A stretch of 64,000 bases of DNA from Alphaproteobacteria bacterium (lineage in GTDB: Bacteria > Pseudomonadota > Alphaproteobacteria > UBA9219): positions 1 through 64,000 of the forward strand of contig JAGWIK010000003.1 in NCBI GenBank assembly GCA_028866275.1. The letters are read 5' to 3'. A program made the position numbers and the translations under genes. The notes below the pieces were generated by a model. It made no database searches, was not told the DNA's origin, and worked only from the letters and a program-made list of their open reading frames with translations. Below, piece after piece: positions 1 to 64,000 of this stretch (its first letter is position 1; every line of letters starts with the position of its first letter).

Positions 1-5
1 AGAAG

Positions 6-131
6 ATGAAAGTCGCCAACTCGCTCAAGTCGCTGAAAAAGCGCCACGTTGATTGCAAAGTCGTGCGCCGCAAGGGCCGCACCTATATCATCAACAAAAC
101 CAACCCGCGCTATAAATCGCGCCAGGGCTGA
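6..131 (+). CDS. rpmJ: 50S ribosomal protein L36
   Basis: Encodes a 41-residue basic protein beginning [14 protein letters not shown] and ending NPRYKSRQG, which is the alphaproteobacterial/type-B form of ribosomal protein L36, a small component of the 50S subunit near the peptidyl transferase region. The length and the Arg/Lys-rich composition match the family. It has a single cysteine (residue 17), so it lacks the four-ligand zinc site of the other L36 type. The ribosome binding site is cut by the left edge of the window. A hairpin with a T-run follows it, so it is probably a monocistronic unit. Confidence 0.95.
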
Positions 132-163
132 TATCAGGCTAGGCTGATATCCGGTCGTCATTC

Positions 164-195
164 AAACCGCGCCCGCTATGCTGGCGCGGTTTTTT
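164..195 (+). terminator. Rho-independent terminator after rpmJ
   Basis: The arms AAACCGCGCC (164-173) and GGCGCGGTTT (183-192) form a strong GC-rich stem with a 9-base loop, and the T-run continues to 195. This is a canonical intrinsic terminator for rpmJ. A separate palindromic stretch, ATATCAG/CTGATAT, lies just upstream at about 131-150. Confidence 0.9.
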
Positions 196-283
196 CATGC
201 CGTTTTACCGCAAAAAGCACAAAAAAACTTACCAGCCTGATATTAACCATGTTAGCGTTCCGGGCCTCGTATCCGGAATCAAT

Positions 284-2178
284 ATGCAATCCTCGCTGTC
301 CCGCCTTTACGATATCTTTGTCCACACGCTGGAAACGAATCCGGAAGTTTCACGCCCAAATAAAAAAATTCCGCTTCGAGATATTGTGATTAATAGCTCG
401 CCATTTTACAGTGCCGCGGGTGCTGCAATAATTGACGGGGTGCTGGCTGGCGCCGGAAATGAAGAACCCGCGATAATCATTCAACGGCATGTGCGTGACC
501 TGCGCATTAAAGAGTTCCAGTCAGAACATTTCTTTACAGGCATGTTGTATGCGGCTTGCGCCGCACGACTGCTCGAGAAACAACAACCCCACCAAGCCTT
601 GCGCATGGCCGAACAGGCGCTGGGTTACAATTCGCTCGATCTATTTCCCCAAGAATCGGTCATCGAAGCCAATCACCGGCTTACCCCCGAAGTTCAGGGA
701 ATCGACAGCGTCGATGCCTGCTTAAAACGCGTTTCTGCAAAGCCCCCTTTAACTGGTTCGAAACCAACCCTGCAGGCGATCTATACGCTTGTTGTCCCAG
801 CTTCCTGCCCACCTCAATCGGCACGCTCGACGACGTCGAGCGCAACGGAATCGAAGCCCTGCGCAATGGCCCCATATCCGTCAAGCTGCGCGAGTCCATT
901 CTTGATGGCAGTTTCCGCTACTGCAGCAAGATGTATTGCACGCATATTACCAACAAAACTTTGATGTCGCGCGAAGAAGGGCTGAAATGGCTTGAAACAG
1001 CTGGAGCCTGGCCCGAACAAGTCATGTTAGCGCATGACCAGTCTTGCAACCTGTCTTGTCCCTCTTGCCGCAAAGAGCGCATCGTCATCCCTAAAAACGA
1101 GCAGGATCATTTTGATGCCTTGACCGGCAAGGTTCTTATCCCCTTGATGGCTCACGCTGAAAACGTGCGCATAACCGGTAGCGGCGATCCATTCGGGGGC
1201 ATTCATTTCCGCAATTTGCTGAAAAATTATTGCCGCACCACGCAGGACAAAAAACGCACAATCGTTTTGCAAACAAATGGCATCCTGTGTGACCGCAGGG
1301 CCTGGGACGATATCGGCCTGCATGGCCATGTCAAGGAAGTCTATGTTTCCATCGACGCCTCGACCGAAGCGACTTATAACATCGTGCGCCGCGGCGGTGA
1401 TTTCGCGCGACTGAAGGAAAACATGGCATTTCTTTCAGAATTCCGGCATCGCCGCGAGTTCAACAATCTCATGCAAAGTTTTGTCGTTCAGGCGCGCAAT
1501 TTCCGTGAAATGCCCGATTTCGTCCGCATGGGATTGGATTGGGGCGCCGATACCATCGAATTTACCCTCATTCGTAATTGGAACACGTTCAGTGTCGAAG
1601 AATTCGACATGCACAATATTGCGTCCCTCAACCATCCTGTCCACGACGCGTTTCTGAGAATGCTTGACGACCCCATTTTTAACCACCCGTCCGTTAACCT
1701 GTCCGGCATCCGGCATTTGCGTCCCGCACCGCCCGATATCGAAGAAATGACGACGGATACCCCACAGCGTCCACCCTCCAATATTTTACTGCAACTTTAT
1801 ATACTTTTTCTCCGTACGTTGGTGATATCCACCGTCATGGTCGCAGAATCAGCGTCAGGGCTTAATAATAGTGAATCTTTCTATGAAGTCGCAAAGCTTC
1901 AGGCGGATATTTTACTACAGATCGGCGGCTGGAAAGATCTGGTGCGTTTCGTGCGCCTGGGAATCGACATTAACAATATAACCCAACACGCTCGTATGTT
2001 CGCGGGTGCCGTCTATGCTGCCTGTGCGGCACGCGCAGGGGAACTGGGCTGTGTTCATCTGGCCGTACAGCTGGCCAATGAGGCTCTTTTCTGCAATCCG
2101 CGCGATATTTTTGCACGATCAATTGCGAATAAAACCCAGCAAACAGACATGTCGCCCTCGTCAAAATCGACCCATTAG
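284..2178 (+). pseudogene. Radical SAM/SPASM protein, copy 1, with a 1-base frameshift and a duplicated C-terminal module
   Basis: This is the first of three paralogous radical SAM genes. The ATG at 284 aligns with the starts of the other two copies (MQSSLSRLYDIF against MNEVLPRLHELF). The reading frame is intact through the N-terminal helical module to TTA AAA at 722-727. There one A is missing relative to the paralogs (AAAACG instead of AAAAACG), and the homologous protein continues in the -1 frame as KTRFCKAPF. The second frame carries a SPASM-like Cys region, the radical SAM motif CNLSCPSC and a TGSGDPF motif. After the core, about 125 residues (from about 1765) resemble the N-terminal module again (MFAGAVYAACAARAGE), which the other copies lack. 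The break may be a real mutation, an assembly error, or -1 frameshifting on the A run. If unbroken it would be an iron-sulfur, SAM-cleaving enzyme of unknown substrate. Confidence 0.65.
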
Positions 2179-2201
2179 CCCTGATGCGTGGAAAAAATAT
2201 A

Positions 2202-3110
2202 ATGCCCCAATCCGCCCCTATCCCTCATGACCATGACACGCTGGATCGCATAACGCGCATTCTTGAACGCTATCTGGTCGAGCAGGAAACGTCGCCCAAC
2301 CTTGTCGCCAATATCGAGGATATTAATTTTGCGGTCAGCCCATCTTGGCTGGCGCCTATTTTTACCAGCAAACAAATTCATGAAGAAGATTTCCGCGTGC
2401 TGGGGCATTTTAAAAATCCGAATGCCTTGACGCTGGATATCGGTGCCCAATTCGGTCATTCGGTCTGTTCGATGCGCTCGGCCGGATGCGAAACTGGCAT
2501 TCTGTCGTTCGAACCGCAATTATGGATGCGCCCGTGCCTATCGGAAATCGCCCGTCTGGACGGGTATCGCCACGATTATCGCATTATGGCGCTGGGCGCG
2601 GCCAATGGAGTGTTGGATTTCGTCACACCGGTTCTGAACGGCGTGGCTATTACGGGGTTGACGTCGGCAAACCCATCGTTGGAAGGTTTTGCCGAAAATT
2701 TGTATATTCATCAACGCACCTATATGGCCGATACGCCGTTTTCGTCGCTGACTTTTTATCGCTTTTCGTCGCCTGTCAGCACGCTGGACGCCGCCCTGAA
2801 AAGCGAAGCTCCGTTCCTGATTCCAACCGACACTATCGCCGCGATAAAAATTGACACCGAAAATCTTGAAGCCGATGTTTTGTTCGGTGCACAGGAAACG
2901 CTGCGCCGCCATCGCCCCCTTATCATGATAGAAGGGGGCAATCGCCTGCACGCCGTGCGCGATATTTTGCATGAACTGGGTTATCTGTCGGCCTTACGCG
3001 ACGCTGATCGCCTTGTCCTCAGCGACGCACCTTCACATGGTCCAAATGGTTTTTTTGTCCATAGCGATCGTGTGGATGAATACGAAACTGCAGGAATTAT
3101 AACCCGTTGA
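2202..3110 (+). CDS. FkbM family methyltransferase
   Basis: A protein of about 302 residues with the FkbM SAM-dependent methyltransferase signature: a Rossmann motif LDIGAQFGHS near the N-terminus, FEPQ at the end of the next strand, and IAAIKIDTENLEADVLFGA followed by RPLIMIEGG in the C-terminal half. FkbM enzymes usually O-methylate sugars or small molecules. The gene lies 23 bases after radical SAM copy 1 and 79 bases before copy 2 on the same strand, so it likely shares their pathway. ATG 2202 was chosen because a purine-rich GTGGAAA lies upstream; ATG 2184 in the same frame would add six residues. The substrate cannot be deduced. Confidence 0.85.
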   Translation: MPQSAPIPHDHDTLDRITRILERYLVEQETSPNLVANIEDINFAVSPSWLAPIFTSKQIHEEDFRVLGHFKNPNALTLDIGAQFGHSVCSMRSAGCETGILSFEPQLWMRPCLSEIARLDGYRHDYRIMALGAANGVLDFVTPVLNGVAITGLTSANPSLEGFAENLYIHQRTYMADTPFSSLTFYRFSSPVSTLDAALKSEAPFLIPTDTIAAIKIDTENLEADVLFGAQETLRRHRPLIMIEGGNRLHAVRDILHELGYLSALRDADRLVLSDAPSHGPNGFFVHSDRVDEYETAGIITR

Positions 3111-3189
3111 GACCCGGCCAATTCACGGGTGACTGGCAGGCCGCCCCCGTGCTACCTCTTGTCCTTTCATGATTGATGGATGTCGCGCT

Positions 3190-4617
3190 ATGAATGAAGT
3201 CTTGCCCCGCCTGCACGAACTGTTCCTGCAAACGCTGAGAAACTATCCAGAAACCGTGGCGTGGAACGGCGAGAACATCAATAATTCCGGGATTTTCTAT
3301 CAATCCGCCCACGACCTGTTCGAAACCTTGCTGCAAAACGGGGACAACGGCGCCTTTATCGCCAAGGTCAAAGAAACGACCTATGCCAGCAACCTGACGC
3401 CGGACACGCATACCTTTATCGGTGCCGTTTATGCAGGATCCGCCGCGCATTTGATGGCGCGCGGCGATGCCGTCGCCGCGCGACGCCTGGCCGAAGAAGC
3501 CGTTTCATATAGCCAGTTCGATTTGTTTGCCCAAAACACGATCATCAAGGCCAACCACGCGATCAACCCCGCCGCCCGCAGTCTTGAAGAAACCGAAGAA
3601 TGGCTGAAAACACGTTTCTGCATGCGCCCTTTCACGATGCTGGAAACGGCGTCGACGGGCGAGGTTTACCGTTGCTGCCCGTCTTATCTGCCGGTTTCAA
3701 CCGGCACGTTCGCGGATGTCGAGAAAAACGGTCTTGAAGCCCTGCTCGATTCACCGACCGCACAGGCGTTGCGCAATTCCATCCTCGACGGCAGCTTTCG
3801 TCATTGCAGCAAGCTTTATTGCCCGTTTATCGGTTCGCGCACCCTAATGTCGCGCGAAGAGGGGTTGGAAAAAATTCAGGCCGCCAGCCTTTATCCCGAA
3901 GAAGTTTTCTTCAGCCACGATGTGTCGTGCAATCTGTCATGTCCGTCGTGCCGCACACACAAGATGGTCATTCCTAAAGATCAACAGGACAAATTCGACG
4001 CGCTGTCGGAAAAAATGCTGGTGCCATTAACCAGGCGCGCCAAATCCGTCAGCATTTGCGGCAGCGGCGACCCCTTCGCCAGCATTCATTTCCGCAATTT
4101 GTTGATCAATTACTGTCGCGCCGCGACGAAAAAGGAACGCAAGCTCGCCCTGCAAACAAACGGCGTTTTGTGCGATAAAAAAGCCTGGGATAACATTGGC
4201 CTGTACGGGCATGTATCGAGGGTGGCGGTATCCGTTGATGCCGCGCAGGAATCCACCTACGCCATCGTCCGACGCGACGGTAATTTTGGCCGTATGCGCG
4301 AAAACATGCGTTTTTTATCGGATTTGCGTCGTACGGGTGAATTCGACTCTCTGACGATCTGTTTCGTCGTGCAAGCATTGAATTTTCGTGAAATGCCTGA
4401 TTTCGTGCGCTGGGGCGCGGAACTGGGCGTTGACGCTGTCGTATTCAGTCAATTACGCAATTGGAGTACTTTCTCGCCCGCAGAATATAACAATCATAAT
4501 GTCTTGTCGCGCGCACATCCCGAACATGGCGCATTGCTTGATGTCCTGAAAGACCCCCTTCTGGATTCGCCATTTGTTAACATGAGCGATGTCGGCAACC
4601 TGCGGGCAGCAGCGTAA
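3190..4617 (+). CDS. Radical SAM protein with N-terminal SPASM-like domain, copy 2
   Basis: This 475-residue intact copy has three parts. Residues 1-130 are a helical, TPR-like module. Residues 140-215 form a SPASM-like region with Cys144, Cys162, Cys163, Cys206 and Cys211. Residues 240-475 are the radical SAM core with the CxxxCxxC cluster ligands at Cys247, Cys251 and Cys254 (CNLSCPSC) and a GGE-like CGSGDPF at 290-296. Standard SPASM proteins carry the auxiliary cluster domain after the core, so the order here is permuted. The start ATG at 3190 matches the N-terminus of copy 3; an ATG at 3169 is possible but not supported by homology. The enzyme should reductively cleave SAM; its substrate is unknown. 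It sits between an FkbM methyltransferase gene and copy 3. Confidence 0.88.
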   Translation: MNEVLPRLHELFLQTLRNYPETVAWNGENINNSGIFYQSAHDLFETLLQNGDNGAFIAKVKETTYASNLTPDTHTFIGAVYAGSAAHLMARGDAVAARRLAEEAVSYSQFDLFAQNTIIKANHAINPAARSLEETEEWLKTRFCMRPFTMLETASTGEVYRCCPSYLPVSTGTFADVEKNGLEALLDSPTAQALRNSILDGSFRHCSKLYCPFIGSRTLMSREEGLEKIQAASLYPEEVFFSHDVSCNLSCPSCRTHKMVIPKDQQDKFDALSEKMLVPLTRRAKSVSICGSGDPFASIHFRNLLINYCRAATKKERKLALQTNGVLCDKKAWDNIGLYGHVSRVAVSVDAAQESTYAIVRRDGNFGRMRENMRFLSDLRRTGEFDSLTICFVVQALNFREMPDFVRWGAELGVDAVVFSQLRNWSTFSPAEYNNHNVLSRAHPEHGALLDVLKDPLLDSPFVNMSDVGNLRAAA

Positions 4618-4721
4618 ATTTTTGTAGAGCAACGGCATTTTATACTGTAACGAATGGGTTCCACCTCGTGGCGCAGGCGTGATAGAGTCCATCGTCGCAT
4701 ATGTCCTGTCGAGCAACCGCC

Positions 4722-6143
4722 ATGCATAAAATTCTGCCCCCTCTCCACGAAATCTTCCAGAAAATTCTGCAAGAACATCCGGAAACCGTGTCGTGGAAAG
4801 GCCAGAACATCAACAATTCCGGCTTGTTCTGCGCGGCGGCGGCGGACATGGCCGACGCGTTGCTGCAGGATTGCGAAAAAGACGGTTTCATCCCCGCCCT
4901 GCGGCAGGCGGTTTATGATGAAAAACTGGAACCCAATTCGTTCATCTTTATCGGCGCGCTGTACGCCTTGGCCGCGGCGCGCATGATGGAACGCGGCGAT
5001 GCCGCCTTTGCCCAGCGGTTGGCTGAGGAAGCTATCGCCTATAGCCAGTTCGACATTTTTGCGCAGAATATCGTGTTGAAGGCCAACCATGCGCTCGACC
5101 CCGCGACGCGCAGTTTCGAGGATACCGAAGCATGGCTGAAAACGCGTTTCTGCATGTTTCCCTTCACCATGCTGGAAACGACGACCAGCGGCGAATTCTA
5201 CCGTTGCTGTCCTTCCTATGTCCCGATGCCCATCGGCACGATGGACGCGCCCGACCTGCAATCGGTTTTGAATTCCCCCGCGGCGCAGGCCATCCGTGAA
5301 TCCATCCTCGACGGCAGTTTCAAATATTGCAGCAAATTGCAATGCCCGGTCATTGGCAGCCGCAGCCTGATGTCGCGCGAGGAGGGGCTGGCGAAACTTG
5401 CCGAACTCGGCGAATATCCTGAAGAAGTGACATTCAGCCACGATGCGTCGTGCAACCTGTCATGCCCGTCATGCCGCACGCATCGCGTCGTTATCCCCAA
5501 GGACGAACAGGACAAGTTTGACTCCCTGTCCGAACGGCTTCTGGTGCCGTTAATGAACCACGCCAAACGCATCAGCATCTGCGGCAGCGGCGATCCGTTT
5601 GCCAGCATCCATTTCCGCAATTTGTTGATCAATTACTGCAAGAACGCGTCCGAAAAAGCGCGCAAACTGGCATTGCAAACCAACGGCGTTCTGTTAGATC
5701 GCAAGGCATGGGACGCGGTCGGGTTAGACGGCCATGTTAAAGAAATCCTGATATCGATCGACGCCGCGACCGAGGAAACTTATGCCGTCGTGCGCCGCGA
5801 CGGCAATTTCAAGCGGTTGCATGAAAATCTGCGCTTTCTGTCCGATATGCGCCGCGCCGGCGCGTTCGATATTTTCACCACACGTTTCGTCGTGCAGCAG
5901 ATCAATTTCCGCGAAATGCCCGAATTCGTGCGTCAGGGCAAGGCGCTGGGCGTCGATTGCATTCAATTCAGCCAGCTGCGCAACTGGGGCACGTTCAGCC
6001 CCGAAGATTACGCGGGGCAAAGCATCACCGCCCGCGAACATCCGGAACATCAGGCGTTTCTGGACATGCTCAAGGACCCGATTTTCGACGACCCCATCGT
6101 CTGGCTAGGCAATATTGACAATTTCCGCGTCAGGGCGGCGTGA
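4722..6143 (+). CDS. Radical SAM protein with N-terminal SPASM-like domain, copy 3
   Basis: A 473-residue close paralog of the preceding gene, colinear over its whole length. It has the N-terminal helical module (1-130), SPASM-like cysteines at 144, 162, 163, 203 and 208, the radical SAM triad Cys244/248/251 in CNLSCPSC, and CGSGDPF. ATG 4722 gives an N-terminus (MHKILPPLHEIF) that aligns with copy 2; ATG 4701 in the same frame lacks homology support. No precursor-peptide gene is visible in the short gaps between copies, so a ribosomal-peptide pathway is not favoured. The last 39 bases overlap the 3' end of the convergent glycosyltransferase-FkbM gene. Confidence 0.88.
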   Translation: MHKILPPLHEIFQKILQEHPETVSWKGQNINNSGLFCAAAADMADALLQDCEKDGFIPALRQAVYDEKLEPNSFIFIGALYALAAARMMERGDAAFAQRLAEEAIAYSQFDIFAQNIVLKANHALDPATRSFEDTEAWLKTRFCMFPFTMLETTTSGEFYRCCPSYVPMPIGTMDAPDLQSVLNSPAAQAIRESILDGSFKYCSKLQCPVIGSRSLMSREEGLAKLAELGEYPEEVTFSHDASCNLSCPSCRTHRVVIPKDEQDKFDSLSERLLVPLMNHAKRISICGSGDPFASIHFRNLLINYCKNASEKARKLALQTNGVLLDRKAWDAVGLDGHVKEILISIDAATEETYAVVRRDGNFKRLHENLRFLSDMRRAGAFDIFTTRFVVQQINFREMPEFVRQGKALGVDCIQFSQLRNWGTFSPEDYAGQSITAREHPEHQAFLDMLKDPIFDDPIVWLGNIDNFRVRAA

Positions 6144-7973
6144 CACCGGCGTCAGAACGACGGTAACCCCGTCGCCGGCCGTGTCGACGTCGCAGCCATT
6201 TTCCTGCGCCCAGCGCCTGACCGTCTCGGCTTCCGCGGCGTCGGCACGGATAAACAGCAATGGCGCATATTTCTCGATAACGCCCCTGATCGCGGCCAGC
6301 GTTTCCACCGGTTCCACGGTATCTATATTAACAGCGTTTACACACATATCGCCGCCGATCAGTTGCGCCAGAGGCGCAAAGGGCACGGTGGCCCCGGGCG
6401 TCACGCCGTCGCTTTCGTCGAACACGGCCTTGCTGCGCCCCGATGCCGGCCGCAAAACGCCATAGCCCGGCGCCGCGTCCGGCGCATAACCCAGAAAACG
6501 CATATCGACGATATCCTGCATTTTGTTGCGAAGAACATTGAGTTTTAATTGTTCGATAAAATCAGGATCCCATTCGATGGCGATGACTTTGCGCGCGCGG
6601 CCTGTCGCCGCGACAAAAAGCGCGAATTCACCGCTACGGCTGCCGATATCGAGCCACACGGATTCTTCGGGAATACGCGCGGCAAGTTCCGTCACACCGT
6701 CGGCGACGGGCAAACGCAAAGCAACCGCGTTTTCGGGTTGATAGAATTGCAAAACCCTGTCGCCACAAACGGCCTGCCGTGTCGCGGCGGTGCGGGCGCG
6801 TTGCGCGTCGATGACCGTTTGCGGCGAGATCAGCGCATCGGCGGCACGGGCCAGCCGGTCGCGATAGGCGTGCAGAACCTTATCCCCCGCGCTTTGCATC
6901 AAGGTCAGCAAGCGCGGGTTTTCCGCAATCATTTTCAGATAACCGACAACCTCCGTCACCGACGCGCAGCGGTGAAAATGATAGGGCGACAACAATCCTT
7001 CGCTGCCGGCGGCGGTCATCACGATAGGAATATGATATTGCAGGGCCTCGACCGATTTTATTTTCAGCCCCGTGCCATCTTCGACCGGGTTGACCATCAC
7101 ATCCATCGCGCGATAAATGTCGCCAAGATTATCGCAAGCCCCTAAAAGCTTGATGAAGGGCGGCGCCACGCCCCGAAAGGCCGTACAAATATTTCCGGCG
7201 ATGCACAAATCGATTTGTGACGACACGCTGGTCATGCGTACCAGCGCATCGACCAGAAGCGTGGCTGTGCGCACGTTCACGGCATTGTCCGACCCGATAA
7301 AGCCCACGCGCAATTTGCGGCCGGCCGGCAATGGCCGTGGCGCAAAGGGGATATCGCACGGCGCATGTTGAAGCGTGCGCACGATTTTATCGGTCAGGCC
7401 GCGGAAATAGATTTCTTCGCCACATTGCAAGGCGATATTGATATCGGCGCGGTCAAGCCCGCGGCCTTCGTCCGCAGGCGTCACGGAAAAGAACGACGGC
7501 GGCATGCCCTGCCTGGCCAACCGCATCATGCGGTCGGACATCATGTCGTGGGTTTGTTGAATCTTGATGACGGTGTCGGGCACAGCGTCGAAGGCTTTGC
7601 TCATCCAGATATAATTGCCAAGCATGACGTCGAACGGATCGCGTTCGTATATAGTCCTGATTAAATCGTCGAGATCGGCCTGATACCAGGAATCAAGTTC
7701 GTAATTCAGGCCCGCGCGTTCCAGCGACACCCGCATCAGGGCGCGCGCCGTTTCCGCTTCGCGAATGGCATGATCATACATATGCAGATAAAACGCGTCG
7801 ACTTCGCGCAATGTGTCGGTGTTGTCTTTGTTGGTACAGCTTTCCTGTATCGAATAAAGGAACGACACGCGATGCCCGGCGGCGCGAATTTGCCGAACCA
7901 TGGCTAGAATGAGGCTTCGATTGCCTGCGGTCGTAGGAAATAACGGGGTCGGGCTTACGATAAGGTAATGCAT
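6105..7973 (-). CDS. Glycosyltransferase (GT4-like)-FkbM methyltransferase fusion
   Basis: A two-domain protein of about 622 residues. The N-terminal part (about 1-400) begins MHYLIVSPTPLFPTTAGNRS, has the GT-B-type strand LRVGFIGSDNAVN near residue 245, and has a nucleotide-sugar-binding segment VNPVEDGTGLKIKSVEALQ near residue 310. The C-terminal part (about 420-622) has VWLDIGSRSGEF, a SAM-binding motif, and AVNIDTVEPVETLAAI, typical of FkbM methyltransferases. It may transfer a sugar and methylate it, or couple the two steps on one glycan. The start at 7973 has AGAAGG-like SD sequence (AGAAGG at 7980-7985); an upstream in-frame start at 8045 lacks family support. It is transcribed toward the radical SAM array and overlaps its 3' end. 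Confidence 0.85.
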   Translation of the reverse strand: MHYLIVSPTPLFPTTAGNRSLILAMVRQIRAAGHRVSFLYSIQESCTNKDNTDTLREVDAFYLHMYDHAIREAETARALMRVSLERAGLNYELDSWYQADLDDLIRTIYERDPFDVMLGNYIWMSKAFDAVPDTVIKIQQTHDMMSDRMMRLARQGMPPSFFSVTPADEGRGLDRADINIALQCGEEIYFRGLTDKIVRTLQHAPCDIPFAPRPLPAGRKLRVGFIGSDNAVNVRTATLLVDALVRMTSVSSQIDLCIAGNICTAFRGVAPPFIKLLGACDNLGDIYRAMDVMVNPVEDGTGLKIKSVEALQYHIPIVMTAAGSEGLLSPYHFHRCASVTEVVGYLKMIAENPRLLTLMQSAGDKVLHAYRDRLARAADALISPQTVIDAQRARTAATRQAVCGDRVLQFYQPENAVALRLPVADGVTELAARIPEESVWLDIGSRSGEFALFVAATGRARKVIAIEWDPDFIEQLKLNVLRNKMQDIVDMRFLGYAPDAAPGYGVLRPASGRSKAVFDESDGVTPGATVPFAPLAQLIGGDMCVNAVNIDTVEPVETLAAIRGVIEKYAPLLFIRADAAEAETVRRWAQENGCDVDTAGDGVTVVLTPVSRRPDAEIVNIA

Positions 7974-8135
7974 GCCGGCCTTCTGTATATAACAGGGAAA
8001 AACTGGAAGGAATGTCAGGCTACAAAACCCGCACTTTTGTTGCAAGCTCCGGCGACAACGATTCGCGCCAGGGCCGTGCGCCCTGCCGCCAATTTCACCC
8101 TTTAACGCCGGAACAGGCTTTGCTAGGGTCTGGGC

Positions 8136-8801
8136 ATGACTTTGCCGCCCCTGACGCTGCTTGAAGAGTTTTTACTGCTGGCCATCGACGACCAGACGGG
8201 ACAGATGCATCCCCTGCCCGCCAGCGTGCTTGATTGCGCCTGTGCCGGCGCGGTTTTAATGGATCTGACGCTGCGCAACCGCGTCGACAACGATCTGCGG
8301 GATATGTTCGTCACCGATGCCACGCCGACCGGCGACGATATCCTTGACCCCGCCCTGCAACTTATGGCTCTGGCCCCGGTGTTGACCCCGCACCCTATCG
8401 CCTATTGGCTGCGGCAGGTCGCGGACGAAGGCGCCGCTTTGCAGGAAAAAGCCCTGCGGCGGCTGGAACAACGGGGCATCATCCGCCGCCAGAACCGCAC
8501 TATTTTCTGGGTTTTCGGCGCGCGCCGTTATCCTCTGGTCGAAGACAAAGAAATGCGGGAAGTCAAATTGCGCATTCTGGGCGCGGTTCTGGGCGACGAC
8601 GTGCCCGCGCCGCGCGACGTCATGATGACGGGACTGGCGCAGGCTTGCGGGTTGTTTCGCTATATTCTCAGCGCGAACGAATTAACATCGGCGACGCCGC
8701 GCATCGCGCAGATCAGCCGCATGGACCTGATCGGACAAGCCGTCGCCAATGGCGTCGGCGACATCGGGGCTGCGATCGCTTCGGCATCGGGACTCAGATA
8801 A
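8136..8801 (+). CDS. GPP34 (Golgi phosphoprotein 3-like) family protein
   Basis: A 221-residue protein starting MTLPPLTLLEEFLLLAIDD with a later L-rich helical body, matching the bacterial GPP34 family, named after eukaryotic GOLPH3, which binds phosphatidylinositol 4-phosphate and glycosyltransferase tails. Family hallmarks seen are the LLEEFLLLAIDDQTG start, a DLTLRNRV strand, and an LEQRGIIRRQ segment. Bacterial members are soluble and often of unknown role. It has no signal peptide. The gene ends 24 bases before the SNase-like membrane protein on the same strand, so the two are probably co-transcribed. Confidence 0.85.
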   Translation: MTLPPLTLLEEFLLLAIDDQTGQMHPLPASVLDCACAGAVLMDLTLRNRVDNDLRDMFVTDATPTGDDILDPALQLMALAPVLTPHPIAYWLRQVADEGAALQEKALRRLEQRGIIRRQNRTIFWVFGARRYPLVEDKEMREVKLRILGAVLGDDVPAPRDVMMTGLAQACGLFRYILSANELTSATPRIAQISRMDLIGQAVANGVGDIGAAIASASGLR

Positions 8802-8825
8802 CACGACAACAAGGGGCACGGCCTT

Positions 8826-10385
8826 ATGAATAAAAACGCTCTTTTCAGCCTGGTGATGATCGCCGCGCTGGCTTCGGCATCGGTTGCCGCCGCGCAGGAA
8901 GCCCCCGCGCCGCGCCGTATGCCGCGCATTCCCGTCAGCCATGAACTTCTGCCCGGGCGCCGCAACGCCGCGCCGCCGTCGCATCATGTCACGGGGCCGG
9001 CGACGATTCTGGACGGCGAAAAACTGCATGTCGGCGCGACCGATTTGCGCCTGTTCGGCGTCGTCGCGCCGCAACTTTCCGCTAATTTCGGCCCGCAGGC
9101 GCGCGCCGCTTTGGACAAGGCCGCCAACGGGCAGGATGTCAGTTGCGACATTCGCGACCGCGACCGCGAAGGCTGGTTGCTGGCAACCTGCGCCGCCGCC
9201 AATGGCGAAGATCTGGGGCTGGAATTGCTGAAACGCGGATTGGCGGTAACGGCACGCGGATCGTTAAGCGGCACCGAACTCGATACGCCCTATCTGGCTG
9301 CCGAACAAAATGCGCAGAATGAAAAAATAGGCCTGTGGTCGATCGGCATCCCTGCCGGCGCGCCCGCCGCCGCGCCGGCGACAAAGCCGCAAGCCAAGGA
9401 ACAAACAACCGAAGCCAAACCCGCACCGCACGCCGACGCGGCATCCGGCAACACGGTCAGCCCCACTACCAACGCCGCGGAAACGACCGTACAGGCAAAA
9501 GTAGCCGCCGATGTGATCGCCCAGCATGCGGGCGACGAGTCCGATAACGCCGGTGCCTGGGCGCAAGGCAACGAGCCCGGTTTTTTTGAACGTTACCAGA
9601 TCCTGATCGCGGTATTTTTGATGATGGGTACGGCGATGGGCATCATCGCCGCGCTGTGGATGCAAAAACGCCGCGATAAAATCGACGACACCCGCGCGAC
9701 GGCGGCGGCATTGCGCGGCGAATTGATGGCAGCACGCGCCATCTGCGCCGGACGCATCCGCGAAATCACCAGCGAAGCCCAAGACAAATCCGCGGCATGG
9801 CCGCGCATCCGCACGACACTGTACGCCGCCTATGTCGGGCGTTTGGGCTTGCTGGGCGCGGAACTGGCGCGCCAGATCGCGTCGATTTACGGACAGGCCA
9901 GCGATTACGCCGCCCTTTATGCCGGCAACACCACAAACAGCGCCGCGCAGAACACACCGAAGAAAGCCTCGCTGGAAACATTGATCCGGCATATCGACGC
10001 CGTGTTGCCGAAACTCGCGGCTATCGAACATGGCCGCCCGCGCACGGACGCTCCATCCGCCGCACCCGCGCCGCGTCCGGCCCCCGTAACAACACAGCCG
10101 ATTGATTATGCCGAACCGGCATCCTCTGCCGCACCGGCGGAACCGTCGCCGATGCGCCACCCGGCCGCGCTGTGGGAATCGGTGCGCGCGTTTATCCAGA
10201 ACCATCGCGCCGCCCTGACCGAGCCGCCCGCGCCGCCGCATCATGATCCGGCGGTCGACCCCGAAATCAGCGAATATGCCGCGATGATCGAAGCCGATAT
10301 GGCGCGTTACCAGATGTACAGCGAGACTATCGACCCGCTGGACATATCGCCCGACAGCAAGCCAAAATCGCGCACCGGCTCGTAA
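8826..10385 (+). CDS. Membrane-anchored thermonuclease (SNase)-like protein
   Basis: A 519-residue protein. A signal peptide (1-23, cut after ASVAAAQ) is followed by a staphylococcal-nuclease-like domain at about 55-180 (TDLRLFGVVAPQ, DREGWLLATC, LGLELLKRGLA), an Ala/Pro-rich linker, a transmembrane helix near 260-278 (ILIAVFLMMGTAMGIIAALW), a helical cytoplasmic region, and a Pro/Ala-rich tail. In active family members the RL.GIDAPE motif ends in a catalytic Glu; here the position is Gln, so nuclease activity is doubtful. It follows the GPP34 gene. A second SNase-like gene lies at 27922-28617. Confidence 0.8.
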   Translation: MNKNALFSLVMIAALASASVAAAQEAPAPRRMPRIPVSHELLPGRRNAAPPSHHVTGPATILDGEKLHVGATDLRLFGVVAPQLSANFGPQARAALDKAANGQDVSCDIRDRDREGWLLATCAAANGEDLGLELLKRGLAVTARGSLSGTELDTPYLAAEQNAQNEKIGLWSIGIPAGAPAAAPATKPQAKEQTTEAKPAPHADAASGNTVSPTTNAAETTVQAKVAADVIAQHAGDESDNAGAWAQGNEPGFFERYQILIAVFLMMGTAMGIIAALWMQKRRDKIDDTRATAAALRGELMAARAICAGRIREITSEAQDKSAAWPRIRTTLYAAYVGRLGLLGAELARQIASIYGQASDYAALYAGNTTNSAAQNTPKKASLETLIRHIDAVLPKLAAIEHGRPRTDAPSAAPAPRPAPVTTQPIDYAEPASSAAPAEPSPMRHPAALWESVRAFIQNHRAALTEPPAPPHHDPAVDPEISEYAAMIEADMARYQMYSETIDPLDISPDSKPKSRTGS

Positions 10386-10618
10386 TTTTTTTCGCGGCGG
10401 ATTGCGTCAAGAAAAATAATTGCGTCGGCGCCACCATACTTGCTATCGCCGATAACGCCCCGTTTTTGCTGATTTTTAAACGCACCGCACCATGATGAAT
10501 AAAATTTTAAGCAATCACGGTTTTCTTCTTTTACTTTCATGGCGTTAGACAACGAATTCAAAATTTGTTAACGCTGGCGTGACAAGATGGGGGCATAGTC
10601 GAAAGAAAAGGTGTCCGG
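10386..10618. other. Intergenic region with imperfect inverted repeat
   Basis: This 233-base AT-richer gap has no convincing gene. It holds an imperfect inverted repeat, GCGTTAGACAA (10542-10552) facing TTGTTAACGC (10565-10574), and an SD-like AAGGTG (10608-10613) ahead of the next gene. The repeat could be an operator or transcript hairpin for the hypothetical gene at 10619. Confidence 0.5.
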
Positions 10619-11266
10619 ATGTCGCTCATGTTGCCCATTGAAGTTGCAAAAGAGGTTTTGAACGCCACGATGGCCGCGGGCCCCGCAGGCTGGAACCTGC
10701 ATTACAAGATTGACGGCAGCGGTTCCGAGGGGGTTACCTACAAGCTTGATCAAGGCAGCCTCGATAACGCGCGCCAAACAAATGACGCCGCCTTGCACAG
10801 GGCTTTTGGCAACCAGCCCGCGGCAGCCGCGGCAGCCAAAGCCGAAACCCATGTCGTCAACGCGGGCAACCGCTATCAGGCTTTATTCGATAAAAGAGGT
10901 CTCGGCCACCACCTGACCGCCGCGGGGGGAATGCAGCACCGCCCCAATTACCGCGCCCAAATGCCATCCGGCGGGATGCGTCCGGCCTATATGCCGAAAA
11001 CACACGCGCAACGTATGGTTTTGCGCCAACACCACACGTTGAGCAAATTATTCAATCAGATTCAAACTTTCGTGACCAAATCGACCAAACCGGAAAATCT
11101 GTCGAACGAAATCAAAATGAAACTGGCGGAAAAAGCCATTCAAAACGGCGTCAAAAATTCGCCGATGGTCAAGGCGGTTATGAAGAACCAGCCGAAGCCC
11201 AGAAAGCGCCAATGGGCGCTGTTCGTTGACCCGCATCTTGTTCCCACCGGTTTCGCGACCGATTAG
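10619..11266 (+). CDS. Hypothetical protein (215 residues)
   Basis: I do not recognise this family. The protein begins MSLMLPIEVAKEVLNATMAAG, has a central Gly/Asn/His-rich part with no signal peptide or membrane segment, a run of four-alanine pairs near residue 65-75 (AAAAAAKAE), and a basic C-terminal third rich in Lys and Gln that ends VPTGFATD. The start is supported by AAGGTG 6 bases upstream. It is preceded by the AT-rich gap with an inverted repeat and ends 9 bases from the convergent dienelactone hydrolase gene. Its isolation and composition suggest a lineage-specific gene. Confidence 0.7.
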   Translation: MSLMLPIEVAKEVLNATMAAGPAGWNLHYKIDGSGSEGVTYKLDQGSLDNARQTNDAALHRAFGNQPAAAAAAKAETHVVNAGNRYQALFDKRGLGHHLTAAGGMQHRPNYRAQMPSGGMRPAYMPKTHAQRMVLRQHHTLSKLFNQIQTFVTKSTKPENLSNEIKMKLAEKAIQNGVKNSPMVKAVMKNQPKPRKRQWALFVDPHLVPTGFATD

Positions 11267-11275
11267 AGGCAGGGC

Positions 11276-11974
11276 CTAGCTTTGCAGATATTCGGCGAAA
11301 AATTCCACCGTGCGGCCATTCGCCAGATCCGCCGCCGTTTTGTCATAATGCTGGCCGCCGATGCGCGAAAAGGCATGGTCGGCGCCTTCGTAAACATAAG
11401 GCTTGATAACGGGGTTGCGTTCGCAAGCCTTGAGAATGCGCGCACGCACGTCGGGCGGCGTATATTTGTCAAGCGCGGCGATATGCAGGATCAGCGGCAT
11501 GCGGATATCGTGGATTTCATCAAGATATTTTTCAAGCTCGACGCCGTAATAGCCAACCGCGGCGTCGACGTCGCTGCGCGACGCCATTAAAAAGGCCAGC
11601 TTGCCGCCCAGGCAATAACCGACCACGCCGACTTTGCCGCTGCAGGCGGGCATGGCGCGAAGATGGGCCAGCGTCGACAGCAAATCGCGCACGCCGGCTT
11701 CGACATCGAAACCTTTATATAATTCAAATGCGCGATCCCATTCGGCAGGCGTTTTGTCCGTCAACTGCACGTCAGGCTGTTGACGCCAGAACAGATCGGG
11801 ACACAGCGCGACATAACCGCGCGCGGCATAATCGTCGCATATCGCGCGGAGGTTGGCGTTGACGCCGAAAATTTCCTGAATCACGATCATGCCGGGGCCG
11901 CGGCCGGCGGCGGGCAAAGCGCAATAGGCCGAAAATTCCTTGGATTCGAGAGATTTGATTTTGATATCGGGCAT
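11276..11974 (-). CDS. Dienelactone hydrolase family protein
   Basis: An alpha/beta-hydrolase of about 232 residues in the dienelactone hydrolase family. Visible hallmarks are IVIQEIFGVN (the Glu that interacts with the nucleophile), the Cys nucleophile in GVVGYCLGGK, the acid in HIAALDKYTPP, and the His in YEGADHAFSR, so the Cys-Asp-His triad is complete. It hydrolyses cyclic esters such as dienelactone in family members, but the substrate here is unknown. The start at 11974 (MPDIKIKS) fits the family; a longer in-frame start at 12016 is less likely. It is divergent from the DUF6489 gene. Confidence 0.9.
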   Translation of the reverse strand: MPDIKIKSLESKEFSAYCALPAAGRGPGMIVIQEIFGVNANLRAICDDYAARGYVALCPDLFWRQQPDVQLTDKTPAEWDRAFELYKGFDVEAGVRDLLSTLAHLRAMPACSGKVGVVGYCLGGKLAFLMASRSDVDAAVGYYGVELEKYLDEIHDIRMPLILHIAALDKYTPPDVRARILKACERNPVIKPYVYEGADHAFSRIGGQHYDKTAADLANGRTVEFFAEYLQS

Positions 11975-12073
11975 GGCGGTAACGGGATAAGATTGCGAAC
12001 GACAAACCCATATCAAACGAAGAACGGTTTGTGTAGACTATTTTGCGTCTTTCCTCTTTCCAGGGATCAAGTC

Positions 12074-12370
12074 ATGAAAGTCACCGTCAATGTCGAATGC
12101 TCCCCCGAAGAAGCGCGCGCGTTCCTGGGCCTGCCGGATGTTGCGCCGATGCAGCAGGCATTGATGGCCGATCTGGAAGAACGTTTGCGCGCCAATATCG
12201 CGTCATTATCACCCGAATCCATGATTAAAACATGGATGCCCGCCGGTTTGCAGAATATCGAACAGGCGCAAAAAATGTTCTGGTCGCAGATGCAGCAAAC
12301 CATGTCCGGCATCGCGTCCACCGCGACGGGGGCCATGAATGCCTTCACCGAACGCGGCGATAAAACGTAA
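12074..12370 (+). CDS. DUF6489 family protein
   Basis: A 98-residue protein starting MKVTVNVECSPEEARAFLGLPDV, the characteristic opening of an alphaproteobacterial family of unknown function (DUF6489). The rest is helical, with a KTWMPAGLQNIEQAQKMFW segment and a Thr/Ala-rich end. It lacks a signal peptide. ATG 12074 is preceded by AGGGA at 12062-12066. The gene is followed after 8 bases by a GNAT gene and then mutT, all on the + strand, suggesting one transcript. Confidence 0.8.
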   Translation: MKVTVNVECSPEEARAFLGLPDVAPMQQALMADLEERLRANIASLSPESMIKTWMPAGLQNIEQAQKMFWSQMQQTMSGIASTATGAMNAFTERGDKT

Positions 12371-12378
12371 AATAGTCC

Positions 12379-12939
12379 ATGATCTTTGCCGAAACCGAAC
12401 GCCTTTATCTGCGCACGCTGGAACGCGAAGAATTGCCGCGTATGCGCGAACTTTTGAACGATTGGGAAATCGCGCGCTGGCTGACGATGTTGCCGTTTCC
12501 ATATATGTCGCGGGATGCCGAAGAATTTTACATCGACATGGCAGCGCGTTATGCGCGCAACGAACCGCAATTTTATGCGCTGGCGCTGAAAACGGACAAT
12601 CTGATTATCGGCGGCGTCGGGTTGCATCCGCCGCGTTTTCCCGACCATGCCGAGGGCGAAGTCGAAGTCGGTTATTGGCTCGCCCCTCTTTTCTGGGGAC
12701 GGGGCTTGATGAGCGAAGCCGCGCGTGAAGCCGTCAAAATAGCCTTTGCCCGCCCCACCACCCTTTGCGTCGGCGCGACCACCGATATACATAACCGCGC
12801 CTCGCAAAATGTTTTGCGCAAGGCGGGATTGCGCGATATGGGCATCGTGCCGCGCAATTACCGCGCCCTGCGCGGCGCGGATCATGTCACGCGCTGGTTC
12901 GTGACGCGCGATGATTATGAAAAAGAGCAAGCGGCATGA
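12379..12939 (+). CDS. GNAT family N-acetyltransferase (RimJ/RimL-like)
   Basis: A 186-residue GNAT protein of the RimJ/RimL type. It starts MIFAETERLYLRTLEREELP, the usual TERL.LR opening, and has the acetyl-CoA-binding segment GYWLAPLFWGRGLMSEAA followed by HNRASQNVLRKAGL, the conserved N-S/A-x-x-x-x-KxGF/L region. It probably acetylates an amino group on a protein or small molecule; the target is unknown. The 3' end overlaps the mutT start by 4 bases (ATGA), so translation is probably coupled. Confidence 0.9.
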   Translation: MIFAETERLYLRTLEREELPRMRELLNDWEIARWLTMLPFPYMSRDAEEFYIDMAARYARNEPQFYALALKTDNLIIGGVGLHPPRFPDHAEGEVEVGYWLAPLFWGRGLMSEAAREAVKIAFARPTTLCVGATTDIHNRASQNVLRKAGLRDMGIVPRNYRALRGADHVTRWFVTRDDYEKEQAA

Positions 12940-13352
12940 CGGAAAAACCCGTTATCCTTGTCGTTGCCGCCTGCCTCATCGACCCGCAACGACGCGTGTT
13001 GCTGGCCCAACGCCCGCCCGGCAAAGCCATGGCGGGTTTGTGGGAATTCCCGGGCGGCAAAATCGACGCGGGCGAAACGCCCGAAGCCGCGTTAAGCCGC
13101 GAATTGCGCGAAGAACTGGGCATCGAAACCGACGTGAAGAATTTCACGCCGTTGACTTTTGCTTCGCATGGTTATGAAGGTTTTCACCTATTGATGCCGG
13201 TTTTCGCCTGCCATGCATGGCGCGGCACGCCGGAAGCCCGCGAAGGGCAAAAACTGGCCTGGGCCGCGCCGCGCGATTGGGGCGATTACCCCATGCCGCC
13301 CGCGGACGATCATATCCTGCCCATCTTGCAAAAATTAATCGGTGGGCAGTAA
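12936..13352 (+). CDS. mutT: 8-oxo-dGTP diphosphatase MutT (Nudix hydrolase)
   Basis: A 138-residue Nudix hydrolase. The Nudix box is complete: GGKIDAGETPEAALSRELREELGI (G-x5-E-x7-REUxEExGU), preceded by AQRPPGKAMAGLWEFP, typical of MutT enzymes that hydrolyse 8-oxo-dGTP to the monophosphate and keep it out of DNA. It overlaps the GNAT gene by 4 bases. In many alphaproteobacteria mutT lies beside argJ, which is absent here. The last 18 bases overlap the 3' end of the convergent glycosyltransferase gene. Confidence 0.92.
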   Translation: MTEKPVILVVAACLIDPQRRVLLAQRPPGKAMAGLWEFPGGKIDAGETPEAALSRELREELGIETDVKNFTPLTFASHGYEGFHLLMPVFACHAWRGTPEAREGQKLAWAAPRDWGDYPMPPADDHILPILQKLIGGQ

Positions 13353-14258
13353 TCCGCTTTGCGCCAGAATAAAACCAAGGCTGCGTAAGCGGTTCAGATG
13401 CGCTTCGTCAGGCGGCGTGTTCACGTCATTGACGAACGCCCATTCGGCCGGGTTCAACGGCAGATCGACAGCGACGCCGCGATTGATATTAAACCCCTTG
13501 CTGCGCAAATAGGCATAGATTGCGCTGTCGGAAACGCCCTGCCAGAAATAACGACGACGCATCCATGCCGGGGTCATCCGGTCGGCGTGAATATGATGGT
13601 GAATGACAATTGACGGGTCATAGTAAAGTTTCCATCCCGCGACATGCATGACCAGATCGACGGCATGTTCGGCGGACAAAAGGCTGTTGCCCTTGCGGCC
13701 CAGCGTCGTGGGGAAATGACCCGCCGCCGCCAGAGCTTCGCGGCGATAACAGCCATTGCATTCCAGCAACCCTTCATCGACGAAACGCGGCGCGGTTCCG
13801 AAACCGCTGGCCGCCGTTAAAAGCGGCAGCATCGCATCGGTCATCCAGGCCGGACGCGGCGCGCCCCATACCGGAATGACATCGCCGCCGATTTTGCCGA
13901 TATCGGGCCCCAATGCGGCAAAAGACGCGATAAATTTTTCCAGCCAGTCCGTCGGGACTGTGGCGTCATCGTCGCCCTGCACGACCAGCGGCGCGACCGT
14001 ATGTTCGATGCCCGTATTGCGGGCATAGGCCACGCCCAAACGCGGTTCGTCGATGAAGGTCAGGCGCAAATCGGGGTAATGCGCGCGCACCAGATCGACG
14101 GCCTGAACCGTCTGGTCGGTCGAACCGTTATTGACGACGCAGACTTCAAACCGCGCCTTATCAAGCGCCTGTTCACCCAAAGATGCCAGACAACGCCCCA
14201 GCAACGCCGCGCGATTGCGGGTAGGAATAACGACGCAAATATCCGGTTTTTGGGTCAT
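13335..14258 (-). CDS. Family 2 glycosyltransferase
   Basis: A 307-residue GT-A glycosyltransferase. It opens with ICVVIPTRNRAALLGRCLASL, followed by VVNNGSTDQT, and has the metal/nucleotide-sugar motif GDDDATVP near residue 95. The middle holds the acceptor-side segment ECNGCYRREALAAAGHFP. It has no obvious transmembrane helices. Such enzymes transfer sugars in surface glycan synthesis. It stands alone on this strand between mutT and the TetR gene; the donor and acceptor are unknown. Confidence 0.9.
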   Translation of the reverse strand: MTQKPDICVVIPTRNRAALLGRCLASLGEQALDKARFEVCVVNNGSTDQTVQAVDLVRAHYPDLRLTFIDEPRLGVAYARNTGIEHTVAPLVVQGDDDATVPTDWLEKFIASFAALGPDIGKIGGDVIPVWGAPRPAWMTDAMLPLLTAASGFGTAPRFVDEGLLECNGCYRREALAAAGHFPTTLGRKGNSLLSAEHAVDLVMHVAGWKLYYDPSIVIHHHIHADRMTPAWMRRRYFWQGVSDSAIYAYLRSKGFNINRGVAVDLPLNPAEWAFVNDVNTPPDEAHLNRLRSLGFILAQSGLLPTD

Positions 14259-14372
14259 ATAAAGACAGGAAAGCGGGAAGGAACGTCAGCTTAACAATTG
14301 GCGGGCATGTCTGCAATATCATTATAAATCAGCGCATTAATGTTTATATTGATTCTTGTTATCATTTTCCGG

Positions 14373-14428
14373 TTGACAATACTGTACCGTATAGTTTATT
14401 AAATAATGCGATACCAAACGGTACAGTA
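14373..14428 (+). promoter_or_regulatory. TetR operator-like inverted repeat and -35/-10 promoter
   Basis: The arms TACTGTACCGT (14380-14390) and ACGGTACAGTA (14418-14428) are perfect inverse copies separated by 27 bases. A TTGACA box at 14373-14378 and a TTTATT -10-like box at 14395-14400 (16-base spacing) overlap the left arm. The site lies 19 bases before the TetR gene, so self-repression and control of the efflux genes are likely. The binding protein is inferred. Confidence 0.65.
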
Positions 14429-14446
14429 CACGTAAATATTGGATTG

Positions 14447-15121
14447 ATGACGGCAATGACGTTCCCCGATTCCACCGAAAAAACCAGATGCGGACGCCCC
14501 AAGGATAGCGTCAAACGCGACGAGATCGTGGCCGCCGCGACGCAATTGTTTTTGGATAACGGGTTCGAACTGACCAGCATGGAAGCCGTCGCCCGTCAGG
14601 CGGGCGTATCCAAGCTGACCATCTACAGCCATTTTGCCGACAAAAACGAATTGTTCCACGCCATTATGCAAACCCGCTGCGTCCGGCTGGGTATGCCGGA
14701 ATCCTTTATGGCTTTCGCCGACCGGCCTGTCGTCGACGCCTTGACGCAAATCGCCGGCTCGGTCGCCGCCATTGTGTTCCACGAGGATTCCATCCGGTTG
14801 CAACGGCTGATTTATGCCGGGGTGCAACGCCATCCCGATATCGTCAAAACATTCTATGAAACGGGCCCCAAGCGCGTGCGCGCGGCTTTTGCCGACTTAC
14901 TGCGCGAATTCGACGCGCAGGGCGTTCTGGCCGTTCCGGACGCCGCCCGCGCGACCGAACAATTTTTCAGCCTTATCAAAGGCGAAAGACTGTTGCGCAC
15001 GCTTATGGGCATTATTCCCCTGCCCACGCCGGAAGAATTGGCTATTCATGTCCGCGCCAGTGTCGCGCTTTTCGTTGCCGCCTATCACCCTGAACATCCC
15101 GCCTCTATGGAGTCATCATGA
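14447..15121 (+). CDS. TetR/AcrR family transcriptional regulator
   Basis: A 224-residue regulator. Residues about 20-65 form the TetR helix-turn-helix: KRDEIVAAATQLFLDNGFEL, then EAVARQAGVSKLTIYSHFADKNELF. The C-terminal part is a helical ligand-binding domain of the AefR-like kind. It probably represses the EmrAB-type pump and senses a toxic substrate. ATG 14447 is used; ATG 14456 and TTG 14444 are also possible. The stop codon overlaps the emrA-like ATG (ATGA at 15118), so the repressor and pump are co-transcribed. Confidence 0.9.
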   Translation: MTAMTFPDSTEKTRCGRPKDSVKRDEIVAAATQLFLDNGFELTSMEAVARQAGVSKLTIYSHFADKNELFHAIMQTRCVRLGMPESFMAFADRPVVDALTQIAGSVAAIVFHEDSIRLQRLIYAGVQRHPDIVKTFYETGPKRVRAAFADLLREFDAQGVLAVPDAARATEQFFSLIKGERLLRTLMGIIPLPTPEELAIHVRASVALFVAAYHPEHPASMESS

Positions 15122-16332
15122 AAACCTCGCGCCTTGTTTTGATAGTCGCCGCGCTCGCGCTGGTCGCGGGGGGCGGTTTTTACGCCTATGATCACCGTTA
15201 CGAAGAATCGACCGACGATGCGACCATCGACGGCACGATCGTGACGATCAGCCCCAAAATCTCGGGTTACGTCAAAACGCTTAACATCACCGACAACCAG
15301 CGCGTCAAAGCGGGCGATGTTTTGCTGGAAATCGATCCGGCCGATTACATCGTGCGGCGCGACCGCGCGCAGGCTGCTTTGGCCGCCGCCGAAGCCGCCG
15401 AAGCGGCAGGACAAAATAACGCCCGCACGACATCGGTGTCGGCGCCGTCCGATTTGGACGCGGCCCGCGCCCAAGTGGCCGCGGCGCAAGCCAATTGGGT
15501 CAAGGCGGCCAGCGATTTAAAACGCATGCAGGCCCTGAGCAACGAAGCGCGCAGCCAGCAACAGCTCGATCAGGCCATCGCCGCCGAGAAGTCGGCGCGA
15601 TCGGCATTGGAAGACGCGCAAGCCAAATTGCGGTCGGCCCAAACGGCCCCCGAAACGGTGGCCCGCGCCGAAGCGACCAGCCGCCAGCTTGCGGCGCAGG
15701 TCAAGCAAGCGCAGGCCGATCTGGCCCAGGCGGAAATCGACCTGGCCGACACCAAAGTCGTCGCCCCCATCGATGGCTATATCACCAAGCGCAGCGTCGA
15801 TCAGGGCACCTATGTTCAGGCCGGACAGGCGCTGGGGTCGTTGGTCGGCACCGACATGTGGGTCACCGCGAATTTCAAGGAAACGCAATTGACGCATATG
15901 CATCGCGGCCAGCCGGTGTCGATCGACGTCGACGCCTATCCCGGCGTCACGATCAAGGGCAAGGTCGACAGCATTCAGGCGGGCACGGGCGCGTTTTTTT
16001 CAACCTTCCCGCCCGAAAATGCCACCGGCAATTTCGTCAAGATCGTGCAACGCGTGCCGGTCAAGATCACGTTTGACGGCGCGCTGCCGCCCGACGTGAA
16101 ATTGGGGCCCGGCCTGTCGGTCGAACCCACCGTGGATACGTCCGACGATGCGTCAGGCGACATCGCCGCGATGCAAGATGATCCCCCCGCGCCGCAACCG
16201 GCAACCGCGGCCAACAGCGATGTGATTCCCCCGCCCCCCGCTGCCGCACCCGTCGACGCGCCCGCAAACAGCGCGCCATCCGCCGCGGCCCCCGCTGTGC
16301 CGGCCACCCCGACCAACGCCGTGCAAAAATGA
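15118..16332 (+). CDS. emrA: HlyD/EmrA family efflux periplasmic adaptor
   Basis: A 404-residue membrane-fusion protein. There is one N-terminal transmembrane segment (about 5-25), then the HlyD/EmrA beta-barrel and lipoyl halves: ESTDDATIDGTIVTISPKIS and IDGYITKRSVDQGTYVQAGQ, flanking a long coiled-coil hairpin (about 85-200) rich in Ala and Gln. It bridges the inner-membrane pump to an outer-membrane channel. The last 60 residues form a Pro/Ala-rich extension that typical EmrA lacks. It overlaps the TetR gene and the emrB-like gene by 4 bases each. Confidence 0.92.
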   Translation: MKTSRLVLIVAALALVAGGGFYAYDHRYEESTDDATIDGTIVTISPKISGYVKTLNITDNQRVKAGDVLLEIDPADYIVRRDRAQAALAAAEAAEAAGQNNARTTSVSAPSDLDAARAQVAAAQANWVKAASDLKRMQALSNEARSQQQLDQAIAAEKSARSALEDAQAKLRSAQTAPETVARAEATSRQLAAQVKQAQADLAQAEIDLADTKVVAPIDGYITKRSVDQGTYVQAGQALGSLVGTDMWVTANFKETQLTHMHRGQPVSIDVDAYPGVTIKGKVDSIQAGTGAFFSTFPPENATGNFVKIVQRVPVKITFDGALPPDVKLGPGLSVEPTVDTSDDASGDIAAMQDDPPAPQPATAANSDVIPPPPAAAPVDAPANSAPSAAAPAVPATPTNAVQK

Positions 16333-17924
16333 TTGCCGCAGCGCGCAAACTGGCGGGAATGGAAAAAGGTTCCGTACCGCACCCCATGTTGGTGGCGATG
16401 GTTGTAAGCCTTGCCGCCTTTATGGAAGTGCTGGACACCACCATTACCAATGTGTCGCTGTCGCATATCGCGGGCAGCCTGGCCGCAAGCCAGGATGAAA
16501 GCACATGGGTTCTGACATCCTATCTTGTCGCCAACGGCATTGTTTTGCCCCTGTCCGGCTGGTTGGCCAACGTCATCGGGCGCAAGAACTTCTTCATGCT
16601 GTGCATCGCCAGTTTTACCGCCGCGTCGCTGGCCTGCGGGCTGGCGTCGTCTTTGCCGATGTTGATTCTTTTCCGTCTGGTGCAGGGTTTGGCGGGCGGC
16701 GGGTTGCAGCCGATGCAGCAAGCCATCATCATGGACAGCTTCCCGCCGGAAAAACGCGGCACGGCCTTTGCCATCACCGGCATTACCATGATCGCCGCGC
16801 CGATTCTGGGGCCGACTTTGGGCGGATTTATCACCGATAATTACAGTTGGCGGTGGATATTCTTTATGAATGTGCCGGTCGGGGTCATGGCCGTCATGCT
16901 GGTGCGCGCGCTGGTCATCGATCCGCCGCACGCCAAGGCCAAGGGCTTTCTGTCCATTGACTATACCGGATTGGGCCTGCTGGCCATCGGGCTTGGTTCA
17001 TTGCAAATTGTGTTGGACAAAGGACAGGAAGACGACTGGTTTTCCAGCCACTTCATTGTCTTCTTTGCCGTAGCGGCCGCCTTCTGCCTGATAACGGCGG
17101 TGTTCTGGCTTTTAAGACAAAAAGACCCCGTGGTTGACCTGCGCCTGATCGCCAACAAGAATTTCGGCCCCGCCTGTTTGATGATTTTTCTGGTCGGATT
17201 TTCGCTTTACGGGGCCGCGACGATGTTGCCGTTGTTGCTGCAAAGCTATTTCGGTTACGACGCGACGCTGGCGGGACTTGTCCTGTCGCCGGGCGGGCTG
17301 GCCGTTATCGTGCTGATGCCCGTCGTCGGTAAATTGGTGAATAAATTTCAGGCGCGCAATCTTATTGCCTTTGGCATGGGTGTGACGTCCATCGGCATGG
17401 CAACGACCATGTTTTTCACGCCGCAAACCGATTACGCCACTTTTGTCGCCATGCGTGTTTTGCAGGTCGCCGGCCTGCCTTTCCTGTTCGTGCCAATCAG
17501 CACGATGGCTTTCGCATCGATCCCCAAGGAAAAAAGCGGCAAAGCGTCTGCGCTTTATAACCTGATGCGCAATCTGGGCGGTAGTTTCGGCATTTCGATC
17601 CTGCTGAGCTTCCTGACGCGGCACACACAGGAACACCAGACCTATTTGGTACAGCATTTATCCCCCGCCAACCCTGCCTACGCCCCCGCATTGGCCCACG
17701 CGACGGCGACAATGGAAGCGTTGGGCCAGCCGCCGCAACAGGCCGCCCACACCGCCATGGGCCATATGTATCGCGAATTGCTGACCCAATCTTCGTTGCT
17801 GGGTTACGGCGACACGTTCCAGTTACTGGCCGTTATTCTGGCGGGTTTTGCCATCCTCGCCCTGTTTTTGCCGCCCAACAGAGGCAATCAACCATCATCC
17901 AGCGACGCCGCCGCCGTGCATTAG
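16329..17924 (+). CDS. emrB: DHA2 family MFS drug exporter (EmrB type)
   Basis: A 531-residue major facilitator of the 14-helix DHA2 family. The motif LDTTITNVSLSHIAGSLAAS in helix 1 and the segment WVLTSYLVANGIVLPLSGWL in helix 2 are diagnostic, followed by GRKNFFMLC (motif A) and a QGLAGGGLQPMQQAIIMD region. It should export hydrophobic drugs, using the proton gradient, through the partner adaptor and outer-membrane protein encoded on each side. The start overlaps the adaptor stop (ATGA). Confidence 0.93.
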   Translation: MIAAARKLAGMEKGSVPHPMLVAMVVSLAAFMEVLDTTITNVSLSHIAGSLAASQDESTWVLTSYLVANGIVLPLSGWLANVIGRKNFFMLCIASFTAASLACGLASSLPMLILFRLVQGLAGGGLQPMQQAIIMDSFPPEKRGTAFAITGITMIAAPILGPTLGGFITDNYSWRWIFFMNVPVGVMAVMLVRALVIDPPHAKAKGFLSIDYTGLGLLAIGLGSLQIVLDKGQEDDWFSSHFIVFFAVAAAFCLITAVFWLLRQKDPVVDLRLIANKNFGPACLMIFLVGFSLYGAATMLPLLLQSYFGYDATLAGLVLSPGGLAVIVLMPVVGKLVNKFQARNLIAFGMGVTSIGMATTMFFTPQTDYATFVAMRVLQVAGLPFLFVPISTMAFASIPKEKSGKASALYNLMRNLGGSFGISILLSFLTRHTQEHQTYLVQHLSPANPAYAPALAHATATMEALGQPPQQAAHTAMGHMYRELLTQSSLLGYGDTFQLLAVILAGFAILALFLPPNRGNQPSSSDAAAVH

Positions 17925-17933
17925 GAGAGAGTC

Positions 17934-19409
17934 ATGACTACATCGTCCCGCAGCCTGAAATTGAAACAGACATCCACGGCCCTGTTGCTGGTCCTGTCAT
18001 TGGCGGCGTGCGAAGTCGGCCCCGATTATGCGCCGCCGCCAGAAACAACGCCGGTCGGCTGGAATGCCAATGCGTCTGACGCCCCGCAAGGCCAGATTGA
18101 CCAGACTTGGTGGGATCATTTTCATGACCCCGTTCTGACGAAACTGATCGCGCGGGCCACAACGGGCAATTTCGACATCAAGATTGCCGAGGCGCGCATA
18201 GCCCAGGCGCGCGCGGGCGTATCATCGGCCGCGGCCGCCTTGTTGCCGCAAGGCGATGTCAAAGGCACGGCAACGCGCGAAGCCAACCAGATCGCCATGC
18301 CGGGCGGCAGCGCCAACAGCTTCGCCCCCTTGCTGCACAAACCGTTCAATATTTATGAGACCGGATTCGATGCCAGCTGGGAACTGGATCTGTTCGGCGG
18401 CAATCGCCGCGCCGAGGAAGCCGCCACCGCGCAATTACAGGCGTCCGAGGCATCGCGCGCCGACGTGATGGTCAGCCTGCGCGCCGAAGTCGCGCGCACT
18501 TATGTGCAGATTCGCCAATATCAAACGCAAATCGCGCTGGCACGGAAAACCGTCGCGGCGGATGCCAAAACCTTGTCCCTGACCAGACAACGTTTCGCCG
18601 CGGGCGAGGCGCCGCGCCTTGACGTCACGCAGGCCGAAGCCGCGCTGGAACAGGCGCGACAGCGTTTACCGACATTGCGCAACGCATTGGGTCAGGCGGA
18701 ATATAGTCTGGACGTCTTGCTGGGCGCGCAGCCCGGCACGGCGCACGGCATCGTCGCAACGCCGGCCCCCATACCGGTGGCAGGCAAAGCACTGGTTCTT
18801 GCCACGCCGGCGGCCGTCATCGCCAACCGGCCCGACATTCGCGTCGCCGAACGCAAACTGGCTGCGGCGACGGCACAGCAAGGCGAAGCTTTGGCCAAAT
18901 TCTTTCCCGATATTTCATTGAACGGGTTTTTCGGCGCTTTGAATACCAGCACGGAAAAGCTGATCACCGGCAGCAGCGAATCATGGATGGCGGGCGGCAG
19001 CGTATTATGGCCGATTTTAAGCTATAACAGCCTGTCGGCCAATCTGCACAACGCCAACGCGCAACAACAGGAAGCGATGGCAACGTATCAGAAAACAGTT
19101 CTGTCGGCCCTGGCCGATGTCGAAAAATCGCTGACCGCCTATGACGAACAGCAACAATTCTTGGCCGCAACCAAAGCCGAAACCGGCAAGGATGCGGACG
19201 CGCGCCGCATCGCAAGCGACCGCTATAAAGCCGGGGTAACGTCGTTGCTTGACGTGCTGGATGCGGAACGCACGCTTTATGCCGCGCAGGATCAGCAAGC
19301 CAAGGCGCGGAGCGACGAAGCGCAAGATCTGATCGCCTTGTATAAAAGTCTGGGCGGCGGATGGGCCACGTCGCAACCCGGCACCGGCGCGACGGTCAAG
19401 AAAGATTGA
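17934..19409 (+). CDS. NodT-family outer membrane efflux lipoprotein
   Basis: A 491-residue outer-membrane channel subunit of the TolC/NodT family. It has a signal sequence with a lipobox LSLAAC (Cys about residue 26), then VGPDYAPPP, typical of lipoylated members, and two TolC-type repeats with helical stretches DIKIAEARIAQARAG and DARRIASDRYKAGVTSLLDVL. It completes the tripartite pump with the adaptor and DHA2 transporter. It starts 9 bases after the transporter gene. It ends 2 bases from the convergent purN. Confidence 0.93.
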   Translation: MTTSSRSLKLKQTSTALLLVLSLAACEVGPDYAPPPETTPVGWNANASDAPQGQIDQTWWDHFHDPVLTKLIARATTGNFDIKIAEARIAQARAGVSSAAAALLPQGDVKGTATREANQIAMPGGSANSFAPLLHKPFNIYETGFDASWELDLFGGNRRAEEAATAQLQASEASRADVMVSLRAEVARTYVQIRQYQTQIALARKTVAADAKTLSLTRQRFAAGEAPRLDVTQAEAALEQARQRLPTLRNALGQAEYSLDVLLGAQPGTAHGIVATPAPIPVAGKALVLATPAAVIANRPDIRVAERKLAAATAQQGEALAKFFPDISLNGFFGALNTSTEKLITGSSESWMAGGSVLWPILSYNSLSANLHNANAQQQEAMATYQKTVLSALADVEKSLTAYDEQQQFLAATKAETGKDADARRIASDRYKAGVTSLLDVLDAERTLYAAQDQQAKARSDEAQDLIALYKSLGGGWATSQPGTGATVKKD

Positions 19410-19411
19410 AA

Positions 19412-20053
19412 TCAGGAAGGATTGAACAATGCCTTGTCGCCGGCAGCAGCGCCGGTGACAAAGGTTTTTTCTTCGTAGACATTGACGCGGCCTTCGGCAA
19501 TGAAGCGCAACGCGGCAGGGTAGGCGAGATGTTCCGCCTGTAACACGCGCGCGGCCAGCGTGTCGGGCGTGTCGCCGTCCAGCACGGGCACAGCCGCTTG
19601 CAAAATTATGGGGCCGTGATCCATTTCGGCGCGCACAAAATGCACCGTGCAGCCCGTCAGTTTTGCGCCATAGGCCAACACCGCTTCATGCGTATGAAGT
19701 CCCGGAAAGGCCGGCAATAAAGAAGGATGGATGTTAACCAGCCTGTCGCGCCAGCGATCGACAAACCACGATGTCAGAATACGCATAAATCCGGCGAGAC
19801 AGACAAGCTGCACGCCGTGTTCGTCGAGCTTGCTATCGAGCGCGGATTCAAACGCGGCGCGGTCGGGATAGTCGCGGTGCGAGATCACATGCGCGGGAAT
19901 TTGCGCGGCGCGCGCATGACCCAATCCGGCGGCATCGGCTTTATTCGATATCACGCAGGCGATTTGTGCCGGAAAGCCCGATGTCGCGCACGCCTCGATC
20001 AGCGACAGCAGATTGCTGCCGCGGCCGGATATCAAAACGCCGACTTTCAGCAT
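19412..20053 (-). CDS. purN: Phosphoribosylglycinamide formyltransferase
   Basis: A 213-residue GAR transformylase, the third step of purine synthesis, which uses 10-formyltetrahydrofolate. It has [19 protein letters not shown] at the N-terminus, LAGFMRILT, the catalytic segment [23 protein letters not shown], and the Asp motif [10 protein letters not shown]. The start overlaps the purM stop by 7 bases, so it is translationally coupled downstream of purM. Confidence 0.95.
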
Positions 20054-21132
20054 GGCCAGACTTTACCGGCATTGTCGAGCACGACCGCGTCGCCTTCGCC
20101 GCGCGGTTCGGCCACGCCGATGCGGAAAACCGTCTCGCCCGCATCCGTCAGAATGCGCGTCGCTTCATCCGCTTTATCCGCCGCGACAATGACGGCCATG
20201 CCGATGCCGCAATTAAACGTCCGCGCCATTTCATGAGCGTCGATATTCCCGGCGCGCGCCAGCCACGCAAAAACCGGCGGGGCGTTCCAAGCCGTCGCAT
20301 CGATCCGCACGCCCATGCCCGCAGGCAGAACGCGCGGGATATTTTCCAGCAATCCGCCGCCCGTGATATGGGCCATCGCCTTGACCGCGTCGGCCTTGAC
20401 CGCCTGCAACATGGCGCGCACATAAATGCGGGTCGGTTCCAGCAACGCGTCGGCCAGCGTCCTGGCCGCATCGAACGGCGCAGGATTTTCATAGGATAAT
20501 TTTTCCTGCGCCACGATTTTGCGCACCAGCGAAAAACCGTTGCTGTGCACGCCGCTGGAAGCCAGTCCCAAGACGACGTCGCCTGCCACAATCTCCTGAC
20601 GCGGCAACAGCCTGTCGCGTTCCGCCGCGCCAACGGCGAAACCGGCCAGATCATAATCGCCCGATTGATACATGCCCGGCATTTCGGCGGTTTCGCCGCC
20701 GACCAGCGCGCAGCCCGCCTGTTTGCAGCCTTCGGCGATGCCGGACACGATCTGCGTCGCCGCGGCGACGTCAAGCTTGCCGGTGGCAAAATAATCAAGG
20801 AACAGCAAAGGTTCCGCGCCCTGCACGATCAAATCATTGACGCACATGGCAACAAGGTCGATGCCGACCGTGTCGTGTTTGTTGGCGTCGATGGCGACTT
20901 TCAGCTTGGTGCCGACTCCGTCGGTCGTGCTGACAAGAATAGGGTCGCGGAAACCGGCGGCTTTGAGATCGAACAAAGCCCCGAATCCGCCAAGCCCCGC
21001 ATCCGCACCGGTGCGCGCCGTCGCTTTGGCCAAAGGTTTGATGGCGTTGACAAGGGCGTTGCCCGCGTCGATATCGACCCCGGCCTCGGCATAGGCGCGG
21101 CGCGATGCGGCATTGGAAACGGACGTGGTTAT
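20047..21132 (-). CDS. purM: Phosphoribosylformylglycinamidine cyclo-ligase, apparent ATA start
   Basis: About 361 residues of AIR synthetase, which closes the imidazole ring using ATP. Signatures are [16 protein letters not shown] (N-terminal), [28 protein letters not shown] and [15 protein letters not shown]. The conserved N-terminal block starts upstream of the first TTG in frame (21033), and no ATG, GTG or TTG precedes it. With an AGGGAGG SD (21144-21138) five bases away, ATA (21132-21130) is the apparent start; a CTG at 21162 is the only other candidate. This could be a real AUA start, or an ATG changed by mutation or a base-call error. An in-frame stop TAG lies at 21180-21178. It is divergent from the DUF2066-like gene. 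Confidence 0.88.
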
Positions 21133-21196
21133 GGCAACCTCCCTTAAAATGGGGTATAGCAGACGGGGTAAAATAGACTAAACAAATGGCTTTGCA

Positions 21197-21988
21197 ATGC
21201 GTCTTGTCCTGATTTTGTCGCTTTTGACCCTGATTTCCGCGGTTTGCGCCGAGGCGCAGGCGCAATCGATACTCGATAACCTGCCCGGACAGGGCGCGGA
21301 ACAACCGTTGCCCCCCGCGGCGCAGCCGCCGGCCCCCACCGCGGCCCCAATTGCCGTGGGAACGGCGGCACCTGCCGCACCCGCCACCGCAGGCACGGCC
21401 GACCCCTACACCGTCACCGATATCGCGGCCGACGTCACGGCAGACACGGCGGCCCATGCGCGCGACCAAGCCTTGATTCAAGCCGAACATGCAGGCTTTG
21501 CCCAATTATGCGCCCGGTTTAATACCCCGCCCGCCGCGGCGCAAATCAGCGACGACGATGTCGCGGCTTTGGTGCAAAGTTTTGATCTGCAAAGCGAAAA
21601 ACTGGCCGCCGGGCGGTTCATCGGTGTTTTTACCCTGCATTTCGACCCGGTCGCCACGCAAAAAAGACTGGGAAAATATGTGGCAGCTTCCGGCAACGCG
21701 CCAACCGGCACGGACAGCGGCGCGGGATCGGCCGCCATTGCCGCCCATGTTCAAATCGCGGTATCGACACCGTCGCTGGCGGCATGGGCGCAAACGCGCC
21801 GCCAGCTTGCCGCGTTGCCGCAAACCGTGCGCATCGATACGCTCGACCTCGGTCGGGGAACCAGCCATATCGATCTTGTGTATAGCGGGTCGTTCGACGA
21901 TCTGAAAAACGCCATGACGAGCCACGGGCTGAAAATGAACCAATCGTCCGACGGTACGTGGCAATTGACCGATAGCGGTGCGCCATGA
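21197..21988 (+). CDS. DUF2066-like secreted protein
   Basis: A 263-residue protein with a signal peptide (about 1-21, AEAQA) and a Pro/Ala-rich linker (25-75), followed by DPYTVTDIAADVTADTAAHARDQAL, which resembles the start of the alphaproteobacterial DUF2066 family. The C-terminal half contains a repeated alpha/beta pattern (VQIAVSTPSLAAWAQTRRQL) and an ending RIDTLDLGRGTSHIDLVYSG. The position, divergent from purM, is the usual neighbourhood of this family. Its function is unknown; it is probably periplasmic. The stop overlaps the ogt ATG by 4 bases. Confidence 0.7.
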   Translation: MRLVLILSLLTLISAVCAEAQAQSILDNLPGQGAEQPLPPAAQPPAPTAAPIAVGTAAPAAPATAGTADPYTVTDIAADVTADTAAHARDQALIQAEHAGFAQLCARFNTPPAAAQISDDDVAALVQSFDLQSEKLAAGRFIGVFTLHFDPVATQKRLGKYVAASGNAPTGTDSGAGSAAIAAHVQIAVSTPSLAAWAQTRRQLAALPQTVRIDTLDLGRGTSHIDLVYSGSFDDLKNAMTSHGLKMNQSSDGTWQLTDSGAP

Positions 21989-22482
21989 TCAGGCACGCGG
22001 CAACACCCCCGGCCCGTGTTACATGGCACGTCGCCGCGTCACCCGCGGGCAAATTGTTGATCGGCGCGACCGATCAGGGCGCCATTTGCCGCGTTGCTTT
22101 CATGCGCACCCAAAGCGCGCGCGATGTCGTGGCGGCATGGGCGGCGGAATGGCCGCGCACGGTTTTCACGCAGGGAACGAAGGCTGTTGATTGGACGCGC
22201 GCCCCCATTCTTTTGACCGGCACGGCGTTTCAATATCGGGTCTGGCGCGCCATGACGAAGATTCCCGCCGGACGCACCGCAAGCTATGGCGCGATCGCCC
22301 GCGCCATAAACCAGCCGAATGCGGCGCGCGCCGTGGGCATGGCATGCGGCGCGAATCCTGTGCCTTATTTTGTGCCGTGCCATCGTGTCGTGGCGGCAGG
22401 CGGCAAAATCGGCGGATTTTCCAGCGGATTGGATATCAAGGTCAGGTTGTTAAAGGCCGAAGGCGTGGCTTTATCCGCCTAG
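21985..22482 (+). CDS. ogt: Methylated-DNA-protein cysteine methyltransferase
   Basis: A 165-residue O6-alkylguanine-DNA alkyltransferase. The C-terminal domain holds GTAFQYRVWRAMTKIPAGRT, the winged-helix start, and the active-site segment NPVPYFVPCHRVVAAGG with Cys in PCHR that takes the methyl group. It repairs O6-methylguanine and O4-methylthymine in DNA in a single-use reaction. It overlaps the DUF2066-like gene by 4 bases. It faces the FliL-like gene across a 21-base gap that is a near-perfect palindrome. Confidence 0.93.
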   Translation: MIRHAATPPARVTWHVAASPAGKLLIGATDQGAICRVAFMRTQSARDVVAAWAAEWPRTVFTQGTKAVDWTRAPILLTGTAFQYRVWRAMTKIPAGRTASYGAIARAINQPNAARAVGMACGANPVPYFVPCHRVVAAGGKIGGFSSGLDIKVRLLKAEGVALSA

Positions 22483-22503
22483 AGGCCGAACTTAAGTTCG
22501 GCC
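22483..22503. terminator. Palindromic hairpin between convergent ogt and FliL-like genes
   Basis: GGCCGAACTT at 22484-22493 and AAGTTCGGCC at 22494-22503 form a perfect 20-base palindrome that fills the gap between two stop codons. No T-run is present. It can form a hairpin in both transcripts and is probably a bidirectional terminator or transcript-end protector. Confidence 0.6.
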
Positions 22504-23022
22504 CTAAAGCATGCGCTGTGAAATGCCCTGCACCAGAACGTCGCTCACATTTTTCGCCCCGATGACGCCGCTGACGGCGGCGATGGCGCGTTGTTTGACC
22601 TTGACGACATTTACGAGCTTGCCGTTGCGCAACACGCCCGAGCCCAGCTGGCCGTACAGATTTTGCATCAACGCATCCATAATTTGCGGCATGTGCGATT
22701 GCATTTGGTCGGCGGCGTCGAAATCCTTGACCTGAACCTGAAACAGCAATGTCACAATTTGTTCCACGCCGTTGGCGTCAATGACCGGCAAGACCATCGG
22801 GTCGATATGAACATAAATGGGGTCGCCCGCAAAGCGGCCGCCCGTAATGCCGCCGTCATTCTTTTTGGTATTCTTGGGGGCTTCGTCGCCGGCGCTTTTG
22901 CCGCCGTCCTTGCTGTCGCCTTTGGACAGAACGTCAGGGTCGGCCCAGGCCGGCATAGCCAGCGCCAGCGGCGCAAAAGCCAGCAAAGTCAAAATGGCGA
23001 TCACAAGCGAAGGTTTTTTCAT
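22504..23022 (-). CDS. FliL-like flagellar basal-body-associated protein
   Basis: A protein of about 172 residues with an N-terminal signal/anchor helix (MKKPSLVIAILTLLAFAPLAL), a charged linker rich in Lys, Asp and Gly, and a C-terminal domain. The C-terminal part (YVHIDPMVLPVIDANG, QVQVKDFDAADQMQSHMPQI, VSDVLVQGISQRML) matches the FliL fold (an extended strand, a helical 'p-I-r-d' region and a closing 'dVlf..f..Q' strand). It may sit at the flagellar motor or be an FliL-related protein of another function. It is the last gene after argH-ribBX-ribH-nusB on this strand. ATG 23022 was preferred to 23043. Confidence 0.7.
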   Translation of the reverse strand: MKKPSLVIAILTLLAFAPLALAMPAWADPDVLSKGDSKDGGKSAGDEAPKNTKKNDGGITGGRFAGDPIYVHIDPMVLPVIDANGVEQIVTLLFQVQVKDFDAADQMQSHMPQIMDALMQNLYGQLGSGVLRNGKLVNVVKVKQRAIAAVSGVIGAKNVSDVLVQGISQRML

Positions 23023-23057
23023 ACCCTCGATTCTACCCCCCAATCTTTGACAAGAAA

Positions 23058-23507
23058 TTAAGAGCGCAATGTTTTGGCCAACCGATCCAGCACGGCATTG
23101 ACCAGCCCCGGTTCCTTGGCGTCAAAAAAACTATGCGCGACATCGACATAGTCGTTGATAATGATACCGGTTTGCACATCGGCGCGATGCTGGATTTCGA
23201 ATACGCCCGCACGCAGGATGGCCTTCAACAACGGTTCCATGCGCCCCGGCGACAGGCGGGCATCGACCGCGCCCGCAATCATGGCGTCGATATCGACGAC
23301 GTTATCATTGACCCCCGACACAATGACGCCGAACATGTCCCTGTCGACGGCGATCGTGGTCGAATCTTCCTGCAAAAACACGGCCGGGTCGGCGCGGAAC
23401 CGGGTGATCAGCGCGGCAGGCTGTTCACCCGTCAGGGCAAGCTGGTAAAGCCCCTGCACCGCCGCCAGGCGCGCCAGTTTGCGCGCATTATTATCGGGTT
23501 TTTCCAT
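23058..23507 (-). CDS. nusB: Transcription antitermination factor NusB
   Basis: A 149-residue all-helical NusB protein. Hallmarks are ARKLARLAAVQGLYQLALTGE at the N-terminus (KRS.AR..AvQaLYq), DARLSPGRMEPLLKAILRAGVFEI and IIINDYVDVAHSFFDAKEPGLVNAVLD. NusB binds boxA RNA with S10 and supports rRNA antitermination. It sits 10 bases downstream of ribH, the usual order in many bacteria, and 35 bases before the FliL-like gene. Confidence 0.95.
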   Translation of the reverse strand: MEKPDNNARKLARLAAVQGLYQLALTGEQPAALITRFRADPAVFLQEDSTTIAVDRDMFGVIVSGVNDNVVDIDAMIAGAVDARLSPGRMEPLLKAILRAGVFEIQHRADVQTGIIINDYVDVAHSFFDAKEPGLVNAVLDRLAKTLRS

Positions 23508-23517
23508 AACTTGTCCC

Positions 23518-24036
23518 TTATGACTTGGCGACCCAGCGCCGTTTGGGCGACAGGCGTAATTGGTGTTTCAGCTCGATCATCCGCAACGCCGCTTCGGCCG
23601 CTTCGCCGCCGCGGTTAAGCTTCGCCGGATCCGCGCGTTCGATCGCCTGTTCGCGGGTGTTGCAGGTCAAAATGCCGTTGCCGATAGCAATATTGTGGGC
23701 AAGGGCGAGTTCCTGCAAGCCGCGCGCGCTTTCCATCGCCACGATTTCATCATGCATGGTGCCGCCTTTCAGCACGCAGCCCAACGCGATGTAACCGTCG
23801 GGACGACGGCGCACGGGATCGAAATCCATCGCTTTTATCAAAAAACCGATGGCCGCCGGAATTTCCAAAGCACCCGGCACGGCGATTATTTCATGCGTTG
23901 CCCCGGCGCGCGCCAGAACATCGGTCACGCCCCGTAATTGCAAATCCGCGATGTCACCATAATAACGCGCTTCGATAATCGCGACATGAGGCGGGTTATC
24001 GAATTTGAATATGACGGGCGGGCGGTTGTTTTCCAT
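23518..24036 (-). CDS. ribH: 6,7-dimethyl-8-ribityllumazine synthase
   Basis: A 172-residue lumazine synthase, which condenses ribityl-aminouracil and dihydroxybutanone phosphate. Recognisable blocks are VAIIEARYYGDI, EIIAVPGALEIPAAI, GYIALGCVLKGGTMHDE, with catalytic His in the last, and GNGILTCNTREQAIERA. The start at 24036 has GAAGGA spaced 8 bases upstream; an in-frame upstream extension has no homology. It lies 4 bases after ribBX and 10 before nusB, an operon for riboflavin and nusB. Confidence 0.95.
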   Translation of the reverse strand: MENNRPPVIFKFDNPPHVAIIEARYYGDIADLQLRGVTDVLARAGATHEIIAVPGALEIPAAIGFLIKAMDFDPVRRRPDGYIALGCVLKGGTMHDEIVAMESARGLQELALAHNIAIGNGILTCNTREQAIERADPAKLNRGGEAAEAALRMIELKHQLRLSPKRRWVAKS

Positions 24037-24040
24037 GGTA

Positions 24041-25168
24041 TCATCCTTCACACGAAATAGGTCTTTGCCCCGCGACGCGCAACCCGTAACCGTCGAGCCC
24101 GACGATGCTGCGTTGCGCATTCGACAACAAAACCATATCGCGCACGCCGAGATCGAGCAGAATTTGCGCCCCCACCCCATAATCGCGCAATTGCTTGCTT
24201 TCGCCGCCCGTTTCCTTGGCTTCCAGTCTTTGCGACAGGGTCGCGGCCTGTGCATCGCGCAGTAAAACGACGACGCCGCGTCCGGCTTCGGCGATCAAAC
24301 GCATCGAGGCTTGCAGCTCGCCGCCGTGGCCCGCGCTGCGGTCACCCAGAACATCTTCCAGAATATTCAGCGCGTGCATGCGCACCAAGACGGGTTCGGG
24401 GCCGGAAATATCGCCCTTCACCAGCGCGACATGTTCGGCATAGGCGATTTTGTTGACATAGATATGCATGTCGAACGCGCCGCCGTGAAGGCTGGTAAAA
24501 GCCTGCGTCAAACGGCGTTCGACGATGGTTTCGGTGCGGCGGCGATAGGCAATAAGGTCGGCGACCGTGCCGATTTTAAGCGCGTGCCGTTGCGCGAAAG
24601 CGACCAGATCCGGCAGGCGCGCCATCGTACCGTCTTCGTTCATGACTTCGCAGATCACGCCCGCGGGGATAAGCCCCGCCATGCGCGCGATATCGACAGC
24701 GGCTTCGGTGTGGCCGGTGCGTTCCAGCACGCCGCCATCGCGCGCCACCAGGGGAAACACATGACCCGGCGTGACGATATGCTGCGGCCCCGCCGCAGGC
24801 AGAATGGCGGTTTGAATGGTGTGGGCGCGGTCGGCGGCGGAAATGCCCGTGGTCACGCCTTCGCGCGCTTCGATGGATACGGTAAATGCCGTTTGATGGC
24901 GCGTGCCGTTATGTTGCGACATCAGATGCAAGCCAAGACGGTCGATTTGTTTTTTTTCCATCGCCAGACAAATCAGCCCGCGCCCGTGGCGCGCCATGAA
25001 ATTGACCGCCTCGGGCGTGGCAAATTGCGCAGGGATGATTAAATCGCCTTCATTTTCGCGGTCTTCGTCATCGGCCAGAATGAACATACGCCCGCGTTGC
25101 GCCTCGGCGATGATTTCTTCGGGCGGGCTGATCAAAAGATCGTCGTTGGGCATGGCGTGCATTGTCAT
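24041..25168 (-). CDS. ribB: 3,4-dihydroxy-2-butanone-4-phosphate synthase with degenerate GTP cyclohydrolase II domain
   Basis: A 375-residue two-domain riboflavin enzyme. The N-terminal half is an intact Rib[13 protein letters not shown] (metal and substrate acids), [33 protein letters not shown] and [15 protein letters not shown]. The C-terminal half has the GCHII fold, with [21 protein letters not shown] and [16 protein letters not shown], but the three zinc-binding cysteines of GTP cyclohydrolase II are absent. Such RibBX-type proteins lack cyclohydrolase activity in known cases, so a separate ribA is needed elsewhere. It begins 22 bases after argH and ends 4 before ribH. Confidence 0.92.
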
Positions 25169-25190
25169 GGCCGGGGTTATAGACCCTATT

Positions 25191-26612
25191 TCAGGTCTTT
25201 AAAAATCTTTTCCGCGCTTCGCGTGCCGCTTTTTGCACGTTTTTAGGGGCCGTGCCGCCAAAACTGGTGCGGCTGGCCACCGCGCGCGCGGGGTCGAGCA
25301 CGCCATAGATTTCATCCGTGATGCGGGCATCAATGGCGCGCATGTCTTTTAGGGTTAATTGATCGAGGCGGCAGGCTTTTTCTTCGGCCAGCCGCACGAT
25401 GCGGCCCGTGATGTGATGGGCGTCGCGGAACGGAATGCCCGCCGCGCGCACCAGCCAGTCGGCCAGATCGGTCGCGGTGATAAATCCGTCTTGCAAGGCG
25501 CGGTCGAGCGCGGCTTTTTGCGGCTGCATATCGCGGATCATCCCCGCCATTGCGGCAATCGACAGGCGCAGCGTGTCGGCGGCGTCGAAAACCTGTTCCT
25601 TGTCTTCCTGCATATCCTTGGCATAGGTCAGCGGCAGCCCCTTCATCACAACCGTCAATGCCGTGAAAGCGCCCAGCAGACGCCCGACCTTGGCGCGCAC
25701 CAGTTCCGCCGCGTCGGGGTTGCGTTTTTGCGGCATGATCGAACTGCCCGTCGTGAAGGCTTCGGAAAGTTTGATAAAACCGAATGACGGGTTGGCCCAG
25801 ATCACGATTTCTTCGGCCAGCCGCGACAAATGGGTGCCCAAAATGGTCGCCGCCGCCAGAAATTCCTGCGCGAAATCGCGCGATGAGACAGCGTCCAGAG
25901 AATTGGCCATAGGCCGGTCAAAACCCAGTTCGCCGGCGACCTTTTGCCGGTCGATGGGAAAAGACGTTCCCGCCAGCGCCGCCGCGCCCAACGGCATTTC
26001 ATTGACGCGTTTGCGCGTATCGGCAAAACGCGCGCGGTCGCGCCCCGCCATTTCGACATAGGCCAGCATATGATGGCCAAAAGTCACGGGCTGCGCGGGT
26101 TGCAAATGGGTGTAACCGGGCATCAATAATGCGGCGTGTTTTTCGGCTTTGTCGATCAACGCCGCCTGAAAATCGGCCAAGGCATTGTCGATCTGGTCGA
26201 TGGAATCGCGCAGCCACAGGCGGAAATCATTGACGACCTGATCGTTACGCGACCGCGCGGTATGCAGGCGTCCCGCGGCGTCGCCGATGATTTCGCGCAA
26301 ACGCGATTCGACATTCATGTGAATGTCTTCCAGCGCGGCGGAGAAAACGAAAACACCATCTTCGATTTCGCGCAAGATCATGTCCAGCCCCATGCGAATG
26401 GCCTTGGCGTCCTTGGCCGACAAGATGCCCTGGGCCGCCAGCATCGCGGCATGGGCTTGCGACGCGCGGATATCCTGCGCGTACATTCTTTTGTCGACAT
26501 CGATCGAGACATTGATTTCCGCCATCACCGCGGCGGGGCCGGCGGCATAATGGCCGCCCCACATCGGGTTGGCGGCGCGTTTTGAAGGCTGTTTTGCGGA
26601 TTTTTTTGTCAT
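25191..26612 (-). CDS. argH: Argininosuccinate lyase
   Basis: A 473-residue fumarase/aspartase superfamily enzyme that splits argininosuccinate to arginine and fumarate. The start has [22 protein letters not shown], and the signatures [37 protein letters not shown] and the catalytic loop [16 protein letters not shown] are present. The length matches the family. It is the first gene of the - strand operon to ribBX, ribH, nusB and the FliL-like gene. It is divergent from the adaptor gene at 26741 across about 130 bases. Confidence 0.95.
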
Positions 26613-26740
26613 GGCGCGTCTTTAAATGCGGTTTCGTACGTTATACCTATATCAGCAAACCTGTCGGGCCTAAACACAGAAAAGCCCGATTTACCTTATA
26701 GGCGGGAGCAGGTATGGTGATCGCATTGTTTTGGTGAAAA

Positions 26741-27925
26741 ATGAATACCCAGCCCACGCGTCCGAAACGCCGATTGAAGCATCTGGTTTTGTTGGCGGTT
26801 ATTACGGCTCTGGCCGCAACCGGTGGATGGCGCATTTACACCGACGCCAGACCGTCGTCCCCCGCATCCGCAATGCATGCGGGCAGACATGGCGGCAGCC
26901 AAACCACCCCCGTTGCCCTGTCGACCATCCGGACGGGCGATATTGATGTGGTCGATCAGGGTCTGGGCACGGTCACGCCTTTGGCCAGCATCACCGTACG
27001 CACGCAAATCGCAGGACAATTGCAGCAGATTGGCTTCAAGGAAGGCGACATCGTCCACAAAGGCGATTTTCTTGCCCAGATCGACGACCGTCCCTATCAG
27101 GCCGCGCTGGAACAGGCGCAAGGCGCGCTGCAACGCGATCAGGCTTTGCTGCAGGAGGCACAACTGAATCTTGCCCGCTATAAAAAACTGGTGGCGCAGG
27201 ATTCATTGGCGAAACAGCAGCTCGACACCCAGCAATCCCTTGTCCAGCAATATCAGGGCGCGGTCACGACCGATCAGGGCGATATCGACGCCGCCAAGCT
27301 TAACATTTCATACTGCCACATCACCGCGCCCATCACCGGCCGCGTCGGGTTGCGGCAGGTCGATGCCGGCAACTATGTACAGACCAGCGATACCAACGGC
27401 ATCGTCGCCTTGACCGAATTGGACCCTATTTCGGTTTTGTTTACGCTGCCCGAAGATCAATTGCCCGCCGTGATGAAACAGCTGGCGGCGGGGGCGACCT
27501 TGAAAGTCGCCGCCTATGACCGCACCGACAGCACGAAGCTGGCCGACGGCACGCTGACCGCCGTGGACAATGAAATCAACATATCGACCGGCACGGTCAA
27601 GTTGCGCGCGCAGTTCGACAACCCCAATGGCGCGTTGTTCCCCAACCAGTTCGTCAATATCCGCGTCACCGTCGATACCTTGCACAACGTCCTTATCGCA
27701 CCGCAGGCCGCCATTTTGCGCGGCGAGCCGGGAACGTTCGTCTATCTGGCCAAAGATAACGGCACGGTCGCCATGCGCCCCGTCAAATTAGGCCCGACAC
27801 AAGGCGATAATGTCGCGATTACCGACGGGGTGCAGGCCGGCGACAAAGTCGTGACCGAGGGAACGGACAAGCTGAGCGACGGCGCGCCATACCGTTTGCC
27901 CGGCGGCGCGCATGCCGCGCCATGA
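26741..27925 (+). CDS. RND-type efflux periplasmic adaptor (MdtA-like)
   Basis: A 394-residue membrane-fusion protein with an N-terminal transmembrane anchor (about 13-32), a lipoyl domain (TVRTQIAGQLQQIGFKEGDIV), a coiled-coil hairpin (about 105-175), a second lipoyl half (ITGRVGLRQVDAGNYVQ), and a beta-barrel domain ending with IAPQAAILRGEPGTFVYLA. It matches MdtA/RND adaptors. No RND pump or outer-membrane gene follows; instead its stop overlaps a SNase-like gene by 4 bases (ATGA). The pump it serves must be encoded elsewhere, or it has been recruited. Confidence 0.88.
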   Translation: MNTQPTRPKRRLKHLVLLAVITALAATGGWRIYTDARPSSPASAMHAGRHGGSQTTPVALSTIRTGDIDVVDQGLGTVTPLASITVRTQIAGQLQQIGFKEGDIVHKGDFLAQIDDRPYQAALEQAQGALQRDQALLQEAQLNLARYKKLVAQDSLAKQQLDTQQSLVQQYQGAVTTDQGDIDAAKLNISYCHITAPITGRVGLRQVDAGNYVQTSDTNGIVALTELDPISVLFTLPEDQLPAVMKQLAAGATLKVAAYDRTDSTKLADGTLTAVDNEINISTGTVKLRAQFDNPNGALFPNQFVNIRVTVDTLHNVLIAPQAAILRGEPGTFVYLAKDNGTVAMRPVKLGPTQGDNVAITDGVQAGDKVVTEGTDKLSDGAPYRLPGGAHAAP

Positions 27926-28617
27926 TATGGCGGGTTTTATCCGTTTTTCTGCTGCTGTCCCTTTCGCCCGCCTATGCCGCCGACATAACCGCCGCCCGCG
28001 TTCTGTCGGGCGATGAAATCGCGTTGAATGACGGGCGCATTGTGCGGTTATCGGGCATCAAGGCGTGGCCGCAGGCGGAAGATTTTCTGCAAACCGCCGC
28101 GCGGGGCCGCACGCTGATCCTGCAGGATCCCGCCCCCGACCGTTATGGACGCATTGCGGCGACCGTTTTTGCCGGCAACAGCCGGATATCCTTGCAAGAA
28201 GATTTGCTGCGGCGTGGCCTGGCCTTTGTCTATCCGGCCACCGGCGATGCCCCGTCTGTCGACACCTATCTGGCCGACGAAAAAGCGGCGCGGCTGGCGC
28301 ATCTGGGCGCGTGGCCGCAACATCCCGATATCAGGGCCGGCGATGCCGCGTCGTTATATGGCAGTTATGGTTTCATTACCGGCAAAGCGGTCAATGCCGC
28401 GCGCGTTAAAAACAAAGTCTATGTGAATTTCGGGCCGGATTGGCATACCGATTTCACCATTGCCATTGCCGCCCATGATTTGCGCGCTTTCAAACATGCG
28501 GGTATCGACCCGTTGACATGGCAGGGCAAAACGATCCGCGTGCGCGGGTGGGTTGTGCGTGACGGCGGCCCGATGATCGACGTCACCGATCCGCATCAGA
28601 TCGAAATCGTCAATTAG
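27922..28617 (+). CDS. Secreted thermonuclease (SNase)-like protein
   Basis: A 231-residue protein with a signal peptide (1-19, cut at AYAAD) and a SNase-like domain (RVLSGDEIALNDGRIVRLSGIKAW, DRYGRIAATVFAG, LQEDLLRRGLAFVYP). The Arg of IVRL and the Arg of DRYGR are kept, but the Glu expected after the RL.GI.AP motif is missing (IKAWPQ). A C-terminal part (about 130-231) with ITGKAVNAARVKNKVYVNFG and IRVRGWVVRDGGPMIDVT resembles a domain often paired with SNase. It probably acts in the periplasm but may not cut DNA. It is coupled to the upstream adaptor by an ATGA overlap. Confidence 0.85.
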   Translation: MIWRVLSVFLLLSLSPAYAADITAARVLSGDEIALNDGRIVRLSGIKAWPQAEDFLQTAARGRTLILQDPAPDRYGRIAATVFAGNSRISLQEDLLRRGLAFVYPATGDAPSVDTYLADEKAARLAHLGAWPQHPDIRAGDAASLYGSYGFITGKAVNAARVKNKVYVNFGPDWHTDFTIAIAAHDLRAFKHAGIDPLTWQGKTIRVRGWVVRDGGPMIDVTDPHQIEIVN

Positions 28618-29179
28618 GGTCGCCGTATATTTCGCGCAACAACGCAAAGGCTTGATTGATATTTTTGAATTTTTCTTCGGCGTCGCGCGCGCCGCCATGC
28701 AGATCAGGATGATGTTTTTTGACCATGACGCGATATTGCGCCTTGATCGCGGCAAAATCCGCCGGCGGCTGCAATTCCAGAATCGCCATCGCGTCGCGTT
28801 CGGCCTGCGGCATGGCAGGCCCCTTGGCAGACGGCGGCGCGTCATCGTCACGCGGCGCCTGCCCGAAAATGCCGTGCATCGCTTTGTCGCGCAACGCCTG
28901 TTCATAAGCGCCCCATTGCCCCATAGGCCAGGACGGCCGTTCCCACACCGTGGCTTCGCGGTTATAATGTTCGATCTCGTCGGGCGACAAACCGGCAAAA
29001 TAATCCCACGCCTTGTTATAGGCGCGCACATGGTCGAGGCAGAAAAAATAATATTCCGTCAGCGCATCGCGATTTTTGGGCGCACGGAAATCGCCCGCCT
29101 GCCCGCAGGCAGGATGGTCGCACAGCCTGACCTTGACGGGACGGTCAGTATCAAAGAGGTTGTCTTTAAAGGCACGCAT
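28610..29179 (-). CDS. DnaJ domain-containing protein
   Basis: A 189-residue protein. A N-terminal Cys-containing part (RLCDHPACGQAGDFRAP) is followed by YYFFCLDHVRAYNKAWDYF; the C-terminal J domain (about 125-189) has FAAIKAQYRVMVKKHHPDLHGG with the HPD motif that stimulates DnaK. This protein is a common alphaproteobacterial neighbour of bolA, with which it is divergent across a 26-base gap. It probably acts as a J-protein co-chaperone. The 3' end overlaps the convergent SNase-like gene by 8 bases. Confidence 0.93.
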   Translation of the reverse strand: MRAFKDNLFDTDRPVKVRLCDHPACGQAGDFRAPKNRDALTEYYFFCLDHVRAYNKAWDYFAGLSPDEIEHYNREATVWERPSWPMGQWGAYEQALRDKAMHGIFGQAPRDDDAPPSAKGPAMPQAERDAMAILELQPPADFAAIKAQYRVMVKKHHPDLHGGARDAEEKFKNINQAFALLREIYGDPN

Positions 29180-29205
29180 AAGGGCCGATTATATCAGAAG
29201 GAGAT

Positions 29206-29520
29206 ATGAAATTGGACAGCAAAAACGAACCCGTCGCAGATCGCCTGCGCCGCATTCTGGATGCGCATTTTTCGCCCACCGCCTTGGAAATTCACGATGA
29301 ATCGGCGCGCCACGCCGGACATGCCGGCGCGCGTCCCGGCGGCGACAGCCATTTCCGCATCCGCATTGTCAGCGCAGGTTTTGCTGGCATGAACCGCGTG
29401 GCGCGCCACCGCGCCGTTTATGCCGCATTGGAAGCAGAGATGAAAAACACGATTCACGCGCTGGCATTGGAAGCGCTGACGCCCGATGACGTTCAGGCGA
29501 GGATATCCAAAAGCGATTGA
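29206..29520 (+). CDS. bolA: BolA family transcriptional regulator / [2Fe-2S] partner
   Basis: A 104-residue BolA/IbaG-type protein: RLRRILDAHFSPTALEIHDES, HAGHAGARPGGDSHFRIRIVS and the closing helix region NRVARHRAVYAALEAEM. The helix-turn-helix-like class II KH fold and His ligands are typical. BolA proteins partner with monothiol glutaredoxins in iron-sulfur handling. It is divergent from the DnaJ-domain gene, the standard alphaproteobacterial arrangement. Its 3' end overlaps the convergent mini rod-like gene by 28 bases. Confidence 0.93.
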   Translation: MKLDSKNEPVADRLRRILDAHFSPTALEIHDESARHAGHAGARPGGDSHFRIRIVSAGFAGMNRVARHRAVYAALEAEMKNTIHALALEALTPDDVQARISKSD

Positions 29521-29711
29521 TCCATTTTCTTGACCGTACGGATCACGGCGGCATTGGCGGCGACATCGGTTTGATCTGTATTCAGCGAAACCAGATTGGC
29601 GTCGAGATTATTTCCCGTTGACGAAGCATTAACTATGTTGGTCGCCGACTGTGTCGCGCGGGCCACGCTGGCATTGATGCCGCCGACGGCAATGGAAAGG
29701 GCGCTGGACAT
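29493..29711 (-). CDS. Miniature flagellar rod/hook-like protein (72 residues)
   Basis: A 72-residue protein that looks like the N- and C-terminal ends of an axial flagellar protein joined directly. The start SSALSIAVGGINASVARAT resembles the conserved N-terminal helix of FlgC/FlgE/FlgG, and the end TDVAANAAVIRTVKKMDQSL resembles the C-terminal helix of the same family (ANa.vi.t...m...l). There is no central domain. ATG 29711 has GAGGA upstream; an ATG at 29726 in frame is less likely because it lacks a SD. It may be a rod cap, junction or scaffold component, or act as a competitor. It overlaps the bolA 3' end by 28 bases on the opposite strand. Confidence 0.7.
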   Translation of the reverse strand: MSSALSIAVGGINASVARATQSATNIVNASSTGNNLDANLVSLNTDQTDVAANAAVIRTVKKMDQSLLDILA

Positions 29712-29923
29712 GGCGGTTTTCCTCATTTTTTCGCTGATACGACCTTCGCATGATACCGCGTCACGATTAACATTCTGTCAATAAAACCCAACAAAACATG
29801 AAGTTTTTCAACGTTTTTTATCGTGAAAAAAAGCGTCGCATTAACTTCGGATTCAAACTTCGCCGGTACATTGGGTTTATCAGACGAGAGAAAACGCATC
29901 ACCCCAAACTAAGGATGGATATC

Positions 29924-30190
29924 ATGTTTCAGAATTACGAAATGCAGAGCGCGCCGGGTTCGGCCGATGAAACGCTGGAGCGTTTGATCGCCATGACGAA
30001 CCAGACCAATCTGGTCGCGCTGGACAAAACCATTGCGGCGATCCGCCGCGCCTCGACCAGCTATGCCGCCGCGGCAGCCCGCGTCGGCAGCATCGGCGAA
30101 CGCATCGTGCGCGCCGCGCACGAAGTCGGCATGACGCTGCCCGCCGAAAAACGCGCATCGACCACGATTGAAACGTCGATCGCCATCTAA
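29924..30190 (+). CDS. Small protein resembling a chemoreceptor signalling tip
   Basis: An 88-residue soluble helical protein. The central segment IAMTNQTNLVALDKTIAAIR resembles the highly conserved signalling tip of methyl-accepting chemotaxis proteins (I-A-x-Q-T-N-L-L-A-L-N-A-x-I-E-A-A-R). There is no sensor, membrane or HAMP region. The next part, SYAAAAARVGSIGERIVRAA, is helical. ATG 29924 follows AAGGA by 9 bases; earlier in-frame starts lack a SD. The gene lies about 200 bases from the miniature rod-like gene, divergently. The function is unknown. Confidence 0.55.
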   Translation: MFQNYEMQSAPGSADETLERLIAMTNQTNLVALDKTIAAIRRASTSYAAAAARVGSIGERIVRAAHEVGMTLPAEKRASTTIETSIAI

Positions 30191-30223
30191 AGCACGATTC
30201 TTATACGGGTGATGCAAAGAGAA

Positions 30224-30251
30224 AAGGGCCTGATCGAAAGATCAGGCCCTT
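30224..30251 (-). terminator. Intrinsic terminator downstream of the 160-residue hypothetical gene
   Basis: AAGGGCCTGATC and GATCAGGCCCTT form a 12-base-pair stem with a four-base loop. On the - strand the stem is followed by TTTTCTCTTT, so it terminates the hypothetical gene ending at 30258. It may also stop transcription from the + strand gene ending at 30190. Confidence 0.85.
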
Positions 30252-30257
30252 AAACAT

Positions 30258-30740
30258 TTATCCGGTTATTGCAGGTTCTGGAAGATTGCTTTTTTTGTAT
30301 TCCGCAGGCACGGATCCTAAAAGTCGAGCCATATCTTCCTTGATAATTTTGACCTCTTTGACGTATTCAGGCTTCATTTGTTTGTCCAGTTCGCTCAAAA
30401 CCACATTCTCAAAACTGGCGATAATTTTGTTGAATTGCGTGTTTAATAAATTCCTCGGTGTATTGTCCCTGCATTCTCGCAGCATATCGACCACACCCTG
30501 AACGAGAACGATGGACGTGCCGGTTATGGCGCGAGAAAATGCAATTCCTCCATTATTAAAATCGCAATATTCCTGAAGCGCGTCACGGAACCCTTCCAGC
30601 CTGGCTACGCTCTGATCAAAGGCGACGTCAAAAGGATCGGCACATTGCCCAACCTTCTGAAGGCGGGCGTGCGCTATCAACCTCAATGCAGCTTGTCTGA
30701 CTTCCCCCGACAATACGATACGCGCTTCTTTATGTCCCAT
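30258..30740 (-). CDS. Hypothetical protein (160 residues)
   Basis: I do not recognise this family. It is 160 residues, predicted mostly helical (LSGEVRQAALRLIAHARLQK, AFDQSVARLEGFRDALQEY, SIVLVQGVVDMLRECRD, FENVVLSELDKQMKPE), with no signal peptide and no clear membrane segment. Its DNA is AT-richer than that of its neighbours, which hints at a more recent arrival or weaker expression. It is bounded by its own terminator and is divergent from holA. Confidence 0.65.
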   Translation of the reverse strand: MGHKEARIVLSGEVRQAALRLIAHARLQKVGQCADPFDVAFDQSVARLEGFRDALQEYCDFNNGGIAFSRAITGTSIVLVQGVVDMLRECRDNTPRNLLNTQFNKIIASFENVVLSELDKQMKPEYVKEVKIIKEDMARLLGSVPAEYKKSNLPEPAITG

Positions 30741-30854
30741 AGTTAGATAGCTCCTTTTACCGATACGAACGTTTATTATTTAACAACAACTTATTACTTT
30801 CAGGTATCCCCTTTTTGCTTCTTTTTGTGTTTTAAACAGGTTATTTGATTCGAC

Positions 30855-31868
30855 ATGAAGCTTCCAACATCAAAAATTGCCCATTTTTTAAGCAAACCAG
30901 ACCCCGCCATACGGGTTATTCTGGTTTACGGGCCGGATGCGGGGTTGGTGCGTGAACGCGCGACCCATCTGGCAAAAATGACCGCGCCCGACCTGAACGA
31001 CCCGTTTCGCGTGGCATCGCTGTCGCCTGCCAGCCTGAGCGAAGGGCCGTCACGCCTGTTCGACGAAATGGCGGCGCAAGCGCTGGGCGGCGGGCGGCGA
31101 TTGGTGCGGTTGGTCAATCCGGGCGAAGGCGTCGCGGCATCGGTCGCGGCCCTGATCGCCGATATGCCGCCATCAGACAGTTTGTTGTTGATCGAAGCGG
31201 GCGATCTGGACAAACGGTCGAAGCTGCGCGCGGCATGCGAAAGCGACACGCCGTTGGCCTGCGCCATTCCCTGCTATATCGAGGACACCGCCGCGCGCAC
31301 GCGCACGATCACCGAAATTCTGAAAGCCGAAAATATCAACGCCGCGCGCGATGTCGTCGCGGCCTTGGCCGATATTCTGCCGCCCGACCGCATGGCGATG
31401 CGCAGCGAATTGGAAAAAATGGCGATTTATGTCGGCGCCGGCAATGTGGCGACCATCGAAGACGTTCATGCCACGGTGCAGGACGCCGGCGCGGCGGAGT
31501 TAGACGATCTGGTTTTTGCCGTCGGCGCGGGCGAAACGGCGCAGGCCGCGCGGTTGATCGACCGGCTGTATGCCGAACAAACATCGCCGGTCGCCATTTT
31601 ACGCGCGGCGCAACGGCATTTTATCCGTTTGCAATGGGCGCGGGCGCAGATGGATGGCGGGCTGAACGCTACCGACGCCGTCAAACGGTTGCAACCGCCG
31701 GTGTTTTGGAAACATGAAGGCGCGATGGCGTCGCAATTGCGCCGCTGGCCCCGCGCGCGCGCCGAACAGGCGTTGCGCCGATTATACGACGCCGAAGCCG
31801 CCGTTAAAAGCACCGGCACGCCCGACACGGCGTTGTGCGCGCAAGTCCTGCTGGGCCTTGCGGCTTGA
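30855..31868 (+). CDS. holA: DNA polymerase III subunit delta
   Basis: A 337-residue clamp-loader delta subunit, which opens the beta sliding clamp. The opening MKLPTSKIAHFLSKPDPAIRV and VILVYGPDAGLVRERA, the domain II feature LLLIEAGDLDKRSKLR and the C-terminal LIDRLYAEQTSPVAILRAAQR are typical. In many alphaproteobacteria holA directly follows leuS-lptE, but here it lies about 30 kb from them and is followed by livG. It starts 114 bases divergent from the hypothetical gene. Confidence 0.93.
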   Translation: MKLPTSKIAHFLSKPDPAIRVILVYGPDAGLVRERATHLAKMTAPDLNDPFRVASLSPASLSEGPSRLFDEMAAQALGGGRRLVRLVNPGEGVAASVAALIADMPPSDSLLLIEAGDLDKRSKLRAACESDTPLACAIPCYIEDTAARTRTITEILKAENINAARDVVAALADILPPDRMAMRSELEKMAIYVGAGNVATIEDVHATVQDAGAAELDDLVFAVGAGETAQAARLIDRLYAEQTSPVAILRAAQRHFIRLQWARAQMDGGLNATDAVKRLQPPVFWKHEGAMASQLRRWPRARAEQALRRLYDAEAAVKSTGTPDTALCAQVLLGLAA

Positions 31869-31917
31869 CCTGTCCCCTGACTTCCACGACAATCGGCAAA
31901 ACTTTTGCACATGTTTC

Positions 31918-32733
31918 ATGACGGCGCCCGCCACTTCACCCCTTTTGCTTGACGTCGCGCAATTGACCATGCGTTTCGGCGGGTTGACCGCCGTCGACAA
32001 TGTGTCGTTTCAGGCGTTCGACCGGCAAGTCACCGCCATTATCGGCCCCAACGGCGCGGGAAAAACCACTTTGTTCAATTGCCTGACCGGTTTTTACAAA
32101 CCGACATCGGGCGCGTTGACGCTCTATCGCGACGGCAAGGGGCACGCGCTGACAGGCCTGCCCGCGCACAAGGCCGCGCGGCTGGGCGTCGCGCGCACGT
32201 TCCAGAATATCCGCCTGTTTCCGGCGATGACGGTGTTGGAAAATGTTCTGGTCGCCGAACATAACCGGTTGATGCGCGCCTCGGGATACAGTTTCGCCGG
32301 TTTGATGGGATTGCCGTCGTGGCGGCGCGCCGAACGCGACGCCATCGATAAAGCGCGGTTATGGCTGGATCGCATGATGTTGCTGCGCGCGGCGGACAGG
32401 CCCGCGGGGCAATTGCCGTACGGCATGCAAAGGCGGTTGGAAATCGCGCGCGCGATGTGCACCGACCCGCGCCTGTTATGCCTTGACGAACCCGCCGCCG
32501 GATTGAACCCGTCCGAATCCGTGGCGTTGCGCCGCGCCATTGCCCATATCCGCGACGAAGCGCGCGTCGGCATTTTGTTGATCGAACACAACATGAATGT
32601 GGTGATGGAAATTTCCGACCATATTGTCGTTCTGGATTACGGCAAGAAAATTGCCGCCGGCACGCCCGACGAGGTGCGCCATAACGCCGCCGTCATCCGC
32701 GCCTATCTGGGCGAGGAGGATGAGGCATGCTGA
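31918..32733 (+). CDS. livG: Branched-chain amino acid ABC transporter ATPase LivG
   Basis: A 271-residue LivG-type ATPase. The Walker A is GPNGAGKTT, the signature helix region has QLPYGMQRRLEIARAM and the Walker B is LLCLDEPAAGLN; the characteristic LivG loop ARTFQNIRLFPAMTVLENVLVA is present. The start is ATG 31918 (MTAPATSP); the upstream in-frame region lies inside holA. It overlaps livF by 7 bases. With livF it should power import of amino acids or related solutes, but the permease genes livH and livM are not nearby. Confidence 0.94.
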   Translation: MTAPATSPLLLDVAQLTMRFGGLTAVDNVSFQAFDRQVTAIIGPNGAGKTTLFNCLTGFYKPTSGALTLYRDGKGHALTGLPAHKAARLGVARTFQNIRLFPAMTVLENVLVAEHNRLMRASGYSFAGLMGLPSWRRAERDAIDKARLWLDRMMLLRAADRPAGQLPYGMQRRLEIARAMCTDPRLLCLDEPAAGLNPSESVALRRAIAHIRDEARVGILLIEHNMNVVMEISDHIVVLDYGKKIAAGTPDEVRHNAAVIRAYLGEEDEAC

Positions 32734-33440
32734 ACCTCGACAATATCGTGGCGCGGTACGGCGCGATCGAGGCATTGCGCGGCGTATCGCTGGACGCGCG
32801 GCGCGGCGAGATTGTGACATTGATCGGCGCCAACGGCGCAGGCAAAACGACATTGATGATGACAATATGCGGATCGCCGAACGCCGCGGGCGGGCGCGTG
32901 ATTTTCGACGGCGAAGACATTACGTCTTTGCCCACCGATCAAATCGTCCGGCGCGGCATCGCCCTGGTTCCCGAAGGACGGCGTATTTTCCCGCGTTTGA
33001 CGGTTTATGAAAATTTACAACTGGGGGCGACCCCTGTGGGCGACACCGGTTTTACGCAGAATCTCGACCGCGTTTTTACGCTGTTTCCGCGCCTGAAAGA
33101 ACGCATGAAGCAGCGCGGCGGCACGCTGTCTGGCGGCGAACAGCAAATGCTGGCCATCGGTCGCGCCCTGATGAGCCGCCCCAAATTATTGCTGCTCGAC
33201 GAACCGTCGCTGGGCCTCGCGCCGATCATCGTGCGGCAGATTTTCGATACGCTGAAACAATTGAACGCCGATGACGGGCTGACCATTTTTCTGGTCGAAC
33301 AGAATGCCCATATGGCGTTACGTCTGGCCCATCGCGGCTATGTTCTGGTCGGCGGACAGGTCACAATGTCGGGCACGGGCGCGGAATTGCACGGCAATCC
33401 CGAAATCCGCGCCGCCTATCTGGAAGGAGCTGCTTCATGA
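32727..33440 (+). CDS. livF: Branched-chain amino acid ABC transporter ATPase LivF
   Basis: A 237-residue LivF-type ATPase. Walker A GANGAGKTT, the LivF-type segment IALVPEGRRIFPRLTVYENLQLGA, the ABC signature LSGGEQQMLAIGRALM and Walker B LLLLDEPSLGLAP are all present. It pairs with LivG. Its start is inside the end of livG (7-base overlap) and its stop overlaps the next gene by 4 bases. Confidence 0.94.
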   Translation: MLNLDNIVARYGAIEALRGVSLDARRGEIVTLIGANGAGKTTLMMTICGSPNAAGGRVIFDGEDITSLPTDQIVRRGIALVPEGRRIFPRLTVYENLQLGATPVGDTGFTQNLDRVFTLFPRLKERMKQRGGTLSGGEQQMLAIGRALMSRPKLLLLDEPSLGLAPIIVRQIFDTLKQLNADDGLTIFLVEQNAHMALRLAHRGYVLVGGQVTMSGTGAELHGNPEIRAAYLEGAAS

Positions 33441-34525
33441 AAAAATACATTCTCGCGCTTGCCCTGTTGCTGGCCGCAAATCCGGCCTATGCCGATATCA
33501 CCATCGGGCTGGCCGGATCTTTTACCGGCGAAAACGCGTTTCTGGGCGAACAGATGCGCCACGGCGCCGAACAGGCCGTCGCCGACATCAATGCCGCAGG
33601 CGGCATCGATGGGCAAAAAATTGTCTTGCGCGAAATGGATGATGCCTGCGACCCCAAACAGGCCGTTACCGTCGCCAACAAAATGGCCAGCGAAGGCATC
33701 GAATTTGTGGTCGGCCACGCCTGTTCGGGCGCGTCGATTCCGGCGGCGCGCGTTTACAACGACGAGGGCATTTTCATGATCACGCCGGTGTCGAGCAATC
33801 CGGCGCTGACCGATGCGGGATATACCACCATTTTCCGCACCTATGGCCGCGACGATCAGCAAGGCAAATTCATCGCCGATTATATTCTGAGCCATTTCAA
33901 GGGCGAGAAAATCGCTCTGGTCAACGACAAATCAGCGTGGGGACGCGGCATTGTCGATGTCATTCAGGCCGAATTGCATAAAAATGGCATGCATGAAACG
34001 TTGTTCGAATCTTTCAATGCCGGCGACCGCGATTTTTCGTCGCTTGTCACCTTGTTCAAACAGAACGACATCCGGCTGGCTTTTATCGCCGGTTATTCGA
34101 CCGAAACGGGTTTGATCGTGCGGCAGTTGGCGGAACAAAAGGCGCATGTTCAGGTTATCGGCGGCGATGCCATTTTCACCAACCAATTCTGGGCCGTGAC
34201 CGGCCCGACCGGCGACGGCGTGTTGATGAGCGCGAACGCCGACGAACGCAAACGCCCCGAAGCGGCGGCCGCCGTTGCGGCATTGCGCAAGGCGGGATAC
34301 GAACCCGAAGGTTATACGCTGAACGCCTATGCCGCGGTGCAGGTCGTGGCCGAAGGCATCAAACGCGCGGGGCAAGATCCAACAAAAGTCGCGGCGGCGT
34401 TGCGCGCCGCACCGGTCAAGACCGTGATCGGCATGTTGAGTTTCGACAGCAAAGGCGATATCGAACATCCTGATTTTTCGATGTATCGCTGGCATAACGG
34501 CACCTATGCCGAAACGGGGCCGTAA
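33437..34525 (+). CDS. Branched-chain amino acid ABC transporter substrate-binding protein 1
   Basis: A 362-residue LivJ/LivK-like periplasmic protein. It has a signal peptide (1-19, cut before DITIGLAGSFTGE), the N-lobe segment GAEQAVADINAAGGIDGQKI, the ligand-loop VGHACSGASIPAARVYNDEG and ITPVSSNPALTD, and a C-lobe QVIGGDAIFTNQFW. The ligand cannot be inferred. It is followed by a close paralog after zero bases. Two different binding proteins beside one LivGF pair imply different ligands. Confidence 0.92.
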   Translation: MKKYILALALLLAANPAYADITIGLAGSFTGENAFLGEQMRHGAEQAVADINAAGGIDGQKIVLREMDDACDPKQAVTVANKMASEGIEFVVGHACSGASIPAARVYNDEGIFMITPVSSNPALTDAGYTTIFRTYGRDDQQGKFIADYILSHFKGEKIALVNDKSAWGRGIVDVIQAELHKNGMHETLFESFNAGDRDFSSLVTLFKQNDIRLAFIAGYSTETGLIVRQLAEQKAHVQVIGGDAIFTNQFWAVTGPTGDGVLMSANADERKRPEAAAAVAALRKAGYEPEGYTLNAYAAVQVVAEGIKRAGQDPTKVAAALRAAPVKTVIGMLSFDSKGDIEHPDFSMYRWHNGTYAETGP

Positions 34526-35620
34526 ATGAAAAAAATCATCTTTGGTTTTGCCGCCTTGATGCTGGCGACGGCCCCTGCCCGCGCCGATATTACTATCGTG
34601 GCGCAAGGATCCATCACGGGTCAGGATGCAACGTCGGGCGAACAATTGAAAAACGGCGCCGAGGCCGCGGTGGACGCCATTAATGCCCATGGCGGTGTCT
34701 TGGGGCAAAAACTGCATCTGATTATCAGGGATGATGCCTGCGACCCCAAACAGGGCGTCGCCATCGCCAACGAATTGGGCGACGGCAGCGTGTTCGCCGT
34801 TATCGGGCCGACCTGTTCGGGCACGGCCATACCCGCCGCGCGCATTTATAACGAAGAAGGCGTGATCATGATATCGCCGTCGGCCACCAATCCGGAACTG
34901 ACGGAACAGGGATATGCCGATATTTTCCGCACCTGCGGCCGCGACGACCAGCAAGGCAAGGCTGTGGCCGATTACATGTTGCGCCACGACAAGACCGCGA
35001 ATATCGCCGTCATCGACGATAAAACCGCCTATGGCCACGGCATCGCCGCCGAAGTCGAACGCGATCTGGCGGCGGGCGGAAAAAACATTGCCTTGGAATG
35101 GTCGATCACGCGCGGCGAACGCGATTACGCGTCGTTGATCGCCAAGATGAAAGAAAACAATATCGGCGCGGTATTTTTTGGCGGCTATCACACCGAGGCA
35201 GGGTTGATCGTGCGCCAGATGCGCGACGCCGGCGTCAAGGCCGCCTTCATCAGCGACGACGACCTGACCACCCGCGAATTCTGGTCGATTACCGGCGCGG
35301 CGGGCACAGGCGCGATGATGAGCTTCAACCCCGACCCGCGCGGCAAACCCGAAGCCGCCGACGCCGTGCGCCGCATACGCGCCCGCGGATTCGAACCCGA
35401 AGGTTTGACTTTGTATACTTATGCCGCGGTGCAGGCCCTGGCCGACGCCATCACGCGCGCCGGCGCGGTCGACGATGCCAAGGTCGCCGCGCAATTGCAT
35501 CAAGGCACATATGACACCGTCATCGGCCCGATTTCTTTCGACGCCAAAGGCGATGTCGACAATCCCGATTACATCATCTATCGCTGGGCTGACGGCGATT
35601 ATGCGCCGGTTAAGGAATAA
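34526..35620 (+). CDS. Branched-chain amino acid ABC transporter substrate-binding protein 2
   Basis: A 364-residue paralog of the preceding gene, sharing GAEAAVDAINAHGGVLGQKL, the loop GPTCSGTAIPAARIYNEEG, RDDQQGKAVADYMLRH, and RGFEPEGLTLYTYAAVQAL. The signal peptide is residues 1-20 (TAPARA cut before DITIV). The start codon directly follows the stop codon of paralog 1, so the pair is strongly coupled and likely a tandem duplication. Confidence 0.92.
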   Translation: MKKIIFGFAALMLATAPARADITIVAQGSITGQDATSGEQLKNGAEAAVDAINAHGGVLGQKLHLIIRDDACDPKQGVAIANELGDGSVFAVIGPTCSGTAIPAARIYNEEGVIMISPSATNPELTEQGYADIFRTCGRDDQQGKAVADYMLRHDKTANIAVIDDKTAYGHGIAAEVERDLAAGGKNIALEWSITRGERDYASLIAKMKENNIGAVFFGGYHTEAGLIVRQMRDAGVKAAFISDDDLTTREFWSITGAAGTGAMMSFNPDPRGKPEAADAVRRIRARGFEPEGLTLYTYAAVQALADAITRAGAVDDAKVAAQLHQGTYDTVIGPISFDAKGDVDNPDYIIYRWADGDYAPVKE

Positions 35621-35626
35621 CCATCT

Positions 35627-36202
35627 ATGATCAAATCGCTTTATGACTGGGTCTTGCGTCAGGCCGAAAAGCCGCATGCGGCGTGGATTCTGTTTTTTGT
35701 GGCGCTGGCCGAAGCCTCCGTGTTTCCCCTGCCGCCTGATATTTTGCTGCTGCCGATGGCGGCGGCGCGACCCGACCGCGCATGGCGGCTGGCGGCGATC
35801 TGCACGCTGGGCTCCGTCGTTGGTGGATTAATCGGCTATGGCATCGGCATGGCGGCGATGGCGACGCTGGGGCAATGGATTGTCGACACCTATCATCTGC
35901 AAAACGCGTTCGCCGCTTTCCATGACGGATTCGCCAAATGGGGCGTATGGATCATTGTCGCCAAAGGGCTGACGCCAATTCCGTTCAAGCTGGTGACGAT
36001 TGCCAGCGGCGTGGCGGGGCTCAACCTTGCGGTGTTTGTTGCCGCCTGCGCCGCGACGCGGGGCGCGCGGTTTTTCATCGTGGCGGGATTAATGCGGCGT
36101 TTCGGTACGCCCATCCGCGGCTTTATCGAGAAGCATCTGGGCTGGGTCGCGATCGCCGTCCTGCTGGCCGTTATCGCGGGGTTCTGGCTGGTGTTGAGAT
36201 AG
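35627..36202 (+). CDS. DedA/VTT family protein (YqaA-like)
   Basis: A 191-residue inner-membrane protein of the DedA/VTT superfamily, YqaA-like. About five hydrophobic segments are visible, with AEASVFPLPPDILLLPMA (re-entrant helix region), GSVVGGLIGYGIGMAAM and the GLTPIPFKLVTIASGVAGLN block, including the Pro-Phe-Lys motif typical of the family. DedA proteins translocate or flip membrane lipids. It starts 6 bases after the second binding protein but has an unrelated role in principle. Confidence 0.88.
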   Translation: MIKSLYDWVLRQAEKPHAAWILFFVALAEASVFPLPPDILLLPMAAARPDRAWRLAAICTLGSVVGGLIGYGIGMAAMATLGQWIVDTYHLQNAFAAFHDGFAKWGVWIIVAKGLTPIPFKLVTIASGVAGLNLAVFVAACAATRGARFFIVAGLMRRFGTPIRGFIEKHLGWVAIAVLLAVIAGFWLVLR

Positions 36203-36206
36203 CGGA

Positions 36207-36989
36207 TTATTCGCCCGCTTTGACCTGCGCGATTGTCGGCAGCAGGTTGAGCGCGTCGCGGCTGCGCAGGAAAACCAATTTTTCCGGCGCGTCGGCGTCG
36301 AACATGCCGACCAGCCCTTCGCGCTGCGTCAGGTTGATGATAGCCGGAAAATCTTCGCGCGGGTCGACTTCGTCGGCGATGATGGCGGGCGCGAAGTCGA
36401 AACCGAAAGCGGGTTTTTGGAACACGAAACGCGGTTGTTTGTCGGCAGGATCGTAGCCGGCGGCGACGATGCCGAAACCCTGACGCACGAATGTGTCCCA
36501 GCTGCGGCGGTTGGCGGCGGAAATTTGCGCAAAGACATGCGCGGCGACGCGCACCAGCGGCAATTCAAGCGCGAAAGAAATAAGATGTTGCGACAATTCA
36601 TTGCCGCGCCAGTTCGGATGCACGGCCATGCTTTTAAAAATGACGACGCTGTCGGTCAGGGCGGCGTGGTGGAATGTCACGTCGTTTTTGGTGATCAGGC
36701 GCATCATAAGGGCTTCGCGCAATTCCATCGGCCCCATCACCACCATTTGCGCGATCAACTGGCCACGGCCCGTCGGGGTTTCGGCGCGAATGCCGATCAT
36801 CGCGCCGCGGCGGCCCGCCAGCAGGTCGGCAAAATAGCCCATCGGCTGCGGCAGCACGAACATTTTCATATCGGCAGGCAGTGCGTTGCGCGTTGCTTCC
36901 TGCAACGCCAGAACGTCGACGATATCCTCTTCGCCGAGCATGTTGATGCGCGCCATACCGCCGGTTTTGGGAAGTGTGTATTGCTTCAT
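36207..36989 (-). CDS. GNAT family N-acetyltransferase
   Basis: A 260-residue protein with a GNAT-like core: the acetyl-CoA region KSMAVHPNWRGNELSQHLISFA and the following VFAQISAANRRSWDTFVRQGF. The N-terminal part (LGEEDIVDVLALQEAT) and an extra C-terminal part (about 200-260) are not typical of short GNATs. Target unknown. It has its own start 147 bases downstream of lptB's stop on the same strand. Confidence 0.75.
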   Translation of the reverse strand: MKQYTLPKTGGMARINMLGEEDIVDVLALQEATRNALPADMKMFVLPQPMGYFADLLAGRRGAMIGIRAETPTGRGQLIAQMVVMGPMELREALMMRLITKNDVTFHHAALTDSVVIFKSMAVHPNWRGNELSQHLISFALELPLVRVAAHVFAQISAANRRSWDTFVRQGFGIVAAGYDPADKQPRFVFQKPAFGFDFAPAIIADEVDPREDFPAIINLTQREGLVGMFDADAPEKLVFLRSRDALNLLPTIAQVKAGE

Positions 36990-37110
36990 TATTTTTATGT
37001 GTTGCTGCGTGCCCGGATATCGCCGTCGCCCATGGCCGCAAATTACCCGATAACGGGTGAAAGTAAAAAGGAATCTTTAAGGTTAACGGCGGCGCTGCAC
37101 TGCAAAAACG

Positions 37111-37136
37111 ACATCTTAAGAGCTACATCTTAAGAA

Positions 37137-37152
<16 letters not shown>
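37111..37152. repeat. 14-base tandem repeat across the lptB stop codon
   Basis: ACATCTTAAGAGCT (37111-37124), ACATCTTAAGAACT (37125-37138) and ACATCTTGAACTCT (37139-37152) are adjacent near-copies. The innermost copy contains the final codons and stop of lptB, and the other two extend beyond the stop. They look like a small replication-slippage duplication. Confidence 0.75.
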
Positions 37153-37924
<772 letters not shown>

Positions 37925-37928
<4 letters not shown>

Positions 37929-38806
37929 GGCGTTTTCCCGTTTTTGTCGCCGTTCTTGCTTCCCGGCGACGATTTGACCGGCAACAATGCGCGCACGCGG
38001 CCCGACCCGTCATTCAACAACCGGCTTTGGTTGGTGTTGAAATTGCTTTCGGCGACGTCGCCGGTCAATTCCGTACCGTCGGCGCGGGTAATGCGCACAT
38101 GGCCGGTGACGATGGCGGTATCGCTGGCGGCGTTATACACGGCCTTGTCGCCGCGCGTGACATCGTTTTTGGTAATGACCGTGACATGGCCGTCGGCGGT
38201 CATGCGATACAGTTGATCCTGCCCGTTGGGTTGGGTTCTGAATTCGGCCGTCAGGACATCGCCTTCGACGCGCCTGTCGCCCTTGACCGCCACGGCGTCG
38301 CCGCGGGCCACGGCTATTTTCTTGTCGTCCCAATATTCCAGACTGTCGCGCGCGGTGACAACCTGTGTCGGCGTTTCATAACGCAGATTATTGCCGGTTA
38401 TCGTCGTCACATGGCGATCGACATCGTCAACGGCATGGTCGCCGGTAATACGCACATTGGGCCGCGTGATGACGACATTGCCGTCGGCGGTCATGCGGTC
38501 GATATCGCCCATATCGGATTTTGCCCCGGTGCCGGCGCTTTTCGTGCCTGTATTTTTTCCCTTGGCGCTGTCGCGTTGGTGGGCGGTCAGTATGTCGGCC
38601 GTCACCGTCGCCGCGCCGCGCACCGCCTTGGCGTTGCCGCGCGCGACATACAGGTTTTTGTCCTGATACCATTCAAGGCTTTTATCGGCGGTGATTTCGA
38701 TATGTTGGGACTGGTCGCCGGAATCCGCGGGCGCAGGTTCGGCCACGGCCCCCGCCGGGACGCCGAGCGCGACACACATCGCCAAAACCAAAACCCTTAA
38801 CCGCAT
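37925..38806 (-). CDS. lptA: Lipopolysaccharide transport periplasmic protein LptA
   Basis: About 293 residues with signal peptide (MRLRVLVLAMCVALGVPAGA) and an OstA/LptA beta-jellyroll: HIEITADKSLEWYQDKNLYVARGNA, TADGNVVITRPNVRITGDHA, EGDVLTAEF, VTRGDKAVYNAASDTAIV. It is longer than E. coli LptA (185 residues) because the repeating jellyroll is extended. It forms the periplasmic bridge between LptC and LptD. ATG 38806 starts a proper signal peptide; an upstream ATG in frame (38836) adds 10 residues. Confidence 0.9.
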
Positions 38807-38832
38807 GACATCCAAACCCAAAAACCACCCCG

Positions 38833-39558
38833 TCAACGGGGCGGCGTATCCGAAGAAGGCGATACCGTACCCGCAGCTTTATCAGATGCAAGGTTATTAT
38901 TGTGTAAAAGCAGGTCGGCGCGCGCAGGGCCTTGGAAAATAATGGTATTTCCATCATCAAGGAAACGGAACCCCGCCCCGCGGACCGTACCGAACGCGCC
39001 CTGCAACAATACCGGCTTGTCGCCCCAGGCATCGTTGTTGTTCAAATTGACCTCGGCTTCCTCGGTCGTGAATTCATAACCTTTGTCATGAAACAGATGA
39101 ACATGCCCGCCCAGCCACAGCTCGCGAGCCGTGGTGTCGTACCGGCCATAATCGGCGCGGCCCGACAGCCATGTGCCGTTTTTTAAGGTGATTTCGCCTT
39201 CGGGTTGCGTCAGGTCGTAAATACCGTTCATGTCGGCGGGGCGGGTCGCCTGCGCTGCGGAAACGGAATAAGGCTGGTTTTTATCGTCAAGCCCTTTGTA
39301 ATGCAGATGGTCGATCACAAGATTGGGGATGTTCTTGACGACGTTTTTCAACCTGAAAGACGGCGCGATTTCCGGCCACAAAACCAATAACAGCACCGCC
39401 GCCAGCGCCGCCAATGGCAGCCATAAACGCAATTTGCGCATGACCGCCGCGCCGCGGCCCAGACGCGCGCGCGCCATGCGCGGCGTCAGGCGCGGCGTAA
39501 TAAAATCAAGCCGGTGCGCGCGGGGCGTGTTGCGGGATGGCGTCTGGTCTGTGTCCAT
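38833..39558 (-). CDS. lptC: LPS export ABC transporter periplasmic protein LptC
   Basis: A 241-residue bitopic membrane protein: a positively charged N-terminus, a transmembrane helix near 41-63 (RLWLPLAALAAVLLLVLW), and a periplasmic domain with IDHLHYKGLDDKNQPYSVSAA, DLTQPEGEITLKNGTWLSG and FTTEEAEVNLNNNDAWGDKP. LptC docks LPS between LptB2FG and LptA. It lies 26 bases before the lptA start and 41 bases after the membrane protein gene. Confidence 0.92.
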   Translation of the reverse strand: MDTDQTPSRNTPRAHRLDFITPRLTPRMARARLGRGAAVMRKLRLWLPLAALAAVLLLVLWPEIAPSFRLKNVVKNIPNLVIDHLHYKGLDDKNQPYSVSAAQATRPADMNGIYDLTQPEGEITLKNGTWLSGRADYGRYDTTARELWLGGHVHLFHDKGYEFTTEEAEVNLNNNDAWGDKPVLLQGAFGTVRGAGFRFLDDGNTIIFQGPARADLLLHNNNLASDKAAGTVSPSSDTPPR

Positions 39559-39599
39559 AAGGCGGAGTTTAACTGGAAATCAGGCAAAAAATAGAATTT

Positions 39600-40196
39600 T
39601 CACGCGATGGCGCGGCCCTTTTCTGCCAACATCCGCCGCCGCCAAAGAATATAGATGATAAAAACCCAATCCGTCAGCATCAGCCACACCGGGTAGACAA
39701 GCGTCGAGAATGTTGGTTCCGGCACGGCAAATAACAGAAAGAAATAACGCAATCCGGACCAGAAATACGACCCCGGCGGTTCGCCCCACGGGTCATGCCA
39801 TGATTTACGCACCGTCGGCCAATAAGTCAGAACATCGATCGCCATTAGAACCCATATGGCGTTCATCGGATCTTTTGTCATCCGCCATAAAACAATAGCC
39901 GCCAGCGCACCGATGAACGTTGCCCAATCGCTGCGCGTGATATTCTTTTCGCCGGATATCAAAGCCCATCCCGATATGCCGAGACAAGTCGTTGCGACCA
40001 GAACATAGCCCCACACAGACACGCCCGCCCCCAGTTTAAATTGGGCGTAAGCGCCGATACCGATGGCCACCCCCCAGTTAAACCACGAAAAAACATGGGG
40101 ACGCGTCCGACCGTGATAAATCGACAAGCAATAAGTAGTATAGCGGATCAGCGATGCCAGAACCGACAACGCCACAAAAAATGCGCCCAACGACAT
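39600..40196 (-). CDS. Unknown multi-pass membrane protein
   Basis: A 198-residue integral membrane protein with six or seven hydrophobic segments (for example FFVALSVLASLIRYTTYCLS, GYVLVATTCLGISGWALIS, DWATFIGALAAIVLW, AIWVLMAIDVLTY, VYPVWLMLTDWVFIIYILW). The segment RPHVFSWFNWGVAIG has a pattern seen in small PQ-loop-like proteins, but I do not recognise the family. It lies 9 bases after rnd and 41 before lptC on the same strand, so it is likely in that operon. Confidence 0.75.
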   Translation of the reverse strand: MSLGAFFVALSVLASLIRYTTYCLSIYHGRTRPHVFSWFNWGVAIGIGAYAQFKLGAGVSVWGYVLVATTCLGISGWALISGEKNITRSDWATFIGALAAIVLWRMTKDPMNAIWVLMAIDVLTYWPTVRKSWHDPWGEPPGSYFWSGLRYFFLLFAVPEPTFSTLVYPVWLMLTDWVFIIYILWRRRMLAEKGRAIA

Positions 40197-40205
40197 GAAA
40201 ATCTG

Positions 40206-40838
40206 TCAATCCGGCTTGCGCGTCGGTTTGTGCGAGAACACATCGACATCGCGCCAGCCTTCGACATCCAGTTCGGCGCGCACGGGCAGAAAGTCCATAA
40301 TTTTGCGCGCCAGTTCGGTGCGGCCTTCGCGTTCCAGCATGATATCAAGCTTGGCCTTCATTTTGTGCAAATGCAAAACATCCGACGCCGCATAGGTCAA
40401 TTGTTCAGGCGTCAGCGTCGGCGCGCCCCAATCGGATGTTTGCTGTTCCTTCGACATATCGACGGCGATCAGGTCGCGCGACAGGTCCTTCAACCCGTGG
40501 CGGTCTGTGAAAGTGCGCACGAGAATGGACGCGATTTTGGTGCAGTAAATGGGCTGCGGCATGACGCCGAGCCAGCGTTTGATAGCGGCCAGATCGGCGC
40601 GCGCGAAATGGAACAACTTAATCACACGCGGGTCGCCCATCAATTTTTTCAAATTCGGCGCGTCATATTTACCCGCGGGCAATTGCACCAGATGGGCATT
40701 GCCGTCGCCCGACGACAATTGCACGAGGCACAACCGGTCACGATCCCAGTTCAGGCCCATGGATTCGGTGTCGACGGCGACGATATCGCCGAAGGAAAGC
40801 CCGTCGGGCAGGTCGCCGACATGAAGGGTGATGGTCAT
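40206..40838 (-). CDS. rnd: Ribonuclease D
   Basis: About 210 residues of the short alphaproteobacterial RNase D, a DEDD 3'-5' exoribonuclease that trims tRNA ends. Motifs: DTESMGLNWDRDRLCLVQL (Exo I with Asp-x-Glu), the Exo II region KLFHFARADLAAIK with the acidic residue in ADL, and YAASDVLHL (Exo III). ATG 40838 (MTITLHVGDLPDGLSF) fits the family; the in-frame upstream extension does not. It heads the operon with the membrane protein and lptCAB. Divergent glycosyltransferase starts 91 bases away. Confidence 0.92.
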   Translation of the reverse strand: MTITLHVGDLPDGLSFGDIVAVDTESMGLNWDRDRLCLVQLSSGDGNAHLVQLPAGKYDAPNLKKLMGDPRVIKLFHFARADLAAIKRWLGVMPQPIYCTKIASILVRTFTDRHGLKDLSRDLIAVDMSKEQQTSDWGAPTLTPEQLTYAASDVLHLHKMKAKLDIMLEREGRTELARKIMDFLPVRAELDVEGWRDVDVFSHKPTRKPD

Positions 40839-40929
40839 GGCGATGTTCTTTCGCGTCTGTTTCGGATACGAACAGGTTCTAACATGCTTTTGCGCCGTAA
40901 CAAAAGCCATGTTATGAACAGAAAAAAGA

Positions 40930-42141
40930 ATGGGTTCCGCCTTGTCTTCTGCCATCCCCCCTGTCGGCGTCAGCTGGGTTTTGTCGTCCATTTCCGGTTA
41001 CGGAATCTATGGCGTGCAGATTTTGCTGCAATATCTGCGGCGCGGCGGCGATCCCAAAGATTTCATTGTCACCAGCCAGCCGTCGCTGACCACCTTGCCG
41101 CCGCTGGCAATGGAGCGCATCAACCCCATTTTCGACCGCGCCAGCAAAATCCATGTGTTCCTTAAGGAGAATCCCAAGGAAATTCTCAGCTTCCGGCACG
41201 GCATTCTGCATGGCTGCAGCAGCGATTTTTCCGGTTTCGCCGGACAGGACCGCATCTGGGGCCAGCCCAATGTCGCCTGCGCCGCCATCGAACATCTGGT
41301 CTGCACGCCGCACGGCCGCAATATCGCCAAGAATTACCATATGTTCGTCGCTATTTCGCGCTGGAACGCCGATTACCTGAAAAGCCTCGATGTCGGGCCG
41401 GTTCATTTGTGCCATCAGGGCATAGACCGCAGCCTGTTTCATCCCGCGCCGGGGTCGGATTTATATCGCGACCGTTTTGTCATTTTTTCCGGCGGCAAAT
41501 TCGAATATCGCAAGGGGCAGGATATCGTCACCGCCGCGTTCAAGATATTCCATGCCCGCCATCCCGACGCCTTGCTGGTCACCTGTTGGCAAAATCTGTT
41601 GCCGCCGGATGCGTCGGCCTTTGCGTTGGCCGGGTTATGCGACGGCGTGCCTGAAACCGCGCCCGATTATGGTCTTCGCATCACGCCGTGGCTGTTGAAA
41701 CAAGGTCTGCCGCGCGACAGTTTTGTCGATCTGCCCTTCACCCACAATCTGTTGATGCCCACCGTGTTGCGCGATTGCGACATGGCGGTATTCCCCAATC
41801 GCTGCGAAGGGGGCACCAATCTGGTGGCGATGGAGGCGATGGCCTGCGGCGTGCCGACTTTCGTATCGTACAATACGGGGCAAAAAGATTTGGTCGATCT
41901 GATCGGCTGCGGCGCGTTGCGCGTCCAGAAACCGGTCCGATCGACGCCTGCGATGCAAACGGTCGAGGATTGGGGCGAAAGCGATGTCGAGGAAACCGTC
42001 GCCGCGATGGAACAAGTTTACGCCAGCCGGGGTGCGGCGAAAAAAGCCGCGCTTGCCGTCGCCGACACCGTGACGCAGAATTGGGATTGGGGCGGACTGA
42101 ACGAAAAATTGCTACGCGTCGTTTGCGACGGAAAGGCCTGA
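40930..42141 (+). CDS. Glycosyltransferase, GT4-like (GT-B)
   Basis: A 403-residue GT-B glycosyltransferase. The N-terminal region has SSISGYGIYGVQILLQYLRRGG, FVAISRWNADYLKS ends the first domain, then FIFSGGKFEYRKGQDI-like segment begins the C-terminal domain, and EGGTNLVAMEAMACGVPTFV gives the E-x7-E donor-binding motif. It is the first of three adjacent glycosyltransferases directly upstream of flagellin, all on the same strand, so it is a candidate for flagellin glycosylation or another surface glycan. The start ATG 40930 lies 91 bases divergent from rnd. Confidence 0.88.
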   Translation: MGSALSSAIPPVGVSWVLSSISGYGIYGVQILLQYLRRGGDPKDFIVTSQPSLTTLPPLAMERINPIFDRASKIHVFLKENPKEILSFRHGILHGCSSDFSGFAGQDRIWGQPNVACAAIEHLVCTPHGRNIAKNYHMFVAISRWNADYLKSLDVGPVHLCHQGIDRSLFHPAPGSDLYRDRFVIFSGGKFEYRKGQDIVTAAFKIFHARHPDALLVTCWQNLLPPDASAFALAGLCDGVPETAPDYGLRITPWLLKQGLPRDSFVDLPFTHNLLMPTVLRDCDMAVFPNRCEGGTNLVAMEAMACGVPTFVSYNTGQKDLVDLIGCGALRVQKPVRSTPAMQTVEDWGESDVEETVAAMEQVYASRGAAKKAALAVADTVTQNWDWGGLNEKLLRVVCDGKA

Positions 42142-42145
42142 GATC

Positions 42146-42901
42146 ATGAACAAACCCTTTATCGTGGTCGGCACGCCGTGCTTCGGCGGCATGGTGTCGC
42201 AGGATTACACGATGTCCTTGCTGAATGTGCAGGCGGCGTCGGCGCGCGAAGGTTTCGATTTGGCGACCCTATTGCTGGGCAATGATGCGTTGATCACACG
42301 CGGGCGCAGCGCCATTGTCGCTAAATTCATGGACGCGCCGCAGGCCACGCATTTGCTGTTCGTCGATGCCGATATCACTTTTTCCGTCGAGCAGGTCGTG
42401 CGCTTGCTAAAGGCCGACAAGGATTTCGTCGCGGGCATGTATCCGGCCAAAATCATCGACTGGACGCAGCTGGCGCAGCGCTTCGGCCGCACGCCGGAAT
42501 CACTGGACGAAGCCGGGCTGGCCTATGTCGGCGCTTTGTGCGAAGGTGCCGACGCCAGACGCGAAAACGGCTTTGCCACGGGCATTTATGCGGGAACAGG
42601 GTTTCAATTGATCAAACGCGGGGTATTTGAACGCATGTTCGCCGCGTACCCCGAAACAAAATATCAGGCGTTGCACGCTTTCCCGCGCCCGGCAAAGCCC
42701 AGCGACCATCTTTATGCCCTGTTCGACTGCATGATCGACCCCGATACCGGTGTTTATCTGAGCGAGGATTATGCGTTCTGCCGTCGCTGGCGCGCCATCG
42801 GCGGCGAAATATGGCTCGACCTTGACAGCAAGCTTGTCCATACGGGGCCTTACAGCTTTCGCGGCAATGCCGGCCCGCGTTTTCAGAGGGGCGCGGTATG
42901 A
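42146..42901 (+). CDS. GT-A fold glycosyltransferase (family 2/ANP1-like)
   Basis: A 251-residue GT-A glycosyltransferase. It starts KPFIVVGTPCFGGMVSQDYTMS and holds ATHLLFVDADITFSVEQVV with DAD as the metal-binding site, FATGIYAGTGFQLIKRGVF and YLSEDYAFCRRWRAIGGEIW. It resembles the Anp1/mannan polymerase-like group. Its stop overlaps the start of the next, related glycosyltransferase (ATGA), and it lies 4 bases after the GT4-like gene. The acceptor is unknown; location argues for flagellin. Confidence 0.85.
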   Translation: MNKPFIVVGTPCFGGMVSQDYTMSLLNVQAASAREGFDLATLLLGNDALITRGRSAIVAKFMDAPQATHLLFVDADITFSVEQVVRLLKADKDFVAGMYPAKIIDWTQLAQRFGRTPESLDEAGLAYVGALCEGADARRENGFATGIYAGTGFQLIKRGVFERMFAAYPETKYQALHAFPRPAKPSDHLYALFDCMIDPDTGVYLSEDYAFCRRWRAIGGEIWLDLDSKLVHTGPYSFRGNAGPRFQRGAV

Positions 42902-43500
42902 CGGAAACATTGGTTGCGGTCGGCATTCCGTCCGGCGATCTTGTCCACGCCGATTTCGCCATGTCTTTGGCGATGATGTGCCAGAATCCCGGCGCGCAGA
43001 TGTTTTTGCTGAATGCGCGGTCGTCGCTGGTCGCGCTGGGCCGCAACCAATGCGCGGGCGGCGCGCAAATCATGAAAGCGTCGCATTTATTGTTTCTGGA
43101 CACCGACATGGTGTTTCCCGTCGACACGATGAAACGCCTTCTGGCCCACGATAAGGACATCGTCGGGGCGACTTATTCCCAGCGCATGCCACCTTTCCAC
43201 CCCCTGACCGTTACCGAGGACGGCGAACACGCCCATGTCACGGCAGGATTGCAGCGGGTCAGGCTGCTGCCAACCGGATGCATGTTGATCAGCACATCCG
43301 TATTCGACGCGCTGGAAAAACCCTATTTCAATCTGGTTGCCGAAGGCGACCAGCTGCGCGGCGAGGATTATTATTTTTGCGAAAAAGCCCGCGCCGCGGG
43401 TTTCGACATTTGGTGCGACGGCGACCTGTCGGCCCAATTAGGTCATGTCGGGCAAAAAATCTATCGCATCGGAGATATTGCGCCGCAAAAAATTATATAG
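42898..43500 (+). CDS. GT-A fold glycosyltransferase, shorter paralog
   Basis: A 200-residue shorter relative of the preceding protein. It has ETLVAVGIPSGDLVHADFAMS, ASHLLFLDTDMVFPVDTM (DTD metal site), GATYSQRMPPFHP, LLPTGCMLISTSVFDAL and EDYYFCEKARAAGFDIWCDG. It overlaps the preceding gene by 4 bases. It probably works with it on the same glycan. It ends 126 bases before the sigma-54 promoter of the flagellin gene. Confidence 0.85.
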   Translation: MTETLVAVGIPSGDLVHADFAMSLAMMCQNPGAQMFLLNARSSLVALGRNQCAGGAQIMKASHLLFLDTDMVFPVDTMKRLLAHDKDIVGATYSQRMPPFHPLTVTEDGEHAHVTAGLQRVRLLPTGCMLISTSVFDALEKPYFNLVAEGDQLRGEDYYFCEKARAAGFDIWCDGDLSAQLGHVGQKIYRIGDIAPQKII

Positions 43501-43626
43501 GCTTATCAAGCAATGTGCCCAAAATGGCTAGGCAATTATTGCCGGTTTTTCCCTCGATGGGAAAATATTGCCGGAAATTTTTGCCGTGCCCCCAACCGAA
43601 TCAAAAGGTTAACAGCCGCCATTTCA

Positions 43627-43643
43627 TGGCACGCTTCTGGCAT
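43627..43643 (+). promoter_or_regulatory. Sigma-54 (RpoN) promoter of flagellin
   Basis: TGGCACGCTTCTGGCAT matches the -24/-12 consensus TGGCAC-N5-TTGCA except one position (TGGCA for TTGCA). The spacing of GG and GC is exact. It lies 105 bases before the flagellin ATG, giving a leader of about 90 bases. Alphaproteobacterial flagellin genes often use sigma-54. Confidence 0.75.
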
Positions 43644-43705
43644 ATGTATAACCGCCGTTAAGTCTTAGTTTACGTCTTGAACTTAAACAGGACGGCATCT
43701 CAACC

Positions 43706-43742
43706 CGCAGAAGGAGTCTGCGTTCAACTCTTGAAAGGAGTT
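43706..43742 (+). promoter_or_regulatory. Flagellin 5' leader hairpins covering the ribosome binding site
   Basis: Two adjacent small hairpins precede the flagellin start. CGCAG (43706-43710) pairs with CTGCG (43718-43722) with a loop AAGGAGT that mimics a Shine-Dalgarno. AACTC (43726-43730) pairs with GAGTT (43738-43742), whose arm contains the real AAGGAG (43735-43740). The arrangement could let FlbT or another factor control translation or decay of flagellin mRNA. Confidence 0.55.
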
Positions 43743-43747
43743 CTAAC

Positions 43748-44575
43748 ATGTCTATTGGTGATATCGCCCTCAGTGCGTCAGCCCGCGCCAACCTCGCGGC
43801 GTTGACCAACACGACCAACCTTCTTGCCCAAACCCAGAATGCTCTGGCGACCGGCAAAACGGTTAACTCGGCGTCAGACAACGCTGCGGCGTATTTTGCG
43901 TCGCAGGGCTTTTTGAACAGCGCCAACCAGCTCAACACCGTCAAGAGCAGTCTGTCGACCGCCCTTGAAACGGTGAACTCGACCGACAACTCGATCTCGG
44001 ACGTGACCAGCGTCATCAACCAGCTTCAAGGTCTTGCGACCCAGGCGCTGGGCACGACGAACACGGACACCCGTGCGGGTCTGGCGTCGCAGTTCAACGC
44101 GCTGACGACCCAGCTTGATCAGTTGGTCAACGACGCGACCTTCAACGGTACCAACCTGCTGAACAGCACGGGGAATAGCCTTGTCGTCTACTTCGACGCA
44201 AGCAACGCCACCTCGCTGACCATCACCGGCGTCAACATCACGTCGGCGGGCCTGTTGGGTTCGAACAACACCGCCACATCTTCGTGGTCAACGTCGGCGT
44301 CGATTCAGCAATCGCAGTCGTATTTGTTGACGGCGTTGTCGACCCTGACCACGGACGCGTCAAACTTCGGTGGTAACGCGACCCTGATCCAGACACGTCA
44401 GGACTTCACGTCCAACCTGATCACGTCGTTGACCAACGCGTCAAACGATCTGGTTCAGGCCGACTCGAATGTCGAAGGCGCGAACCTGCAGGCCCTGCAG
44501 GCTCAAGACCAGCTCGGCATTACGTCGCTGGGCATTTCCGGTACGCTGGCGCAAGCCATCTTGCGTATCTTGTAA
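43748..44575 (+). CDS. Flagellin
   Basis: A 275-residue flagellin of the short Rhodospirillales type. The N-terminal D0/D1 part (SIGDIALSASARANLAALTN, ALATGKTVNSASDNAAAYF) and the C-terminal D0/D1 (TRQDFTSNLITSLTNASNDL, QALQAQDQLGITSLGISGTL) are conserved, and the variable outer part (about 130-190) is short and rich in Ser, Thr and Asn, good acceptors for O-linked sugars. It has no Cys. AAGGAG precedes the ATG by 7 bases. It has its own sigma-54 promoter and terminator, and is followed by flbT and flaF. Three glycosyltransferases lie upstream. Confidence 0.95.
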   Translation: MSIGDIALSASARANLAALTNTTNLLAQTQNALATGKTVNSASDNAAAYFASQGFLNSANQLNTVKSSLSTALETVNSTDNSISDVTSVINQLQGLATQALGTTNTDTRAGLASQFNALTTQLDQLVNDATFNGTNLLNSTGNSLVVYFDASNATSLTITGVNITSAGLLGSNNTATSSWSTSASIQQSQSYLLTALSTLTTDASNFGGNATLIQTRQDFTSNLITSLTNASNDLVQADSNVEGANLQALQAQDQLGITSLGISGTLAQAILRIL

Positions 44576-44585
44576 GCCTAAGGGG

Positions 44586-44612
44586 AAGGGCGGGCTTCGG
44601 CCCGCCCTTTTT
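44586..44612 (+). terminator. Rho-independent terminator after flagellin
   Basis: AAGGGCGGGC (44586-44595) and GCCCGCCCTT (44600-44609) form a 10-pair stem with a TTCG tetraloop, followed by a short T-run. It is a strong intrinsic terminator, so flbT, 38 bases further on, may be read only partly from the flagellin promoter. Confidence 0.92.
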
Positions 44613-44649
44613 CCTCTTTATCTGTATTTCTCTCGAAGGAGTCGGGAAC

Positions 44650-45072
44650 ATGCCATTGAAAATACGCGTCAAGCCCGAAGGCAAAATTTTCGCCGGCGGC
44701 GCCGTTTTAAAGAATGTGGGCACACGCCCTGCCGATCTTCTGGTTTTGTCCGACAGCCCCGTTTTGCGCGAAGACTATATGATGAATATAGATCGCAGTT
44801 CCGAGTCCGACGTCACCAATGTTTATTTCCTGCTGCAGGTCATCTACCTGTTTCGCGGCAAAGACAAACCGATGGACACGCTGGTGATCGACACCGTCAA
44901 AAGCTTTGCCAGGCTTTACCCCCAATATGCCGGCGATGTTGAGAAAATCATCGCCCATCTGGACGCCAAGGAAACATTCAAGGCGTTGCGCATCGCGCAC
45001 AGCATGCTGGAACAGCATGAAAAATCGACACCGCCCGCCGCAATGCCCGCGGCCGTCGAAGCTCACGCATAA
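44650..45072 (+). CDS. flbT: Flagellar biosynthesis repressor FlbT
   Basis: A 140-residue FlbT. The start MPLKIRVKPEGKIFAGGAVLKN and the segment VLREDYMMNIDRSSESDVTNVY match the family, followed by a helical part with LYPQYAGDVEKIIAHLD. In Caulobacter, FlbT binds the 5' leader of flagellin mRNA and promotes its decay. It sits immediately after the flagellin terminator. It is followed by flaF after 26 bases. Confidence 0.9.
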   Translation: MPLKIRVKPEGKIFAGGAVLKNVGTRPADLLVLSDSPVLREDYMMNIDRSSESDVTNVYFLLQVIYLFRGKDKPMDTLVIDTVKSFARLYPQYAGDVEKIIAHLDAKETFKALRIAHSMLEQHEKSTPPAAMPAAVEAHA

Positions 45073-45098
45073 CGGGACAAAAAACCAGGGAGGCCATA

Positions 45099-45572
45099 AT
45101 GTCAGGCGACAAAGTCAATGTTTACCACCAGAATCAAAAAACCACGCTGGGCACCACCGGCAACAGCCGCGACACGGATTCGCGCGCATTGGCGGCATGT
45201 GCGCGCCGTCTGGAAGAAGCACGTGATAATCTGGCCGCCAATTTGAAGTCAAAAGACGCGTTGAAGGAGTATGGCGACGCCATCCGCCATAATCAACGGC
45301 TGTGGACGATTTTTCAGGTCGCGGTCGCCGATCCGCAGAACCCGTTGCCACACGATTTGAAGCTGACCCTTTTGAATCTGGGCCGTTATGTCGATAAAAC
45401 CAGCTTCCGCGCCACCGGCAAATACGAACCCGGTTTGATCGACAGCTTGATCGAAATCAACCGCATTATCGCGTCCGGCCTCAACAAACCCGTCAACGCC
45501 GACGCACTGATGCCGTCCACTGGCGCCATCGGAACCACCGACACCCCAACATCATTGATGACGTCAGCGTAA
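45099..45572 (+). CDS. flaF: Flagellar biosynthesis regulator FlaF
   Basis: A 157-residue FlaF-type helical protein. Segments RALAACARRLEEARDNLAAN, AIRHNQRLWTIFQVAVADP and LPHDLKLTLLNLGRYVDKTS match the family. In Caulobacter, FlaF opposes FlbT and supports flagellin translation and secretion. The flbT-flaF order is as expected. Its last 9 bases overlap the convergent TPR-glycosyltransferase gene. Confidence 0.9.
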   Translation: MSGDKVNVYHQNQKTTLGTTGNSRDTDSRALAACARRLEEARDNLAANLKSKDALKEYGDAIRHNQRLWTIFQVAVADPQNPLPHDLKLTLLNLGRYVDKTSFRATGKYEPGLIDSLIEINRIIASGLNKPVNADALMPSTGAIGTTDTPTSLMTSA

Positions 45573-46820
45573 CCGGGAAGAAAAAGACCCAAGTTCGGCG
45601 GCAACGCGGCCGATAACCGCAGCCCAGTCGCCGCGCCGGTCTTGCCTGAAAAGACGCGCGGTCGGATACCACGGGCTGTCGGTGCGGCCGATCATCCAGC
45701 GCCAATCGGCGCTGAACGGCAAAAGCACCCAGACATCTTTACCCAGACTGCCCGCCAGATGCGCCATCGCGCTGTCGACCGTAATGACAAGATCGAGCGC
45801 CGAAACGGCAGCGGCGGCATCGGCGAAGTCGGCAAATTCCTGGCCCCAATCCATCATGCCGCTGTCGCGCAATGCCTCCTTGTCACGATCCGGCACAAGT
45901 TTTTGCAGGCTGACCCAGCTTACGTTGCGCAGCCGGAAAAGCGGCGCGAGCTGCGCCAACGCCAGCGACCGATTATGGTCGTTGCCGTGCGTGGAACGCC
46001 CCGCCCAGGCCAGCCCGATGCGGCGCGTGGCAGCATCAGGCAACCGCTGACGATAAAAATCGATGCGCGCCGCATCGGCGTGAAGATAGGGCACGTCGGC
46101 GGGTATGGTTTCGACCGATGTGCCCATCGCCGCAGGAATATCCATCAACGCGGCGTGAAAATCGAAATCCGGCACGGTATCGCCCAGCACGATCACGGTA
46201 ATGCCGGGGATGCCCCGCATAAGGCCGGCCAAGGCAGGCGGTACGCCGACAATCACCCGCGCCGCCTGCGCCACAAGAACGGGCAGATAACGCGCCATTT
46301 GCAAAGAGTCGCCGAAGCCTTGCTCGGCGTACAAAAACAAAACCTTGCCGTTCAGATTCTCGCCGCGCCAATCGGGTTTATCGAAAGAACGGCGAAACCT
46401 GTCATAACCGGGGATGCGCCAGCGCGCCGAGAAACTTTGCCAACCCACGGCATAATCGCCCAAGGCCAGCGCCGCGATGGATTCGTTCAGCATAGGCACC
46501 GGGTCGTCAGGCGCCAAAGACCTAGCGATCGCGAATCCCTGCCTTGCCTGCGCGATGAGCCCAAGCTCGCTGAGACAGAAAGCGAAATTGACATAAGCAT
46601 TGGCGAATGCCGGGTTGAGCGTAATCGCGGTGCGATAGAATCCCAAGGCTTCCTCGAATCGCCCGAGTTTAGCCAGCGCGACGCCGCAATTATATGGCGG
46701 ATTGGGGTCCTGAGGCACGGCGGCGGCCAGCATGCGGAATATTTCCGCCGCTTCGGCATAATGCCCGTCGGCGAAAAGCGTTTGCGCCCGTAAATTGTCG
46801 GCTTCGTCATTCTGCGTCAT
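45564..46820 (-). CDS. TPR-containing glycosyltransferase-like protein (short form)
   Basis: A 418-residue protein with about three N-terminal TPR repeats (DGHYAEAAEIFRMLAAAVPQ, YNCGVALAKLGRFEEALGFY, YVNFAFCLSELGLIAQA) and a C-terminal GT-B-like domain (about 150-418) with LFLYAEQGFGDSLQMARYLP and VITVDSAMAHLAGSLGKDVW. It is related to the larger protein at 58882-60786. Such TPR-glycosyltransferases lie beside flagellin genes in many motile alphaproteobacteria. It is the last gene downstream of flgE-flgK-flgL and the methyltransferase-like gene, so flagellin or hook-protein glycosylation is the likely role. Confidence 0.85.
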   Translation of the reverse strand: MTQNDEADNLRAQTLFADGHYAEAAEIFRMLAAAVPQDPNPPYNCGVALAKLGRFEEALGFYRTAITLNPAFANAYVNFAFCLSELGLIAQARQGFAIARSLAPDDPVPMLNESIAALALGDYAVGWQSFSARWRIPGYDRFRRSFDKPDWRGENLNGKVLFLYAEQGFGDSLQMARYLPVLVAQAARVIVGVPPALAGLMRGIPGITVIVLGDTVPDFDFHAALMDIPAAMGTSVETIPADVPYLHADAARIDFYRQRLPDAATRRIGLAWAGRSTHGNDHNRSLALAQLAPLFRLRNVSWVSLQKLVPDRDKEALRDSGMMDWGQEFADFADAAAAVSALDLVITVDSAMAHLAGSLGKDVWVLLPFSADWRWMIGRTDSPWYPTARLFRQDRRGDWAAVIGRVAAELGSFSSRLR

Positions 46821-46967
46821 GCGTTCGAAAATATATCATTGGAATTCTGGCGCAAGCCCGAACCATGCAACGGCACGGGGTGGAACGATATGCCGCCAAT
46901 GCGGATGCGGCGCCACCCGAAGGGCGACGCCGCGTTATCGAACCGCTTTTCTACATCGTCCAAAGCG
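46821..46967 (-). other. Gap between methyltransferase-like and TPR-glycosyltransferase genes
   Basis: A 147-base gap with no gene. It holds a possible stem-loop at about 46909-46931 (GGCGCCACCC facing GGGCGACGCC), which pairs fully only on the - strand with G-U pairs. This could act as an attenuator or processing site inside the flagellar operon. Confidence 0.4.
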
Positions 46968-48461
46968 TCATGCCGCTTCGAGCATGCCGTAAGCATACCA
47001 TTGCGGCAGCGATTGACCGACAATATCGCGCACCATTTCCTGCACAGCCTCGGGCGTTGGCGTGGGCATGGGCAGAATAGCCGATGCCTGACCCGTTTCG
47101 GCAAGGCGGCGCAATTCCGGCATCAAAGCCGACACAGAATTCGCCAAACCGGCGCGATTCAACGCCTGCATCACCAAGGCTTCGCGCGCCGTCACTTTGA
47201 CGCCGCAGCCCAGCACGGGCGACGCCATCCAGACGTCGTCATTGGTCACGCTTGTTTTGTCGATATAGCGGTTGAAACTGCCGACAAAGCGCGGCTGCGC
47301 CACGCTGGCGGTATTCGTCGCCGCCCGTTTGCCGCGCATCGGTACGGCGATGCCGCACGCCACAAGGATTTGGATCGCGGCGATAACCTTGTCCGCGTTT
47401 TCGCCTTGCCCCGACGGGTGCGACAGGAAATCGCCGACGCCGACAGGCAGCACAGCCATAAGATCGATAAGCTTGGTATAAAGCGGCGACGACAGATCAA
47501 GGGTTTTGCCTTGCGCCGCAAAGGAGGACGGAACCGCATCGCGGGGCATCGTAATGCCATAAGCGAAACCGCCGAACAATTCCGCCGCGTTGGAAGAAAG
47601 GGTGAAAGGCGGTTTTACCCAGATGTCTGACCGAACCGTACGGTCCAACGCCAGATCTTTAATCGGTTCATACAGAACATGGTCGCGGCAACGTACCACC
47701 AGTTCCTGCGCGTCGGCGGGAACGGCCAGTTCGACATAGTTCGACGTCAGCTGCGCATCGCCCGCATAAGCCATGCCACGGCCCGTCATCGCGACCTTGG
47801 TGTCAAACGTCATCGACGTCGCGGCACCTTGGGCAAAGAGGGCGAAGAATTCATCCGGCGTTCCCTTGACGATGGAGTCTTTCAGTTTGGCATCGATGTC
47901 GGGATGGCGCGACAAATAACCCGTCGCCAGCTTGCGGATTTCCAGCAGGAAGGTTTGTTTCTGGTCCGCATTCATTTCCGGCGCGAGTTCGCGCACCAGA
48001 AAACGCAGAGCGCCGCCGTCGCTGTCATAGGGTTTGTACGACGTCACCAGCAACCCGCCGGGTTTAAGGCGGTTTTGCGCCAGATCGAACAACGCCGCGC
48101 GTTCGGCGTCCGGCAAAACCGATCCGCTTTCGTCGCAGCACAGATAATCCAGCATCGACGGCAACACCGCGCCGTTGTTCAAGCGCGCCAGAATTTCGGA
48201 TATCCGGCCGGTCAGGAAAATGGCGTTGAATACGCCGCGTTGCGCCGCCAGCGTTTCCGCCGCCCGCCGCGCCGTATCGTCGGCGACGAAACCGTAAAAA
48301 CGGCCTTCGGGATTGCTGGCCGCGAGGCAGATCAGGGATTCCGGATCGACGCAAGCCGCATCGGCATAGGCAAAATCGGGCGATGCGGGGCGGAAGCTGT
48401 GGCCGCGCAACGCGGCAATAAAGCGGAGCGGCGCGGGGCTGAATGTCGATTGAGGTTTCAT
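46968..48461 (-). CDS. Methyltransferase-like protein with methyltransferase regulatory domain
   Basis: A protein of about 497 residues. The N-terminal part (FAYADAACVDPESLICLAASNPEGRFYGF) corresponds to a SAM-binding motif I of class I methyltransferases, but the GxGxG glycines are gone. A central part (about 95-260, ILARLNNGAVLPSMLDYLCCD and LVTSYKPYDSDGGALRF) matches the regulatory-domain family; the rest (about 300-497) has no clear assignment. It lies 53 bases after flgL on the same strand. The start at 48461 has AGGAAA upstream. It may be a catalytically dead accessory of flagellar modification, or have another role. Confidence 0.65.
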   Translation of the reverse strand: MKPQSTFSPAPLRFIAALRGHSFRPASPDFAYADAACVDPESLICLAASNPEGRFYGFVADDTARRAAETLAAQRGVFNAIFLTGRISEILARLNNGAVLPSMLDYLCCDESGSVLPDAERAALFDLAQNRLKPGGLLVTSYKPYDSDGGALRFLVRELAPEMNADQKQTFLLEIRKLATGYLSRHPDIDAKLKDSIVKGTPDEFFALFAQGAATSMTFDTKVAMTGRGMAYAGDAQLTSNYVELAVPADAQELVVRCRDHVLYEPIKDLALDRTVRSDIWVKPPFTLSSNAAELFGGFAYGITMPRDAVPSSFAAQGKTLDLSSPLYTKLIDLMAVLPVGVGDFLSHPSGQGENADKVIAAIQILVACGIAVPMRGKRAATNTASVAQPRFVGSFNRYIDKTSVTNDDVWMASPVLGCGVKVTAREALVMQALNRAGLANSVSALMPELRRLAETGQASAILPMPTPTPEAVQEMVRDIVGQSLPQWYAYGMLEAA

Positions 48462-48513
48462 GATGCTGTTTCCTGTTGGTGTGGCGTCGCGAAGAAAGGT
48501 CATGGCAGGTTCC

Positions 48514-49728
48514 TTACAGATACGAGGTTATGGACATTTTCTCAAGATCGCCGGTGACGGTATAGGACGCCTCCAGTACGGTTTGCAGCGCGGTGATTTC
48601 GGTGCTGACCTGCGTGACATTGACGCTTTGAATATCGCTGATTTGATTGGCGATATCGGTCATCTGGCTGCTTTGCGTCGCCGCTTCGTTGGTCAGAAGG
48701 GTGATGTTGTCGGCGACCCCCGTATGCACGGCCTGCAGGCTGCTGAGCGCGGAGGTCAACAAAGTCGACGCCTGTTTCATGTCCGCGGCATAGGTCGTCG
48801 AATCGGTCGAATTGCCCGCCGCGGCAATATAGCGCAACCCGGATATCAATTGCTGGAAGGCCGGATTATCGCTGCTGACCCCGTATTGGATGGAAATGCC
48901 GTTGGCGACGATGGCGGTATCGAGCGTATAGGCCGACGTCCTGGTCGCGGCGGCGGATGCCGACGTAATGGTTCCCGAAGACAGCGTCAGAACCCCGCCC
49001 GACGAACTGGCCGAAATGCCGGCATTGTTCAAAACGGTGGAAAGACCGGCCGCGATCGTCGTCGGCGTATCGCTGGATGTCGCAGCATAGGTATAGGTCG
49101 TTCCCCCGACGACGACGGAAACATTTTGCGACGCAGGCGATGTCGTCGTGCCGCCGATGGTAAGGGACGAAGAACCCGCGCCGGTAAAAGTCAGGTTCGT
49201 TGCGGCATAGGACGTATCGTAATCGGGAATTTGCGGACTGGAAACCGTCGTCGAGGACGGCGCGTCGGTCAGGCTGGTCAAATCGGTCACAGGCGCCGTG
49301 GTATAATTCGATCCGCCATAAATATAGCGGCCGTTAACCTGTTGATTGAGGTCGAGTTGAACCGATTTCAGATAATTGTTGGCCGTCACGGCAAGACTGG
49401 ATGCCGTGCTGGCATTATAGTTTTGGCTGCTGTTGATCAGGGAGGATGCCTGGGAAATGATGGATTCCATATCGGTCATCGTCGTGTCATAGGTCGACAG
49501 ACGCGATTGCACCGTCGTAATGACATTCGAATAGGCGTCAAGCTGTGTCGAACTGCTTTGCAAATTCAAAAGATTCAACGCGTCCGTAGCAGTGTAATCA
49601 GTCAGATTGTCGTATTTTTTCTGGCTGGCGAGCTGTTCGCTGAGCTGGCTTAACGACGCCGATTGCCCGTTCAGCTCGGCGATGAGCATCTGCGTGGTAC
49701 TGAGATTGCTGACGGATGTGATGGTCAT
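48514..49728 (-). CDS. flgL: Flagellar hook-associated protein 3
   Basis: A 404-residue FlgL. N-terminal D0/D1: SVSNLSTTQMLIAELNGQS, LASQKKYDNLTDY and AYSNVITTVQSRLSTYDTTM. The C-terminus TVLEASYTVTGDLEKMS is flagellin-like. The centre is Ser/Thr-rich and Cys-free. FlgL joins the hook to the filament. Its ATG shares one base with the flgK stop (TAATG), so it is coupled. Confidence 0.94.
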   Translation of the reverse strand: MTITSVSNLSTTQMLIAELNGQSASLSQLSEQLASQKKYDNLTDYTATDALNLLNLQSSSTQLDAYSNVITTVQSRLSTYDTTMTDMESIISQASSLINSSQNYNASTASSLAVTANNYLKSVQLDLNQQVNGRYIYGGSNYTTAPVTDLTSLTDAPSSTTVSSPQIPDYDTSYAATNLTFTGAGSSSLTIGGTTTSPASQNVSVVVGGTTYTYAATSSDTPTTIAAGLSTVLNNAGISASSSGGVLTLSSGTITSASAAATRTSAYTLDTAIVANGISIQYGVSSDNPAFQQLISGLRYIAAAGNSTDSTTYAADMKQASTLLTSALSSLQAVHTGVADNITLLTNEAATQSSQMTDIANQISDIQSVNVTQVSTEITALQTVLEASYTVTGDLEKMSITSYL

Positions 49729-51125
49729 TACGATATCATGTTTTCAAGGGTTGTGAACATCGCCTCGATCGTCGAAATGACATGGGCCGATGCCGCGTAG
49801 GCGTTCTGCCAGCTGGTCAGATTGACAAGTTCCGTGTCGGTGTTGACGCCGGTTTCCTTGGACAAGGCGCTTTGGTAATAGCTTTGCTGCGCCGACGCCG
49901 TCGTGCTGGACGCGGCAACGCTGTTGGCGGCCTGCTGGAAATAGGACAAAATGGAATTGGCGATCCCGGCATAGGTCTGGTTGGTAACAGTCAGCCCGCC
50001 CGATGTATAGCTGTTGGTCGCGGTGAAGGTATTCGCAACCGATGTCGCGGCGGCTGCCTTGACCGTCGATGTGCCGTTAACCAGAGCCGAATTGACGGCA
50101 AAGCTGGTCAAATCGATATTGCCGTTGCCGTCGGTCGAATAAGTGAAAAAGCTGGACGCCAGTTCACCGCTGTTCGTCGTCGCGGAGTTATACGTGCTGG
50201 CGAAACTGCTGGCGGATGAGGTGCTGGTAAACTGGCTGGCGAAGCTTTGCAGTTGCGCCGTCAGCTTGCTGATAACCGCGACGCCGTTGCCGGTATTGCT
50301 GGTATCGGTCGACAGAAAATCGGTCTGCGCCTGCAACGTGCCGCCGCCCAGCGCGCTGCTGACATTGGCCCCCAGCGCATTGACGACTTGATCGTTGCTG
50401 ACGCTGAAAGTCTGCGCGGTGCCGTCGAGCAAGGCCGTGCCGTTCGACGTGTACAACGCGACCGTGCCGTCGCTGCGGGTCATGACCTGCACATTGGTGA
50501 GCGCGGATATGTTGTTAATCAACGTGTCGCGCTGGTCTTCCAGATCGGAAGGCGATTGGTTGCTGGCAATCGCGGACTGGATCTGGGAATTAAGCGTCTG
50601 CACCTGCTGCAAATCGGTATTCAGCGTCGACACGCTGGTGGACAGGTCGCTTTCCACATTCGTCTTGAGCGAGCTGATTTGCGACGCGATCGAATTGATC
50701 GTCGTCGCCAGTTGCTCGCCCGTCGAAATGACGTTGGCCTCATCCGCCGAGCTGTTGGACGATGCGGAATAGGCCGTCCAGGCCGATTGGAAATTGCTGA
50801 CCGCCGATGCCAGCGCCGGAGGGCTGGCCGACGAATCGAGAATGTTCTGGATTTGGGTCAGAAATCCGTTCTGGGTGCTGTAATAGGATGATGTGGTCGT
50901 CGCGCTGTTCAGCGTCGCCGACAGCACGCTGTCGCTGACGCGGTTGTAACCGGATATCTCGACGCCGCCATAGCTCGTCCCCACGACGCTTTCCGACAGG
51001 CTGAGGCTTTTGTCGGTATAGCCCGTCGTTTGGGCGTTCGACACGTTGCTGGATATGACCTGCACGGCAGTCGTACTGACCTTGATACCAGAAAGAGCCG
51101 CGTTAAGGGCGCCGGTAAGCGACAT
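49728..51125 (-). CDS. flgK: Flagellar hook-associated protein 1
   Basis: A 465-residue FlgK. The N-terminal signature SGIKVSTTAVQVISSNVSNA, then a motif GYTDKSLSLSESVVGTSYGGV, the long D1 coiled-coil region (VLSATLNSATTTSSYYSTQN, TGEQLATTINSIASQISSL), and the C-terminus LTSWQNAYAASAHVISTIE are all present. It is Ser/Thr-rich and shorter than E. coli FlgK (547). It starts 58 bases after flgE and overlaps flgL by one base. Confidence 0.94.
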   Translation of the reverse strand: MSLTGALNAALSGIKVSTTAVQVISSNVSNAQTTGYTDKSLSLSESVVGTSYGGVEISGYNRVSDSVLSATLNSATTTSSYYSTQNGFLTQIQNILDSSASPPALASAVSNFQSAWTAYSASSNSSADEANVISTGEQLATTINSIASQISSLKTNVESDLSTSVSTLNTDLQQVQTLNSQIQSAIASNQSPSDLEDQRDTLINNISALTNVQVMTRSDGTVALYTSNGTALLDGTAQTFSVSNDQVVNALGANVSSALGGGTLQAQTDFLSTDTSNTGNGVAVISKLTAQLQSFASQFTSTSSASSFASTYNSATTNSGELASSFFTYSTDGNGNIDLTSFAVNSALVNGTSTVKAAAATSVANTFTATNSYTSGGLTVTNQTYAGIANSILSYFQQAANSVAASSTTASAQQSYYQSALSKETGVNTDTELVNLTSWQNAYAASAHVISTIEAMFTTLENMIS

Positions 51126-51183
51126 CGTTGCCTCTTCTTGCCGCTGCGCGCAAGGCGCAGGGCTTTTTCATATTCAAGAAACG

Positions 51184-52512
51184 TCAGACGGCCTGAATGA
51201 TCGTCTGCAACATCTGGTTGACCGTTGTTACCACTTTGGCATTGGCGGCATAAACCTGCTGCGACTGAATCATGTCCGTGAATTCCGTCGATATATCGAC
51301 TGTCGACGATTCCAGCGAACTGCTCGTTATTGTCCCCGCACCGTAAGACCCGGCGGTATGCAGATTTGCCGTGCCGGATGCCAATGTCGCCTGATAGGCG
51401 CTGCCCGACACACGCTGCAGGCTGTCCGGCGAATTGAAGGTCGCAATCGGTATCTGGTAAATCTGGCGCACCGTGCCGTTGGTATAGTTGATCGAGACGA
51501 TGCCGCTGCTGTCGATGCTAAGGCTGCTGTATGACCCTTCGCCCAGACCATTTTGCGTGATCGACGATACCGAAACGTCGGTACTCGACCCGCTGCTGGC
51601 ATATTGGGTGATGCCGGTGGCAGCATTGTAGTTACCAAGATTAAGATCGATGGTTTGCGCGGCCGCACCGGGAAAAGACAGGTTAAAATTGACGCCCGCC
51701 TCGGTCGAACCCGAATCGACGGCATAGGTTCCGGATGCGCCGGAAGCCGTGTCCGCCGCGATGCCGCCGGTTTCGATTTCACCATTTGTGCCGAACGTCA
51801 CCGGCACCGTCGCGGTATAGGGTGTGCCCGTACCCAGACCATCGGCGACGCTGACCTGAACGCTCCACTGGTTGGTGCCGGTCTTGGTCCAGGTCAGGCT
51901 CATCGCATGCGTGTTTCCCAGAGCATCGTAGACATTAACGGTGGACGCAGAGGATGTGAAAGTTCCCGCCGTCGCGCCCGCCGGCAGATTGGCGGCATAA
52001 TTGACTGTGGTGGTAGCGACCGGATTATCCAGCAGCGAAGAAACCTGAACCGCCGACAAAGACGAGGAGTTGACGACGCCGGTCGAGGAATCGACGCTGT
52101 AGCCTTCGAGATAATAGCCGGCTGAATTGACCATATATCCGTCGCTGTTGAGGGTGAAGTCCCCCGCGCGCGTGTAATATTGGTCGCCGGTCAATTGCGT
52201 CGCGCCGGACGCCGTCTGCACCGCCGTTTCCACCGGGAAAAACCCACCGCCGGAGATCGCCAGATTTGTCGTCGTCGTCGTCGACGTAATCGTGCCCTGA
52301 ACATCGTTCTGATAAGACGGGGTCGCAGTCACACCGCCAGGACTGTTATTTGTCGCACTGGACGCCGTCACCAAATCATTGAACGCGGTGCCGATGGCTT
52401 TAAAACCCGTCGTTTGCGAATTTGACAGGTTATCGGAAATATTCCCGATGGCTTCGGATTGCGCCGACAACCCGGCAACCGACACGCCCAAAGCGGCAAA
52501 TAATGAACCCAT
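51184..52512 (-). CDS. flgE: Flagellar hook protein FlgE
   Basis: About 442 residues with the N-terminal rod/hook signature SLFAALGVSVAGLSAQSEAIG, DNLSNSQTTGFKAIGTAFND and the C-terminal helix SQQVYAANAKVVTTVNQML that make up D0. The FlgE-type middle includes TYQGDQYYTRAGDF-like elements (LTGDQYYTRAGDFTLN). Ser/Thr-rich and without Cys. ATG 52512 has GAGGTG upstream; an in-frame upstream start at 52548 adds residues with no family similarity. It is the first gene of the hook operon. Confidence 0.94.
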   Translation of the reverse strand: MGSLFAALGVSVAGLSAQSEAIGNISDNLSNSQTTGFKAIGTAFNDLVTASSATNNSPGGVTATPSYQNDVQGTITSTTTTTNLAISGGGFFPVETAVQTASGATQLTGDQYYTRAGDFTLNSDGYMVNSAGYYLEGYSVDSSTGVVNSSSLSAVQVSSLLDNPVATTTVNYAANLPAGATAGTFTSSASTVNVYDALGNTHAMSLTWTKTGTNQWSVQVSVADGLGTGTPYTATVPVTFGTNGEIETGGIAADTASGASGTYAVDSGSTEAGVNFNLSFPGAAAQTIDLNLGNYNAATGITQYASSGSSTDVSVSSITQNGLGEGSYSSLSIDSSGIVSINYTNGTVRQIYQIPIATFNSPDSLQRVSGSAYQATLASGTANLHTAGSYGAGTITSSSLESSTVDISTEFTDMIQSQQVYAANAKVVTTVNQMLQTIIQAV

Positions 52513-52808
52513 GAAACACCTCGCTGGCTGGTTTGCCGCTTTTGACAAAGCGGGATAATCTCACCCCTCCAATCAGCAATAGCTGTGCCAACGGTCATCA
52601 TATTGATACATATGTATTTTTTATAAATTGCTCCGCATGGCACCGCGGCAATTCCTGCCTCGCGCAAGGATGCAGCTAGGAATCTTTTGCACCCGCACAC
52701 GGCAAGACGGGATAAAACCGTCCCTAATTCCGCCCTATTTGTCGGGCTTGATGTTTTGGATCGAAGCGTTTAGCACTTAGAACCTCTCCGAAACCAAAAG
52801 GATTCCTC
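52513..52808. other. Divergent gap between flgE and the prolyl isomerase gene
   Basis: This 296-base gap contains no gene that I can support. It holds the - strand sigma-54 site for flgE (52575-52590) and, for the + strand prolyl isomerase gene at 52809, only weak promoter-like boxes. Confidence 0.6.
52575..52590 (-). promoter_or_regulatory. Sigma-54 (RpoN) promoter of the flgE operon
   Basis: On the - strand the sequence TGGCACAGCTATTGCT matches the -24/-12 consensus TGGCAC-N5-TTGCW without a mismatch. It lies about 63 bases before the flgE ATG. This indicates RpoN control of the hook operon. Confidence 0.9.
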
Positions 52809-53678
52809 ATGTCCAAAAAAATTCTCGTCGCCACCGCCGCCTTGATCGGCAGCCTGACCGTTTGCGCCGCGGCGCACGCGGCGACCGCCCCCGCAGCCAG
52901 CCCGACGGCAGCCGATCCTGTCGTCGCCATCGTCAACGGCCAGGACATTCACCGTTCCGATGTCATGCGCGAATTGCAAATGGCGGGCCCGCAGCTGCAA
53001 CAACTGCCGCCGCAGCTGATTTATCCGCAAATCCTGCAAAAACTTATCGCCACCGAAGTCGTGTCGCAAAAGGCCTATGCCGCCGGCATGCAAAATGATC
53101 CGGACGTCAAAAAACGTTTAAAGGGCCTGGAAGACCAGGTTGTCGCCGAAGCCTATATCCACAAGGAAGTCGAACCCAAGATCACCGACGCCAAGATCAA
53201 GGCGCGGTATGACGAGCTGGCCGCCAAGTTCAAGCCGCAGGACGAAGTGCGCGCGCGTCACATTCTGGTCAAGACCAAGGCCGAAGCCGACGAAATCATC
53301 AAGGAGCTGAAAGCCGGCGCTGATTTCGCCAAACTGGCCGAAGAAAAATCGAAAGACACCGGGTCGGCCAAACAGGGCGGCGATCTGGGCTATTTCGTGC
53401 ATGACGCGATGGTCAAGCCCTTTGCCGATGCTGCTTTTGCCATGAAAGTCGGCGAAATCAGCGACACGCCGGTCAAGACTGAATTCGGTTATCACATCAT
53501 CAAGATCGAAGATCGCCGCAAATCGTCGCCGCCGCCGCTGGCCGAAGTCAAGGATCAGATCTCCGACCAATTGGGTCAGGAACTGGCCAATGACGAAGTT
53601 AAGTCGTTGGAAGCCAGCGCCAAGATCCAGAAATTCGATATCAATGGCCAACCGGTCAAGGATAGCGCGGACAAATAA
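52809..53678 (+). CDS. Peptidylprolyl isomerase, parvulin type
   Basis: A 289-residue secreted PPIase of the PrsA/SurA type. Signal peptide 1-23 (CAAAHAAT), an N-terminal chaperone segment with [20 protein letters not shown], and a parvulin domain (about 140-245) with [38 protein letters not shown] and [12 protein letters not shown]. It helps fold outer-membrane or periplasmic proteins. It is a monocistronic unit with its own terminator. Confidence 0.92.
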
Positions 53679-53700
53679 AAAAATCCGCGTCGATCGACGA

Positions 53701-53731
53701 AAAGCCCGGAATGAAAATTCCGGGCTTTTTT
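53701..53731 (+). terminator. Rho-independent terminator after the prolyl isomerase gene
   Basis: AAAGCCCGGAAT (53701-53712) and ATTCCGGGCTTT (53717-53728) form a 12-base-pair stem followed by a T-run. It also lies next to the end of recX from the other strand and may act in both directions. Confidence 0.9.
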
Positions 53732-54284
53732 ATTCATCCTCAAAATCATAGTCCAGCACCGCCCGCACAATGTCGGCCGAAAAACCCGCGCGCGCCAAGG
53801 CGGCGAAATCCTTGCGCCGCGCCTCGACATCAACAGGTTTTTTGCGAAACGGCCCCCATTTACGCCGCCGCGCCAGCGTCAACGCCGCCTGCCGTTCGAT
53901 CTCGCGCGGATCGGCATCGTCGTCATGTCCCGCCAGCGCAGCCTTGATCGTGTCGCGGGCCACGCCTTTGGTCATCAATTTCTGTTCGATCACGCGGCGC
54001 GACCGGCCCTGACGGCGCAAACTATGCACACGCATTTCGGCAAAGGCGGTATCGTTCAAAATACCTGTGCGTTTATGCAACGCAATAATTGTTTCGATAG
54101 CGGAACGCAATTCCTGCTGCCGGCCTTCATCGGCGGCGAAGTCCGGATGTTGCATCGCAGCCCTGCGTATGCGGTTCGTCAACACGCGGCGCAACGACGC
54201 CTCCGACGCGGCATAGCGTTCCAGATAATGCAGCGCGACATTGGACAGGTTTTGCGGCGTCGGGATTTTGCGCGGCTTCGGCAT
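53730..54284 (-). CDS. recX: Regulatory protein RecX
   Basis: About 184 residues of the three-helix-repeat RecX family, which binds and restrains RecA filaments. Segments VALHYLERYAASEASLRRVL, NDTAFAEMRVHSLRRQGRSR, VIEQKLMTKGVARDTIKAAL and AALARAGFSADIVRAVLDY are typical. The start at 54284 (MPKPRKIP) was chosen; a longer in-frame start lies at 54386. recA is not in the window. The 3' end touches the prolyl isomerase terminator. Confidence 0.9.
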   Translation of the reverse strand: MPKPRKIPTPQNLSNVALHYLERYAASEASLRRVLTNRIRRAAMQHPDFAADEGRQQELRSAIETIIALHKRTGILNDTAFAEMRVHSLRRQGRSRRVIEQKLMTKGVARDTIKAALAGHDDDADPREIERQAALTLARRRKWGPFRKKPVDVEARRKDFAALARAGFSADIVRAVLDYDFEDE

Positions 54285-54372
54285 AAATGTGACATCTTTG
54301 TGGAAAGCGCACGACGTTAGTACATTTTTAAGCCGCATGACGCAATAAACGAATCGACGCAGGGGCTTTACC

Positions 54373-54684
54373 ATGACCGCCAACAAGAACCGTTATTTCA
54401 TCGAATTGCAGCTCGACGGCGCGCATGAAATTCCGCGCAACCGCGAAGCCGAAATCCGCCGCGCGCAGGCCGCGCATTTCATCGACCAGATCGCGACATG
54501 GCTGCATGAATCGTCGATGAAGGATAAAGTTTCGGCGATGGCCGTCACCGCGCTGGGCCAGGTGCAAATTACCTGCGAACAGGATGTCATCAACCGCCTG
54601 CGCCACGACGATAACATGAACATCGCCACCATACGCCAAAGCGGGTCTTTGGCGGACAATCTGTCGCGCATCGGCGTGCGGTAG
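54373..54684 (+). CDS. Small hypothetical protein (103 residues)
   Basis: I do not recognise this family. It is 103 residues, soluble, with a helical central part (REAEIRRAQAAHFIDQIATW) and a C-terminal segment VTALGQVQITCEQDVINRLR. It lacks a signal peptide or membrane segment. It lies between recX and the GTP-binding protein gene, transcribed alone. It could be a conserved alphaproteobacterial protein. Confidence 0.7.
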   Translation: MTANKNRYFIELQLDGAHEIPRNREAEIRRAQAAHFIDQIATWLHESSMKDKVSAMAVTALGQVQITCEQDVINRLRHDDNMNIATIRQSGSLADNLSRIGVR

Positions 54685-54696
54685 GACAACACGCGG

Positions 54697-55338
54697 TCAC
54701 GCCGGCAGCGCAAAACCGGCCAGCAATGCCCGCAATTCCTCGAATCCCTGATGTTTTTCCGCGCTGATTCGCAGAATGTCGCTGCGCGCCGCGGGATGCT
54801 GCGCCGCCAGTTCGGCGGCAGCGCGGGCATGGATATCGGCATCGCCCTTGCGCGCCTGGTCGATTTTGGTCAGCACGATCTGATAAATGACCCCGGCGCG
54901 GTCGAGAAAGCGCATCATATCCACATCGTTATCCTTGGCCCCATGCCGCCCGTCGAACAGCAAACAGATACATTTCAGTTGCGGACGGTTCATCAGATAG
55001 GATTCGACCAGATCCATCCAGCGCGCCTTTTCTTCAAGCGGCGTTTTGGCGTAACCATAGCCCGGCAAATCGGCCAGCATCAGCCGTTGCCCCAGATTAA
55101 AAAACACAATCTGTTGCGTGCGTCCCGGCGTATTCGACGCCCGCGCCAGGTTTTTACGTCCCACCAGCGCGTTAATCAGCGAGGATTTGCCAACATTGGA
55201 ACGGCCGATAAAGGCGATTTCGGGCATTTTACCGGGCGGAAATTGCGCCGCCGCCGCCGCCGCCAGCACGAAATCGCAGGGTTGCGCGAACAGCTTGCGG
55301 CCTTTTTCCACCGCGTCTTTTTCTGGAATCTCAGTCAC
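54697..55338 (-). CDS. engB: Ribosome biogenesis GTP-binding protein
   Basis: About 213 residues of the EngB/YsxC/YihA GTPase. G1 is GRSNVGKSSLINALVG, the switch region ASNTPGRTQQIVFFNL, G3 DLPGYGYAKTPLEEKARW and G4 TKIDQARKGD are present. It assists late 50S subunit assembly. GTG at 55338 was chosen because GGAG lies 8 bases upstream and the N-terminus (TEIPEKDAVEKGRKLF) fits the family; ATG 55359 and 55389 are alternatives. The start overlaps the stop of the upstream flippase-like gene by 8 bases. Confidence 0.9.
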   Translation of the reverse strand: MTEIPEKDAVEKGRKLFAQPCDFVLAAAAAAQFPPGKMPEIAFIGRSNVGKSSLINALVGRKNLARASNTPGRTQQIVFFNLGQRLMLADLPGYGYAKTPLEEKARWMDLVESYLMNRPQLKCICLLFDGRHGAKDNDVDMMRFLDRAGVIYQIVLTKIDQARKGDADIHARAAAELAAQHPAARSDILRISAEKHQGFEELRALLAGFALPA

Positions 55339-56296
55339 GCAGCAATCTCCGCCCTTCATGCATCTGCCAGACGATAAGGCCGGGCACATAGCAAATCAAA
55401 TCGCTGCACCGCCGGATGACAGCCAGCGCGGCGGCGATATCGTGCGGCAGGCCCAGCATGCCGCCAAAAATAAGAAAACCGGCTTCCTGAACGCCCAGGG
55501 CGCCGGGCACGACAAAGGCCGCACTGGCCGCGCCCAAAATCAACGCTTCGATCATCACCGCTTCGATAAAAGGCAAAGGATGTCCCAGAAGATACAAAGC
55601 CACCGCGATTTCGGTCGACCCGAACGCCCACGACAGGAACAGCAAAATAACCGACGCGACAACACGACGATGCCGCCGGTAAAGCGCGGTGACGGTGTGG
55701 TCGAGCACCGCGCCGTCACCCGCCAGCGGTGCCCATTTATCGCGAAACAGCAGATGGAACAATTTGGCGAGCAAACGAAAGAAACCGACACGCTGCACCG
55801 CGATCATTGCCGCGATGGCCGGCAACGATAACGCGGCGCCCCAGAACAACTGCGCCACGAGATTGCTGTCATTGACGCGCAACGCAAACAGAACGATGCC
55901 CAGCACAACAAAGGCGAAAGTAGCGACGACCGACAGGGTCAATTCAACCACTGTCAGGGCAATCGCCATATTGCGGCGCATACCGTGCGCCACCATCACC
56001 CGCACCACGGCAATTTCCCCGCCGATGCGGGCCACGGGCATCAAGTTATTGACGGCGGCGCGCAGCCACATGAAATAGAGAAACCGCCCCCATGACGGGC
56101 TGTGTTTGCCCGCCACCAGAACGCGCCATCCCCCCGACGAAATGACCAGCGGCACGGCATGCAGGGCGGCAATGGCCAGAATACCCCAGCCGACATGCGC
56201 CAAAGCCAGCGCAACCTGCGCCCAGCCGCTCCACACAATAACGCCGGTGGCGGCAAACAGGCCCAAAATTCCCAGCAAGGCGGCGGTGCGGAACAT
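55331..56296 (-). CDS. UPF0104/lysylphosphatidylglycerol synthase TM family, flippase-like protein
   Basis: A 321-residue integral membrane protein with about eight transmembrane segments: VIVWSGWAQVALALAHVGW, LMPVARIGGEIAVVRVMVAH, FAFVVLGIVLFAL and ASAAFVVPGALGVQEAGFLI. The GGE and GxxxExG motifs are typical of the UPF0104/LPG synthase-TM group, which includes HpnL, involved in hopanoid transport. It may move lipids across the membrane. It is followed by engB with a short overlap. Confidence 0.85.
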   Translation of the reverse strand: MFRTAALLGILGLFAATGVIVWSGWAQVALALAHVGWGILAIAALHAVPLVISSGGWRVLVAGKHSPSWGRFLYFMWLRAAVNNLMPVARIGGEIAVVRVMVAHGMRRNMAIALTVVELTLSVVATFAFVVLGIVLFALRVNDSNLVAQLFWGAALSLPAIAAMIAVQRVGFFRLLAKLFHLLFRDKWAPLAGDGAVLDHTVTALYRRHRRVVASVILLFLSWAFGSTEIAVALYLLGHPLPFIEAVMIEALILGAASAAFVVPGALGVQEAGFLIFGGMLGLPHDIAAALAVIRRCSDLICYVPGLIVWQMHEGRRLLRD

Positions 56297-56381
56297 TAAA
56301 TGGCGGAGACAAAAACAGGGATCATGTGCAGGTTCTAAAGATTTACCGGCAACGCTTCAATCTATTAATTCGCCAAAGAAA

Positions 56382-56406
56382 AAGGGCGGTGATTGCTCAC
56401 CGCCCT
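56382..56406 (-). terminator. Intrinsic terminator downstream of the porin gene
   Basis: On the - strand the stem AAGGGCGGTGA / TCACCGCCCTT has a short loop and is followed by a T-rich stretch (TTTTCTTTGG). It lies 28 bases after the porin stop codon. The intervening bases do not encode anything. Confidence 0.9.
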
Positions 56407-56433
56407 TAATCCTTGAACCTGTATCGACAGGGA

Positions 56434-57657
56434 TTAGAATGTCAGCTTCTGCGAAACCAACAGGACATAACCCTTGTTTTCAACCGACGCGTCCGACTTC
56501 TGGTCGAAATAGACGCCGTCGAGGTTGGAGGTCAGGCCGGGCGCCCAGGTGTACGAACCGCCCGCACCATAGGAATTGAATTCCTTGATGTAGTTGGCCG
56601 ACGAACCGGTGCCACCCGCAGCCGACGAAGCCAGCAGGTTGCTGTAGCCTTCGCCGCCGAGGTAGGACACGCCCACCGAAGCCTTGCTGAAGTCATAGGT
56701 CAGGCCGGCGCTGTAGGTATGCTGGTCCTTGTTCTGGCCGGCAACCGTGTCATAACGGCCCATGTCGGTATAACCGCCGCCCAGCGTGAAGCCTTCGGCC
56801 GCAGCCTGCGCACCCAGACCCCAAGAGGTAAAGCTGGAAACCGGCGCGCCAGTCGGAGCGTTCACCATCCAGCCGCCATCCGATCCGATGGCGTTGCTGC
56901 TGCCGGTAATGACATTACCGCTGGCCTTGACCGCGACGGGGGCAAATTTGCCTTCATACGCGACAACGCCCTTCACGACATCATGATAGGGGGACAAATC
57001 GTTGCCAGTTGCAAGCAAACTGCCGGCTCCCGCGCTGTTGGTGTTGTTATTAACAGCGCTGCTGCCATAGTTATAGAATTGCGGCACATAGCTGAAGCCC
57101 AACTGAACCTTGTTGTTTTCGTTGCCGACCTTCGGCGTGAAATAGGTCACGTTGGTGCTGTGGTCGGTGCCGTCGATGCCCGCGACGAAATTCTTGGCAA
57201 AAGTCGTCGTATTGAGGAAGTCGATATAACGGCCGAATACCTGGCCTTCGCCCGCGGTCGGGGTGCCGACAGCGATATCGGTCGCGCCGTGCGAGTCGCC
57301 CAGCTGAAGCTTACCGAAAGCGCCCGACATATAGATATAGCCCGCGCTCAGATAGGGGCTGCTTTGATTCAAATAGCCGAACAAGTTCGAAATATCGGGC
57401 GCATTCGACAGGCTGACAACGCCGCCATAGTTGACGCCGCTGTTCGATTTGCCGCTGATGTCGAAGTTCAGACCATAGAGCGATTCAAAATCGCGGTTGG
57501 TTGATTTGCCGGCCACGCCGTGATCCTGCGCGGCATAGTTGGCAGCGAGGAAGTCGACGTCGCCGCCGAGATTGACCGTGAGCGGCGAGGCAGCCTGAGC
57601 GGCGCCCGCGAACGCAATGCCGGCCAAAGCCGTCGTCGCCAAAAGAATTTTACGCAT
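56434..57657 (-). CDS. Gram-negative porin
   Basis: About 407 residues with a signal peptide (MRKILLATTALAGIAFAGAAQA) and a beta-barrel in the Porin_4 style. The start SPLTVNLGGDVDFLAANYAAQD, the inner loop with YGLNFDISGKSNSGVNYGGVVS, and the C-terminal YVLLVSQKLTF ending in Phe (the sorting signal for outer-membrane proteins) are clear. AAGGGGGAAA precedes the ATG. It forms a general diffusion channel. It is monocistronic with a long 5' region. Confidence 0.92.
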   Translation of the reverse strand: MRKILLATTALAGIAFAGAAQAASPLTVNLGGDVDFLAANYAAQDHGVAGKSTNRDFESLYGLNFDISGKSNSGVNYGGVVSLSNAPDISNLFGYLNQSSPYLSAGYIYMSGAFGKLQLGDSHGATDIAVGTPTAGEGQVFGRYIDFLNTTTFAKNFVAGIDGTDHSTNVTYFTPKVGNENNKVQLGFSYVPQFYNYGSSAVNNNTNSAGAGSLLATGNDLSPYHDVVKGVVAYEGKFAPVAVKASGNVITGSSNAIGSDGGWMVNAPTGAPVSSFTSWGLGAQAAAEGFTLGGGYTDMGRYDTVAGQNKDQHTYSAGLTYDFSKASVGVSYLGGEGYSNLLASSAAGGTGSSANYIKEFNSYGAGGSYTWAPGLTSNLDGVYFDQKSDASVENKGYVLLVSQKLTF

Positions 57658-58055
57658 GTTTCCCCCTTTGGGTTGTTTTTGATGCAGATACTGATTTGAA
57701 GTCTTGCAGAAGGAGCGATCGCCCCACGGATGGGAATTTGATACCGCGGCCCTGCACAGACAAGCGCGAAATGCCCGAAACGCCGAAAGGAACGGCCGAT
57801 GTTGCATTCCGGCAACAAACATCACCCTGTTTTGCATCGCAACATATTGAATAAAAACAATAATAACTTTATATCCCGCAAGGGGTTATCAGAATCGACC
57901 CCAAATTCCGCCACATGACCGGGCTTTTCCTGACCGGTTCGGCCCGCCCGAAGGCGATAACCGGATATATGAACCATATTTCTTGCAATCGATTGCGCCC
58001 GCGCCTTAAATATGGGCGATTTCAAGAATCACCTCGTTCACCCCCGTGGAACATC
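57658..58055. other. Divergent intergenic region between porin and DUF3576 gene
   Basis: A 398-base gap with no gene that I can support. On the + strand TTGCAA (57983-57988) and TTAAAT (58006-58011), 17 bases apart, form a sigma-70-like promoter for the DUF3576 gene. A small hairpin GTTGC/GCAAC lies at 57801-57816 in the porin leader. Confidence 0.6.
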
Positions 58056-58583
58056 ATGAAAAAGCGCGCTTTATCCCTTATGGCGGCCCTTGCCCTTGCG
58101 ACGGCCTTGTCGGCCTGCGACAGCGTTGAAACCGACCCGACCTATAAAGACAAAGCGCATGACGATATGTATAAAAACGGCAGCCTTGCCAGCGACAAGG
58201 GCGGATGGGATCTTTTCGGCGGCAGTGATTCCAAGAAAACCGCGCAAAATACCGGCATCGGTGTCAACGCATTCCTGTGGCGCGCGTCTTTGGATACGAT
58301 TTCCTTCATGCCGATCGCATCGGCCGATCCGTTCGGCGGCGTCATTCTGACCGATTGGTATAGTTCGCCGGACAGCCCCAACGAACGCACCAAAATCGAC
58401 ATCCTGATCCGCAGCCGCGATCTGACCGCCGACGGCGTCAAGGTGTCGGTGTTCCGTCAGACCAAGGATGCCAGCGGCGCATGGCAGGACGCGTCGGTGT
58501 CGCCGACCATGGCCGGATCGCTGGAAAACGCCATCCTGACCCGCGCGCAGCAGATCCGCATGGCGCAGAAAACGTTTAATTAG
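58056..58583 (+). CDS. DUF3576 lipoprotein
   Basis: A 175-residue lipoprotein: the signal peptide MKKRALSLMAALALATALSAC ends with a lipobox (LSAC, Cys21), and the mature part contains GIGVNAFLWRASLDTISFMP, ASADPFGGVILTDWYSS and ERTKIDILIRSRDLTADG, the DUF3576 family of alphaproteobacteria, function unknown. It is probably anchored in the outer membrane. In many alphaproteobacteria this gene lies directly upstream of leuS; here two - strand genes come between. Confidence 0.88.
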   Translation: MKKRALSLMAALALATALSACDSVETDPTYKDKAHDDMYKNGSLASDKGGWDLFGGSDSKKTAQNTGIGVNAFLWRASLDTISFMPIASADPFGGVILTDWYSSPDSPNERTKIDILIRSRDLTADGVKVSVFRQTKDASGAWQDASVSPTMAGSLENAILTRAQQIRMAQKTFN

Positions 58584-58617
58584 TTAGCTGCGATTGTTTT
58601 TTATATCGAGCCGACGG

Positions 58618-58815
58618 TTAAAGCCGGGCGTCTATGCCGGCTATTCTTAGCAATCTGTTTCCCAACGACCTGTCCTGAAGTTTTCTGGGGATTGTCAGCG
58701 CGTGCGGGATTTGGCGGTGTGTGAAAATATCGTGCTTGCCACGGCGATGAAGCATCCATCCGGATTGCTCCAAAAATTCAATAAGTCTGATTCTGAAATG
58801 ATCGTCTCTGGACAC
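58618..58815 (-). CDS. HicA-like toxin family protein, orphan
   Basis: About 65 residues with the HicA-like dsRNA-binding fold: RIRLIEFLEQSGWMLHRRGKHDIFTH, then ALTIPRKLQDRSLGNRLLRIAG. The GKH position corresponds to the GSH of HicA, whose His is catalytic in mRNA interferases. No HicB antitoxin gene is adjacent on either side. GTG at 58815 starts before the domain; a TTG at 58845 is an alternative. The palindrome TACGATCGTA at 58852-58861 lies just upstream and could be an operator. The DNA is AT-richer than the neighbours. Confidence 0.6.
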   Translation of the reverse strand: MSRDDHFRIRLIEFLEQSGWMLHRRGKHDIFTHRQIPHALTIPRKLQDRSLGNRLLRIAGIDARL

Positions 58816-58881
58816 CTGCAAACCAAAATTTGAATTGCAACCCAATGTAAGTACGATCGTATGTTCGAATCGCGCGCTGAA

Positions 58882-60786
58882 TCAAGCGGAAACTATAGTT
58901 AAGAGGGCGGCCCTGACCTTCTCCACCACGATTGCCCAATCGCCGGGCGCGGGCTGGCCGAAAACGCGCGCGGACGGGTACCACGGATTGTCGGGCCGGT
59001 TCTGTAACCATCTCCAACACGCATCGAACCGCGACATCACCCATACCGGCTTGCCCAAACCGCCCGCCAGATGCACCACGGAGGTATCGACCGATATGAC
59101 CAGATCCAGATTTTCGATAATCGCCGCCGTATCGGCGAAATCGCGCACATCGCCCATTATATCGGCGATGCGGGAACGGAGGCCGCACACATCAATCTGC
59201 GCCACCGCCGCCGCGCCCATTTGCAGGCTGTAAAAATCGACGCCCGCCACGTCGAACAAAGGCCGCAGCATTTCCAAAGCCATGCTGCGCCGCCGGTCGG
59301 TCAGATGGGCGTTGATCTGGTTTTCGCGCGGATTGCCCGCCCATACCAACCCGACACGCAGATTGCCGGTACGGGCCGGAAACCGCGCCGCCCATTGCGC
59401 CCGCGCGTCATCCGGCGTGCGCAAATACGGCCCTTGCGCAGGCACGGTTTCCAGCCGCGTGCCAAAGATATAGGGCAGGCTCATCATCGGCGCGTGGACG
59501 TCAAAATCACCGTCGACCGCATCGGCGGGCAGCGCATCGATGAAACCGCACGCGGCGAACAACCGCCGCAAAGGCGGCGGACAGACGACAATCACCGTGG
59601 CGCCGCGCGCCTTGCACAATTGCGCATAGCGGATGAATTGCAGGCTGTCGCCGAAACCCTGCTCGCTCCATATCAACAGACGTTTGCCCGTAATGTCTTC
59701 GCCGTTCCAGCGGCGATGCGGCATGAAATTGTCGCCGCGCATATGGGTAACGCCAAGCCCGCATTCATACAGTTCGAACCCTTCGGCGTATCGCCCCAGC
59801 GCCAGAAGAGACAAAGTCTGGTTCCATTTGGCGTCGACCGACGCGGGTTTCAGGCGCAGAGCTTCGGCAAAGCAGGATACGGCTTCTTCATGGCGCGTCA
59901 GGTCTTGCAACAGCGTGCCCAGATTAATGCGCGCGTCGGCGCTGTTCGGCCGCAACGCCAAAGCGCGGCGGCAATAATCAATGGCTTCTTCATAACGGTT
60001 CAGATCACGCAGGCTGGTCGACAAATTGATCGCGGCTTCGACATAATCGGGTTTTAACGCCAGCGCGCGCTGGTAGTAATCGACCGCTTCCGCCGCGCGG
60101 CCCTGCTGGCGCAGCACATTGGCGACATTGTTCATGGCCACCACATTATGCGGGTCGGCCTGTAACGCCTTGTCGAACCAGCTGCGCGCGACATCAAGCC
60201 ATTGCCCGGACTCCGCGCTGCGCCCCATCTGGCTGAGCGCCATGCCCAGATTGATCATCGCCTCCAGATAATCAGGCTTCAGCCGCAATGCCTGTTCATA
60301 GGCTTCGGCAGCGTCGCCCGCGCGCCCCGCAGCAAACAGCGCGTTGCCGTGGTTATAATGCAAGGCGGCATCGCCGGGATAGGCCGCCACGGCGCGGGCG
60401 AACAAAACGGCCGCCCGCAGCGGGTCGCCATTTTCCTGATACAGCGTGGCAAGGTTGGTCAGGGCCGACAGATAATCCGGCCTTAGCGCCAAGGCGCGTT
60501 CATATTGGGCAACGGCCTCGTCGCGGCGCGCCGATTTATACAGGGCGATGCCGTAATTGGTCAGGGTTTCGGGATCGGCGGGGCGCAGCCGCGCGGCTTT
60601 TTCAAGACATGCCACCGCGGATGCCCATTGCCTTGTTTGCAGGTAAAGCCCGCCCAGAAGGCGCAGCGCGTCGGCATCGGCCGCGGCGACGCGCAGCACC
60701 TTGCGATAGGTTTTTTCGGCATCGTCAAGCTTGCCGGCCTGATGATGGGCGATGGCGGCTTGCAATAATTTGGCGGCGTGGGACAT
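58882..60786 (-). CDS. TPR-containing glycosyltransferase-like protein (long form)
   Basis: A 634-residue protein with about eight TPR repeats (1-300; AIAHHQAGKLDDAEKTYRKVL, GLYLQTRQWASAVACLEKAA, GIALYKSARRDEAVAQYERA and others), followed by a GT-B-like domain with LLIWSEQGFGDSLQFIRYAQ and DLVISVDTSVVHLAGGLGKPVW. It is a longer relative of the protein at 45564-46820. Such proteins may add sugars to proteins or surface glycans. It interrupts the usual DUF3576-leuS linkage and is on the opposite strand. Confidence 0.88.
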   Translation of the reverse strand: MSHAAKLLQAAIAHHQAGKLDDAEKTYRKVLRVAAADADALRLLGGLYLQTRQWASAVACLEKAARLRPADPETLTNYGIALYKSARRDEAVAQYERALALRPDYLSALTNLATLYQENGDPLRAAVLFARAVAAYPGDAALHYNHGNALFAAGRAGDAAEAYEQALRLKPDYLEAMINLGMALSQMGRSAESGQWLDVARSWFDKALQADPHNVVAMNNVANVLRQQGRAAEAVDYYQRALALKPDYVEAAINLSTSLRDLNRYEEAIDYCRRALALRPNSADARINLGTLLQDLTRHEEAVSCFAEALRLKPASVDAKWNQTLSLLALGRYAEGFELYECGLGVTHMRGDNFMPHRRWNGEDITGKRLLIWSEQGFGDSLQFIRYAQLCKARGATVIVVCPPPLRRLFAACGFIDALPADAVDGDFDVHAPMMSLPYIFGTRLETVPAQGPYLRTPDDARAQWAARFPARTGNLRVGLVWAGNPRENQINAHLTDRRRSMALEMLRPLFDVAGVDFYSLQMGAAAVAQIDVCGLRSRIADIMGDVRDFADTAAIIENLDLVISVDTSVVHLAGGLGKPVWVMSRFDACWRWLQNRPDNPWYPSARVFGQPAPGDWAIVVEKVRAALLTIVSA

Positions 60787-60869
60787 GGGATCAAGAAGAA
60801 AATTGAAGACTTGGCCGGAATTGTAGCATAATTTGGCTCCCTGTAATCCTTAACAAACCGACGCACACC

Positions 60870-63422
60870 ATGACGACGCGCTATAACCCCCAAACCACCG
60901 AAGCCAAATGGCAGGAAATCTGGCGCGACCGTCATTGTTTCAAGGCCACCGAAGACGCGGCGCGCCCCAAATATTTCGTCATGTCGATGTTTCCGTATCC
61001 GTCGGGGCGCATCCATGTCGGCCATGTCCGCAATTACACCCTGTCCGACGTCGTGGCGCGGTACAAACGCGCGCAGGGGTTCAATGTATTGCACCCGATG
61101 GGGTGGGACGCGTTCGGCCTGCCCGCCGAAAACGCCGCGCGCGATCGCAATACCCACCCCGCAACATGGACATATGAAAATATCAAAAACATGCGGCGCG
61201 AATTGCAAAGCATGGGGTTGGCCATCGACTGGTCGCGCGAAGTCGCGACCTGCGACCCGTCTTATTACAAGCATCAGCAAAAACTGTTCCTCGATTTCCT
61301 GCAGGCAGGATTGGCGTACCGCAAGGAGTCATGGGTCAATTGGGACCCCATCGACCACACCGTTTTGGCCAACGAACAGGTTATCGACGGCAAAGGCTGG
61401 CGGTCGGGCGCGCCGGTGGAAAAACGCAAACTGTCGCAATGGTTTTTGAAAATCACCGATTACAGCGAAGATTTGCTGGCCAAACTCGCCACGCTCGACA
61501 AATGGCCGGAAAAAGTCCGGCTGATGCAGGAAAACTGGATCGGCAAATCGCAAGGCGCGAAGGTGAAATTCGCGTTGACGTCCGGCGCGGATTCCATCGA
61601 GGTTTTCACCACCCGCCCCGACACCTTGTTCGGCGCGTCCTTTATCGCCATTTCGGCCAATCATCCGCTGGCGGCGGCCTTGGCGCAGAAAGATGCGGAG
61701 CTTTCGAGCTTCATCGAGGCGTGCAACCGCATCGGCACGTCCGAAGCCGCCATCGAAACCGCCGAGAAAATGGGCTACGATACCGGCTTGAAAGTCCGCC
61801 ATGTGTTCGACGGCGCGCGGGAATTGCCGGTCTATGTCGCCAACTTCGTCCTGATGGAATATGGCACGGGCGCGATTTTCGGTTGCCCCGCGCATGACCA
61901 GCGCGATCTGGACTTCGCCCGCAAATATAAATTGCCGGTCACGCCCGTGGTATTGCCGCCCGATGCCGACGCCGCGACGTTTGCCGTCGGCGACACGGCC
62001 TTTACAGACCCCGGCACATTATATCATTCGCAATTTCTTGACGGGCTGGCCGTCGATGCCGCCAAAAAACGCGCGATCGAAGAAATCGAAAAACGCGGAT
62101 GCGGTAACGGCACGACCCAATATCGCCTGCGCGATTGGGGCGTCAGCCGCCAGCGTTATTGGGGATGCCCCATCCCCATTATTCATTGCGAGATTTGCGG
62201 CGTCGTGCCCGTGCCCGCCAAAGATCTGCCCGTCACGCTGCCCGACGATGTCACTTTCGACAAGCCGGGCAATCCGCTGGACCGCCATCCGACATGGAAA
62301 AATATTTCATGCCCGCAATGCGGCGGCGCGGCGCGGCGCGAAACCGACACGTTCGATACCTTTGTCGATTCCAGCTGGTACTTTGCGCGTTATTGTTCGG
62401 CCACCGACGCCACGCAACCGGTCGATGACGACGCGGCCAAATACTGGTTGCCGGTCGACCAATATGTCGGCGGCGTCGAACATGCCATTTTACATTTGCT
62501 GTATTCGCGTTTTTTCACCCGCGCGATGAAACAAACCGGCCATCTGCAAATCGACGAACCCTTTACCGGTTTATTCACCCAAGGCATGGTGTGCCACGAA
62601 TCCTATAAAAGCGCCGACGGCCAATGGCTGTATCCTGAAGAGGTCGCCAAAAATCCCGACGGCAGCGCGACGCGGATCAGCGATCAATCGCCCGTGACCG
62701 TGTTTCGCGGCGAGAAAATGAGCAAATCGAAATGCAATGTCGTTGATCCCGGCAAGATTATTTCCGGTTATGGCGCCGACACCGCGCGTTTGTTCATGCT
62801 GTCCGACAGCCCGCCCGACCGCGATCTGGAATGGACGGATGCGGGCATTGAAGGCGCGTGGCGCTATATCAACCGTTTATGGCGCATGGCCGAAGACGCG
62901 GCCGCCGCCGTGGCCGCATCGCACCCAAACGAAAAAGCCGAAAAAACCCGGCGCGTCATCCACCGCACCATCGCGCAGGTATCGGACGCGTTCGAACGCT
63001 TTACCTTCAACGTCGCGGTGGCGCGCGTGCGCGAGCTGAGCAACGCGCTGGATGAGCTGGATCCGCAAAACCCGCAGGAATCCGCGACATATCGCGACGG
63101 CGTGACCGTATTGACGCAATTAATCGGGCCGATGTTGCCGCATGTCGCCGAAGAAATGTGGGCGACGACGGGCCACGCGACGTTGCTGGCCGACACGGCG
63201 TGGCCCAAGGCTGACTCGGCCCTGATCGTCGACAACACGGTGACGATCGCCGTTCAGGTCAACGGCAAGCTGCGCGCCACTATCACCCTGCCCCGCGACA
63301 TGAAGCCCGCGGATGTCGAAGCCGCCGCGTTGGCCGACGAAGGGGTCAAACGCGCGCTCGACAACAAGCCGCCCAAGAAAGTTATCGTCGTCCCCAACCG
63401 CATCGTCAACGTGGTCGCATGA
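60870..63422 (+). CDS. leuS: Leucine-tRNA ligase
   Basis: An 850-residue class I synthetase that charges tRNA-Leu. It carries [19 protein letters not shown] (HIGH motif), the CP1 editing domain with [20 protein letters not shown] and [13 protein letters not shown], zinc-knuckle-type cysteines (CPQCGG), [17 protein letters not shown] (KMSKS motif) and a C-terminal anticodon-binding part. The length matches bacterial LeuRS. Its stop overlaps the lptE start by 4 bases. Confidence 0.96.
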
Positions 63423-64000
63423 AGACGGCGCGCATCATTTTCGTATCTGCGGCATATGCCGCGCTTCTGGGGCTGGCGGGATGCGGCTTTACGCCGATTT
63501 ACGCATCGTCGGACAACGAAAATGCGCCCACCGCGATGGATATGAACAACATCGCCATCGACGTCGTGCCCGACCGCCATTCGACCGACAGTTCCTATGC
63601 CCGCAATGACCAGATCCTGCGCAACGACCTGATCGACATGATGTATGGCGCGGACCGGCCCGAAAAATTGCGCTATCGATTGTCGATACATATTCATTAC
63701 AACGAACAGGATCTGGCCATCCAATACAACGCGACATCGACGCGCGAACTGCTGGACATGTATGCCGATTACACGCTGCAGGACACGATGGACGCCAATG
63801 GCAATTTATTGGTGACGCCGCGCAAGCTTGTCAGCGGCACGGCGCACAGCGTGACGAGTTTTGAACTGCTGGACGCCATGTATGCCACGGTCGCGGCGCG
63901 GCAGGACGCCCACGCCCGCACATTGCAGGAATGCGCCCAGCAGATCGTCAACCGCGTCAGCCTGTATTTTTCCGAACGGCCCGATACACCGTCCCCCGCG
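63419..64000 (+). CDS. lptE: LPS-assembly lipoprotein LptE (cut by the window edge)
   Basis: At least 194 residues of a lipoprotein whose signal peptide ends LLGLAGC (lipobox, Cys24). The mature part begins GFTPIYAS, the standard LptE opening, and includes [19 protein letters not shown]. LptE plugs the LptD outer-membrane pore for LPS. The gene starts with ATGA overlap of leuS, and the reading frame stays open to position 64000. It is the first part of the usual leuS-lptE-holA cluster, but holA is elsewhere in this window. Confidence 0.9.

Follow-up and report, generated by a model that had tools for sequence, protein, structure and literature searches.

Contig C73 belongs to a 2.19-Mb draft genome, probably that of an alphaproteobacterium, to judge from the closest homologs of its proteins. 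Its initial 64 kb (hereafter the window, i.e., the whole stretch of DNA analysed) carry three radical SAM paralogs on the forward strand, rSAM-A, rSAM-B and rSAM-C, in which a helical module is followed by a cysteine domain and then by the radical SAM core. This permuted order of domains is well supported. With a probability of roughly 0.6, the array encodes twitch-first radical SAM enzymes that modify carbohydrate, both the substrate and the reaction being ones that we infer.

Organization of the array

All three paralogs exceed the PF04055 cut-off of 29.5 bits (44.6 for rSAM-B, 37.7 for rSAM-C and 33.3 for rSAM-A), which places them in the radical SAM superfamily. rSAM-B and rSAM-C share 62% identity and are the only proteins of the source genome showing SPASM-type matches. 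The initial annotation had described three adjacent paralogs sharing the order helical module, cysteines and core; this order stands, except that rSAM-A is not one open frame. As also noticed there, an FkbM methyltransferase gene (2184-3110, +) is located inside the array, between rSAM-A and rSAM-B, and a GT-B glycosyltransferase/FkbM-like fusion (7970-6105, -) adjoins it, convergent with rSAM-C (Table 1). The intergenic gaps within the array are 5, 79 and 104 bp. The PHROGs search returned generic radical SAM matches only and the Rfam search returned nothing. The single tRNA gene detected by ARAGORN, a tRNA-Ser, is distant from the array.

Table 1. Genes and domains of the radical SAM array and of its immediate surroundings (positions in the window)
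Feature	Coordinates	Strand	Evidence or remark
rSAM-A: helical module, twitch, radical SAM core, second helical module	284..2178	+	Frameshift near 725; together the two frames span the full length of the G004 ortholog
FkbM-family methyltransferase	2184..3110	+	Exceeds the cut-offs of PF05050 (E 1.3e-8) and TIGR01444 (50.5 bits)
rSAM-B, 475 aa, intact	3190..4617	+	Pfam SPASM (PF13186) above cut-off at residues 144-207; PF04055 follows at 246-408
rSAM-B, N-terminal helical (TPR-like) module	3190..3594	+	Seven helices in the AlphaFold2 model
rSAM-B, N-terminal twitch domain (C144, C162, C163, C206, C211)	3601..3897	+	Invariant cysteines; BtrN fold and profile matches
rSAM-B, radical SAM core (CxxxCxxC: C247, C251, C254)	3898..4479	+	PF04055, 44.6 bits; fold matches
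rSAM-C, 473 aa, intact, domain order as in rSAM-B	4722..6143	+	PF04055, 37.7 bits; PF13186, 20.7 bits, slightly below cut-off
GT-B glycosyltransferase fused to an FkbM-like methyltransferase domain	6105..7970	-	PF13692, E 4.7e-10; TIGR01444, E 5e-7, below cut-off

In rSAM-A, a single one-base frameshift (721-730, near 725) cuts the helical module off from the remainder of the protein; the core motif CxxxCxxC lies at 1045-1068. Because the ortholog from the same-genus genome G004 is intact (a continuous protein of 615 aa), this frameshift more likely stems from an error of assembly or a recent mutation. Programmed frameshifting is disfavoured, since the reading frame of the relative is unbroken and no canonical slippery heptamer occurs at the site. 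A second helical module is found at the C-terminus of rSAM-A (about 1780-2175) as well as in its G004 ortholog, and a weak TPR_12 match falls in the helical module of rSAM-A.

The front domain: a twitch with a predicted auxiliary cluster

A scan of contigs from species-level genomes with an alignment of five proteins from the window and G004 led to the identification of 130 relatives. In the 74 aligned relatives, which belong to about ten phyla, C144, C162, C206 and C211 of the front domain and C247, C251 and C254 of the core are invariant, while C163 is conserved in at least 90%. The front domain displays the pattern C-x12-G-x4-C (C144-x17-C162), then a helix, then C-x4-C (C206-x4-C211). One cysteine thus stands on either side of a beta-hairpin and two others past the following helix, which is the arrangement of single-cluster twitch domains (PMC6231123). 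Of the seven-cysteine SPASM motif described in the same source (CX9-15GX4C-gap-CX2CX5CX3C-gap-C), only CX12GX4C and a CX4C are conserved. The front domain is a twitch of the one-cluster type rather than a full SPASM. The SPASM-like domain initially proposed is thus borne out by the PF13186 match of rSAM-B and by the invariant cysteines, but these are the four of a twitch and not the seven of a SPASM.

The AlphaFold2 model of rSAM-B has a pLDDT of 95.4 and a pTM of 0.92, and that of the isolated twitch a pLDDT of 96.4. Among 350,542 PDB chains, the best match of the isolated twitch model is BtrN residues 163-246, i.e., the C-terminal twitch of this enzyme. The similarity is of limited strength (Foldseek E 0.2, Z 4.1, rmsd 3.1 over 81 residues); PqqE comes fourth. 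An independent sequence profile selects the same stretch of BtrN and aligns C144 and C162 with its residues 169 and 187. Profiles were required for this, the single-sequence search of rSAM-B against the PDB giving no match. The Cys144-Cys211 region of the protein encoded at 3190-4617, where the initial annotation had suspected a second cluster site, is therefore predicted to adopt a twitch-type fold with BtrN as its best PDB match. Homology of the front domain with C-terminal twitch/SPASM domains is well supported, and the presence of an auxiliary Fe-S cluster in this domain is predicted as very likely.

The front domain could also be a structural remnant, i.e., a twitch fold without a cluster or with zinc, in what would be a single-cluster enzyme like DesII. 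The fold comparison covers the protein chain only, and the top match to the whole rSAM-B model is DesII (Z 15.4 over 265 residues, rmsd 6.0), a one-cluster enzyme whose N-terminal domain is helical (PMC11434129). However, four cysteines at twitch-ligand positions, invariant in 74/74 relatives, would be unexpected for a remnant, and two of them align with BtrN as indicated above, which makes this possibility very improbable. Given its rmsd of 6.0, the DesII match was not counted as evidence for a common N-terminal domain.

In the whole-protein AlphaFold2 model, the N-terminal module of rSAM-B is all-helical and has TPR-like traits. Genuine TPRs are found at the same position in a fusion relative from Verrucomicrobia.

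Inverted domain order and relationship with catalogued families

Auxiliary clusters have been described in C-terminal extensions of the barrel (PMC10470005). In the open-licence literature, no paper was found on N-terminal or permuted SPASM/twitch domains, nor on the combination of FkbM, SPASM and glycosyltransferase. The order seen in the array is truly inverted, since the same profiles match canonical proteins of related genomes core-first. For example, the core of protein L105 from genome G033 (residues 291-478) precedes its twitch (496-561, a weak match of about 12 bits). In the same way, a protein from genome G012 carries its core at residues 84-254 and its SPASM at 311-361. Short relatives of about 350 aa, such as those of Candidatus Brocadia and Methanoregula, have a twitch and a core and nothing else, which suggests that these two domains are the constant part of the family and that the helical module is an addition.

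Twitch-first enzymes are already covered by the NCBIfam family NF033640 (N_Twi_rSAM, "twitch domain-containing radical SAM protein"), which is catalogued but, as far as found in the literature, uncharacterised. The model positions 2-311 are matched in order by residues 141-423, with the twitch N-terminal to the core. L103, a true member from an order-level relative (332 bits), is twitch-first too. In such a relative, a methyltransferase gene and a sugar epimerase-like gene flank the NF033640 member. The initial statement that known SPASM proteins carry the domain after the core thus agrees with the literature found but does not hold for NF033640.

This family raises the question of whether the array proteins are ordinary NF033640 members with nothing distinct. 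All 74 relatives match the model at E <= 1e-5 across twitch and core, and the domain order of the true member is identical. However, the window proteins score 73.4, 69.6 and 52.5 bits, against a curated cut-off of 170 bits and the 332 bits of the true member from a related genome; they also have a core signature of their own (e.g., CNLSCPSCR and GSGDPF) and often an extra helical module. Ordinary membership is thus unlikely. Because the scores of the window proteins (52-73 bits) are far below the cut-off, their family would be a sister to NF033640 rather than a part of it. The model TIGR04311 (rSAM_Geo_metal) matches the barrel only, with 80 bits for a cut-off of 400 bits. The window family is an uncatalogued, conserved and little-studied architecture.

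Gene neighbourhoods of the relatives

Carbohydrate enzymes are the most frequent class of neighbours of the relatives. The 93 same-strand genes adjacent to relatives include 13 genes of one GT-B family, 7 GT-A, 5 of a sulfotransferase family and 4 DUF6473, versus 2 of that GT-B family, 6 GT-A and 5 Wzt_C among 93 genes located 5.5-10 kb away in many of these loci. GT-B glycosyltransferases are enriched beside the relatives, whereas GT-A are not. As GT-A are about equal near and far (7 vs. 6), part of the signal comes from whole loci being polysaccharide clusters; the wider loci often resemble clusters for ABC-exported polysaccharides. Of 72 loci, 27 have a glycosyltransferase-like gene at a distance of up to 4 kb, versus 8 at 6-10 kb. 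This last count, however, was seeded mainly with genes from close by, and its distant range is cut short where contigs end, so that the Pfam tallies provide the fairer comparison.

Some loci bring additional indications. A Verrucomicrobia relative has a glycosyltransferase and TPRs fused to its twitch and core, and in a Loktanella relative the C-terminal region weakly matches a sulfotransferase family, below the cut-off. The Paracoccus relative is accompanied by two glycosyltransferases, a nucleotide-sugar dehydrogenase, a caspase-family protein and type VI secretion genes, and a more distant relative from Manganitrophus (27% identity) by several glycosyltransferases in a row and an ABC exporter. 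Glycan-type neighbours are absent from the Sphingomonas branch, which makes a single substrate for the whole family unlikely. Neighbourhoods thus suggest sugar modification without proving it. The modification of sugars or of a surface molecule, proposed initially, gains support from the GT-B counts (13/93 near vs. 2/93 far) and from the Paracoccus and Manganitrophus loci. Of the consistent FkbM/glycosyltransferase partners then expected, GT-B genes are enriched. FkbM is inconstant and was rejected as a constant partner: beyond the window, only two related archaeal loci show weak FkbM matches, and the closest relative (G004) has no FkbM gene next to its A-B pair.

An alternative is that the array proteins are peptide or protein maturases, whose helical module would bind a precursor or a protein and whose neighbouring glycosyltransferases would be incidental or involved in protein glycosylation. 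Most characterised SPASM/twitch enzymes modify peptides (PMC6231123), the fold matches include SuiB and SkfB, and caspase-family and type VI secretion genes adjoin several alphaproteobacterial relatives. Nevertheless, the gaps of the array are too small to hold a precursor gene, small ORFs near the relatives are conserved in at most three closely related loci, the N-terminal module is predicted to consist of helices only, which would set it apart from an RRE (a winged helix that binds the precursor), and carbohydrate enzymes outnumber any other kind of neighbour. We consider this alternative rather unlikely, although a precursor encoded away from the array is conceivable. The permuted peptide maturases evoked initially are left without support by the lack of precursor space, by the lack of a small ORF conserved across distant loci and by the predicted all-helical TPR-like module; the accompanying remark that no precursor peptide gene is visible is confirmed by the size of the gaps.

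Distribution and evolution

Relatives occur in Alphaproteobacteria, Cyanobacteria, Brocadiales, Nitrospirota, Bdellovibrionota and methanogens. The presence of the family is patchy: full-length relatives were found in 2 of 59 genomes, source genome counted, and in 3 of the 385 genomes of the class with a strict threshold. The phage collection contains no relatives, and six IMG/VR contigs hold distant ones. A relative carried by a Paracoccus plasmid is annotated "radical SAM protein" and no more, so that the family is easily overlooked.

In the maximum-likelihood tree, rSAM-A, rSAM-B and rSAM-C each group with a single protein of G004 (support 98/75, 99/93 and 99/93), which indicates that the triplication is older than the split of the two species. 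The sister branch comprises Rhodoblastus and an Acetobacteraceae MAG. In G004, the A and B genes are adjacent without FkbM and the C gene is located on a separate contig.

Proposed function

If the array enzymes act on carbohydrate, the core cluster would cleave SAM to give a 5'-deoxyadenosyl radical, which would abstract hydrogen at one of the carbons of the sugar. The auxiliary cluster could then accept or relay an electron, as proposed for BtrN and anSME, and the product would be a glycoconjugate or surface polysaccharide in which a sugar is oxidised, epimerised or otherwise changed. The TPR-like helical module probably serves for docking. The glycosyltransferases and, in this array, the FkbM methyltransferases would work on the same glycan, and the three paralogs may serve different sugars or sites.

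A broader proposal, tentative and somewhat doubtful, is that this large unnamed twitch-first family performs an undescribed radical reaction on the sugars of assembled or growing surface glycans. The TPR-like module and the glycosyltransferase fusions would deliver the acceptor, and the domain order would fix the orientation of the auxiliary cluster relative to the barrel.

Knowledge of SPASM/twitch auxiliary clusters comes almost wholly from proteins whose cluster domain follows the barrel. A conserved family with the inverted order is therefore a natural test of whether the position of the cluster in the chain matters. Its surface-glycan setting makes its members candidates for new radical sugar chemistry.

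Comparison with known systems

The barrel of the array proteins matches the folds of viperin, DesII, BlsE, SuiB and SkfB. DesII and BlsE are sugar-acting enzymes, and viperin and the peptide maturases match the barrel about as well as they do. Since fold scores are similar for sugar- and peptide-acting enzymes, the fold is undecided as to the substrate.

DesII, a nucleotide-sugar radical SAM deaminase, resembles the array proteins by the helical N-terminal domain ahead of its core but differs from them by its single cluster, no SPASM or twitch having been described for it. The SPASM peptide maturases SuiB, SkfB, CteB and anSME share with them the radical SAM core and the first SPASM half-motif, C-x12-G-x4-C. 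However, their domain order is the inverse and they have seven cysteines versus four of the single-cluster type, whereas the array has no visible peptide substrate. BtrN is the 2-deoxy-scyllo-inosamine dehydrogenase, whose substrate is a sugar-like cyclitol. It has the same twitch fold and cysteine pattern, but its twitch follows the core and the barrel sequences are not close. NF033640 proteins, like those of the window, have the twitch before the radical SAM core; the window family is distinguished from them by its core signature and by the frequent addition of a helical module.

Recurrent partners in other genomes

In Rhodobacteraceae, Stappiaceae and Sinorhizobium, the twitch-first radical SAM gene (front-placed twitch domain, then core) has two recurrent partner genes, one for a caspase-domain protein and the other for a large protein that resembles glycosyltransferases (loci L021, L022, L024, L029, L039-L041 and L115). 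These sets are at times adjoined by VgrG/DUF4150 type VI secretion genes. In Brocadiales and Nitrospirota (L054, L062, L068 and L072), the conserved run comprises glycosyltransferases, a methyltransferase, the twitch-first radical SAM protein, DUF6473 and a sulfotransferase-like protein. A twitch-first radical SAM gene is also present on the IMG/VR contigs L097-L100, which are classified as viral; on L097, it is immediately followed by a second radical SAM gene, which is SPASM-first.

Other genes of the window

The divergent neighbour of the glycosyltransferase-FkbM fusion gene encodes a GPP34 protein. Further along, a flagellar region, which includes flagellin, adjoins a GT-B glycosyltransferase gene as well as genes for a TPR protein and for a protein with a methyltransferase regulatory domain, and could possibly be a flagellin glycosylation locus.

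Features of the window and basis of their assignment
Feature	Position	Basis
GPP34 (GOLPH3/Vps74-like) protein	8136-8801	E 2e-43
FlbT, FlaF, FlgL, FlgK, FlgE	within 40930-52548 (flagellar region)	reading of sequence
634-aa protein with many TPRs	58882-60786	C-terminus weakly matches glycosyltransferase-family-9

The 634-aa protein is reminiscent of the TPR-type protein glycosyltransferases.
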